Shown piece by piece: positions 1 through 64,000 of a stretch of 64,000 nucleotides of DNA. The DNA comes from Planoprotostelium fungivorum (Eukaryota > Evosea > Variosea > Cavosteliida > Cavosteliaceae), in NCBI GenBank assembly GCA_003024175.1, contig MDYQ01000021.1, positions 269,207-333,206 on the forward strand, given 5' to 3'. The stretch's first letter is position 1, and each line of letters opens with the position of its first letter. The notes beneath the pieces were generated by a model. The model saw nothing but the letters and a program-made list of their open reading frames with translations. It had not been told where the DNA came from and did not search any database. The position numbers and the translations under genes are program-made.

Positions 1-616
1 TGGATTAGATTTTTGTACTGGTAACACGAAATGCTCTCCTGACAGCCGGCGACTATTCTATCTCCATAGGACCTCGTAGTAGCAGAGGCACACCGTCTGC
101 ACTGAATAGGTTTCACACCTCTCGTGCTACAAACGAATATAAACAACACGACACAACAACATAATCACACCGTCCTCATCAGAAGATTCACTTCAATCTG
201 ATCGATCGCCTCAACTAGCTGATCTATATTCTTCTCAATGATCACTATACCCTTGCGAGCCAAGAAAGATGAATCTCTCCACTCTTTTCATCAAACGTCA
301 TTGGAATCGACGCACTCGTGGATGGATTGTCGTGCAGCTGTTATCATAAGTTCTTACTCAATGATAATTGACCAAGGTGGTGGAATTTGCAGCCATCTGC
401 GACCTAATTTGTTCCAAACAAACATGGGCTGATGGTGTATCAGTCACACAAAACTGCAAGTATATCGATAGGATGATCAGTTAGCGTCTTTCTTCGCTCG
501 AGCATCTCTGTGACTGATTACGAGCTGTTAATCAAACGTTTGTTCAGATGCGGTAAGATGGGCAAAAACTACAACGCAACAGACATCTGTGACGCCCGGT
601 TCGATCTAGGGTTCCG
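1..616. other. Intergenic / 5' region upstream of the PTEN-like gene
   Basis: No convincing gene was found. The only open frame (about 238-432) has no recognisable family features and runs through AT-rich sequence. The stretch probably holds the promoter and 5' UTR of the PTEN-like gene starting at 617, and possibly the flank of a gene lying outside the window. Confidence 0.5.
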
Positions 617-2790
617 ATGGCCTCAGCACTATGGAAGAGCGTGCGAACCAAAATATCAGCTGATAAGTATCGCTATATGAAGGGCAATTATAATCTAGAC
701 CTCACATATATCACCGACCGAATCATCGCGATGTCCTTTCCTGCGGAAGGAGTAGAGAGCACGTTTCGAAACGACATCGATGGTGAGATATATTCTGTTG
801 TTTAAGAGGTGACATGCAACAGAGGTGGCCAAGATGCTGAACGAGAGTCACCCTAACGCGTACATGATATACAATCTAAGCGAAAGACCATACGAGTACA
901 ACAAGTTTGGCAGTGCAGTCTTAGAGTGGTGTGGCTTTCCGGACCATCACGCACCCCCACTGGAAAGATTATTTTCCACCATCAAGTCCATCCACAGCTG
1001 GCTCCACGCAGATAAGGAGAACGTCGTGGTTGTTCACTGTCTGGCCGGAAAGGGAAGAACTGGAACCATCATCGCATGCTATCTCTTATACAGCGGCCTC
1101 TTCAATGAGGTCGATCAGGCCCTGGCTTACTTCGCCGCGAAACGATCGACGACAAATTGGGGTGTGACTGGACCCTCTCAGTTGAGATACTGTGGCTATT
1201 TCAATAACATTCTAAACGGAAGGGTGACACTTTGACCACACATCACTCATCTTACACCCTTCAGATCGAGCCACTCTTGTCTCCAGTGCGTATCAGTTAC
1301 GTACACCTGTCAGGTGCTCCGAACATAGCCTCCACACTGTCCACTTATGGCCTGGCCTCCATCACCGGGCAATTGGGTGCGTGAAAAATCGTTCATCTCA
1401 TCATCTCCTCACATTCACAGGCTGTACACCCGTTATCCATATTTATGACGTCACAAAGACAAAGGTACCCCTGTTTTCATCCAGCAAAGAGCAGAATCTC
1501 AGCTACGCCCCCGGTGCACCCATTTCCTTCGAAGTGGATGATCTGTTGGTCGACGGTGACATCCTCATCGAAGTCTACAACGTGACCACTTTCTACCGGT
1601 GAGGGTGAAATGTCGTGGAGATCTCACCGTCGCAGCACCGAGTTGATCATGAGGTTTCAATTCAATACGACCATGTTGCGTAGCAACGTACTGCGGTTGA
1701 CAAAGGGAGAGATCGATCACGCCTGCGCGGACAAGAGATTCTCTTCTAATTTCTTCGTGGACATTGGACTGAGAGAGAGGAACAACAATCCTACCTCTCC
1801 TCTCTTGAAACAGCAGCCAGTGGAAGACATCGATGAAGCTCACAAGTGGTGGAAGAGAGAAGTCCCTGTCGGTGACGGCAGCATCAACTTTTTCAGTCAT
1901 CAAGCTCTCATCGAAGCGAAAAATCTGACGATATCGGAAGAGGTGAACTTGAAATGTTTTGAAAAAGAGTTGAATCTGTTTCGTAGAATATCGTAGAGAA
2001 GGGAGGATGGTTGACCAAGAGAGGACACAAAGTGAGAAATTGGAAGAGAAGGTGGTTCGTGTTGAAGGATCCGAATCTGAGCTATTATACGAAGCCGAGG
2101 GTCAGTTTACAACGATGTAGATCGACATAATTGACGTGGAAATAGGATACGATTCCGAACGGCTTCATCGTCCTCGATGACATCATGACGATCATCACGG
2201 AGGAGAACGTTCTGAAGGAAGATGTCATGATGTCCACGAACGAAGAGAGGCCGAGATTTTGGTTCGAAATTGTAACAAAGACAAACTCATATCTCATTCA
2301 CGCTGATACCGAGAGGGACATGAATGAATGGCTTGATAGCATCGAACATGTGAAGACACAACACGTGATGTCATGTTCATCATCGCAGGTGATGTCTCAA
2401 AAAGAGCAACGGCAACAGAGCATAAGAGGTCAATTCCAATCCATGGTGAGAATCATCGTCTCCTCTACATCATCTGTCGCATCTCATCTCAACATCTCAT
2501 CTCATCAGATCCTCGATGACACCACGCCGCGGGCCAGTGGGTTCCCTCGACAGAATGCATTATCTCCCAGTCTTTTCACACCCACACCACCTCAGAGACA
2601 GCCGCGGCCCAACACAGAGACCTTCTCCAACGAAAAAAAGTCGATCGGCCTCCCCGCATCACCCGATGTGATGTCCTCGACCGTTCGCGGCCATCATTAC
2701 ATGACTCATCACCGACAACCTCTATCGGAGGACCAATTCACAAGCATCCTGTCCAGCCCGGAAGAAAAGAGAAACGATAAAGAAGGATGA
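617..2790 (+). CDS. PTEN-like phosphatase with C2-like and C-terminal PH domains (spliced)
   Basis: Predicted PTEN/CnrN-type phosphoinositide 3-phosphatase, which would remove the 3-phosphate from PIP3 at the plasma membrane. The exon at about 823-1218 carries the P-loop signature HCLAGKGRTG (HCxxGxxR). A region resembling the PTEN C2 domain follows (about 1260-1990: IHIYDV, then WWKREVP). An intron from about 1940 to 1983 restores the frame into a PH-domain start, GGWLTKRGHKVRNWKRRWFV, and the PH domain continues to about 2345 (FWFEIVTKTNSYLIHADTE...MNEWLDSI). The tail is Ser/Pro-rich and ends at the stop at 2788-2790. The start at 617 gives a PTEN-like N-terminus with a KxKxxAxKxRY-type basic stretch. 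At least seven short GTGAG...AG introns are needed. One of them, near 2101-2145, holds the TACAACGATGTAGAT palindrome. A PH domain after the C2 domain is not part of animal PTEN. Family assignment is strong; exact introns are hand-drawn. Confidence 0.85.
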
Positions 2791-2796
2791 AGTTCT

Positions 2797-5161
2797 TTAT
2801 GTCGAGTAGCTCCCGTTCACAATGTCCAATATCATCCTCCTTCGAAAGTATCCCATGTGTTTCTGTCGGAAGGAAAACCTTCTGTCTTGAAGAACGGCGT
2901 CGGCAAACTTGCACGTGAAGACACCACAGTCGTAGCCGTTCTGTTGCTTTGGAATGTCTGGTGGATGGTAGTTCTCCCAGTCGTCTAACGATATCGGCTT
3001 CTTCTTCTTGTCCATGTGTTCCTTCTCCACCCAACCCCGAAGGTGCTGCGACCGGTCAGTTCGATCTACAACGAGCCCGATCGGAACTCCGAGGTGAAGA
3101 TTCTGAGAAATGGGATGGAAGATTCGAAGAAGATTCTCACGCGAAATAGTGAGCCGGAAGGGTTGTCCATGGAGTCGTAATATTCGAATCTCTTTTCTCT
3201 GATGTTGACAACTGCAAGGCACCAGTGCACACCCAAATGAATAGGAATGACGATCTTGTCCCTCTCAAAGATATCAAACTGGGTGGGTCAGTCCATCTAC
3301 AGCGTTGTAGATTCACCTTTCTCGTCCATTTCTTAACGCGATCGTAGCCCTTCTCGGCGAGCATGGGGTAGAAGAAGGTGTTCATCAGTTCGCAGTTGGG
3401 GAGTTTTCCCTGACTCTTCTTGTTTCTGTCCATCAACATATTCAAGTAAAAGTTGATGACCTATTCGATTCAGTCTCGATCTCTCATCACATCATCATCA
3501 TCATCACAACATCATCGACTAAAGATCACCTCATCGTTGAGCCAATTCGAACCATCCAAGGTGCAGATGTCCCCCCTGGTGACCTTGATGTTGAATGCCT
3601 CACTGATGACTTCGTTCTGACCTCCCCTGAGTGCCGTGTGGATGACATCTACCTCGTCTTCTGTGAATGCGATGATTCCATCCTTGTAGTCTTGGTGGCG
3701 GTTTCGTAGGGCTCTGTATTCACTCGAATCTTTCAGCCGTTCGTCTCTGAATTTTCGCATGTTGTTCTTGTGTTCTTCGGTCTGCTTGCAGCTGAGAAGG
3801 TCAGAAAGAATGAAGAGAGAAGAGAAAGAGAGAAGAGAGAAGAGAGAAGAGAGAAGAAGAGAGAAGAGAGAAGAGAGAAGAAGAGAGAAGAAGAATGAAG
3901 AGAGAAGAGAGAAGAAGAGAGAAGAATGAAGAGAGAAGAAGAGAAAGAGAGAGGAGGTGAACAGGAGAGAATGATAGCAGTGAGAGAAGAAAGAGGAGAA
4001 AGAAGAGAGGGAGACACTCACTAGTCGGCGGCTTCCTGTCGGACTTTGAACTGTCGACGGCGGAACCCTTCGAGCCACGTGTTCTTTCGAACGGGTGTGT
4101 ATCTATGGAGATTGAGTGATCATCACTGTGAAGAGATTCTCACAATTTCGTTTCAGCCTTCTCTTCTTCATTGGACAAATCGATCAGATTGTTCCTCTGT
4201 CATCACGTCAACATCAAAACTCCATCAACACATGATCATCATGTCTAAAACTCACCGATATAGAACGAGCGTTGATTCCCTCGTCTGCGCTATCGTTCGA
4301 ATCACATAAATCCACGACAGATCGGTTGGGCTTCCTCACTGGCGTCACCGCCTTTCTGCTGTTTTTAGCATTCTGTGCCACTGATCTCTGTTGCAGCCAT
4401 TTCTGATATGGCCGCAATGTCTCCTTGATCTCTTTCTCCTCTTGTGGTTCCTCTTTAGAGGGCGATGATCGAGAGGGTGATGATCGAATGGGCGTCGTGG
4501 ACGATGGTGATGCATTCTGTCTCCGTCTGTCGTGATGATGGGATCGATTGTGGAAGTTCTTTCGTGAGATGTGCAGTCCTTCGAGGGATACGTTGGAAGC
4601 GTCTGCATCGGAATGATCTTCGTGATGGGTCGTATCGACACTGGAATGGTGAAGGCTCTGATCGAAACTGTTGTGGAGGCTTTGATCGAGAGTCGTGTTG
4701 GCGTAACTGTGTTGCATGAAGGGAACGGGTTGCTGTGGGGGAAATGGGACCATTAAAAATGGTACCGGATAACCTGGCACGTAACTGTACATCATGCCAT
4801 TGTTGATATTCTGTGTTGGTTGTTGTGACATGGGGTATCCTTGAGGTTGAAGGTGCTCTTGTGGGTGATGATGTCCATTGGATTGTCCATTATCTGCAGG
4901 CTCTTCCGACGTCTCTTCTTCTTCACGAACGGGTTGGTTCGGTGCGAAAGTCATTCTCTTCCTCTGTCTCTGTGCATTTGTCTTCTTTTCGTCTTGCATC
5001 GTGGAGTTGATCTGATTGAAACCGAGCAGACCGCCTAAGAAGCTGCCGATCTTTCCAAGAATCGAAGGGTTCTCCTCTGTCCTCTGTCTCTTCCTCGATG
5101 ATTGTGTTGAATCTTCCTCACAAATGTTGACACCACTCCTTCTCTTGATAGGTGTACTCAT
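2797..5161 (-). CDS. Ulp1/SENP-type SUMO protease (spliced)
   Basis: Cysteine protease of the C48 family that would mature SUMO precursors or remove SUMO from substrates. The long N-terminal exon (5161 down to about 4255) is disordered, with basic, Ser-, His- and Gln-rich stretches and a nuclear-signal-like SRKRQR. A charged helical segment (EEHKNNMRKFRDERLKD) precedes the catalytic domain. The triad can be followed through the exons: HW in GVHWCLAVVN, Asp in FEYYDSM, then the oxyanion Gln and Cys in PKQQNGYDCGVF. The protein ends at 2797. Introns include a 230-nt pyrimidine-rich one at 3792-4021. The final intron ends with CTCGTTGTAGATCGAACTGA upstream of its AG, and removing it as a 94-nt unit gives a normal-length loop between YYDSM and the next helix. 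The gene is divergent from NAC beta. Confidence 0.88.
3792..4021 (-). repeat. Low-complexity (AG)n-rich tract forming an intron of the SUMO protease gene
   Basis: About 200 nt of almost pure purine on the + strand (repeats of agaagagag). On the transcribed strand it is a CT tract bounded by a GTGAGTG donor and a CTCAG acceptor. The frame is restored only if the tract is removed, joining QEAAD-Y to CKQTEEH. It is several times longer than the usual intron in this window, probably because of microsatellite expansion. Confidence 0.75.
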
Positions 5162-5548
5162 GCTCGACTCTTAACTCTGTCCTCTCAGCACCTCATGCGA
5201 TTCAGTGCACTGATTTCGCGAAGCTGTGGGAGATGTGATGTGGTGGAACAACTTTTCCTTGAATCGGCAGAGGTTTCAACAAAATGAAAATGGAAGGGGG
5301 GGGAGGGAGAAGTGAGGAAGAGAAAAGACGTCCCACCCACAGGACCTTCTTTCTTTTCTAGAATTTCTGTAGAAGGAATCGGTGAGTGAGAGAGGAGATC
5401 GATATCGATAGAGGAGCCATAGAATCTATACCTTTGTGAAAGAGATTCGCTCGACGATGATGGTTGTGATTGAATGCTGGTCGAATGCGATTTGAAGATG
5501 GATGTGATCTGTGAAGGTCGAGAATGAGACTGATGGACATACAGCACG
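5162..5548. promoter_or_regulatory. Divergent intergenic region between SUMO protease and NAC beta
   Basis: 387 bp separate the two divergent start codons, so this stretch should contain both promoters. Long open frames across it on the minus strand have low-complexity translations without family features and were not accepted as genes. No specific promoter element could be named. Confidence 0.5.
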
Positions 5549-6135
5549 ATGAACGTAGACAAGCTCAACAGACTTGCAGCCCAGGTCAGAACGGGAGGAA
5601 AGGGATCAGTCCGCAGGAAGAAAAAGGCTCCCCACAAGGCCACCACAACAGACGACAAGAAGTTGCAGAGCACCTTGAAGCGTCTGGGAGTCAACCCCAT
5701 CCAGGGTATCGAGGAGGTCAATCTCTTCCAGGAGGACGATGGAGTCATCCACTTCAAGAACCCCAAGGTCCAGGCTTCCATCGCTGCCAACACTTACGTT
5801 GTCTCCGGAAACGCCGAGCACAAGAGTGAGTCCACTTTCTGCATTTTCTCTCACCATCCATTTATTCGAAAATCACAATGTAAACCGATCCTCCTCTCAT
5901 AAAACATCTCTCCACTCGTTCTCATCCGGTAACTCTTTCTCACACTCTATCATTAGAGCTGCAAGATCTCCTCCCCGGTATCATCAACCAGCTTGGCCCT
6001 GACAACCTTGCTCACCTGAGAAAGCTCGCCGAGGGATTCCAGGGAGCCGCTGCTGCCGCTGATGATGATGTTCCCGAGCTCGTCGAGAACTTTGAGGAGG
6101 CCTCTAAGAAGGAATCCGCACCTGCTGATCAGTAG
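5549..6135 (+). CDS. Nascent polypeptide-associated complex subunit beta (BTF3-like)
   Basis: Beta subunit of the ribosome-associated NAC, which binds nascent chains at the exit tunnel and controls targeting to the ER. The N-terminus has the basic ribosome-binding motif RRKKKAP. It is followed by the NAC beta-barrel ([20 protein letters not shown]...[20 protein letters not shown]) and a C-terminal helix region ([21 protein letters not shown]). One intron at 5826-5956 (GTGAGT...TTAG) splits the gene, and joining CACAAGA to AGCTGCAAG restores the frame. The length, about 150 residues, is normal. The stop is at 6133-6135. Confidence 0.95.
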
Positions 6136-6415
6136 ATGCCCTTCCAGTGATTCACGTCACTGCCTGTGTCCTTCTAGTTGCTATTTTTGTCTACTCTTAG
6201 TGACTACTGGGTTACGCAATACTAGCGATGCAATAGATCTATGGATTCATCTACACGTTTCTTCTTTTGTACGATGAGATAGTGAATGTCAACGGATGCA
6301 ATTACGATCGGAGGCAGAGTGAAGATGTGCTGGATCATCGTGAAGGGCGAGCGATGAGAGAGAAGTAAGACCACGAGAGCAGAGGAATAGAAGAGTAGAC
6401 GAGATACTATATATA

Positions 6416-7042
6416 CTATATTGCCAGGCCAAACACGGAAGTGATACAATACATATTGTTTTTGTTCTCCCATTTGACTGTGCAACATCCATCACTCCGA
6501 TTGTCCCAAAAACATGAACTTGCTGCGTGTAACCCAGCTCCGTTCTTCTGCATGATGATGCACGTGACTGTGCTCCACATCAGACATGATTTGCGGAGAT
6601 CGCGATGCGATGGAAATGATAATGTAATGCAAGGTGGTTATTTGATGTAGAGTTTCCGAAACGAAAGAGAAGTGATAGGATTGGAAGCACTCACCAACAT
6701 ACTTAAATGGCTTATTGAGAGCGGTCAATCGCTTCAAACACTGCTCAACTACACTGTTCGTCCATTGAGGAACCTATCGTATCCTCTTAATACCGACAGG
6801 TACAATTTCGAGGAGATGAGGTGGCGATTTTAACTCTTCCTCACCTTGGCGTGATGGTAACTCGATGTCTGTAGCGTCGATTCGATAGACTTTCAAGAAT
6901 CAACACCCATCTCCTCCCAACTCCCTCACCTCCTTGATAATGTTCTGCACATCCTCCTGGACAAACGCCGCCTTCTTTCCGTCAGCAATCGTACCAACGA
7001 CCGATGTCTCCTCACCTCTTCACTCGAATGCAGGTCGTCCAT
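6416..7042 (-). CDS. Dynein light chain, Tctex-type (spliced)
   Basis: Small accessory chain of cytoplasmic dynein that binds the intermediate chain and cargo. It is assembled from five short exons. Exon 1 (MDDLHSSEE) joins [15 protein letters not shown] after a 41-nt intron, then [15 protein letters not shown], then [20 protein letters not shown] ending KPFKYV. The last exon carries the family signature [20 protein letters not shown] with WD, and ends TSVFGLAI-stop (6416-6418). The order and length of about 110 residues match the Tctex1/DYNLT family closely. None of the exons is long, so the gene is easy to miss by open-frame length alone. It is convergent with NAC beta and divergent from ribosomal protein L17. 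Confidence 0.92.
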
Positions 7043-7203
7043 CGTGTTCGACTCTTTTGGGAGGTTTCAATCGCCTCTCTCAGCCACCGGGCTATTTTCA
7101 AAATTTGTGATGACATCATAATATGATGTCGTAAGTGAGATGAGAAGGAGGAACAGGGTGCATCGTTTGCTTTTGAATCCGATCCCTTCTAGTGTCATCC
7201 AAC

Positions 7204-8135
7204 ATGCCCAAGAGCTACTCCGTCGATATCAAGGACCAAACAAAGAGTGAGCATCCTCTAAGCGATAGATCCTGTTTTCACATCATCATCCATCTCGATT
7301 GTCCATTCTGCATTTCGATGATCGTCGTTGACGAGTTTTAGCCGTCAAGGCCAGCGGTTCTGACCTCCGTGTCCACTTCAAGGTAAGAATAGAGAACATG
7401 ATTGTTTAGATCGATGATGTTTCAATAATCACCCCTGATCTCTCGAAGAACACACACGAGGCCGCCCGTCAACTCAAGGGATACAGCCTGAAGAGAGCCC
7501 AGAGCTACCTGCAGCACGTCATTGACCAGAAGGAGGCTGTCCCCTTCCGCACATTCAACCGTGGTGTTGGTAGAACTTCCCAGTCCAAGGCTTTCTACCT
7601 CGCCCCCCAGGCCCGTTTCCCCAGAAAGTCTGCTGAGTTCCTCCTGAACCTCCTCCAGAACGCCGAATCCAACGCTGAGGTGCGATTTTGTCTCATCCTA
7701 CATCCCCGTGGAATCGATATGCACAACAAGTGCACATCTCAATCTTTGTTTTGTGATCGAGAATGATTCCAATGTCACTTCATGTGATGTCATCTTTTAT
7801 TGACTTCTTTTTTCAGGCCAAGGGACTCGATGTCGAGCAACTGAAGGTCACTCACATCATGGTCAACCAGGCCCAGAGAGGCAGACGCCGAACTTACCGT
7901 GCTCACGGAAGAATCAACCGTGAGTCTTCATCTACAACGAGCTGCTCTGACCCCCTCCCCAGCCTTCATGTCTTCCCCCTGCCACATCGAGATGGTCCTC
8001 ACCGAGAGCGAGGGAACCGTCGCCAAGGCTGAGGGAGCTGCCGAGGGAGCCAAGAAGGTTGCCAAGAAGCTGAGCGCCAAGGTTGCTGCCAAGGTCAGAA
8101 GATTTTCTGCCGGAAACAAGTCCACCAAGGCTTAA
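7204..8135 (+). CDS. 60S ribosomal protein L17 (uL22), spliced
   Basis: Large-subunit ribosomal protein that lines the exit tunnel. It begins [14 protein letters not shown]. Further exons carry [14 protein letters not shown], then [20 protein letters not shown] and [20 protein letters not shown] with GRTSQ, then [20 protein letters not shown] leading to [10 protein letters not shown], and finally [12 protein letters not shown]. An Ala/Lys-rich C-terminal tail ends at 8135. Four GT-AG introns split it. Family recognition is certain; the tail is somewhat extended and lysine-rich, as is common in eukaryotic L17. Confidence 0.95.
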
Positions 8136-8616
8136 GGACTTGACGTTGTGCTCTGAGAATGCGGATAGCGCTACATCATAGATATTATCCTATCTAGGGA
8201 TCTTAGGATACTCTGCTTCACTCTTGTCTTTTGCTTCTGTTTGTATGTCTACTGCTTTATGTCTCTTTCTTCTGCGGTGCGATTGAGAAAGAGATCGTCA
8301 GAGCGGAGGCGTGAGATATATCTTAGAGACAAGGTTTACGCACCGCCACAGCTGCTACCTCAGTGTTTGCAAATATGATCACGACTCTGCCAACAAAGAT
8401 AGATCGAAGCTGTGGAAGCATTGAGCGTGGTGTATGAATGAGGGGCTCATACCGAGAGCAGATGGTTGCCATGGAATTGAACTGGCATGTAGGTCCGAAA
8501 GTAGCTGTGCACGTTAAGATGTGGTGATACCTTAAGAAAAGAAAAGAGGAAGGAAGTATTCAACGAGTTTTTTCCTTCCACTCTACTACGGGGGAGACAC
8601 CACCCCACGGGAGACC
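8136..8616. other. Intergenic region after L17
   Basis: 481 bp between the L17 stop and the secreted repeat protein. No open frame or RNA gene could be supported. The stretch probably contains the L17 3' end and the promoter of the downstream gene. Confidence 0.5.
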
Positions 8617-11600
8617 ATGACGAAGGAAGAGGAGTTGAGGAGAGGACACATGTTCTCCGCCTTCTCTCTCATCCTCCTTCTTGTTTTGGGGGTACAATCA
8701 CAGAGCGTCGATCTCGGCGATTATTGTACTAACTTCAAGACTGTATCGATATCATCCATTCCCATCGGTACCTCTATATACAATCCATTAGGAGGTCTCC
8801 TCAATACATTGAATCTATCGACATCATGGAAAGGAACATTGGCCGATCCTGGTGTCTATATCATGAAGGACGTACTCAAGAAAGTGATATTGAATTTCTC
8901 GTTACCTGAGTGTGGCGATGGTGAGAGATCAGTGATGCATTTCACACATCCTAAATGATGTCTTAGCATACGGACCCGATCTATCGGTCAATACGTCCTC
9001 TTTTTGCCAGCAATTCAACATGCTAAATCTCAACGTGTCTCTGGTTTCTCCAATTCCGAATGGAACCATCCTCAACTTGTGTGAAAGCAACAATCATCAG
9101 CTCATCAACTGCAAGATACTTAACACAACCAACACGGCCTTGAGCTCAGCTGTGAACTATACCATCTCAGCCATCGATGGAGACGGTGGCATTCTCTCTA
9201 AATATCCCATCAGTCTGCCTGTCTGCAGTGGAGGTGATACATCGCTCCTCACAGAATCTGATTGACATCTGGACAGACTTCGGACCATCATTCGAAATCA
9301 ATGCAAACTGCAGTCAGGCAGGACAGCTTCTCAGTCCCTTCCTTCCGACTTCCGTGTACAACACGAGTCGAACCTTCTTTGTCTTTCCATCCGGTGCTGA
9401 TGCCTCCAACATCTCGCAAGCCGTGACATCATTTCCCACATCGGTGGCCAATCAGATGAATCAATCCGTGGGGTTCATCTCAGAAGGGACGTACAATATC
9501 GTGTCTTACGGGATATCCAATCAAGTCGTATCACGGTTCACCTTCCAATTACTCGGCTGCACACAAGGTACAGCATCATCATCATCCATCACACATCATG
9601 TAACATCATCATCGCATCACGTCTTTGATTCTAAATTCTTTCGTAAGCTGTGGGAATCAATATCAGCAACTACTGCAACAACTTCAAGACGGTAACTCTA
9701 TCCTCCATCCCTCTCGGTGCCTCTCTCCTCAGTCCACTTGGAAGTCTGACGAATATCTTGAACCCATCTACAACATGGAAAGGGAGTCTGAGCGATCCTG
9801 GCATCTACAACGTGAAGAATGCGTTGAATCAGATCATATTTAATTTTACACTGCCTGACTGTGGTGATGGTGAGATACCTGACAGATGGATCGATACTGA
9901 ACAACAGCATCAGCTTATGGCCCCGATCTATCGATCAGTACGGCTTCCTTCTGCCAGCAGTTTGGGACGCTGAGTCTGAACATCTCTGTGGACATTCCCA
10001 TGCCAAACGGAACTGTCTTCTCCTTGTGTGAGAGCAACAGTCATCAGCTGGTCAACTGCAAGGCAGTCAGTGGAGCGAGCGCAGCGTTGAGCTCAGCAGT
10101 GCAGTACACGATCTCAGCGATGGATGAGGCAGGGAAGATCTTCTCCAAGTATCCCATCAGTCTGCCTGTCTGCACTGGAGGTGATGCGTTGTAGATGCAT
10201 GAGAGAGATCTTTTGACATACGGACAGACTTTGGACCATCGTTTAAGATCAATGCGAACTGCAGTCAGGCAGGACAGCTTCTCAGCCCATTTCTGTCTCC
10301 CTCTATCTACAACGCAAGCAGGACTTTCTATTTGTTTCCGTCAAGTGGAAATCTTTCCGATGCCTCGCAGGCTGTGACATCATTTCCCACCTCAGTGGCG
10401 AATGAGATGAACCGCACAGTGGGAACGATAGTAGATGGAACGTACAGCATTGTGTCATATGGAATATCGAACGAAGTAGTGTCACGGTTCACGTTTCAAT
10501 TACTCGGTTGCACACAAGGTATTTATTGTCTATCATCAACATCAGTGTTGCGATCATGAGGACATGACATCATCGCATCATCACAAGACATGTTTGTCCT
10601 AAACCTTTCACGCAGACATAAAAGTTGATCTGAGCAACTACTGCAACAACTTCAAGACTGTGACGCTGCTTTCCATTCCCATCGGCGCTTCCCTTCTCAG
10701 TCCATTTGGGGGACTGACAAATATCTTGACCCCATCCACAACATGGAAAGGGAGTCTGAGCGATCCTGGCATCTACAACGTGAAGAACGTGCTGAACGAG
10801 AATATCTTCAACTTCACACTGCCTGACTGTGGTGATGGTGAGATATCTGAGATAAATTCAAGCTGAATGATATTACCAGCCTACGGCCCCGATCTATCGA
10901 TCGGTACCTCCTCTTTCTGTCAGCAGTTTGGGACACTGAGTCTGAACGTCTCTGTGGACATTCCCATGCCAAACGGAACTGTCTTCTCCTTGTGCGAGAG
11001 CAACAGTCATCAGCTGGTCAACTGCAAGGCAGTCAGTGGAGCGAGCGCAGCGTTGAGCTCAGCAGTGCAGTACACGATCTCAGCGATGGATGAGGCAGGG
11101 AAGATCTTCTCCAAGTATCCCATCAGTCTGCCTGTCTGCACTGGAGGTGATACATCGCTCCTCACAGAGCCTGATTGACATCTGAACAGACTTTGGGCCA
11201 TCGTTTGAAATCAATGCAAACTGCAGTCAGGCAGGACAGCTTCTCAGCCCATTTCTGTCTCCCTCTATCTACAACGCAAGCAGGACTTTCTATCTCTTTC
11301 CATCCAGCTCCAACACATCCAACACCTCGCAGGCTGTGACATCATTTCCCACCTCAGTGGCGAATGAGATGAACCGCACAGTGGGAACGATAGTAGATGG
11401 AACGTACAGCATTGTGTCATATGGAATATCGAACGAAGTAGTGTCACGGTTCACGTTTCAATTACTCGGTTGCTCACAAGGTATGTATTCTCTTTCATCT
11501 ATCTTGAGGATCGTCACCCCTCATCATCATCGTCATCACCATCATCACACTGCGACACAATCCCAAGTTTTTTATGCAGATATAGAAGTTGATCTGAGCA

Positions 11601-13588
11601 ACTACTGCAACAACTTCAAGACTGTGACGCTCTTTTCCATCCCTCTCGGTGCCTCCCTTCTCAGTCCACTCGGAGGACTGAAGAATATCTTGACCCCATC
11701 CACAACATGGAAGGGGAGTCTGAGCGATCCTGGCATCTACAACGTGAAGAACTTGCTGAACGAGAATATCTTCAACTTCACACTGCCTGACTGTGGTGAT
11801 GGTGAGATACCTGACAGATGGATCGATACTGAACAACACCATCAGCTTATGGCCCCGATCTATCGATCAGTACGGCTTCCTTCTGCCAGCAGTTTGGGAC
11901 GCTGAGTCTGAACATCTCTGTGGACATTCCCATGCCAAACGGAACTGTCTTCTCCTTGTGTGAGAGCAGCAGTCATCAGCTGGTCAACTGCAAGGCAGTC
12001 AGTGGAGCGAGCGCAGCGTTGAGCTCAGCAGTGCAGTACACGATCTCAGCGATGGATGAGGCAGGGAAGATCTTCTCCAAGTATCCCATCAGTCTGCCTG
12101 TCTGCACTGGAGGTGATGGATCATAACTGGTAGGACAGCTTCACTGACATCTGAACAGACTTTGGACCATCGTTTGAAATCAATGCGAACTGCAGTCAGG
12201 CAGGACAGCTTCTCAGCCCATTTCTGTCTCCCTCTATCTACAACGCAAGCAGGACTTTCTATTTGTTTCCGTCAAGTGGAAATCTTTCCGATGCCTCGCA
12301 GGCTGTGACATCATTTCCCACCTCAGTGGCGAATGAGATGAACCGCACAGTGGGAACGATAGTAGATGGAACGTACAGCATTGTGTCATATGGAATATCG
12401 AACGAAGTAGTGTCACGGTTCACGTTTCAATTACTCGGTTGCTCACAAGGTGTCTATCATCATCACATCATGATGTCACCTCATCATCATCTTCATCACA
12501 CATGCTGAATTCCGCTCAGAAGTCGAAGTCGATCTCAGTGGCTACTGCAGTAACTTCAAACAATTCCAGTTGAAACTCCCTTCCTTCAGCCTCCTCCACC
12601 GAACCTACTCGTTACTCTTCCATTCCAAATCGAAATCCCCCAGCCTCCTGGGTACACTCGATCAAGTCTTCGACTACTACAACACGATCCATCGCTATGT
12701 CGTTCCTTACGAGCTGACGGACCCTGGACAGTACTCCATCTTGTCTACAGAGAAGCTGACGGGACAGATCTTGTCTGTGATCAACTTCACGCTGCCAAAA
12801 TGTGGAAGAGGTGAGAGATTTGGAATGTCAGAGATGTCAGAATTGATGGATTTAGATTTCGGTCCGGACCTTTCGGTGAATGGACTGTACTGCGACGGGC
12901 TGAAGAGATTGGCACCCGTCATCCCCGATGGAGAGTACAGAAAGTTCTACCTACTACCGGGAATCTTCACGGAAGATTCTAAGCCTAACGTCTCTCGGGC
13001 GATCTACACTTTCACCAAGAGTCTCGTTGTAGATCCGACGATATCCGGAAATTATTCGATATTGACCCTGGGCGTATTGGGAGGCATCACTTCTCTCTAC
13101 CCCGTTTACCTCCCAGACTGTGGAACACGTGAGAATTCATCCGAATCTCCGTCCTGACCCACTCAGAATTCTCCCCGTTCGTTCTGGACACTTCGCAGTG
13201 GTGCTCCACCTGGCTCATCACCATGACACCCACCGTTCCCGATGATGAGACGATCTACACTATCGCGATCAACAACAGCGTCACCTTCCAAACTTCCTTC
13301 AATCGACTGACAAGCTGGGTGGCTGCACCAGGCAGCTACGTGATCTCTGCAGTGGGAACATTGGACGGAGGCCTCATCGCTCGCCGCAGCTTCCAGCTGA
13401 CGCGGGAGAACTGTGGAACGAGGAGCTCGTCGAGCCCGAGGACAGAAGAGAGCAGATATGTATCACCCACGAGGACGATACCTTCAGATGGACTGGCAGC
13501 TGAGACGGAGAATTTGGTCTCTTCGGAGGCGACGAGGGGAACGATGACGATGATGATCGTGATGGTCATCTTGTACATGATGATGTAA
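8617..13588 (+). CDS. Large secreted or membrane-anchored protein of tandem cysteine-paired modules
   Basis: No family was recognised. The N-terminus has a signal peptide (MFSAFSLILLLVLGVQSQS, whether started at 8617 or at the ATG at 8650). The body is five tandem units of about 950 nt. Each is encoded by three exons that give three roughly 90-100-residue, probably beta-rich domains. Each domain opens with a YC..F-, FC..F- or NCSQ-like Cys and closes with LPDCGDG, LPVCTGG or LLGCTQ-like sequence, consistent with one disulfide per domain. The second, third and fourth units are nearly identical in DNA. The fifth unit is divergent, and a partial domain ends RRSFQLTRENCGT. The C-terminus has a Ser/Thr stretch and a short Met-rich hydrophobic tail (MTMMIVMVILYMMM), suggesting a GPI signal or short anchor. 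N-glycosylation sequons are frequent. It could be a surface adhesin or spore-coat protein, but this is inference. Confidence 0.75.
9660..12530 (+). repeat. Near-identical tandem repeat units (about 965 bp) inside the secreted protein gene
   Basis: Unit starts, aligned on the exon beginning with an (S)NYCNNFK-type codon run, lie near 9660, 10627 and 11591, followed by divergent copies at 12531 and, upstream, 8710. Exons and introns are both conserved between the three central units. For example, the exon encoding IPMPNGTVFSLCES is almost base-for-base the same at about 9990, 10958 and 11922. Similarity in the introns shows that whole three-exon blocks were duplicated recently or are kept alike by conversion. 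Confidence 0.9.
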
Positions 13589-13766
13589 AGAGGAAAGAAA
13601 ATGAATAAATGAATCGATAACGAGTCGAGTGTTTGGAGCATTGAGGATGGATTGTGGTGAAAATGCAAAACTTGACTTTTCATTTTTGGGTTTCCTGGAA
13701 GGAAACACCGTTCGGTGAACCGAAGATGAGCCACTGGTGGATCGGATCATACACACACAAACGAAC

Positions 13767-15110
13767 ATGAACGATCCGGCTAGAATAGACGTAGAGAAGT
13801 TTCTCACCTATACCGTCCCTGATCACAAGGGAGTCTTTTTCGTCAACAAGAAGGTGAACATCAAACATCGTCTACCCTCTAAACCAGGTCAGATCGATGA
13901 AAAGACGGGACTGTTCATCTGGAATTACACATCACACACGGAGTACAAGAAGAAATGGGACGATGTCACCAGAATGTGTCGGGGGCTGGTCACCACTCCT
14001 GACGGAGTCATCGTTGCTCGTCCTTTCCCAAAGTTCTTCAACTCTCACGAGAGAGACGCTTACAAACCAGATGGGACAGAAGAGGTGACAGTGTATGAGA
14101 AGTTGGATGGATCACTTGGAATCCTCTTCTGGTACAAAGACGATTGGAGGGTCGTGACGCGAGGAAGTTTCACCTCTGAGCAGTCCGTCAAGGTGCGTTC
14201 TGAATGTGATCAAGCTTCTGACTTGAACGCAGGCGAGACAGATGCTAGATGCACATCAGCTTTCCTCTTTGGAGAAGTCTTTCACGTACATGATGGAGAT
14301 CATCTATCCTGAGAATCGTATCGTCGTGGATTACGGGCCGAGATGTGATGTCACCATGCTAGCCGTCTTCGAGACAGCTTCTGGAAGAGAGGTCGAACTA
14401 GAGGGAAACTGCGCGGATATCAACCTCGTCAACAGGTAATACCCTCTGCCTCTTGTCGATCACGTCTGATTACATCAGATACAACGAGTACTCTGCATTA
14501 TCTCATGCAGAGCTCAAGTTGAGCGGTAAGAATAACATGGAAGGTTTCGTTGTTCGTTACAAGAAGGGAGAGGAGACTCACCGAGTCAAAGTCAAATTGG
14601 ACCTCTACATGATCGCTCACCGCAATAAGGACACAAGGATCGACCCAAAGAAGGTGATACACCTAAACCACCATCTCACTCGTCATTATTTATTGACCGC
14701 CCATTGATCGTGACATCAGGTGTTGGAAGTGTATGTCACGGCCAAATCAAATGCTACTATCGATTCTCTGAGAGCCAGAGATGATTTTGCTTCCTCTTTT
14801 GCGGACGAGTTCTTTGATGTCATCTCTGATTGGTGGGACCGTTACGAGGTCATCTATAACAATTCCGTCGTTAAATTCGAGGAAGATTGTACAGAATTGA
14901 AGACGATCATCGAAGGTGAACGATGACGATGATGTGGATGGCACCTGATGCAATGCAGGAACGGATGAGAAAAACAGAAGGAAGGTGTTGGCCGTGGAAG
15001 TGCAGAGGAAGAACAAGAGTTGGCAGAAGGCTTACTTTTGGAGGTTCGATGGGAAGAGTGATTCAGTGCAGAGGGTCTTATTGGAGAGCATGCAACCGCA
15101 CGACAAGTGA
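13767..15110 (+). CDS. T4 RNA ligase 1-like RNA ligase (adenylyltransferase domain)
   Basis: ATP-dependent RNA ligase of the Rnl1/Trl1-type nucleotidyltransferase family, expected to join 5'-phosphate and 3'-OH RNA ends via a lysyl-AMP intermediate. Motif I is visible as VYEKLDGSLGILFW with its KxDGS lysine. Further motifs are THEV-like EIIYPENRIVVDYG (motif III/IIIa region), GFVVRY (motif IV) and HRVKVKLDLY (motif V). CRGLVTT upstream of motif I is also typical. The C-terminal helical region ends LLESMQPHDK-stop at 15108-15110. The first ATG in frame that gives a family-like start is 13767 (MNDPARIDVEKFLTYT). About four short introns split it. No kinase or cyclic phosphodiesterase domain is seen, unlike yeast tRNA ligase. 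The role could be RNA repair or tRNA splicing. Confidence 0.85.
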
Positions 15111-15260
15111 ACACTTGGCTCGACGTAAGATCTGTGTATAATCCCGCATAAATCATTTTAAAGTGATTTTATACTTTCTGGATGTTGGTCGTACTTGTCT
15201 ATCAACACCGAAGGTTGACCTGTGGTCGACGTTTCTAGCTCGACAGAGTTGGTGTATGGG

Positions 15261-16069
15261 CTACAGGTGCATTCCTTGTGATTTGTATCTAGATGCGATG
15301 ATGGCGATGAGAACACCACAACTGTGTCCCACGACACACCCGATCACACAAGATATAGGCCATTGCTGTAAATCATGTGAGAAGGGTGTGGCATGATGGA
15401 ATTGTGATGGATGTTGATGGATGTCACTCGCTACCTGCCAAGGTCTATCCCAATCTAATGGTATGGGTAATGCACCGATCCAACTTCCTATGGTGGCACC
15501 GATGATGGGAAACGATACACTCCTCTCCACATGAGTGGTCGGTCTGTATGTCATCTCAGCATCTGTGAGAAGATGAATGATACCTAAAGAAATTGTGGAC
15601 GATGTTGTAATAAGCCTCTGATGAGAATTGGTGGGCAAAGGACAGTGGAAGACTGATGTAGATGGAATGCAAACAGGCCCAAGACAGAGTGTTTAAGAAG
15701 TGGCTGTGTCGCGTGAGACCCTGATACTGGACGTCATGTGATCTCACTCGAGGCAAGAAGCACCATAAATGATGCCAATGAAGTGGAAGACAAAGATACC
15801 GACAAAAGTGCCTACAAAACTGCGTTGGATTCGTCTCTATTATATACATCAGTGCAATATGCGATTGTTCATCATACCAAAAGATTTGTAGGGTGAATCA
15901 ATGACGAAGAGATCAGACTTCCTATGAAGAGGATCGAGTTGGCGATCGCGATGTACGTGACGGTCTGATCTGGTTGAAACAGATCCCATCCAAATTGATA
16001 CGGCAGAGAGAAAGCCACTATGGAGCTCAACAACAGAAGAAATGATGCTTCTGTCGGTCGTGCTTTCAT
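15261..16069 (-). CDS. PIG-F/GPI11-like GPI-anchor biosynthesis protein (spliced, multi-pass membrane)
   Basis: PIG-F partners the ethanolamine-phosphate transferases (PIG-O, PIG-G) in the ER in the last steps of GPI anchor assembly. Hydrophobic helices are seen in exon 1 (FLLLLSSIVAFSLPY; YIAIANSILFIGSLIS) and in the exon around 15760-15830 (VGTFVGIFVFHFIGIIYGAS). The diagnostic C-terminal signature is GSWIGALPIPLDWDRPWQ, spliced to WPISCVIGCVVGH, then a last helix and the stop at 15261-15263. The start at 16069 (MKARPTEASF) is preferred because it puts a membrane helix near the N-terminus. In-frame codons extend further upstream. One internal splice junction near 15840-15895 is uncertain. 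Confidence 0.85.
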
Positions 16070-16146
16070 TGTCTTGCTGATGTGAGATGAGCTCGATTTT
16101 TTGAAATAAAACAATTCACCATTCATCATTTCCTCCAACACACAAC
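16070..16146. promoter_or_regulatory. Compact bidirectional promoter region
   Basis: Only 77 bp separate the divergent start codons of the PIG-F-like gene and the carrier-like gene, so both transcription start regions must overlap or lie inside each other's 5' UTR. No named core element was identified. Confidence 0.45.
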
Positions 16147-17183
16147 ATGAGCACGTCACACACACCCAAACCCTTCTTTCGTCAACCAGGGATGCACCAA
16201 GTGAGAAGAGATCGATGCCACATCACAAGCTGACGCAAGCAGATGAACACAAAGCAGCTCCTCTCCACGTCTAAATTCATCCTCCCTGGCTTGTTGACGA
16301 CAGCCTCGGTTCAGATCCCCTTATCGACCATACAAAATTACAAGACCGCCAACCAATTAGGAGAAATGACCACTCGTGGCAAGTTCCCCGCGACGCTCGG
16401 CTGGAGAGTGAGAATCCACACGCGTCTCATCCAATCTTCTCATCGATGATCCATCAGACTGCCACCATCCAATCACTGATGAACACGACCGTCCGTTGGA
16501 TCTTCAACTGGTTGGATTCTTTCGCCTTCTACAAGGGCATGATCATCCCTTATCCTCTGCAAGGTCTGTTGGGCTCAGCCATCGCATCAGCTGCCGTGTG
16601 GAGGCTCGATCATTTGAGAACCCTCCAAGGTTGGGCTGTGTACGGTGGAACTGTAAGTCTCATCGATATTTCCACTCGCTGACGTACGTACAGGAGGCGA
16701 AGCCCCGTTTTTCCGACGTACCGATCGGGGTGTATCGCGGAGTCTGGATGGGAATTACGTACGGCCTCCTCCATCATCTGACCCAGAGAGGTGAGATCAC
16801 GAGATTTCATCGAAAATTCACACGATTCCTCAGGTCTGGAGCATCTATTCGTCACCTCTTACGCCACGTGGACCGAATTGTTGGGCCGCACCCTCGCTGT
16901 TGCCACGGCAAAGATCCTCTTATCCCCCCTCGAAGTGAGCGTTGTAGATGGACGATATCTCACTCAGACTTGACAGATTGCCATCAAGAAGACACAGTTG
17001 GAGAACTGTCAAGATTCACCTCTCGTTAGAAAGGAAGGCCTGTTTGGTGCCTTGAGACGTCTGTGGCTGGAAAAGGGAGCAGATGGACTCTACGCGGGGT
17101 GGTTCTTAGCTATTCCGGAGGCTTTCGTCAGTGTCTTTGTCGTCACGACGCTCTTCCGCATGTCGAAGAAGTTCATCGAATAA
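16147..17183 (+). CDS. Mitochondrial carrier (SLC25)-like protein, divergent
   Basis: Probable six-helix transporter of the mitochondrial carrier family. Start MSTSHTPKPFFRQPGMHQ, followed by a short intron and TKQLLSTSKFILPGLLTTAS. Carrier-like features are the repeated hydrophobic helices (GLLGSAIASAAVW; GVYRGVWMGITYGLL) and the end of the third repeat, KEGLFGALRRLWLEKGADGL followed by YAGWFLAIPEAF, which matches the EG-GLY-G consensus. The canonical Px[DE]xx[KR] motifs are weak or absent in the first and second repeats, so the substrate cannot be inferred and it may be a degenerate member. An intron at about 16934-16979 carries CGTTGTAGATGGAC near its start. Stop at 17181-17183. Confidence 0.65.
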
Positions 17184-17266
17184 AGACGATCGTAGATCGC
17201 ATGACATGATCGAGCGGAGAAGTGGAAGAGATGACGATCATCATCGTGTAGAGACACCCTTTGAAT

Positions 17267-20200
17267 TTATGGATTCAAATCGATGTTGGAAGATGGAGCG
17301 ATGAAGCCTAGAGTGGGAGGCTCTACTTGCTCTTCTTCGTTTGTCTCCGCCTTCTCGGGTGACTTCCACACCGGAATGGCGTCCGTCGACTGATTGTAGA
17401 TCCACCTCTGAAAGAACGACTTTTTCTTCATCATCATCTTCCTTCCTGTTCCACCGTCACCTTCATCATCGTCATCACCATCAGCTTCACCCGCTTTCTC
17501 TGGTGTCTTCTCTTCTATCTCTCCCTGCGTCTCTTCCATGTTGCTCATCGTCTCACTCTGCGGTGAAGAGGGTGTCACCTCTATATCCGGTCTCTCACCC
17601 ACCAGAGCTCCTGCCGGTCGATCGAATCCTCCCATCTGCTCCATCAAGACGCGCGACGAAGCTTCTCCATCCTCTAAAGAGGGAGGTGACAACTTTGGTG
17701 ATCCCATGAGGGGTGTCTTCCTTCCGCTTCTCTTCACTCGAACGCCGATTCTCAATTTCTTCATGTGCTCGTTGGGGGACAGCTTGGGTGATGACGTGGC
17801 CGATAGAGGGCTGGTGGGTCGGTCGGTCTGTTTCTTTCTGGTTTGTGTCGGTGTCGTGGGGTGAGAGGAGGGAGAGCCCGGTGTGCTGTAGCCGCTGTTG
17901 GACTGTTTCGCTTGGAGCTGTTGGAGGTCAGGAGTGGCGGGTTGTAGATGGGATCACCTTCTTACGCATGGCCATCTCGGCTGCGGCCGCGGCCGCCTTA
18001 GCAGCTCTCTCGGCTCTGGCCTTTTCTCTCTCCAATTCGATACCCGCTCGCTGAGATACGTCAATCTACAACATTGTAGATACCAAAATTTCACCTGGAA
18101 TGCATCGATGAATTTGACCCAGATTCCAAAGAATTCTTCGGGCTGAATCTCTTCTTCACCAAAAGCACCCGAGACATCTTTGTATGATGTCTTCGTCGCT
18201 TCGAATGACGTATTGATCTCATCGATATCCTCTCTGCAGTCCAGGTAGAACGTCTGAAATTTCGTCGATAATTAGAAGAATAACCGATGAAATCTCACCT
18301 TGAACGATTTGATGAAGGCATCGTTCGAGTCTTCTCCCTCGGATATCTTCTTCAATTCTGCCTCTACAACGCGCAACTCGCTCTGAGACTGTTCTACACG
18401 TCAGATATAAAATCAAAATAGTCGATTTCATGTCCATCTACAACTGACCTGCGCTAGATCGGCGTTGATACCATTCAGAGGGACTGGAATATTCTAAGAA
18501 AAATCTTCTGTCTACAAGGCGTCACCTTTAGCGGCCTCGTGTACCATGGAGATTTCTGCGGAAAATCCGACCAGGTCCGGATAATTCTCGGAGATATATC
18601 TCCTCAAATAATTCATAAAATTCATTCCACTGACTTTGGCCGACCTCACGTCAGTCAACTGCATGAACATCAACCGACGTATCCATCTACAACGTTGTAG
18701 ATGGTCATCATACCTTGTACAAGATGTCCAAGCGGAAACCAGAGGCAGAACCTCTGAACGTTCCTCCGTTCAAGAAATTTCCCAACTTGAGAATGATCTT
18801 GACGATGTCTTTGCTCCTCTGAGATTTTTGAATCTGTTCGGTGGCAGTCTGTACAATTTCCACGTTCTTCTTCAACTCTAAAACTCGGATGGGTAGAACA
18901 GATTTGATCTCCATGCATTTCAATCTCTCTTTCAACCTGGGAATCGCTTCCACCTGTGAAAGATGATTCAACGTGTGGAGAATGGAAATCATTCACCTTG
19001 ATGAAGAATTGATCTACGATGCCGAGTGTCGGTTTGATCTCCGTATCATCTTCCAACTGAGATTTCTTCAAGAAGGCGCGGATGTTTTCGTACTGAAATT
19101 TCCATCAGTTTTCACTGAATCTCCCCTCTCACGTCTTCCGTGGATGGTGCAAATCGAGACAGCTGTGAGACAGTGTTCATGTCTAATAACTCCTCGTCAA
19201 CGCTCATGATGGCATCGAATAACTTTTCGTTGGACATCTTCAAGCGTGACAGAATAATACCTGAGAGAACGTGAATAAAAATCTCTTCGAAACGAAATTT
19301 CACCGAGATTCTGTGCTTTCTTCGGATCTACAACGCTGACGACCTTATCGGCTCTCTTGTTCTTCCTCTCACCGTCTGGGACGTGTCAAGATGTCTCATG
19401 AGATATCTCATCTTACCGACGGGTGTACCGTTGACATCGTCGGTAGAGAATAAATCTTCCACTTCTTCGTAATTTAATTTGAATTCTGAATCCTCCTTCT
19501 CTTCCTCCATATCCTCCCAGATCGTTCCTGAACCATTTCATCTCACTACAACGTTGTATATCTCACCTTTTATCTTTCGATTCGGAATTTTCGTCCAATT
19601 GATCATTCTCATCTTCCTCGTGGGCAATCTCTCTGGCTTCTTCTTCTCTGTTGGGAGGTCACGTGATCGCGTCAGTCACATCACTCACTGTTCTTCGTCG
19701 ACTTATCTGATGGAGCTGTCGGAGGGCCCGGTGGAGCCGGTGGAGCTGGGGGAGCAGGTGGGGCAGGTGGAGCTGGGGGAGCGGGCGGGGGTGGAGGTGG
19801 TGGTCCAGCCTGCACATGATGAGTGATGAAGTCATCGATCTACAACGAGACATCACCTCGATGTTCACCGCGGGTTCCTCTTTAGATGAAGTGGTGCTGG
19901 CTAACGATCCTAAATTCGGTCATCTACAACGATGTAGATGATTGAATTGGATCACCTAAGAAGGAAGGAGAGGACCTCGACATGGACGAATCCTTGTCGA
20001 ACTTCATTCTCCTCTGTCTCTTCAAAATCGAAATTTCCTTGAGTAACAGTCGATTTGTCTCCTCAAATTTCTTCATCTCGTTGATACGGGTGTTCAACTC
20101 TGCAATCTGAAATAGAGGATGAGCGGACGCGTTGTAGATGGATGACGTCATCACCTTGGCGGTATCCTCTTGAGCGCTGAGAAGATTCTTCAAGGTCACT

Positions 20201-21897
20201 TTCGTGTCTGATGAAGATGTCATGAGAGATGTCATGACGTGAGGTCTCACCCGTATCGAAACCGACGTGCTCTTGTTGTAGACAGATCCCCTTACTGAAT
20301 TTATTGATGGCTAAGAAACTCTTCAATCTGATTTCGTCCGTCAAATTTCTTCACACATCACATCTCATCACATCATGATCAGACGCGACGATCAATCGAT
20401 GTCAAACTCACGCAATGTGACCGTTCTTCTCGTCTTTCTTCTTCTTTAAACCCAATTGCAAGAGACTCCTCAATATCGACAGGTACGTGTCCAACTCCGG
20501 CTCTCCCTCGAGTATCGTCCTCAAATTCTTCGAAATATCCACGGGATCACTTATTACACATCATCATCCATGTCTCTTCACTCTCTCACTTTAGATCGAT
20601 TCCCATCTTCCTCTCAGCATCTCTTGCATCTTCTTCATCGATCTTTGCCTCTTCTTTGAAGATCTGGATCTGAGTCTCGAGGCTCGTCTGTAATGTCTGG
20701 TCTAATTGTTCCATTTTCTACCGGGGTGAGACGTCAGACTACAACAGTGTAGATGCACCTCGATGACTTGGAGGATACCGAGGGCGGCGAATTCATTTCG
20801 AATGGAAGTTCTCTCCTCGATGTCCTTGGCAGAATTGATGATGGCATTGATGAAACCCATCGTGTCCATCTACAACGAGTCAGTGATGGATGTGGCAGGG
20901 TGTAGAAGCTCACCAGTACTCCCGTGTCGACTTCGCTCTCTTTCAGTACCTGCACCAATCTCTCAAATCTGCGACGCTCCCTCTTCACTTCAGAGAAGTA
21001 CGTCATAGACTCTAATATCTGTCTACAATCGAATCAGCCGTGATGTCACGCGAGATATCATGGCATCTCACCTGTGTCCCACGGGTGAATAAAGACAGAC
21101 GGTGACCAGAAGTTCTAACGTTTTGAAACGGACACTGCTGTTTGTTGAATCTAAGTGAAGCACGACAGACTTCATGACTTGCTTGTGGAGCACCTCCCTC
21201 ATTCCAACCTGTGTACGTCAATCTACAACGTTGTGGATGCTTCATCTCACTTCGTTGGTCACGATGGTGCCCAAAGCACGAAGCACCGTGATGATCATGT
21301 TGAATTCAGACTTTCCCTTACTGTGGATGATGAGATGGTGATTTGATGAAGACAAGGATGATTGTGACGGTGCTCACTCTGGTACCCTCTCTAATTTATC
21401 CAAACCATCGGTGAGTAACTTCAATCCTCCCAGATCGAAGAAACTCGTGAGCCATGCTGAGGGATCACCACCCATTGCATTACGTATGTTCTTCAGGAGG
21501 TGACGAGTGGGGTTCGTTCTCAACTCTTCCACAAAGTATTGAGGTGTGTTCTTGATACGCGCTGGGTTCTTGAAGATGACGTGAGCAAACGATTCGAGGT
21601 GATATGATGTAACACTCACTGGGCTAGCGACGGACGATTCTTGTTGTGCCATGATGAACAACCACTTGTATTCTGGTGGCTTCAGAAGCATCTGTTCCCT
21701 CTCGTCTTTGGACAGCTCGATCTCATTCTGATGCTGCATCAGACTGTCGAATCGTCTTCTGTTCTCTCGACAAGACTTACCAGCGTCTCCGTGAACATAT
21801 CTTCGAGGATGTCAGGCTCAGGCATCGGGTACTCTAAACCTAAAGAGATCCTCTTCGACACATCAGCCTTTTTGTCTCGTGCAGGTGTTGTGCTCAT
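17267..21897 (-). CDS. Diaphanous-related formin (GBD/FH3-FH1-FH2), spliced
   Basis: Actin nucleator and elongator regulated by Rho-type GTPases. It begins MSTTPARDKKADVSKRISLG. The GBD/FH3 region follows (YKWLFIMAQQ; TPQYFVEELRTNPTRHLLKN; DPSAWLTSFFDLGGLKLLTDG). A proline-rich FH1 segment (PPAPPAPPAPPAPPGPP) is encoded around 19720-19810. FH2 follows, with SNEKLFDAIMSVDEELLD, the signature KLGNFLNGGTFRGSASGF (about 18720-18790) and the C-terminal FH2 helices. The tail is charged and Ser/Pro-rich and ends SSNIDLNP at 17267. More than 15 short introns split the gene, and many of them contain CATCTACAACG or its complement, including a perfect 22-bp palindrome at 18683-18704. The tail basic cluster (KKLRIGVRVKR) could be part of a DAD, but that is not certain. 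Confidence 0.9.
17918..17957 (-). repeat. Introner-like intron in the formin gene
   Basis: A 40-nt intron (GTGATC...AACAG on the minus strand). It contains a 22-base block, 17926-17947 on the + strand, whose complement is identical to 55167-55188 in the Csf1-like gene. The block includes CTACAACCCGCCACTCCTGA, placing a CTGAC branch-like site inside the repeated element. Confidence 0.8.
18683..18704. repeat. Perfect 22-bp palindrome CCATCTACAAC/GTTGTAGATGG in a formin intron
   Basis: Perfect inverted repeat without a spacer. It lies just 3' of a GGTATGATG donor on the transcribed strand. It is the most complete copy in the window of the intron-associated palindrome family; other full copies are at 3294-3312, 18064-18081, 19921-19940, 30181-30198, 30398-30415, 31617-31633, 46584-46605, 50362-50379 and 58660-58677. 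Confidence 0.9.
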
Positions 21898-22073
21898 TGT
21901 GCATCTGTGCTGATGTTGTTCCCGGGAGTCTTTTCTGGAAGGCCTCAGGGATTCGTTGTAGATCCTCCCAAACAACACAGATCCAAGCCATATCGTCACA
22001 CCCCTCAGCATTAAGAGGTATGGACATGAATTGATCACAACATATAGAATGACTAATTCGCGTTCGTGTCTCT

Positions 22074-23148
22074 TTATACCGTGATGTCAAAAACTTGGGC
22101 CAAAACGTTGGCCATACCGTCTTCTCCGTTCGTCTTGCTTACAAAATCGGCCACTGGCTTTACAAATGGCCTGGCGTTACCCACAGCTACGGAGCAGCCG
22201 GCGTACTTCAGCATCGTGATGTCGTTCTCTCCATCGCTGTGAAGACTTAGTGTCGGTCGAGTGTCGTTGTGATCGACTCACCCGAATGCGATGACGTTCT
22301 CTGGCTTGATATTCAGCTGCTCGCAGACCTTCTTCAGTGGTACAGCCTTTGATGAACCCTTTGGGATGATCTCCATCATCTGGGGAACGGCTTGGACTGT
22401 GTCGTAGACTCCAGACTGTGACAGAAAATTAGCCATCCATCTACAGCGATTCTGATGGATTTCTCACGATTTCGCTGTCCTCTCCAAAGAGTGCTGACAG
22501 TTCTGATCTTGCGGCTTGAGCATCGCTGTCAGTCTGAATCCAGGTCAGTTTCCATCTTCTATCTCATCATCGACGATCACCTCTGTGAGGAACATCATCT
22601 TGTTGATCTCCACCGTGCGGTCTTGGACCATCTTGAGCAGCTCCTCGTGCTCGATGCTCTCGCAGACGGGCTCGTGGTACATGGGCAGCAGATCGGCCAT
22701 GTGTTGCTTCCACTGGCTGGCGGAGGCCACGATGCGATCTCCCCAGTGGAGTGTCAAGAAGCGGTTGGTAGCCTGGCTGAACTCGATCATCTTGGTGACG
22801 ACTTCAGGAGCGAGTGTGCTCTGGTAGATGTGTGTGCCGTCTGGCTTCGTCATCAGCATACCATTCAAGAAGATCGAGGGATTGTTCTGAAGTCTCTCTG
22901 TTCGATGTCAGATTGTGTGACGATGATGATGTTGAAGACGCACCGACACGGTCAAAGATGTCTTGGGTGGACCACTTGGTCTTCCCTGTGGCCAGCATGA
23001 AGTGAACGTGCTCAGGTAAAGCATTGAGAACGGCGGCAGTCTTCTCGCTCAATCGATGATCAGGGCCTAAGAGTGTGCCGTCGACGTCTGTGACCACGAG
23101 CTTGATGTTCTCAGGAGTAAAGTTGGGAGGCAGTGCGGTGGTGGTCAT
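22074..23148 (-). CDS. HAD-superfamily phosphatase, Cof subfamily (spliced)
   Basis: Soluble haloacid-dehalogenase-type hydrolase, probably acting on a sugar phosphate or similar small phosphate ester. Motif I is VVTDVDGTLLGPDHRLS near the N-terminus (MTTTALPPNFTPENIKLV). The motif II region is HFMLATGKT. The cap domain holds LNGMLMTKPDGTHIYQ. Motif III is a lysine in GSSKAVPLKKVCEQLN (about 22320-22360). Motif IV is the GDGENDITML loop at about 22230-22250, followed by AVGNARPFVKPVADF. The stop is at 22074-22076. Several short introns are present; one near 22430-22470 carries a CATCTACAGCG half-site. Confidence 0.92.
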
Positions 23149-23931
23149 GTTGTCTTGCTGTTTGTGTGTATCGATGGATTATGCTGCCTTCTCACCCAGA
23201 GTTCAAGTCACGTGACCTCCCTGACAGGCTTCGCCCGTTTCCCTGGAAGCGTCTCGCTCTACACATACGAAATTGATCGGAAAATAAAATCAACCCGAAA
23301 ACATTCGAAATTTCTCTCCGATCATTTTTTCCGATCGGAACCGTCGCGCTTTTTCTCGGAAGATCGAGCCGGATGATTAAATCACACTTCGGATAATTAT
23401 GAAATCATCAAAGTCGTACGGCAGGCGGGATGCATCATCAGGAAGAGGGAATCGGGGAGAAGTGAGTCCGAATATTTCCGAATTTCCTTATGGAACTGGA
23501 ATTCGGACGTCCAAGTCGGAATGGATGAGTTCCTGGTGTGTGTTCCTGGGACTGCTGCGGTGGATCGTGGAGACGAAGACATCTGAGGAGAGAATGCGTA
23601 CACACGAGTACGAAAGATGGTCTCAGATTCATCAAGAAAGTCAGACCAGTAGAGATAGAATGAATATCTGTCGAGACGCGAAGACGATGAGAAGAGGAGG
23701 AGAAAGAACGAAGAAGGTCGTTTGAAGCGACTCGTTTCTATGAAGGGGACGAGAAGTCTATTTACAGAGTCTCTGAGCCCCACGAGAGGACGTGATCGTG
23801 TTCGATTCAAGCGAGAATGATGTGAGATGTTTTCTGCAGATGATGCTCTGTCGTCACTGTCCTCATCACAGCTCTCCTCGGCTCAAGAGGAATCTGAGCC
23901 ACGTCAGATCGCATGATGGATCGTGATCAGA
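23149..23931. other. Intergenic region upstream of the HAD phosphatase
   Basis: 783 bp between the HAD start and the stop of the FYVE-like gene, both on the minus strand. Open frames on both strands around 23397-23810 lack recognisable features and overlap each other, so none was accepted. The first 200 bp probably hold the HAD promoter. Confidence 0.4.
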
Positions 23932-26222
23932 TCACCTGTGAACGGGTGACTGCTGTCTGGCCTCATCGATCTTCTTTAAGAGGTCTCTATCTCTCATCGT
24001 CTCTCTCGGCATGGCTGACATCAAGTTGCTCATGGCCGTGCAATACTCTCGATACGACGTCCTGATCTCGGACAGTAAGGCATCACACTGGACTGCGTCA
24101 GTGAAATCTCAGCGACCTCCCTACCCTCTCTCGCAGCGGCTGAGCGAACGATTCCACATCGAGCTCCAGCTGTTCGTCATCCATGTCCATCATCGACGTC
24201 GGTCCCCTACCTTTCTATTTTTTACTCGACTGAGAATAAAATAGAATAAAATATTCGGCTCACCACACGAGACAGAACGACTGCGAGGCATTTGAGGTCT
24301 TCTGATGTGATCTCTCTCATAAGAAGATAAGCTCAGGCTGTGGGGTTCATCATCATCTGATGATGATGTTCCGTCATTGTGATTCGGTGGGTGTTTCACG
24401 AGAACGTGAAACTGTTGCATAACGGTAGTGGTCATCTAACCGGCATTCAAAATTCAAATCGGGCGGGACGTTCACCTCTAGGGAGTTCTGTATCTCACTC
24501 CACTTGTACAGTTGCTGCTCCATCTGCGTACGGATCTGTGAAATACAGACGAAATCTCGGATGATCTCTCCGGCATTCTTCCGGATGATTCCCTTTGGAC
24601 TGTCTGGATTCGGCTCAGCTCTCATCTGTCTCTGAAAGACACTTTTTTTCCCGCGCAAAGTCAACAAGCCGTGACACGGTTTACAGACCGTCGTGTTACC
24701 CTTCACATCTGTGTGACGTGAGGACGATATCATCGAAGATGTCGTACCGATTTCTGCTTGGGGTAGGAAGGCCGAGCGACAGAGAGGAAGTGTCGTTTCA
24801 CAGTCAGAGCAACAGACGTTCTTACTGATGGGATCAGATGACCATCTACAACCCGCCAAACCTCACCACAACCGACATCGCACTTGCTTGTTCCAGAATT
24901 TGAGTTCGTTACTGTCTCATTCAATGTTGCACGCAGAAATATCCGAGAGAATTCACCTGCAGACCGTACAATTCCCACCATTTGTGACACTCGGTATGGT
25001 AGCGATACCGGTTGCTATGGGTGACGCGACTTTTTTCACAGCTTCGGTGACAGACCAGACGCTGTACGATGTCTCCTCTTGTCGTCTCTGCTTGTCCTCT
25101 TGTTTCACCCTCGCGGCGTCTGATATCTGCGATTGCGATGACGACCCGTCCGGCAGCGATCGAACGCGTCACCTTCAAGAGCTCACGAGCCAAAAAGTCT
25201 TGTCTCTGTTCCGTCTGGTTGTTCTTTGCTGACCGCAGTGAAACGAAATCATTCGTGAGATCTCTCACTTTACCTGTTTCTATATGTGAGGAGGTGTTTC
25301 AATTTGTGATGAGAACTTGAGCTCAAATGTCTCACCCAGAGATTGTGCCTTCGCTTTACTGTGACACGATTTACACAAGTAAGATATCTCAGTATCGACG
25401 GTGGAGGAGGATGATATCTCCAGATCGTTGAGATCTTCTTCTGATAGATTTCTGCGAAAATTACAGTGCTGGTGGCACAGAGTGCGTGTACAACTGTTTG
25501 TAGTGAGTGGAGAAATGCGGGAAAATGAGGCGGGAGACTCACAGGGAGCACGTACGGTACGCTTTGGAAAATTCTTGGTAAGCTTCTGAGGCCTTCTCTA
25601 CCGCTGCTGGCATCTTCCACATACCATTGCTCTTCTGAAGTTTCTGTGAAGTTTCTCGCAAGCACTCGTGACATGTGGCCTGTTTGTAATCATTTGGCTA
25701 TCCCAATTGACGATGCATGGAAGTCCAAAGACTCACTTGATGCGGCGTTGGATTCTTCCCACTGATGTAATCGTTGACCATCATCCATAAGAAGTCCCGA
25801 TCGGTCGTGAATGATTCAGACAACCAGCGATTGACTTGCTTCGTGGCGACCGAATCTTCCACATATTCGTACAACTGTCTACCTACTGGTAATACCACCT
25901 GTGATGATATTCAATTACAAATCGAGATGGAATGCATGTCCGTCACCTCCGAGAGGAAGGTAGAAGAAGTATTCGTGATGGTGGCGCATGCTCTCAAGAT
26001 GGTTTCTTGACGACTGGCAGCTCGTGAATCTGGTGGATAGAAGGTAATACGATCCGTCTCTGGACTAGGAGGGTTATAGTCTTCTATGAGTTGCGTCGTC
26101 GATATCCTGAAGAGGTCAATGTGATCCATTCCATTTGTGATTCCATTCAGATGGGGATCAATCACAAAAGATCTATCGTTCTCCGACGTCTCCCACCTTT
26201 GGAGCTTGCCCGAAGCGCTCAT
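23932..26222 (-). CDS. FYVE-like zinc-finger protein (spliced)
   Basis: Predicted phosphoinositide- or ubiquitin-binding type zinc-finger protein. It begins MSASGKLQRWETSENDRSFV. One Cys-rich region reads TCHECLRE, a spacer, then CSLCTRTLCHQHCNF and YLCKSCHSK (about 25690-25380). A second region, assembled over three short introns (about 24990-24660), reads NCTVCSNELKFWNKQVRCRL then CKNVCCSDC and later VCKPCHGLL. That is eight cysteines in C-x2-C pairs with a basic segment between pairs two and three, as in FYVE domains, although the classical R(R/K)HHCR is only partly kept (KQVRCRLC). The C-terminus reads YREYCTAMSNLMSAMPRETM and ends SPVHR-stop at 23932-23934. The middle junctions near 25010-25080 are uncertain. 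Confidence 0.6.
24825..24866 (-). repeat. Introner-like intron in the FYVE-like gene
   Basis: A 42-nt intron whose transcribed strand begins GTGAGGTTTGGCGGGTTGTA and goes on to GATGG...CATCTGAT...CAG. It separates two pairs of zinc-ligand cysteines, so the boundary is well supported. Its core is the reverse complement of the element found in the formin and Csf1 introns. Confidence 0.75.
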
Positions 26223-26409
26223 GCTTCTTGTTTCTCGGGGCTTGCAAGAGAGCAATTTCGTGCTCTGATTCGCAAATTGTAGCCAAATACAAATAAAATG
26301 GCACAGCGGAAACCTCATGGAAGGGTGGAAGTGTATATCGATCTATATCAGCAAGCCATCACACGAGGAAGTAGAAACTCTAATGATCCGATTTATATCG
26401 ATCATTTCA

Positions 26410-26655
26410 TTACATGGATCCGTCCTTGTTGGTGCTCTTGGGCTTAGACTTTCCGTGCATATCGTCTCTGTTCGTCTTGTCTTCACGGTCTTTGGGGTTG
26501 CCTGCGGCGGCACGCTCTCCCTTCTGTCTGTTGTCGATCTCATCGGTCAGAACATCTGCTGCGTAGTTCTTGGCTGGGCCTTGTTGCTCTCCTCCCGTGT
26601 TGCTTCTAACGGCTGCCTTTCCGTCAAAGAATTCGTTGGTCGATAAGCTGGACAT
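26410..26655 (-). CDS. Small hydrophilic protein, function unknown
   Basis: An 81-residue, intronless frame with a proper ATG at 26655 and stop at 26410-26412. The product is strongly hydrophilic, lysine-, aspartate- and asparagine-rich, without Cys, membrane segments or coiled coils (for example DEIDNRQKGERAAAGNPKDR). It resembles stress-related hydrophilins or LEA-like proteins in composition only. The opposite strand also has an open frame, but its translation is hydrophobic and typical of an antisense shadow. Confidence 0.55.
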   Translation of the reverse strand: MSSLSTNEFFDGKAAVRSNTGGEQQGPAKNYAADVLTDEIDNRQKGERAAAGNPKDREDKTNRDDMHGKSKPKSTNKDGSM

Positions 26656-26911
26656 TCTATGGAGGGCGTCAGTTCAGGTGATGAGGGTGCGGATGATGAC
26701 GACTTTATAAGAGTTCTACCTGTTGTGATTTGTTCTTGCGTTTGTGAGCTCACCCCGTTCAAAATTGAAAACAGACCGTACAGCTCGTGGAAATGTGGAG
26801 GGTATAGACTTCGTCACGTGTGGCCCCGTGCCGCCTTTGCGTCTGTAGAAACGAATGTCACCACACAATCGAGCGTAGAAGATGAGAGACGCTGAACATG
26901 AGACAGTTTAT

Positions 26912-28378
26912 CTAATACATTGTGACTTCAGTTAAAATCTCCCTCAGCAGTGTTTCTGTCACATCCTTCCAGATGGTTTCGATGTTTTTGGTGTCCACAG
27001 CGATGGTGAAGTGGGGGAAGATCTGGTGTGATTTTGTCTGATCTTTTTCCAAGAATCTGTTTCTGATGTATTGTGAGGCTGCCTCGAAGCTGTCTCCTGG
27101 TACGTGTGAGGACCCCATCTACAACGAGCCACTCCTCACCGTCACCCTCCTGGGGTGCATAAGACTGGAAGGCCGGGCACACGGTGAGTGGGACTCGTGT
27201 GATCTTCTCTTTGAAGATGTCGATCTTGTTTAAGAACAATATGATCGACGTCTGTCTGAAATATTTACTGTTGCAGACCTGCCGTTTCATTCAGACCAAC
27301 ACACGATGATGATGTCCAGATGATGTCGAGATGATATACAGATGATGAGAAGTTTGAGTTTCACCTCTTCAAATAGCATGAGGGACTCTTCCATTCTGTT
27401 GATAGAATCTTCCTCTCTCAACTTTTGGTCATACTCGCTGATGGCCACACAGAAGACGATAGCCGTGGATCCTTCAAAGCAATGTATCCACCTGTCGATT
27501 GTCAACACCCTCTATGTCTTCTCTCTTCTCACTTTCTCCTCTCACTTCTCTGTCCACCCACATCTACCATGCGGAACGATAAGTCGGAGAAGTTGAAGAC
27601 GGCTTCTTCTATACCAGTAGAACGCACTCTAGAGCGTAAGACGTCGTCTACAGTTGGTAGATAGTCCGGCTTATTGATCCTCTGGACGTTCTCGAAGAAA
27701 CTGAGGGGGGTCGGTGTCTCATTTTGGACGTGATGGAGGTCTCACTATTCGGCGGAATCGTTGAGTTGAAAGATTTCGTCTCTCTTTTGGACGGCGGAAC
27801 GTGTGGCTGAATCAGACCAGAGGTTGTGTATGTCGTTTCCGATCTCAACGGACCAGTCATCTCCACTGGATGATGCCTTGGCGATGCGGTCTGCGGAGGC
27901 CTGGGGGGATTCAATATTGACGGATATGGAGAATAAAATGAAATAAACCTGGTTATCCGGGCTATCGAACTCCAAGCCGAGTTTGGTCACGGCACCGACG
28001 ACGACTTTCATCTGATTGATGCAGTTCCCGTAAACGACAAATTTGTATGTCTTAAGCTCGTCTGTTGAAAATCCTCCATTGATCTTCGAGATTCAGATGG
28101 GATATGAATGGAGAAACAAATGGGGAATGGCATTCACCTGTATGATCTTCATCTGTTTAAAGATGGTGCTTTTGCCCGATTCTCCCGTTCCTGCGGGAGT
28201 CAGACTTAGTCGGATGATGAGGCCCATTTTCTCCGAATAATGTCCTAAAGAAACGAAAAGGCTCACCCAACAGAAGGAGCTTTACCTCCTGCCTTCTCTT
28301 CCTGTTGTCTGCATCTAGAGATCTATCGATCTGCCTGCTCTGCTTCCTTCCTGTTCCCCCTGAAATACACATGCCCAT
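26912..28378 (-). CDS. Heterotrimeric G-protein alpha subunit (spliced)
   Basis: GTPase that relays receptor signals at the plasma membrane. The ATG at 28378 gives [10 protein letters not shown], a Gly2 myristoylation motif with an adjacent palmitoylatable Cys. G1 is [15 protein letters not shown]. Switch I is [18 protein letters not shown], keeping the catalytic Arg and Mg-binding Thr. Switch II is [19 protein letters not shown], reassembled over an intron. G4 is [10 protein letters not shown]5 is unusual: FTIAVDT where TCATDT is typical. The C-terminus ILTEVTMY lacks the Cys at -4 needed for pertussis-toxin modification. The intron near 27098-27139 has the TGGCTCGTTGTAGATG element and two usable donors 6 nt apart (GGTGACG/GTGAGG), both in frame. 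Stop at 26912-26914. Confidence 0.93.
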
Positions 28379-29477
28379 CACGAATTCTGCCTACTGTTCA
28401 GAGGAATGGCGCACTGCCTCGTTGTTGCCCTGTATGGGGTTTAGATAATGTTCGATGATATGCGGACCGCAAGACAAAGAGGACACGCTCAGAAGATTAA
28501 ATGGATGATCTAGAGCTCATAGAGACGAGAGCGAGAGGATATAGTTAACATTATAAATAATGTAAACAGAAAGAACATGTGACGGAATAGACTTGTTAGG
28601 TGCATCCCACCTGTGTAAGCGTGAAATCAGTCGAGCTGAGAAGGATGGCCTCTTTGCCGATCGGCTTTTGCGGTTGACTCTGAGAGAAAAAAAATACCTG
28701 CTTTTGCGAGCAGACAACCCTGTCCCTTAAAGCCTCTTTTCCACGCCAGCACTCTATACAGCAAGACCGAGACAATGTTTACTTTATTCATACAAGTCCC
28801 CGCTGCTGCGGAGGTGCACCTCCTTTGACGCATCTCTTTTATCCCACACACTGTCAGGATGGGCCGCCTTCAGCCAGTTGTCCTCTTCGATCTGAGGCCA
28901 TCAGTCCTGATTGTCGATTCAACTGCTATTTCACCGTTTCGCTGAGAGCAACGATTGGCTCGGGGAGATCAACATCGAGTCTCCTTCTCACAGGGGATAC
29001 CCAACGGGGACGATATTTCGCGGTAGGATATTCGTTGTTCGTGCTACGATCATCAGCATTGCATCATGTCGCCCGAAAGACTTGCACCTGTTGCTTTCCA
29101 TGGTCGTTTAGTTGTGCTTAGGTGGGGCACATCCCATTCAGAGAGCTGAAGACAAGTCGTCTAATGTATTCGTATGAAAACTAGCCGTGTGTTCCAATTG
29201 CAGCCCCTATAACCCGTCCAAAGTTTCCTTGCTCGAGGGCTCTATGAAGAATTGTCTCCAAATCTCAGAGATAAGGGAATAAAAGAGAGGTTGCGATTTA
29301 GATGAATTTATCGTATAGAATGCTGCAGCTCGAGTCTCCCAGTTGTGTTGGGGCAATGGCGATAGGCTCTTTGCTTCTCAGAGGTCCATGAGCTGCCTGA
29401 AGACCCCAATCCGCTGTGAAATGTTCCGAGAAAACTGCACAACATCACATCACATCTCCGCCAACTCATTTACCGAC
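28379..29477. other. Divergent intergenic region between G alpha and Prp16
   Basis: 1.1 kb separates the divergent starts. Several open frames of 60-100 codons occur on both strands, but they overlap, have shadow-like composition and no family features. No tRNA, rRNA or snRNA was recognised by eye. The region should contain both promoters. Confidence 0.45.
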
Positions 29478-33712
<4,235 letters not shown>

Positions 33713-33752
33713 TAAAGAAGATGAATGTGCGATGCATCCTGCTTTATCATCA

Positions 33753-34331
33753 TTACAGGTTGGAGACGACGGTGTAGACGGAGGTACCGAGGAGTGTCAA
33801 CAGACCGATGTAGCCAAAGGCACCTTCTCAGGATCAGAGAGAAATAGAGGTATGTCTAGCGTGATGCACTCACCCTTGGTTCTCTGCTTTGGCTCTCCAG
33901 TCTGGTAGCCAGTGGCGTAGGCAACTCTTCCGGCGGTGAAGACGAATCCAGCGATGGCAGAGATGATCTGTATGTCTTCAGGATCACGATTCGAAATGGG
34001 ATCGACTTACGGGGAATGAGAGACCTCCAGCGAGGAGAAGGAATAAGAAGGTAGGTGCGGCCTCAAGAGTGTTCTGGTGAGCTCTCTGGAAGCAGTTGAA
34101 GTGGGGCTTAGAATCGTCATACATCTTGGGGTAGTCGACGCCAAACTTCTTTCTGGCTCCTCCGACCTATCTATAATTCAGGAATCATGAACGGATGGAC
34201 ACGAGCTGACCTGAACACCGAGGTATACGATGTAGAGGAGGAAGACAATGCCACTGAGAATGACCTACGAAACGTGAGTGTCTCCTTTCCATGAACTAAC
34301 TCACCAAACCGAAGTGGGGTGGGAGAGTCAT
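33753..34331 (-). CDS. MAPEG-family protein, microsomal glutathione S-transferase 3-like (spliced)
   Basis: Membrane enzyme of the ER that conjugates or reduces lipid peroxides with glutathione. It begins MTLPPHFGL, then [18 protein letters not shown] (first helix), then [20 protein letters not shown] followed by [13 protein letters not shown], the MAPEG/MGST3 signature. It continues with [46 protein letters not shown] and the last helix [17 protein letters not shown], stop at 33753-33755. Four helices and about 145 residues match MGST3. Four or five exons with short introns. It is convergent with Prp16, 40 bp apart. Confidence 0.92.
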
Positions 34332-35057
34332 GGTTGTGATGCGATAATTAGATTTAGATTTGTGTTTCACAACCGTTTTGCCCATCATCGGCCCGATCGG
34401 GAGCCACGTGTTACAAATCTCAGGTAAAAACATCGCCGATTTGTCGGTCTGCCCTCTCATCTTCAGGTGATTATCTCCTTCCTTTGATGTAATATCTTCT
34501 ACTTCGCCTTTCTAAGCCGAACCATGACGATCATGATGGTGCTGATGTGTCCTTCACGAGAAATCCATTTGGTGTGCTGTACTTGGAAGAAGTTGACTCC
34601 CCTTTCGTGCGAATCGCCCTCTGCTGACTGCGGCGAAACCTCTCGACAGCTCTGCCACGGAGAATTTCATCGCTCGCAACAATTCGCGAAGCTCGAGGGA
34701 CAACGCTCGCCAGTTTGACTGGGCATTGTCAAGCTTTCCTCCGAAAATGTCAATGAATGTGGTTTCATAGGCTGCCACAGCTTCGATGTTACCCGAACTC
34801 CCATTCTGTGGATATAGAGGCAACAGCGTCGGTGGAGGAGAGGTCATCCCATAGAGTGCGCAAGGACAACCGTCCAGAGCTGTGCTTTTGTAAACAATTA
34901 TAATGATGTGCCCTTATGGAGGGAGTTAATCGATATATCCTGCCCATAACAGTTGGTACGTTCTCAGGATGGTGATTTTTCCGGATGCTTCCACACGTTG
35001 ACACAGAGAATACGTTCCGCAGAGGTTGTCCGCCCTCACATCCATCACAACATCATC
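34332..35057. other. Intergenic region upstream of the + strand GH5-LRR receptor kinase
   Basis: 726 bp. It contains one possible small gene (listed separately, 34554-34847, minus) and should include the promoters of the MGST3-like and receptor kinase genes. No other feature could be supported. Confidence 0.4.
34554..34847 (-). CDS. Possible small protein, function unknown
   Basis: A 97-codon frame with ATG at 34847. The composition is protein-like (FGGKLDNAQSNWRALSLELR, then an amphipathic run), with no Cys and no membrane segment. No family is recognised. It might be real or chance; neighbours on both sides are unrelated. Confidence 0.3.
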   Translation of the reverse strand: MTSPPPTLLPLYPQNGSSGNIEAVAAYETTFIDIFGGKLDNAQSNWRALSLELRELLRAMKFSVAELSRGFAAVSRGRFARKGSQLLPSTAHQMDFS

Positions 35058-38000
35058 ATGTATAGACGGTCACTCCTCTGTTGGGTGATCTTCATCGCTG
35101 TCACAGCTGGCGCGTTCGATGAGACATGTCTTCAGAAGAGACTGAGCGATGTGAAAAGTCTGAAGACCCCCATGCGGGGTGTCAACTTGGGCTCTTGGTT
35201 CATCGCAGAATCATTCATGTCCCCTGAACTCTGGTCCGCCAACAACTGTGATCCTTCGTCATCACCCGGACAGTATCTCCTCGAGAGATGTCTATTTGAC
35301 CAATCACCCGATGTGAGCCATCGTCTACCACCATCACAGAATGTGACATCTTCGTAGAAGATGAATCAAACATTAGAATCACATTGGTCAACCTGGATCA
35401 ACGAGACCGATTTCGCAGTGATGGCCGCTCAGGGAATCAATACAGTAAGACTCCCCATCGGCTGGTGAGCTCTGACTACCTTCTGTTGGAAACTGATCGT
35501 CATGTCAGGTGGCAGATCTACGACACAGTGGTGAGCCCATCATTCCTTGTGAACGATGGTGATTAATCATTAACGTTCCAGGGTGGAGCCCCCAATGTCA
35601 ACCCCATGAAGGTGAATCCTTCCAATTACGCTCCCGGTGCTCTCAAATACATCGATCGGGCCTTCGATTGGGGAGACACATACGGCATCGCCATCCTCTT
35701 AGACATGCATGCGGGTGCTGGATCGCAGAATGCACAGGTCATCCGAAGACGTTTCATTTGATGTTGACTCACAACAGGAGCACAGCGCACCATCGAACAT
35801 CGGAGCGTGCTACTGGTATCCTTATAGTGACAATGTCGATCAGACGACCACATCGATCGGATTGTATACCGCCAGATATCACGATCGCTCTTCTTTCCTC
35901 GGTTTCGCCCTCTTAAATGAACCCGGTTGCCCTTCTGGCTTCAACACCGATACCCTCAGGAAGTGAGATGTCTCGTTGTAGACGATAGATCAAAATGACG
36001 ATTTCCAGTTATTATCTGAGTGCCTATACGAGCATTCGATCCATCTCGACGGACAGTCTCGTGGTGATCAGCCCCCTGACCATTCCATTGCAATACGGAA
36101 CGGAGACCGAGTGGGTCAACTTCATGAGCAACACGAGTCAGTACACGAACGTATACATGGACCTCCATTCTTACCAATGCTTCGTGAGTGATCTGATGGA
36201 TGAGGTGTGATGACATCATCACAGGGTGGAGTGGGAAATACGGACGATGAACGCATACAGAATGTCTACGATGTGAAGGCTAAGATGGTGACAGACTACA
36301 ACGCGGTGAGTCCGGTAAAATAAATTGATTCTGATTTGATATTTTTCAGGTAAACTCTAGACCTCTCATGATGGGTGAGTGGTCTCTCTGTGGTGTCTCT
36401 GCTGGTAAGGAATGGCAGCTCGCCAACGCTCAACTGCAGGTGGCTTGTCTTCTCTCACGTGGCTCGTTGTAGATGGACTGATGAGAGCAGGCATGGACAC
36501 AAGCCAAGGGAGGATGGACATACTGGAGTTGGAAGGCAGCTGGATCTGTGTGGTCTATGTCTGAGGCTTACAGACAGGGATGGTTCCAATCGAACGCGAC
36601 CGGACTACCCTCGTGCGTGGTCAATTCTGACCCAGACGCAATTTCGAGCATCTACACCTCGCCGTGGGCTTCCTCGTGTGTATTTATATTCACATGGAAT
36701 GGATCTCTGACGCGTTGTAGAACGCCAACATCTTCGGCGGTGGTGATCCCCACTATGGCAGCTACTCCATACGATTCCACTTGCACATCTCAGCGTCTAC
36801 AATCAGTCAAGAATCATTCGGCGCCAATTCGAGCTTCCTCCCTCTACGGTTGGCTCGTTGCGGATTCAACCCTCACACCCTCCCTATGGACCGACAACGG
36901 TTGTTCTACAACCAGCCAGGCCGGTGAACTACTCTTGTATGGTTGTCTGGGCAACCTCTCCTCTTTCGTCTTCTTGAAGCACTGGGGCAGTTTCGTGCAA
37001 GAATCCGATTTCCAGGAAATGTCTCGATTGGGTCTCAATTCCGTCCGAATTCCTATGGGATGGTGGTCCGTGTTCGATTCCGTGGTGAGTATTCCGATAC
37101 GTACGGTACGTACGTCTGAACTCTTCCCAGGGAGGGGGTAATTCGGCCTGTCCAGACGTGGGCGATAGGAATTATGCAGTCGGAGCCCATTACTTCCTCG
37201 GTCTGGCATTCGAGTGGGCTAAGAAGTATGACTTGGGTGTCATCTTAGACATGCACGCCCTACCAGGAGGCCAGAATGGAGGACAAGGGGCCGCCACGAG
37301 CAGCACGAATGGTAACTACTACTTCAGTCCTTACCAGTCGAACATCAACTGCATGTACAAGAGTTTGGATGCGTACATGGCCAGTTTCGGAAATCATCCG
37401 AATTTCATCGGAATTTCCGTCGTCAACGATCCCAGCCCCGGAGACTTGGACAACTACAAGATGTAATCATCATATCGAAATCTTCCATGAATTTTCTGAC
37501 ACCATCAGATATTATCAGAGGGCGTACAACATCGTCAGGAACTACAACGATCAAGTTTTCATCATCATCGATTTGCCCTCCGATCAGAATCCTACCGATC
37601 CTTACTGGATTGATTTCATGACATCGAGCTATCACCATGATGTCTGGTACAACTACCAGTTCTTCGCCTGCCAGGGACAATTCGGAAGCACGGACGACGA
37701 TACCATCGACATGGTTCTCAAGTTACAAGTCGGAAACTTGTCCAACTACAACCAGGCAGAACGGAAAAGACCTCTCGTTGTAGATGCATTCAATGCCTGC
37801 GGAGTTTCTTTCGATCGTACCGGTGACATCATGTCTGTCCTCTGGAAGGTGCTGAGGTCACGTGATCGTTGTAGATTGACAGTCAACAGGTGGTGAATCA
37901 AGCCTCAGCGGGTTGGATCTACGAATCGTGGTCTTACAATGCGTTGAGGCAGTGGTCGATGCATTCGATGTACGATTACGGTTTCATCACCATCGAAGAG

Positions 38001-41000
38001 ACGAACGTGACTCTCTGTGGATCTCCCTCTCAGCCAATTCAACCGGTCGAGGGTTGTCCAGATTGCGAAGCTCTAACAGATCTATACATGTCTGCCGGAG
38101 GTGACGGAGAGGGAAGTATGATATCGTGATGATTCGTAGGTCCTGGATGGCTTATCAAGCGAGGATGGAGTCTACCCATTCGCAACAGTTCGCAGTACTG
38201 CTCCTTCATCAATGTGGCATGTGACTCACAATCGAGAGTCATTCAGATCTACATGGCCGATAACAATATGATCGGTGGGTATCATACGGTGTGACGTCAT
38301 CTGACATCATCGTTCGTAGGTACACTTCCGGCTTCCCTGGGAAATATGACCCACCTCAGGACTTTGAATCTGATAGCGAATCTTGGACTGACAGGTTCTA
38401 TACCAGAGACGATCACCAGATTGGTCAATCTGGTCTACTTAGACCTCTCCCTGTGTTCGTAAGTATTATGCAATACATCCAATGATCTGACTCGTTGTAG
38501 ATTTACGGGGACTATTCCCATGGGTATGAGAGAATTATCTCAGTTGGAATATCTCTACCTTAACAACAACCAATTATCTGGACAGCTGCCGGATTTCGTC
38601 TACAACATGACAAAAGTGAAGGTAACATTTATACACAACGAGAAGAAGCTGAATCTATGATAGATTGTGAATCTGGCTCAGAATCTATTGAGAGGAAGTC
38701 ATCCAGAGCTGACTTACTGCATGAACCTGGTAGAGATCTATACATACGGAAATCTGTTAGATTTGTGAGATCATTCCTGAAAATCAGAATTGAGACTCTG
38801 CAGGCCGCTGCCTGATTCGATTTGTTACGCCACGAAACTCGTCATACTACAATTCCATACGAATCAGATTCCAGGAAAAATCCCGCAGTGCATCAACCAA
38901 ATGGTCCTCTTACAAACGCTCTTCGGCAGCAACAATCAGCTGAACGGTTCGGTGAATGGATCTTCATTGTGCGTGACATACTGACTTGATCAGTTCCCAG
39001 AATTGAACCTGCCTCGATTGAATACCATTTATTTGGGACAGAACATGCTGACGGGAGGCTTTCCACCGGTATCTCAGTGTTCGAGTCTCAAGATCTTGAG
39101 CATGTCCTATAATCTCTTCTCGGGTGAGCTATTCAGAGGTAGACATGTTGCTGATGCGATGGTGACAGGTCCCCTACCCCAATGGCTGGGAAACATGACG
39201 AATCTGGTCGATCTATCCATGGTGAGTTTCTTCACTTTTCGTTCCGTGCTGATCGTTGTAGACGAACAATTACTTCAACGGATCGATTCCCTATTCAATT
39301 GCAAATCTGACGAACCTGAATTTCATTCATCTCAGCAACAATCTGTTATCTGGAGGGGTCAGTAGCGGAATAACGAATTTTCACTGAGATCTCACAGGTA
39401 CCTGATTCGTTCGGTAACATGGAGCAACTGTGGGAACTCGATCTCTCCTTCAATCTTCTCGAAGGAGCTATACCACCCTCCATCTACAGCCGTCCATACA
39501 TCTCACAACTCATTCTGACGAACAATCAATTCAATGGCACACTCTCTACCTTCACCAGTGCATCCCATTTGAACACCATCATGGTAGATTCCAACCAATT
39601 TTCTGGAAATTTCCCCAGGATGAATGCACCGGCACTGTCGACCCTGTACGCCAACGACAACAACTTTACTGGTTCAGATCTCTCCTGGATGTCAAGTCTA
39701 CAGAACCTGCAATTGATCGACCTGTGAGACAGATTTGGCTCGTTGTAGAATGACATGCGACAGATCGAACAATCGATTTTCTGGATCTCTTCCCTCCCTG
39801 AGTGGATTGAATTATCTCAGCAGGTACATGCTCTGTGACTTGAGATACATACATTGATACCTCTCAGACTCGTAGTGAAGAATAATTCTCTGTCCGGAAC
39901 CTTCCCCGTGTACAGCTCCTCCCAACTCAACTATGTCGACTGCTCGAATAACCAACTGAGTGGAGACACTTTCAACCTCTTCAACAACAAGAGAGCCTTA
40001 CAGTTTGTATACATCAACGACAACACGTTCTCCGGATACATTCCACCGCAGATCGGTGCTGCCACTCTGCTTCAGGTGTTGGATGCAACGAACAATTATT
40101 TGTACGGGCCTATGCCAAATACTTTCTCCTCGCTGTACAATCTCGTCACTCTGAGGTTAGGCAGAAACAGCCTGACAGGGGTACTGCCCAACATGAACAC
40201 GTTGTACAAGTTGCAGGTGAGAGTAACATTGCATGGTAATTGAATTAAGTTTTAACAGGAATTATCGATCGATAACAATTGGCTCAGCTCGGACATGACT
40301 CAACTTACCTCCCTGACCCAATTGACGGTGATATCTCTGATATGATATCACACATTGACACGTGTACAGGCATTGGATCTATCAAACAATCCCCTCGGCT
40401 CTAGAATTCCCGCCGAAATTTCGACCCTCATCAACCTCCGATTCCTCAATTTGTCAGGTTGTGGCCTCAAGAACGAATGCCCACAAGAACTGTGGAACCT
40501 CCGCTCTCTACAATCTGTCGATCTCCATGGTAACGGTATGACCGGAACCATCTCAGACATCTCGGTGAGATTTCATTGGAATTTCTTGTCAATTGACATG
40601 ATGAACAGAGTGACCCTTCTTACTTGGACTTATCGGGTAATTTCTTCTCTGGTTCAGTGAGATGGATGAGCAAATTGGGATCGGTGAAAGAAATTTTACT
40701 CCAGGGTAACAATTTCGTGGGAAATGTACCCGACTTATCGTCCGCGAAATCTCTTGTGTATCTCAATCTGACGAGAAATTCATTGAATGGAACGTTACCC
40801 GCTCTGAGTAACTTATACCAATTGGTCACGGTGGACGTCAGGTGAGGATGTACAGTGTATGATTCAAGGATTAACGTCGACAGCTACAATAATTTCTCCG
40901 GAACCATTCCACAATTTGCCGACTCCGTTCAGGTGAGAGCTGCACACCTTCATGAAATTCCACTGAAACATCCTCAGCTCCTCGATGCATCTCACAATCA

Positions 41001-43260
41001 CTTTACTGACATCAGCACCTTCACCCTCCCTTCTTCTATCCACGACTGCAACATGCTGTCCAATTCCTTCGAGTGCCCGATCACATCAGGTCCTCGACAA
41101 TTGTGCCAAGCTACTTGTGTCACCAGTGATGTGACCAGCTCGGCTCAATTCAGCATGAGGATCGAAGGTTCTCTAGACACGTTCGATCAGAAGGCTTATT
41201 TGATCGCCCTGTCGACAGTGAGTCGACATTACGATCTTACGGTATGATGACGTCGTAGGTTTTGTCGACAGATGCGAATCGATTCAATATATTGGACACG
41301 AGGCAAGGTAGTGTCATCATTGATGGAGAGATCAGTCCACCCGATGATAAGTAATCGCGATTTCATTCTCATCGTATGCTGATACATCATTCTCAGGTCC
41401 CAATCTGGATCGGCTTCACGTTTGGTCCAACTGATGCAAACCTCTTCCACCAAAACGGCTCTCTCAGCTCTCGGCATCAATGTACTCAGTGTAGATAGTG
41501 CCATTTCCAGCGGTGAGATCTATCTTTTTATTGAATTCATTTTCCGCAGGTTCTCAAGCCAACTCGAACAATGGAGTTTCGAGAGGGGTCATCATAGGTA
41601 TCGTCGTAGGAGGAGTAGTCCTTTTAGCTCTGTTAGTGGCAGCCATCGTTACCTTGGCCTTGAAGAAGAGGTGAAGAGGAATGGGAGAGATGGAGACTGA
41701 ATGCGACAGACGTGTGACGCAGATCATGCAGCAGACGATCGATCTGGAAAATATCGATCTCGGTTCAGCCAAGCGTTCGATCGTGAGATTTCGAAGTGAG
41801 ATCTGCACATACTGACGCGTTGTAGATCGATTATGAAGAGGTGTCGGATATGAAGGTATGTTCATCTCTTCTTCGATGGATTCTGATCGAAAATTCAGGA
41901 AGTTGGATCTGGAGCCTTCGGTATCGTATTTCAAGGAACGTGGAGAGAATTAAAGGTTGCCGTGAAACAGGTGAGAGGAGAGAAGAAGGGAGAGAAGGTG
42001 ACGACGAGACAGATTCGATCAGAGCACGTGACGAGAGAGCAAGTGGAATCGTTCTTGAAGGAAGTGGCCATTCTGCAGAACCTCAGATCCCATCCTGTGA
42101 GTTGATATTTTTGATGTCACGGTATATCATCTCTGTACTCACTGGATGGATAGAATGTGGTTCTATTCATAGGTATGACGATCCCTCCTCAACCACTGAC
42201 TATGATCACGTGAGTTCACCGTCATTCCATCTTCAACTCATCGAAATTCAGCGAATTCTGCGAGGGAGGCAGTCTGTTTGATCACTTGAGGAATCACGAG
42301 GCCGATCTACCCTTGAAGATGAGTTGGATTGTGGGAATAGGTGCTGTACTCTGTCTAAAGCCAATTTTATTGACATTATACAGCTCTCGGTATGCTTCAC
42401 TTGCACAAGGAGAACGTCGTCCATCGTGATGTGAGTCGACGTGTGTGCATGTGAAGGAAGGCTGACCCTGTGCAGCTTGCCGTGAGAAACATCTTGCTGA
42501 CAAAGCATCTGGAACCGAAGGTCACAGACTTTGGCATGAGCAGAGTGACTGAGGCAGCTGAAGAGGGTGGTTCCAAGTGAGAAGTGATAGACTGAGCATA
42601 TGAGCTGACGGTCTGCAGAACGGATAATAACATCGGACCCGTCAAATGGTACACAATCTCATCTCTCTTGTCTTCTGTCATCTCTCTCTTGTCTTCTCTG
42701 TCTGACTGAGATAACAGGATGGCGCCTGAAGCTCTGAAAGAGAGAAAGTACTCGAACAAGAGTGATGTCTGGTCTTTCGGTGTTGTCATCTGGTGAGATG
42801 GCTGTACCCAGATCGTTGTAGACTGACACAGTATGCAGGGAGATCATCAATGTCGTCGAGCCGTTCCCAGATATGTCGCCTGTCGAAGCTGCAGTCGAAA
42901 TTGTCGCCCACGGTCGACGACTGGACATCCCTGACACAGACGCAAACTTGCAGATGCTCATGAGAAGTGAGTTGTTTGCGATCTGCACGAAGGATGACTG
43001 ACGGATAAACAGTTTGTTGGTCTGAACTACCAGAAGACCGTCCAAACTTTGCTCAGATCGTTCGCACTCTCACACCGTCTGATGACGATGATGATGATCT
43101 CAAGAAAGACAAGGACGATATGGAGGAAGATCCAGACCGTTACAAGATCTTCAATTTGAACCAACCGCAGGAGACGTATTCACCAGTGCCATCCATGCCT
43201 CCGCGAAATCCTGTGAGGAAACCAGAGACGAACTATTCGACTCCTTTTCCTCAGGAATAA
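35058..43260 (+). CDS. Receptor kinase with two GH5 glucanase modules, LRRs, membrane span and TKL kinase (paralogue A)
   Basis: Predicted single-pass receptor. A signal peptide ([20 protein letters not shown]) leads into GH5 module 1 (about 35160-36790), which has the exo-beta-1,3-glucanase start [20 protein letters not shown], then [10 protein letters not shown], the acid/base NEP in [11 protein letters not shown] and the nucleophile in [12 protein letters not shown]5 module 2 (about 36790-38000) keeps the fold ([25 protein letters not shown]) but has NDP for NEP and [10 protein letters not shown] for GEWS, so it is probably inactive. A plant-type LRR region follows (about 38040-41250; [11 protein letters not shown] cap, many LxxLxLxxNxLxGxxP). 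The membrane span is [20 protein letters not shown] (about 41590-41670). The kinase (about 41830-43080) has [31 protein letters not shown] and MAPEAL, so it should be active. It needs some 40 short introns. The tail ends YSTPFPQE. Confidence 0.88.
36465..36475 (+). repeat. Intron half-site CGTTGTAGATG in the GH5-LRR kinase gene
   Basis: Within an intron ending GGCTCGTTGTAGATGGACTG then ATGAGAGCAG. The same sequence, in the same orientation relative to transcription, is found at the equivalent intron of the minus-strand paralogue (about 51761-51775). It places the half-site directly upstream of a CTGAT/CTGAC branch-like site. Confidence 0.7.
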
Positions 43261-43387
43261 AGATAACCATTTCAACGCGGGTGAAGATGACAGAGCGGAA
43301 TGAGAATGAGTAAGATTCGAGGTCGTCTCAGATGTATTATTGGACAGATATAGTGACGTACCATGCTGTTCGATCAGATGTCGTTGC

Positions 43388-43675
43388 TCAATCTTCGTCG
43401 TCGTGCATTGTGTTCATAGCATATCGATCTGATTTCTTCTTAATGCGGTCCTTCAGTTTTTTGGATGCATCATCCTTCTTCTCGGCTTGCCCTTTGGCTG
43501 ACCCTCTAAACATTCTTCAAACACATTTCAAACGGTTTAGAACTTACTTTGTAACACCCTTCAACTTCAATCGTCCTCCAACCGTCTTTGCATATGATGC
43601 TGAATCGTCTTTCGATGAAGGCTTCTTTCCTTTCGCCTTGACTGGGGTAGTTGGTTTATCTTCTTTCCCAGACAT
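43388..43675 (-). CDS. Small lysine-rich protein (spliced)
   Basis: About 80 residues from two exons. Exon 1 starts MSGKEDKPTTPVKAKGKKPS and ends GGRLKLKGVTK. After a 42-nt intron (GTAAGT...TTTAG), exon 2 reads GSAKGQAEKKDDASKKLKDR and ends MHDDED-stop at 43388-43390. The RLKLKG start of the shared segment is faintly like FAM32A-type nuclear proteins, but the match is too short to name it. It is basic, hydrophilic and probably nuclear. It lies between the two convergent receptor kinases. Confidence 0.6.
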
Positions 43676-43762
43676 GAGATGATGTGTGCAGATGGCTCGA
43701 ATGAAAAGTGGTGATGTGATGTCCAAACGACCACATTTAAATTTTCATTTCTCTCTATTTAT

Positions 43763-44716
43763 TTACGTAGGTAGTTCCTCTTCTAACAGGTATTGGACCC
43801 TGCTGTACAGTCTCCTGGGCACGAACGTGAGCGTACTCCAGATTGTTATGATCATGATGAAAAACGATGATAACATCAGAGACAGCGGCGACATATGTGG
43901 TCTGTTGATATCATCTAGATACTTGATGAGATGAAAAGCATCCCAAAGTTGGTTCTGTCTGGTCATTAGAAATATAGTATAGGATGTTGAGATCATCATC
44001 ACCCGTATTTCGTAAAACTGATATTCTCTACAGAGCCTGATGAAGCCGTGCTTCTCGTAAAAATCAACGGCAGCTCGGTTTTCTGTCTTGACATGAAGAG
44101 CGATCGAATGACAACGACCTCTTTTTGCCACTACTCGACAGATCTCCTACAGTGGTGGTTGGTGATGTCATGCGAGGTGATGCATCATGTGACTGACCTG
44201 TAGGAGGGCCGAGCCAATACCTTTTCTTCGAAAATCTTGTCGAACACCTAATGTGCAGAGATCTTAGAAGATGTAAGTCGAAAGAAGGATTGAGTCGTGA
44301 TGGGAGGATACAACTATGTCGGTTCCTTTGGATAACATAAGAGAGGGCTTTATCGAAGTAACTTCGCTGCTCGTATCTCGCGGTAGCCACACCGATCACC
44401 TGTCATGAGAGGTTAATCGATCGAACCCACTGGTAAGATGGTCGTGCGTGTATTCAAAGACATCATGTTACATCCTACACACCTGGCCTTTGGATATGGC
44501 AGCGACAGTAAAGAAACCCGGCTTCAACAAGCGTTTATAGAAACTATCACCATATGTAACAGGAAACAGATGAATCTATTGTATCAGTGAGTAAGATGTT
44601 CTTATGATCTGATTCCACATTACATGTAATGCTTGAACCTCTGGTATATCAGCGAGTTGGATGGGTCTAAAGATGATATCAGACCCGAGAAGAGCGTCGG
44701 ACTCGATGTCCTCCAT
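43763..44716 (-). CDS. GNAT acetyltransferase, NAA60-like (spliced)
   Basis: N-alpha-acetyltransferase of the NAA60 type, which in animals acetylates N-termini of Golgi membrane proteins. The start at 44716 gives MEDIESDALLGSDIIFRPIQ, then LADIPEVQALH, and further exons give FPVTYGDSFYKRLL and GFFTVAAISKGQV. The acetyl-CoA loop appears as GVRQDFRRKGIGSALLQ, followed by CHSIALHVKTENRAAVDFYE then KHGF, the classic GNAT C-terminal signature. A hydrophobic C-terminal segment (LMLSSFFIMIITIWSTLTFV) would anchor it in a membrane, as in NAA60. Four short introns. Stop at 43763. Confidence 0.82.
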
Positions 44717-44865
44717 GCGAATCTTGGATCGACGCCCTTCTCTTGTGATGATGAGAAAATGCAAAATAAAACATTTTATTCATCACATTCAAAGAAGAAT
44801 GAACCGACAACATGAGATGATGAAGTGTACTTGTATTGAATATCATGAAGTCATAGGCCTTTCAA

Positions 44866-47800
44866 TTATCCAATGGGAGCATACTGGCTAACCTCTTGTT
44901 CTACATTGGTGTAGATAGAAGGGTGGCTGCGATCGTCTACGCTCTCGACGTCTACAGGATCATCTATGGTGAACCTGTTCTTCAGCAACTCCTCATCCAC
45001 ATCAGAGACCAACGAGTTGCCAACCGTGAAGGATCGGACGATCTGGGCGAAGTTGGGCCTGTCTTCTGGTAGCTCGGACCAACAGACTGTCACACCATCA
45101 GAAACCATTCCTAGCTGATCATGACAGAGACAACTCACTTCTCATGAGCATCTGCAAGTTTGCGTCTGTGTCAGGGATGTCCAGTCGTTTTCCGTGAGCG
45201 ACGATGGCGACTGCAGCTTCGACGGGTGATAAGTCAGGGAACGGCTCGATGACGTTGATGATCTCCCTGCACACTGTGTCAGTCTACAACGACATCTGTA
45301 CAGCCATCTCACCAGATGACAACACCGAAAGACCAGACGTCACTCTTGTTCGAGTACTTTCTCTCTTTCAGAGCTTCAGGCGCCATCCTGTTATCTTAGT
45401 CAGACAGAGAAGACAAGAGAGAGATGACAGAATATAAGAGAGATGAGATTGTGTACCATTTGACGGGTCCGATGTTTGTGTTGGTCCTGCACATCTGTCA
45501 GCGATGCTATTCTACGATTGATCTCATCTCACTTGGAACCACCCTCCTCAGCTGCCTCAGTCACTCTGCTCATGCCAAAGTCTGTGACCTTCGGTTCCAG
45601 ATGCTTTGTCAGCAAGATGTTTCTCACGGCAAGCTGCTCAGGGTCAGCCTTCCTGCCCATCCACACACATCGACTCACATCACGATGGACGACGTTCTCT
45701 TTGTGCAAGTGAAGCATACCGAGAGCTGTCACTACATCAATCCCCGTTCACGGCCGACTTTTTTGTCTCACCGATGCCATTGCACCAGCCGATCTTCATG
45801 TTGATGTCACAAGTGTTCTGTCTCAGATATTCAAACAGACCTCCTCCCTCGCAGAATTCACTGGGCGAGTCAATCTACAACTCGACGCGTATCAACTCAC
45901 GTGATCATAGTCAGTGGTTGAGGAGGGATCGTCAGACCTATGAATAGAACCACGTTCTACACCTCACGTCAGCACAGATATCACATGAAGATATCGAGAA
46001 GATAGACTCACAGGATGGGATCTGAGGTTCTGCAGAATAGCCACTTCCTTCAAGAACGATTCCACTTGCTCTCTCGTCACGTGCTCTGATCGAATCTGTC
46101 TCATCATCACCTTCTCTCCTTCTTCTCTTCTCTCACCTGTTTCACGGCGACATTCAGCTCTCTCCATGTGCCCTTGAATACGATACCGAAGGCTCCAGAT
46201 CCGATTTCCTGTAAATGATCAGTTCACTTACGTCTCAGTGGCTCTCACCTTCATGTCAGAGATCTCAGCGTAGTCGATCTACAACGCGTCAGATGATATG
46301 TTTAAGGCGATCATATCTCACGATCGATTTCTTTGCGGCTCCCAGGTCGACGTTGTCCAAGTCGATGGTCTGATGCATGACCTGCATGATGTGCCTGTGG
46401 AGTGTCATTCCAATGGAATATCAAATGTCTCTTCACCTCTTTCTAAAGGCTAAAGCGACGATAGCTCCGATGAGAATGAGCACCAATAGAGTTCCTCCAA
46501 TGGAAACTCCGATGATAACTCCCTTCGAAACTCCGGAGCTGGGCTGGATCTGAGACGGGACAGTTTCCACTACGAGATTCAGCTCATCTACATCGTTGTA
46601 GATGAACTCACCAGCACTGGTCGTGGCTGGAATGTAATCCGTGAAGTTGAGAACGGATACACCATACTGTGACAGAGAAGTCTGAGTGGTAGGCTGGTTC
46701 AACAAATCCAGCAGTCTAGGTGCAGATCCAGCATCCGATCTGAAGAGTCGATGAGTTCCACGCGAAATTTCACGCTCACCCGTCCGCGGGGGGAGAGATA
46801 GTACCATCGATGATGACACTACCCTCTCTCACTTGTAAGATCTGGAATCGTTTGATGTCAGCCGACAGAACCTGATGACGTCAGCGAGACATCACACAAT
46901 ATCTCCCTCACGGTAGATATCGCGATGAGGTAAGCGGTCTCGTTCCAGGTTGCCAGAGTACCGTTGATTCTCATTCTGTACTGCGACGTGATGTTGACAT
47001 CTGTTGTAGTACAAGTCGCGTTACAGCGAGAGCGAGAGGATAGAGGTACTGGACATTCAAAGGAATTGGACTGCATGTCACAAGCGGAGACGAGAGAGGG
47101 AAGAGAGAACTTGCTGACATCACTGAAGTGGTTGTGGGAGATGTTCAAGTGCTGTCGACATATCAATGGAGTTTCTCATAGTCGACGCACCTGGACCGAT
47201 GCGGAGAACTGTGGAACGGCACCGGAGAATCCGTTGGAGCTGTACACATTAGCATGACATCCATCTACAACGAGTCACCTCAGATCTACGCTAGACAGCT
47301 GAAAGAGACCCGATACAGATGAAGAAGAGATAGTTCCCGTCAATTGATTACCGGCAAAGTTGATGTACCGCGCAGATTTGAATGACGACAGATCCGGCAG
47401 ATCTCCTTGGAATCGATTTCCCTGCAGACTCAAATACTGAATGGCTCCCAGTTTGAGCATCCATTGAGTCGATCCATTGAACGAGTTGCCAGTCAGATCG
47501 ATGTACGTGGGATCACTCTGAGATAGATGTCAGATCCATCAGATCGATCTCTCGAGTGTCACCAGGATGTCAGGGATCTGTCCAGACAGAGTGTTGCCAC
47601 GGAGATCCAGGGACATCATCGATCGAATGTTCCACAGTTGTGGTGGGCAGTCATCGTGGAGACCACATCCGGATAAATTGAGATATTTGAGGTTGAGAAG
47701 GTTCACAATGGACGAGGGGATGCTGGAGTTGAGAGGGTTGTTCGATAAATCCAACGACTATAAAGATGTTACATTCGAGTCTATGTCTATCACTCACTGT

Positions 47801-50800
47801 CAGCTGAGTGAGAGAAGTGAGTTGGGCCAAGTTCGACACCAGACGATTATTGTTGATGCTCAAATCCTTCATCACGTCAATCCAATGCAAGTACGATTGC
47901 GATTCTCACTTGTAGGTTGATGAGACTACTCATATCCGGTAAAGCTCCCTGGAAGTTGTTCCCGCCCAATCGGAGGACATTCAGACTGTACATGGAAGAG
48001 ATAGAAGAAGGGACCTCTCCGAACATGTCGTTGTTCGTGGCATCAAAGATCTGCAGATAAGTACAGCCAGAGATCTGGGGAGGAAGGAAACCACTGAAGC
48101 GATTGTTGTTGAGATAGACCCTCTGCAAGGCCTTTGCTCCATCAACCCCAATCAGAGTGGACAGATCTCCGCTGAATTGATTGTGAGAGACATCCACGTA
48201 GTTCAATTGTAAGGAATTATAGTTAGGAAAGCTGCCCGAGAAAGAGTTATTCCTCAGGACCAATCTGATCTGCATCAACCCATCGATCGTACCTGATGAC
48301 TCACCTGCTGATGGAAGAAGAGGATATGGAATCAATACGACCGGAGAAGAAATTGTCTGATCTGATTGTACGTCAATTGGATCGACTCGCGACCTCCACT
48401 CACAACTCGAGGAGCTGAAGATAAGGAAGCTGTCCCAAAAATTTCCAATCAGAACCGGTGAAGCTGTTATTGCTTGCATACATGGCCAACAGTTTGGGAG
48501 TAACGGGTGGCATAAACTGTCCGGACAATCGGTTGTTATTGATCTGCAATACCAGAAGCTGGGAATTGTTGAAGACTGAAATAGAGCCACTCAAATGATT
48601 GTCGTTGAGGATAATCTTTGTGACCAATGGGATCGTGTAGACAGACGACGGAATCCTCCCAGTCAGAAGGTTGAACGATAGATCAAGGGTGAAGAGGATT
48701 GTCATTCCAGAGAAGACATCGGGAATCTATAGAGTTGAGTCACGCCAGTGGTGAATGATGGCATACCTGACCGGTCAATAAGTTGTTGGCAAGGTTCATG
48801 GATTGTAGACTGGTAAGCTGATTCAGAGACTGGGGAATCGTTCCATTAAAATAGTTGTTGTTCTGCAATCGAATGAGGACGACGTCATAGTGAATCCTCA
48901 CCATGGTAAGATCGACCAGAGTCGTCATGTTACCCACCCAACTTGGAATGGGTCCTGTCATCCTGTTAGAATCGTCTCTGTTCCTCACGACATCTCACCG
49001 TGGAAGAAATTGAATGCCATGCTCAGAGTTTGCAAGTTGACGAGTCCATAGACGGGTGGGAAAGGACCAGAGAACAAGTTCTGTCCCAGATAGATCCTGG
49101 TCAATTGTACCGCGTTGAGCTCTGGGATCTACATCGAGTCAGTCCGCTCCCTGTCGTCGAGACATGTCACCTCTCCCGTCAGCTTGTTGTTACTTCCGAA
49201 GACGGTCTGCATCTTGGGCATGTACCACAAGCAAGCTGGAATCGTTCCGGGAATCGCGTTGGTGTGAAATTGAAAATCACTCAATTGAGTGGCCAGACAG
49301 ATGGATTCAGAAAGGGGCCTGATGGAGTCGTCAGTTTGGATCATCACAGTGTCGACTCACTCGTCCAGCAGGTTCGAGAAGACCCACATGGTGCGTAGAT
49401 TGTAGCAGTGGGTCACGTTTGGAACGGCTCCCGTGAGACGGTTTTTGTACAAGTTGATCGCCTGCACGTGTAAGCTCGATCTCATCTCCCGCTCTCACCT
49501 CTAATTTCGTCATGTTGTAGATGAAATCTGGAATCTTTCCGGAGAGTTGATTGCTGTTCAGATTCAATTCTTTGATGTCCGACATGCCCGATAAGGCCAT
49601 TGGAATGGAGCCTGTACAGGGTGAGATATCGTGCATCGTGATGAACATCACCTGACAGTTCATTGTTGTTGAGATACACATATTGTACATTTTTCATGGC
49701 ACCGAAACCACTGGGAATGCTTCCGGTGAAGCTGAAGATGTGTCAGCTGCCATCTCACACCCTACTCTCACCCGTTGTTGGACAAGTCGACGTAAAGCAT
49801 GTTGACCAGTTTGGAAACCGAAGAAGGGATGCTTCCAGTCAGCTCAAAGTTCTGCACGATGGTCAACAGGGTCAGATGGGTCATGTCTCCAAAGGACTCC
49901 GACAGACTACCTGTTCGAGTGACGTCAGATGACATCATCACGATGATTCGAAACTCACCGATGAGGTTGTTGCCGTAGAAAGAGATGGACAAGACTCGAC
50001 CGTAACGATCGCAGATGACGTTCGAGAAGGAGCAGTACTGAGCGCTGTTGGTGATGGGCAAGCTCCATCCCAAACTGTCGGTCCACTGTGGGCCTATGAC
50101 GTCATCAGTCGTCGTCCGGAGTTTCGGAGATGTTCACCTCCGGTCAGGGTGTAGAGATCAGTCAGAGCGTTACAGTCTGGACATCCCGTGTCAGGTACGA
50201 CAGTTACCGTAGAAACAGGGCATAGGGTGATGTCTGTCTGAGCTGGGGTGATGGAGCCGAAATCGAACATGCTCTGCATCGAATTTTGACTCTTGTTGGA
50301 GTAAGGCCAGTAGTCGAACGACCATCCTCCCTTGGCCAGTCTCGCCACCTACGATCTGTCAATCTACATCGATGTAGATCGAACTCACCGATAGGGACGC
50401 ATTGATGACCTGGGCCGTATGATCGAGAGATACTCCACAGCCACCCCATCCATCGATGAAGAGAGGTCGATTGGGCGCTACACTGTTGTAGTACGCCACG
50501 TTTCCGATCAGCTTATTGGCGATGGTGTAGATCTTGTCGTCGTCGGTCAGGGCCGAATCCAAGAGGCAGGCATCGATCTGATAGTTGAACCAGATGTTGT
50601 AGTAAGAGGGTCCGGTCATTAAGTTGATCCAGTTGGGGTCGGCGACACTCTGATCCGAGGGGATGTCAATGACGACGAAGGAGTCGTTACTGTATTTTCT
50701 GACGATGCCGTACGCTGCCTGATAGTACCTGATAGATTCAGAAGAGTTGTAACATCTCCTCCTCACTGGATGTAGTTGTTCAGGTTGGCATTCGCGCCGT

Positions 50801-53191
50801 CGGGGTTATCAATGACGGAGATTCCGATGAAATTCGGGTGACTTCCGTATTTGTACATGTAGGATTCGAGTGAATGGGTCATACAGTAGATGTTGGATTC
50901 GTAAGGGCTGAAGTAGTACGCTCCGATATTGGGAGAAGAAGCTCCTTCTCCTGCGTTCTGACCACCAGGTGCAGCGTGCATGTCGAGGATGATGCCCAAG
51001 TCCCATTTCTCGGCCCAGCGGAAAGCCAGATCGAGATAGTGGAGAGATCCTTGAGAGAAAGTGGAAGGATTGACTCCGGGGCATCCACCCATACCACCAC
51101 CCTGGAGAATCGTTGGGACATTACGTACCGTACGCTGCGTGACTCACATTGGAATCGAAGATGTTCCACCATCCGAGAGGGATTCGAACGGAATTGAGAC
51201 CGAGCATGGCCATCTTCTCAAAGTCCGACTCGTCTACAAATTGGGCCCAATGTCTCTGGAAAACTCCGTCGGCCTTATTACCCAGGCATTTCTGCAGGAG
51301 CCAGGTTCCGGGGGCAGCTGAGGGGGTGCAGTTGTTTTCGGTCCATAATTCGGGGGTGAGGGTGGAATCTACAACGAACCAACCGTAGAGGGAGGAGGCT
51401 CGGACGGGAACGGAATAATTCTTGACGGATTGTAGACGCTGAGAAGAGCAGGAGGCTTCAGGTACGTACTGTAGGGTGGCAGATGTTGTTGGTACAGGGG
51501 TTGATGTTGGTGTTCTGTGCATGTCAATGGAAGAATCAAATCGAGAGACGAGATGAAATGACTTACACAGAAGACCATGGCGAGGTGTAGATGCTCGAGA
51601 TGGCGAATGGGTCGTCGCTGATGACGCACGAGGGTAGTCCGGTAGCATTCGATTGGAACCATCCCTGTCTGTAGCCCTCGGACATAGACCACGCAGATCC
51701 AGCTGCCTTCCAACTCCAGTATGTCCATCCTCCCTTGGCTTGTGTCCATGCCTGCTCTCGTCAGTCCATCTACAACGAGCCGCGTGAAGACGGGTCACAC
51801 CTGCAGTTGAGCGTTGGCGAGCTGCCATTCCTTACCAGCAGAGACACCGCAGAGAGACCACTCTCCGATCATGAGGGGCTTGGGATTCACCTGTGACGTC
51901 AGTGCCAATCTACAATGAGCCAATCACCTTGTTGTAGTCGGTGACGAACTTGGCCTTGACGTCGTAGACGTTCTGGATCTTCTCGTCATCCGTGCCTCCC
52001 ACTCCACCCTGTATGACGTCATCACACGTCACACCAATTTCAACTCACAAAGCATTGGTAAGAGTGGAGGTCCATATATACATATTTGTACTGGTTGGTA
52101 TCGCTCATGAAATTGGGCCAAGGGTCCTCTCCACCGGTCTGAATGGGTATAGTCATGGGACTGATCACCACGAGACAAGTGCTGCAATACTTTCGAATCA
52201 CACCGTAGGTGAGTTGGTAGTATCTACAACGCGTCGGTCGAGATCGCCACACTTGAATCGTTCTCACTGTTCGATGTAATTCAGCTGGTTGCCGTAGTCT
52301 GAAGGAGAGAGATTGGGACATCCAGGCTCGTTCAGAATCGCAAAGCCGAGGAAAGCTGGCTGGTTGGAGTAGCGAGAGGTGTAAGCCTCCACAGAGTCCT
52401 TCGCCTGAAATAGATTCGACAGGTATCGGGTGAGATCGCACGCGTTGGCGTAAGGAGGGGCACTGTGAGGCTGAAGGGAGGTTAAATTTGACACGCTCAA
52501 TTCGACTGACCTGGGCGTTCTGAGACCCAGGTGCGGCGTGGAGGTCCAATAAGATGGAGATTCCATATTGAGCTCCCCACTGGAAAGCCAAGTCGATGTA
52601 TTTGAGGGCTCCAGGGGCGTAATTGTTGGGATTTACGCTTAAACCAGCACTCGCGGCACCACCCTGAGATGTAAATCAGAGCGTGTTCATTTCAAGGCGG
52701 ACTTCGAGTCTTTACCTTTGTGTCGTAGATCTGCCACCTGAGTGAGAGTCAGCCATTGAGAGATCGGATGTTGGAATGATTTGAGATGGACTCACCAACC
52801 GATGGGAAGTCTGACCGTATTGATGCCCTGGGCGGCCATAGTGGCGAAGTCGGTCTCATTGATCCAAGTCGACCAATGCTGTTCCAGTGTCTGGTTCATC
52901 TTCTATTCATAGCCTTTAGAATTGTGAATTTCGTGGCGAAGAGCTCACCCCGGGCGTTTGGTCGAGACAGCGCTCGAGAAGATACTGTCCTTGAGCTACG
53001 GAGGGGTCACAGTTGTTGTCAGTCCACAGGTGTGGCACCATGTAGTATTCTGCGACGAACCACGACCCGAGATTAACACCACGCATGGGGGTGACTAAGT
53101 TCTTTACATCGCTCAGTCTCTGCTGAAGACACGTCTGGTTCAGCTGAGCTGCAACCAGAGCCAGAAGCGAGAGGAAGAGGGCACCTCTCAT
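44866..53191 (-). CDS. Receptor kinase with two GH5 glucanase modules, LRRs, membrane span and TKL kinase (paralogue B)
   Basis: Inverted, convergent paralogue of the + strand receptor, with the same domain order. Signal peptide MRGALFLSLLALVAAQLNQT. GH5 module 1 (about 53100-51480) starts [20 protein letters not shown] and has NEP (FAILNEPGCPN) and GEWS ([11 protein letters not shown]). GH5 module 2 (about 51430-50230) has IDNP and FIDGWGGCGV in place of the two catalytic motifs. LRRs span about 50170-46880 with an N-terminal CPDCNALTDLY cap. The membrane span is VIIGVSIGGTLLVLILIGAI (about 46440-46520). Kinase (about 46270-45000): AFGIVFKG-type loop, [14 protein letters not shown] and [13 protein letters not shown]. 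The tail differs from paralogue A and ends EQEVSQYAPIG. The kinase exons and introns are almost identical to A, whereas LRRs are clearly diverged. Confidence 0.87.
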
Positions 53192-54168
53192 CTTTTGAAG
53201 AAATTATTTAATGGTTAGCGCCGTTGGTGGTCTCCTGACGTGACGAGCCACGCCATCGAGCGAGCCGTCATAGCTCCCGCGCATGCGAAAGCCCCTGAAC
53301 ATATTTGAGCGCTCTAAGGTGTATGAGATATTGCTATATGGCATATGTTTATGGACGACTTAAACGCTTAAGGGCGGAACTGTCGAGGAAATGTGGATCT
53401 TGTTCCCTTGAACTACAGATGAAAGATGAGATGGCATTCAACTTACATCACACTGCACGTGCTTTATAGAATGACGAGCGAGTGGTTGAAGACACTGTGC
53501 TGTGGGTGGTCCTTCAGTCTTGTCGTCCTCGAAATCCTCCCACAGATGCGCTGTATAGGGCGGCGTTGTGAATAAGAATGCGAGACCATCACCGTGGTGA
53601 TAAGCAGGGTGCGTGGGTTGATCAGGAACCGTCGGTTGTTATCAAGAAAGGTATTTCAGTTCTGTCTACTATTCGTTTTGGAGGAGAAGTTTGATGTTGT
53701 GGCACAGAGGCGATACTCTTGTCCAAACTGCGACATGTACCCACAAGAAGGGCAAATGGGCCACTCATGGGCACGTCCATGGACGTGCCCATGATAGATA
53801 TCATATCTCTTGTCGTCTTCTCCTTGTCACCGTATTCTATCGTCACAAAATCTCAAACTGTCGACTACTCTTCTCTATCGAAGGTAGGTCAGTCGTCAGA
53901 ATCCACTCAGTGTATCGCGGAAAAATCCACAATTTACCATTTTAATTGATACTCAGTGATAGGGAAAGCTGACGAACTTTTCCCGAGATACAACACAGGC
54001 TGACTCCCACAAGCAGATGAACTCGACCTCAAGAGACCAGTTGCTTCATGAATCGTGAAAGGCCCAACTGTTTCCGGCTTCTTTTTGTCAAATAATGATG
54101 CATCAAAATCGAATCTCAGCTACAACGAGAATACCTTTTATCCGCGCATTACGGAGGCGACGAATGAG
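53192..54168. other. Intergenic region between receptor kinase B and the Csf1-like gene
   Basis: 977 bp between divergent starts, expected to hold both promoters. Short overlapping frames near 53594-53949 on both strands have no recognisable family. A 30-bp perfect palindrome lies at 53765-53794 (separate entry). A 5' exon of the Csf1-like gene could also lie here. Confidence 0.4.
53765..53794. repeat. Perfect 30-bp palindrome without spacer
   Basis: Each arm is 15 bases (TCATGGGCACGTCCA on the left, its exact complement on the right, centred on CCATGG). The match is perfect and stops at both ends. It is unrelated to the ATCTACAACG intron element. Confidence 0.95.
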
Positions 54169-57100
54169 ATGAGCGATAATGGGATTGCCTTAGTCCGACA
54201 GCAGCCGGTGTTCATGTTTGCTGTAGCATGTGTCCTCCTCGCACTCATTGTCGTCTACATCGTCTTTTATTCATCCATCACAATCGGTCTATTGGTCACC
54301 CGAGTGGTAGCTCTATTTTCACCGGAGGGAACGTACATAAAAATTGGTGAGGGACATCAAATGGAATACCGTGATGATGACAACTTTTATGTAGGTGCTC
54401 TGAGCATCAACATTTTCAGTGGGAGGATTTCCTTCGGAGACGTAAAATTTGCCACGAAAGACTATGAGATTCGTGTTATCGATTGTGTGGTGATGGTCAA
54501 ATGGTGGCTGACAGGGAAGAGACCGAAATCACAGCACGCCAACCCTGGTAAATGATCCATTCCATCACATCATCGTTTATCAATCAAATCGATCGGCATT
54601 GGCAAGGACAGCGTGATTGACTGAACTCAGCCGAGAGTCGCATGTTCATACAGATTTATGGATTGGAATATCTAGTCTATAACAACAGCTCCAAATACGA
54701 TCACATTCGAGAACTTCTGAGAAAGAGACAAGAGAATCCAACTGCGGTAGAAGACGATGTCATCCTGCAACAACTTTTACCTTCAGTCGATGCATATCAA
54801 ACCTCCTTCTATTATCAAATCTTCCCCACAACCAAGATACAGGTGTGATCCCCTCCTATTCACCCCCTTTTCCCGCCAACGTTTTCGACGTAAACTCCTC
54901 GTATTCACCCACGAAATTTCAGATACGCAAGGGTTGCGCCTACATCGGTAACCCTTACCTCCCCTGCATGGTGGTACTCACACTACAACGAGCCACAATC
55001 ATCCACTCGATCGGACCCGCCACCTTTGTAGAAGACGATTATTATCAATCCCTCTACGAAATCGACTGCAAGAGAGTCGTGGGCTTCATCGCTTCAAATC
55101 CAGACTACAACGGACAAGAACTGAAAGTAGAGAGGACCGTCAAGATCCGAGAAGAGTGAGATCCCACTACAACCCGCCACTCCTGACCCACCCCAGCGTC
55201 GTACAGTACGCCTTCGAAGCCTTCCGAACCTTCTACCAGGATTTACGTCTGGCCATGATCAACCCCGACGAGCAGTTTGCCGATTCTTCCTACATACCCC
55301 GACGCACACGAGACGATCAAGAGTGGCACGGTCTCGGTCGCTATCGAAACACGAAGGGGGATCATCAGGCCTACCACCACTTTGCCATCTTCCCTACAGT
55401 ACACGTCACCTTCATCTCCGACGTGGCAGGGCCCATTCAGAGTGCCCGCTATCGCTTCAATCCCAATACGAGTCCCAAATATCACGTCATACTGTCTTGT
55501 GGTGAATCGAGGAAGAAGGGAATCGATTCAGGAGACGAACCAACTCTGTATTACGGACCTTGGATCAATCGACACCGCGGGATCATTCAGGGATTTTTCT
55601 TCCCGCCAGATTATCAGAACGCCGCACAGCCGGACCTCTCCCAGGGGAAACCTCGACCTTACGCCTTCCTGGAAATCGACTTGAAATTTCCAGAGGGTCT
55701 CAAAGTCGTCCTACCCTTTCAGTCCATGGAGGCGGGAAATGTCACGGAGAACTACAATTTCACGATGACGTGTCAGGAGGCCACGATCCACTACAAGCAG
55801 CCACAATTTCGTTTCGGTAACGAGAAGGACTACCAGAGCAAGATCGACATCGTCACGACGAGTTGTGAGATGACGAGTGATCTCATGGACTTTGAGAAAC
55901 CTTTCCTGGTGGCCAACCACTTCCAGGTGAAATTTCAGTCGAACCGAAACGAGACGTCTCGTCGACGTCGACATGAAATTTCGCTCAAATGTCGCAGATG
56001 GGGTGTGCACTACAACACTCTACTACGTGGAACGGAACGGTGGATTGGAGGTTCAGCCTCGATTTCGATGGCATCCGTCTCTTCATCGTCAACCGTTACT
56101 TCTCTCTCTTCAAATTTTTATCACAAGATTGGACGGCGGGAAATGTACCTCCCGACTTGGCCTACTTCATTCCCATACGTTACTTCTTTGACATCCGTTT
56201 TGGAAAGTTCGAACTCCTCTTCAACGTGAACGAGAGGAACCTGACGACCGAGCTGAACGATCTGGAGTCGAACGGTGAGATTTCCCGCCGAAATCGGATT
56301 TTGAATTTCGAACAGCGCATTACATATTGGGAGGAACTGGGCTGAAGGCGACGGTCTTGTTACCGTTTGAGAGGTACAGATCACTGAGAACCGACATCTC
56401 GTTCGACATTCGGGCCACAAACGTCCGGGCCAGATTGAGACTCCCCCAGGGGAACTCCGTCCACAAGCACTACCACGGTGAGTCCCAAATCGATCTCCCG
56501 CCGTTGACCCATCCAGTCCCCCCACCCCCTCCATCTACAACCCTCGATTGGACGCCCACTCAGGGTATCGATTTCATTACCACGGAAACGCTGTCCTTCA
56601 ACGGCACTTACTCTTATTCGACACAAAAGATCGGCAACGTGATGGATTCTCTCAAGTTGTACGTATCGACCGGGATATCTAGCATCTGTCTCCATGGTTT
56701 CTTCATCCCTTACCTCTTGTTTCTCAAGGACAATTATTTCGGACAATGTACGGCACTGAGAGGTGTGGGAAGGAAGGTAACCAGGGCGACATCGGGAGAG
56801 AGTTCGGTGAAAATCGACATCAAATCTCCGGAGATCATGCTGTTATCACCCGGTGCGTATACGTACATTACGTCGGTACGTACGATTGATGACGTCGTAG
56901 ATGTGATGCGATCACCGGACTTGGCTCAGTCGAGAGCCGAGGCACCGCAATCAGAGAACAACGAATTCGAAGTTTATCTCTGTTACGAGTTGCAAGAGTG
57001 TACGATGGTCCTGCCCACCGAATTGTACAATCGAGATCGATGTGAATCGATCCAATTGTCCGCGTGCGTAATCGAGTTACGTAACGTTCCCAAATTCATG

Positions 57101-60100
57101 GGTGAGTGATCACATAGAGAAATTTCGCTGAGATCTATAGATCTATTCGTGAAGATGGAGATGATGTACCTGAAGAATGAGACTCCCATGGGCCCCATCT
57201 TTACAAAGTACGCACAGCGTAACCCACTCAACGTAGATGGAATCACATTACGCATGCACTCCATGTACGGTCCCATGCCCACGAAGAATACGTACAGTAC
57301 GCATTTTGACATCATTATCGGAGACATCATCGGTCACGCCACGTATGATCACCTCATGAATTTATGTGAGTTTTCCACGAGATCTCTGTGACTTCTCTGA
57401 TATTCAACAGCCTCGTGGGCATCCAATTTCGGATATCAGAAATCGAATGCAGACGACAGAGTCATAGAAAAGTTACCTCCACAATTTGATCCGTGTCTCG
57501 ATATCACCGACGTAACCATACGTAAAGTCATCGTCTCTATATGGGTAACCTCTGCCCACGAAATTTCACTGACATCTCACAGAACGAAACGAGCGTGTCG
57601 GAGATACGCTTGGAAAACGGTCTCGTCTACAACTCGACCGCTCTCGCCTGTGAATCTCACGATCAGAAATCAAATGTAGAGATCCCCTCTTTCCTCTTCC
57701 AGCAACTCATGACTCGAAATCCTCAATCGGGCAGTGACAGACAGTGGTACCAGATCGCACGTGTCGACACGTCGGTCCACATGTCGACCACGGAAAAAAA
57801 GTCGGACGGCTCCATGGTCAAACAGTTGGAATTTCTCGTCACGGAAGATGCGAACGAGAGGAGATTGGGATTCCTGTGGGAGGATGGGGAGCCCGGTACG
57901 TACGCGTAACGTAACATGTCCCTGATGTTCCCAGAACCCGATATCATCTCCACCGATGACACACTTACGGATTCCAAGGAAGAAGATCCTCCTTCAGAAG
58001 AAGAGGTTCCAGCCTCCCCTGAACCTAGATCCGCTCGTGTCAGTCGACAGAACAGTAGTCGACATTCCTTACGATCAGCCCTCACAAACAGCGACAACAC
58101 CCTCTTCACGGCGAACGACCTCACTGACGATTCCGCCTACGCGACCGCCGACGAAGACAACAACAGCACGGACGAGGACATGGACATCGACGACAACTTT
58201 AGAGCGTCGGACGCTTACTCCTTCTTACAACCCAAGGCCAGGGAGGGAGATCAAGACCCCCGATCGATACTGCAGGAGATGCTGCGGGCTTATGTCATCG
58301 GTAGTGATATGAAGAATCCGATGGCAGGGCCCATCTTTCGTGATTCAAAGAGAGTCTTCTTCGAGGAGGAAAACGAAAAGGTGGAGCAGAAGAGTTCCTT
58401 CTTGGACATCACGGGGAAGCCCAGGCCCATTCTGAATGGGAAGAAGATGAGAACGGAAGAGAAGAGGGGAGCGTGGAAGGTGACGTGGCGTGACGTCATC
58501 GGGAGAGCTGACGCGTTGTAGATCAAGGAGAACGAGAAGGGGACGGACAAGAAGTGTGTCGTCGTGGACGTGACGAGGACTCTGGATGTCTTGATCACTC
58601 CTTACTTTTTAACGTCTCTCACCTCCATCGTACAAGTCGTCACGAAAAAGGTGAGCACCATCTACAACGCTGTAGATCGCTCAATCTCCCAGTCACCCAC
58701 GTTTTCCGCCGCCCTCGACGGTCTACAACGTGCATCCGCGAATTACGTTCAGAATCTACACACGACACCTTATTCATCGAGCGACATCTGTGTTTCAATT
58801 TCCGACATCCAATTGAGCATGGTCAACGGATGTGGTAGACCACACTGGGTCAACCAATTCGAGGTAGAGCGAGAAGTGTCAGAGTGACATCTGACACGTG
58901 ACAGACACCCGCTCCATTGTCCGAATCCGTTAAGACTGTCGTGTCCATCCGTGATGTCATCGCAGTTTACCACGGGAAGTACGCTTACGCATCTTCCCTT
59001 CTCATGAACCCACGCGATCGTGCCGCAGCTACCAGCAACAGCGAGCTCGTGGAGGCTACCGGCAGCCTCAGCGTGTCTAAATTCAGCCTCCAGACTTTCG
59101 ATCTGAAGGATGCCGCCGGATTAGACGTATCCGTTTCCATGGAGAAGCCTCTCATCTCCATGACAGTAGAGGCCGTGGAGGTGGCATCGCAGAGCAGTGA
59201 GTCACGTGACTGTCTCATTCGATTGAGACTGATTCCGGAAAAAGACAGGAAGGGTGACGTGATGAATGGAGGTGGATTGTTGGAAATTCGCAAAGTCCAA
59301 TTGGACATGGATGGAAGGTCCATGCACATGTTCCCACACGTTACGATGCCTTGGATCAAAGGCTGCATGGATCTAACGAAGGTGATGACGTCATCACAGA
59401 ATGTTCCCCGGAAATTCTCTGACATTTCCAGATGGTCGGTGAAGCGTCACAGCGACAGCAGGAGTGGTTCCGATCGGAGGTGACAATCGACGATCTACAA
59501 CGCTCATTTCCCACAGATTCTCCACACGCTATCCAGCACGACGAACCCCGACGTACCTGACACATTGTCCAACAATTTACAATCCCTCCACCTCAGCACC
59601 GAATTGGGTGAAGGGAATCTCACTTATCCATCCTACAAGTCCAGAATACACTGGCGTGACATATCTGTCATCCGTCAGTGCTGTCAGTATAGAAGGGGTG
59701 AAGTCACGGCCGTACAATACGAAGGGAAGGCTCCCAGCGCAGTTCTGATGGACAGCGTGAAGCAGAGCCGAATTCAACCTCTCAGCTCTTGTCTGTCGGG
59801 AAACAGCACCATCTTGTCTACTTTCCAGAGCACAAAGGAGAAGAAGAAGAAGGGAGGTGTCGAATTCGATTGGAGGTTCAAATTGGGAAGCCTCTCTTTC
59901 AATTCAGATTACGTGCACGATATCGCCAGGGTGAGTTTCGACCGTCTACAACGGTCGTATCATTCTATTTTTAGCTCGAGATCGGTGGAGCTGCCATGGA
60001 CGGTCACGCTTACTACCGTGAAGACATCAGGGAGAGGCTGCCCGCCATCACGCTGCCATCGAAGAGTCTGAGAAAAGTCACGGATGACGTCACACCTTCC

Positions 60101-63100
60101 CGCAGCATCAACGCGGTACAAGACGTAATCATCAATTCGAGGCTGACATCCATCTACACTTTTGTATTCCCACAATTCGTCGCTTCACTCACTCGTATCA
60201 TCGAAGTATTTTTAGAACAAGTGGAGATCGGTGAGATTTCACCGGAATTTGGAAGAGCTGACCGTTGTAGATACCCACCCGGATGATGGAGAGGAGAATC
60301 CCGTTGACATTTCGAGCCCACTGTCCGCGGTGGATTCGAAGAATTCGGTGAAATCTACGAACGTGCCCAGCAATCCAAAATCAGTGGACAGCTTAGAGGC
60401 CATCCCCACGAAGAAGATCCTCACGATCGCCACGCAGGTCAGTCTGTGATTTATCGTGACATCATCATGACGTCATCAGGTGGGAATCTCCATTCAGACT
60501 TGGAGATCAGAATTCGGTGGTGGAAACCGCGGAAATCCCGATACGAAGGCCGTTGTAGACGTACAACACATCAACTGGCTCTTCACTCAGACGGCCGGAC
60601 CCAAGGTGACGTCATCACACGTCATCACCCCCTCACCTCTCCAGGTTTCCCAGGGAAATTCCCAGCATCCCACGGTATTATGGAAGTACATCTGGTCCAT
60701 GGACAAGATCTGCACGAAAATTCAATCTCCCCGCCCCGTGTCGAGTCGAAATCGCGAGGAAATTCCGATCATCAGCCTCAACGTGGACCGTGTGGTGGTG
60801 AATCACATTCTATTGCAACCGAAGAAGAGTGCCACTCAACTCCACGATGTCATGCTCATGTGCAGGGACGTCTCCGTCCCCTTCTCTATGTCCAAGATGT
60901 CCATCATCAAACCTTACCTCAACTCTTGGATCTACGTGCGGGAGGTGAGTGACGTCATCGTTCGTCATCGTGACGTCATCAGTTGAGTAAGGGTGTCGCT
61001 GGGGATACCACGGAGAAGAAATCCAACGGTGATCCGTTACACTTGCGCGCCCGTGTGGATATCGAAGACATCTCCATCTCCACCGAGGACAAACTTCCCT
61101 TCCTCTTCCAATACCGAATGGAGCGATTCTCCATGGTCTACGTCCCTCTACAATACGATCGCACCATGGTCGATTATTCCTTCCAGGCCAAATTGAAAGG
61201 ACAGAGGCTGACTGCAACGGGGAAGAAGAATTCGATCGTGGCGCAGGAGTTGAAGACAGAGGTTCCTCTGCCTGACGTTCTGACTCGGCTGATGTTAGAG
61301 GCAGTCAAGGGAGACAGTACCGTACAGATCGTGAAGGGGTGGCTGCAGGTGGGTGTACGAGGTGGTCACGTGACCTGATGACGTCACAGATATCGGAGAT
61401 CAAGAACGGGGTGACGGCTCAGATGCTGTCAGATCTGTTGTTGTTCCACGCGAATCTGACGCAGCAGTATAAGAATCTGGTGGAGAAATGGTTGGCCTAT
61501 GCCAAACAGAAGAAGGACAGTATGAGAGAGAAGAGGAAGAGCATGAGAAATCTACCTCCAGAGAAGAAATCTTTCACGGAGAGGTATGATTCGTTCGACT
61601 TGTCTCGTTGTAGACGGATGATGACGTCAATCCAGGTTCAGCTATGACATCATCGTACAATTCAAGGGGATCGACATTCGAATTATCTCTCCTAATTCTT
61701 TCGTCTGTCTACAAACGGGAGTGCTCGATCTACAAGTGCGAAAGCTTGTCGACATGCTGACACCCAATGTCGACATCATTCTGCGGAACATGGAGGTTTC
61801 CCTGGGGAACAACGAGACGGCCTACGTATCGTTACGTACCAGTATCTCCATACGTAATCATCCCCCTTCCTCCGATCAAGTCGATGCCGCCAACAAATCG
61901 AGCCTCAGGAGAAGTATGAAATTCCCACGAAATCTCCACACTCACCCCTTCAGATACCCTCTTCAACAGCAACTCCATCTTCTACAAGAAGAGAGAGGCC
62001 ATCTTTGAATCGGTTTACGTTCACATCCAATCGACCATCATCACCGTAGAGACCGATGTTATGGATCGATCGGCTGATTTCTGGCTGCACTACGAAAATG
62101 TGTTCAAGAGTCACGCCGCACAGAAGGACGCCCTCAGGCGAACACTCAACAAGAGACAGATGAAGAAGGTGAGACCGTCTTTTCCCGCCAAAATCTTGCA
62201 TTCAAATTTCAAAGGTATTGGAGTCGGTGGAGAGCAGCAGTCAGCCGGTCGTGCATTCTACCGACATCTCTCTGTTCATACGATTCGAACACGCAGCCAT
62301 CGTGGTACCTTACCGATGTCGCTCCCTGGTCAGCCCCGCATTTGTCATCGGTCTACAATCGTTTCAATTGATCGGGAAGACGGAAGGCAGTGACGTCAAA
62401 CTGTCGGACCACAGGAATGTGTACAGCCGCTGCGAGTTCAATAACTTCACCATGAAATTTCTCAACGAACACAAGCGACCACCCCACGTGGGAACGTGGA
62501 GGGTGAAGAAGGACTCGGATCAGTCTCTCTACAACGAGCTCCACCTCTCGAATTTCATGAATTACGCGAACATTTCCCAGGGAAATTGTCTCCTCGCCGC
62601 GAGAGTGTCCAAGATGGCGAGAACGGTGAACGTTGTAGACGGAGATTTCGCTGAAATTTCTCAGGCTACCATATCGATCAACGCACAGTCCAGTGGATTG
62701 ATATTACACTTGGATGAACTCATTCTGACGCACGTCATGTCCCTCTACAACTGTGGCCTGGAGAGTCAAGACAGGTGGATGGACTTTGTGGAGAAGAGGA
62801 TGGAGGGGAAGGTGAGGGGGAACGAATATTTGAGACGATCTACAACGCCGACAGGCACACAAACCGAAAGTGGAGACACCCGAGAAACAGAAACCGATCA
62901 CTCTAGAAGCAAACGTCAACCTCAAGACCACCGATTTTGGAAGGTGATCTTTCATTCTGTTGTATCCGTTTTTCCCGCTCGATTTTTCTCACTCATGCAA
63001 TTAGATGTTCTCTCTACGTGAAGAACAAGAACAACACGGCCAAGCCTTCCGTAGAAACTTTTCCCTTTCCACCCTTCCGTATTTCCATTCATCAGTACCT

Positions 63101-64000
63101 GTCTCCTAATCTCTCGAATTCACGTAACGTCTCTTCCACGAACGCCATCATCGTATTGGAATCTTCGAATCTACAACTGTCACCCACCTCCGTCACTTTC
63201 TTCAGGAAGACGGTTAACCTCGCAAATCTGGAGACGAGCAAGTTGAACCGGAGACAGCGAGCCAAACCTGTCGACGTCGACGATAAGAAGGTGAAATTTC
63301 GTCGAAATTTCGAATAACGTGATCAGAACGCCGAGCAGCAGGAAGGGTCTGGCACTCTCAGTCTACAATTGAAGAAGACAACCATCGAGCTCCTGTGTTC
63401 GAATGCAACGGAAGTCAAAGGTTTCATCGAGATAGGACCCATCGAACTCTTCTGCTCCAGATCACTCAAAGAATCACCCGAATTACCCGGCATCTGCGTT
63501 TCCACCGTCAATTTTACCCTCAAGATCCACCAGGTGAGAAAAACGCCGGGAGCGGGGATCGAACCCTAGACAGGTTGGAGTTCGCGTGGCTCATCCTTCC
63601 TTCTCCGAAGACCAGTTCGCCGTCGGATTTTCGAATCTCGTGGTGGCCGTCGGTCAATTGACGTCGCCCAGCAACGGACTCATCCTCTCTCTCGCTTGTT
63701 TCCTCGAACAGTATTACACCCGTGTATCCATGCGACATCTAGATGAGATCTTGCTGTTCGGACAAGTGTGGGCTGCCGCGGCGGGGGGAAGAGGAAAGAG
63801 GACAGGCTCTTCCGTCTTTCTCTCTACTCCACAGCACGAGCGACCACCCAGTGAGAAATTTCGCGTGGATTTCATTCGGATGACGTCACACCAGGTACGG
63901 ATAAGAATCGGCCGAGTCTGTACGGTTACATTCGAGTGGGCTCGACCAACAGCCAAGAGAGTGGCGTGCAGATCACCATTGACTTTGGTGAATCGATTGG
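54169..64000 (+). CDS. Csf1/BLTP1 (KIAA1109/Tweek)-like bridge lipid-transfer protein, N-terminal part (3' end outside window)
   Basis: Very large rod-like protein that shuttles lipids at ER-membrane contacts. The N-terminus MSDNGIALVRQQ leads to a membrane helix (FMFAVACVLLALIVVYIVFY). The family-typical chorein-like opening follows: YIKIGEGHQMEY, NFYVGALSINIFSGRISFGD and YEIRVIDCVVMVKWWL. Further exons keep the family order (SRMFIQIYGLEYLVYNNSSK; then IHSIGPATFVEDDYYQSLYE; later WRFSLDFDGIRLFIVNRYFS and TFRKTVNLANLE-type beta segments). More than 30 introns split the 9.8 kb, and the frame is still open at the window edge. The ATG at 54169 puts the helix near the start; an upstream exon is possible. 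The intron at 55156-55196 and several others contain the ATCTACAAC element. Confidence 0.85.
55156..55196 (+). repeat. Introner-like intron in the Csf1-like gene
   Basis: A 41-nt intron (GTGAGATCCC...CACCCCAG). Bases 55167-55188 are identical, on the transcribed strand, to the transcribed strand of the formin intron at 17918-17957, and the flanking GATCCCA is also shared. The two genes are unrelated and 37 kb apart. Confidence 0.85.

Follow-up and report, generated by a model that had tools for sequence, protein, structure and literature searches.

The genome of Planoprotostelium fungivorum raises the question of how two glucanase-like modules, an LRR array and a protein kinase come to lie in one reading frame, and what such a protein would do. 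The locus lies in a 64,000-nucleotide stretch of DNA that was analysed as a whole (the window). A first-pass annotation had read positions 35058..43260 as a chain of in-frame exons encoding a signal peptide, two GH5 modules, LRRs, a membrane span and a kinase, and this chain recurred in hand-built, deposited and spliced-alignment models.

Gene structure and the paralogous family

Gene A (35058..43260, plus strand; deposited as PROFUN_01643) contains a 44-exon coding sequence of 6309 nt including the stop, interrupted by 43 introns of 37-69 nt and free of internal stops, which encodes a 2102-aa protein of the order GH5-GH5-LRR-TM-kinase. The exons of genes A and B were set by hand with the paralogue as a guide. 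Protein-guided spliced alignment using gene B alone returned the identical gene A protein in 44 exons, minus 8 N-terminal and 23 C-terminal residues, and the three kinds of model were concordant except at the ends. The deposited protein (P0003) equals the hand model save for the first residues, where the hand model yields a signal peptide and the deposited model uses a different first exon. The 18-aa signal peptide (35058..35111, plus strand), called from hydropathy rather than with a dedicated signal-peptide program, aligns with the N-terminus of the gene B product. The domain joins fall within exons: exon 10 (36721-37084, plus strand) covers the linker together with the beginning of GH5 module 2, and exon 13 (37890..38100, plus strand) continues from the end of module 2 into the LRR N-cap (CPDC), with the frame held through every exon.

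The remainder of gene A, all on the plus strand, has the general layout of an LRR receptor kinase, with a signal peptide, extracellular LRRs, a single span and a cytosolic kinase predicted from sequence on one polypeptide. The LRR region (38049..41085; aa 818-1605) comprises some 27 repeats, each about 24 aa long, and a cysteine cap; of the 28 motif starts, two overlap. It is followed by a membrane-proximal extracellular domain (41092..41569; aa 1608-1725), which recurs in L045, a further LRR kinase from this genome, and for which Pfam and PDB gave no convincing match (best E values of 0.029, in one of eight members, and 0.74). The single transmembrane helix (41585..41662; aa 1731-1756) has a mean Kyte-Doolittle value of 3.18 and is, besides the signal peptide, the sole stretch above 1.6. 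On a contig that gave no GH5 match, one LRR kinase shares its membrane-proximal domain, span and kinase with the family, which suggests the kind of chassis onto which GH5 heads were added.

The kinase domain (41847..43071; aa 1791-2040) carries the motifs GSGAFG, VAVK, HRDLAVRN and DFG and matches PF07714 with an E value of 2.2e-73. The kinase Lys, Asn and DFG-Asp were present in all ten models of the family and the HRD-Asp in nine; in the tenth (L031), the last was read directly from the DNA. The kinase has its key residues and looks active, as the first-pass annotation had suggested. Its assignment to the TKL group is plausible; PF07714 fits TKL and tyrosine kinases alike, and the scores against PDB kinases overlap (CTR1, 168.3 bits; EphB1, 165.5 bits; ITK, 164.4 bits; EGFR, 135.0 bits per domain). 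The HRDLAVRN loop is of a tyrosine-kinase-like form.

Gene B (44866..53191, minus strand; deposited as P0001) is a tail-to-tail paralogue of gene A, with 45 exons, an open frame throughout and a 2130-aa product of the same domain order. Eight further loci with this order were found in the genome outside the window, giving a family of at least ten, and the depositors' own gene models unite the same domains. The earlier argument that a paralogue in the same order pointed to a real architecture is thus strengthened by eight additional copies. Some deposited models in the family contain errors: two tandem genes are merged in P0130, and the HRD stretch is missing from P0002 and P0004. GH5 genes without LRRs or a kinase are also present in the genome. 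The protein is probably a single-pass receptor kinase, one of at least ten paralogues, in which a GH5 tandem stands outside the cell on an LRR receptor-kinase chassis.

Catalytic residues and divergence of the GH5 modules

Catalytic columns were scored on a joint alignment of both modules and control enzymes. GH5 module 1 of gene A (35115..36649, plus strand; aa 20-410) contains the full catalytic set (R116, H171, N227, E228, H295, Y297, E337 and W371), and the set is likewise intact in gene B, so that module 1 of both genes has the acid/base Glu, the nucleophile Glu and the six other scored active-site residues of GH5. Module 2 of gene A (36800..37982, plus strand; aa about 446-795) is a pseudo-glucanase in which the acid/base Glu is replaced by Asp640 (37428-37430) and the nucleophile Glu by Ala744, and which retains four of the eight active-site residues scored. 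The corresponding residues in gene B are Asn and Gly. Across the family, the acid/base Glu of module 2 was absent from all ten copies and present in all 16 control enzymes; the nucleophile Glu was gone from six copies, including genes A and B, and retained in four. Judged by these two residues, module 2 lacks the signature of a GH5 exo-1,3-beta-glucanase and, on sequence, none of its ten copies can be an ordinary GH5 enzyme; module 2 may have residual or altered chemistry, and its glycan cleft appears to be kept.

The nearest solved structures for both gene B modules are named exo-1,3-beta-glucanases or glucan 1,3-beta-glucosidases. Module 1 matched a glucan 1,3-beta-glucosidase (E value of 3.3e-35; residues 22-343 of 417 aligned), and module 2 matched 8Z2W (E value of 1.2e-23); the latter alignment spans residues 13-233 of 370, and the call at the nucleophile column therefore rests on the joint alignment. 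The description of the ectodomain as two exo-1,3-beta-glucanase modules accordingly holds for the fold family but fails for module 2 of gene A as an enzyme, both of its catalytic Glu residues being absent.

Module 1 was also variable. Both catalytic Glu residues were found in only five of the ten copies, genes A and B among them, whereas four copies have lost a catalytic Glu and one is truncated. The first-pass annotation had proposed that the protein digests glucan and presents the product to its own LRRs; together with the universal acid/base loss in module 2, these losses mean that digestion cannot be the reason that the whole family is kept, and the proposal does not stand as a general mechanism. 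Module 1 of both window genes does have the entire catalytic set.

In the tree, the module 2 sequences formed one clade (100/99), and losses of catalytic Glu residues sat on several branches. In non-saturated pairs, dN/dS was well below 1 for both GH5 modules: values for the L033/L039 pair were 0.10 (module 1), 0.096 (module 2), 0.078 (LRR) and 0.057 (kinase), and those for the A/B pair were 0.15 (module 1), 0.28 (module 2) and 0.17 (kinase). The faster evolution of module 2 relative to module 1 in the A/B pair could reflect relaxed constraint. The kinase is the best-conserved part of the protein, with a mean identity of 73.8% versus 47.0% for module 1.

Possible roles of the receptor

Because a residue required for cleavage is missing from module 2 in all copies, the proteins look like receptors that sense sugars of the glucan type, for example those in fungal walls. 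The best reading, to which we give somewhat more credence than doubt, is that the ectodomain was recruited from glucanases and that the whole would be a glycan receptor. Module 2, along with module 1 where a catalytic Glu has been lost, would hold beta-glucan or a related beta-glycan uncut; the LRR arch and the membrane-proximal domain would couple this holding to dimerisation or a change of shape, and the kinase would then phosphorylate targets for feeding, uptake or secretion. An intact module 1, as in genes A and B, may in addition shorten the chain or terminate signalling. Alternatively, the ligand could be a protein or one of the amoeba's own glycans.

An alternative along the lines of the first-pass proposal, which we consider unlikely, is that module 1 cleaves beta-1,3-glucan of the prey and that the released oligosaccharide is detected by the LRR or by module 2. 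A complete set of catalytic residues in module 1 of half of the copies, both window genes included, and the dN/dS of 0.15 for module 1 in the A/B pair are consistent with such a role, but the losses and the truncation in the other copies imply that cutting is dispensable in half of the family, and glucan binding by the LRR is conjectural. Also unlikely is a role in development, with the GH5 heads sensing glucan or cellulose in the wall of the amoeba's own stalk, spores or cysts in the manner of a cell-wall-integrity kinase. Protostelids form walled resting and fruiting stages. Plant receptor kinases offer a parallel in sensing fragments of their own wall, as CORK1 does with cello-oligomers (PMC9563578, PMC10970632). 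Against this, the GH5 genes without LRRs or a kinase fit digestion of foreign glucan, and the amoeba feeds on fungi: fungus-eating is described for Protostelium aurantium (PMC7251208) and also in PMC11237637, where var. fungivorum carries PROFUN locus tags, in agreement with the setting first suggested for this locus.

A more elaborate form of the glycan receptor reading, which we offer as speculation and think improbable, is a repertoire for fungal walls that both cuts and reads, in which, on a single polypeptide, the active module exposes or trims beta-1,3-glucan, its dead twin captures it and the kinase reports, so that ten paralogues would discriminate among prey like an immune receptor repertoire in a protist. 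This idea leans on the varied on/off states of module 1 and on ectodomains that diverge faster than the conserved kinase. It is very improbable that the protein chiefly anchors a digestive glucanase on the surface through which the cell feeds, with the kinase playing no essential part; module 1 of genes A and B looks catalytically complete, but the kinase is the most conserved part and keeps its key residues, and catalytic Glu residues were lost repeatedly. Least credible is a misjoin of neighbouring genes or a gene-prediction artefact, for while the models rest on sequence and flawed deposited models occur in the family, ten loci sharing one order, exon-internal joins, an unbroken frame and concordant models speak strongly against such a chimera.

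Comparison with known receptors and enzymes

Prey recognition by unicellular predators is poorly known, and the family supplies candidate pattern receptors built from digestive enzymes, in natural sets of intact and broken modules that allow enzyme loss to be compared with receptor function. According to PMC7251208, C-type lectins that resemble the melanin receptor MelLec in structure have not been recorded in Amoebozoa. The combination of GH5, LRR and kinase was not found in any other organism in a set of 5.8 billion proteins, searched with limited sensitivity: the whole-family profile search scored the 8000 candidates sharing most words and missed P0004 and P0008, both of which a single-protein search found, and distant fusions could escape likewise. 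Nor was the same fusion found in the titles or abstract starts of the open-access literature searched.

The solved GH5 exo-1,3-beta-glucanases (1CZ1, 1EQP, 1H4P and 8Z2W), the first three of which come from Candida and Saccharomyces, align with the modules of gene B and share their catalytic set with module 1 of genes A and B. They are free enzymes, whereas in the family the two modules are attached to LRRs, a span and a kinase, and catalytic Glu is missing from module 2. Among receptors, Arabidopsis CORK1, an LRR-malectin receptor kinase needed for responses to cello-oligomers (PMC9563578), likewise bears another extracellular domain on an LRR receptor kinase, but that domain is malectin instead of an enzyme-derived GH5 tandem.

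The nearest precedents are plant GH18 receptor kinases and animal Klotho. Tobacco CHRK1 resembles the family in carrying a glycoside-hydrolase-family ectodomain on a receptor kinase, and 91 plant sequences join a GH18 domain to a kinase (PMC5485988). The CHRK1 type belongs to plants rather than Amoebozoa and has a GH18 part that is taken as enzymatically active, and the portion of PMC5485988 considered here describes neither an LRR array nor a tandem of glycoside hydrolase domains. Pfam assigns GH5, and no GH18, to the family. In animal Klotho, a co-receptor without a kinase of its own, tandem glycosidase-derived domains also serve a receptor; these are GH1 and come without LRRs, whereas the family has GH5 and a kinase. 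The tandem inactive GH1-like repeats of alpha- and beta-Klotho bind sugar-mimicking motifs within a receptor complex (PMC7828330). GH5 thus joins GH18 in plants and GH1 in animal Klotho among the glycosidase families met here in receptors.

Gene structure and domain order

Gene A (35058-43260, forward strand; deposited as PROFUN_01643, the PROFUN locus tags being used for Protostelium aurantium var. fungivorum [PMC11237637]) lies in a Planoprotostelium fungivorum assembly of 471 contigs and 36.86 Mb. It comprises 44 exons separated by 43 introns of 37-69 nt and encodes 2102 residues without an internal stop. The protein contains, in order, a signal peptide (judged by hydropathy), GH5 modules 1 and 2, an LRR region of about 27 repeats with a cysteine cap, a membrane-proximal domain, a single transmembrane (TM) helix, and a kinase; Pfam E-values were 2.2e-73 for PF07714, 1.7e-29 for GH5 (two stretches), and 3.8e-33 for LRR_1. 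The paralogue of matching order noticed in the first-pass annotation is gene B (53191-44866, reverse strand), which lies tail to tail with gene A and encodes 2130 amino acids in 45 exons. The deposited model of gene B, P0001, carries three inserted segments of translated intron sequence.

Spliced alignment with the paralogue protein as sole guide recovered the gene A protein in 44 exons, missing 8 N-terminal and 23 C-terminal residues, and the deposited model is identical to our own save at the extreme N terminus. Two domain borders fall within exons: module 2 begins within exon 10, which also encodes the linker, and ends within exon 13, where the LRR cap begins. Agreement among the paralogue-guided alignment, the deposited model, the exon-internal joins, and the recurring domain order indicates that gene A is one gene. 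The first-pass annotation had proposed a real architecture and not misjoined genes, and this holds, given the exon-internal joins and the repetition of the order in gene B and eight other loci.

Elsewhere in the window are genes for a predicted protein of about 1000 amino acids with long internal repeats (FNFTLPDCGDAYGPDLS, LPVCTGDFGPS; 8863-13588, forward strand), a putative DEAH-box, Prp16-like RNA helicase (29478-34627, forward strand), and a putative bridge-type lipid transfer protein of about 2300 amino acids (54968-63904, forward strand).

Extent of the receptor family

A six-frame genome search (104 of 137 candidates scored) gave 139 exon-level GH5 matches across 21 contigs, and 16 stretches from 12 of these were read in addition to the window's contig. 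Half of the stretches (L029-L033, L036, L037, and L039) contained the GH5-GH5-LRR-TM-kinase order, which was absent from the other eight. Among the latter, L038 and L040-L044 had GH5 alone within the sequence read, and L034 and L035, overlapping stretches of one contig, had GH5 genes with an unrelated kinase kilobases away. The family thus has at least 10 members (genes A and B and eight loci), a lower bound because the survey covered the window's contig and 12 others of the 21. At about 3000-9100 of L035, a forced model gave a receptor-like protein with beta-helix-like repeats and a membrane span. Its kinase, perhaps a pseudokinase, departs from the usual catalytic loop (HKELSAEN, SGFG), and as modeled this protein is outside the family.

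Several deposited models depart from the family structure. Tandem genes L036 and L037 on contig C90 are deposited as a single 4329-amino-acid protein (P0130), the first having a truncated GH5 module 1, the only such case among the 10 members. P0002 and P0004 omit the kinase HRD stretch, and P0006 (3021 amino acids) bears an RNase_T domain that perhaps belongs to a neighboring gene.

Residues 1 to 820 of gene B had nine matches among 7816 candidates of fitting length: eight P. fungivorum proteins in which GH5, LRR, and kinase are combined, and a protein from Hibiscus whose domains are GH5 and helicase. A profile built on those eight matched 48 of 8000 candidates scored, including seven P. fungivorum proteins with GH5, LRR, and kinase (P0130 among them); for the other 41, GH5 was listed for one, with no kinase listed for it. 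Both searches depend on shared five-residue words and may have passed over distant relatives; the family has so far been seen in one species.

Conserved kinases and altered GH5 modules

Conservation within the receptors is highest in the kinase, which has a mean pairwise identity of 73.8%, compared with 47.0% for module 1, 43.8% for the LRRs, and 41.6% for module 2. The kinase Lys, Asn, and DFG Asp are present in all 10 models and the HRD Asp in 9; the tenth, L031, has VIHRD in the DNA, and its deposited guide likewise lacks the HRD stretch. Scores against CTR1, EphB1, and ITK differ by less than 4 bits, which does not separate TKL from tyrosine kinases.

The 10 copies of each module were aligned with 16 control GH5 proteins chosen from 120 listed (7 P. 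fungivorum, 1 EukProt, 2 Acrasis, 2 rotifer, and 4 fungal), all of which retain the acid/base and nucleophile Glu. No module 2 has the acid/base Glu, which is replaced by Asp, Asn, Ser, Arg, Gly, or Ala, and only four (L033, L036, L037, and L039) keep the nucleophile; module 2 is therefore not expected to act as an ordinary GH5 enzyme in any copy found. Both residues persist in 5 of 10 module 1 copies (A, B, L031, L037, and L039); the nucleophile is gone in L029 and L030 and the acid/base residue in L032 and L033, these losses being scattered on the tree.

All module 2 sequences form one clade (support, 100/99), and with this single origin the tandem probably predates the family's expansion. 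Module 1, with that of L036 left out, forms one side of a weakly supported branch (69/87). Because module 2 joins five free enzymes (87/89) and not module 1, the two may have been recruited separately instead of arising by internal duplication. The top-scoring place of a further search, which lies on contig C200, encodes an LRR receptor kinase with a family-type membrane-proximal domain, span, and kinase; the 7.5 kb read has LRRs continuing toward its edge, and the six-frame search (104 of 137 candidates scored) gave no GH5 match on this contig. A GH5 tandem would have been fused to the front of a receptor of this type.

Six pairs were compared for dN/dS, three of them with at least one dS-saturated region, and the measured values were all below 1 (maximum of 0.51, truncated L036 module 1 versus L037). 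They were 0.10 (module 1), 0.096 (module 2), 0.078 (LRR), and 0.057 (kinase) for L033/L039 and 0.15, 0.28, and 0.17 (modules 1 and 2 and kinase) for genes A and B. Between A and B, dS is 0.39 in the kinase (41847-43071 in A, about 46.2-45.0 kb in B) and about 1.4 in both modules; among the 13 final intron pairs, four share 89 to 96% identity (the others, 54 to 77%). The low kinase dS and the closely matching introns suggest that the inverted pair has undergone gene conversion. A comparable dS contrast is seen in L036/L037 and L029/L030.

Function and relation to known receptors

The first-pass annotation envisaged a receptor that digests glucan and passes the product to its LRRs. Cutting does not survive as the common function because module 2 lacks the means of a normal GH5 enzyme in every copy found and half the copies have an impaired or truncated module 1, although module 1, being complete in genes A and B, may permit a cutting step there. 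An enzyme-derived glycan-binding receptor fits better: the GH5-derived ectodomain would bind glycan, and dimerization would then lead to signaling through the receptor. Glycan-binding pseudoglycosidases are established (PMC7828330). The prey of Protostelium aurantium includes yeasts, hyphae, and swollen conidia (PMC7251208), and the mannoprotein-rich surface of Candida albicans gives some protection against initial recognition (PMC11237637).

No report of a GH5-LRR-kinase fusion was found in the open-access literature, judged by titles and the starts of abstracts. Within that literature, the new elements are an enzyme-headed receptor kinase with GH5, a glycosidase family not found in such a role, a glycosidase tandem with one broken module, and the LRR stalk. 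Receptor kinases with glycosidase heads are already known from plants, where GH18, taken as active, is joined to kinases (PMC5485988); the P. fungivorum receptors carry GH5 instead.
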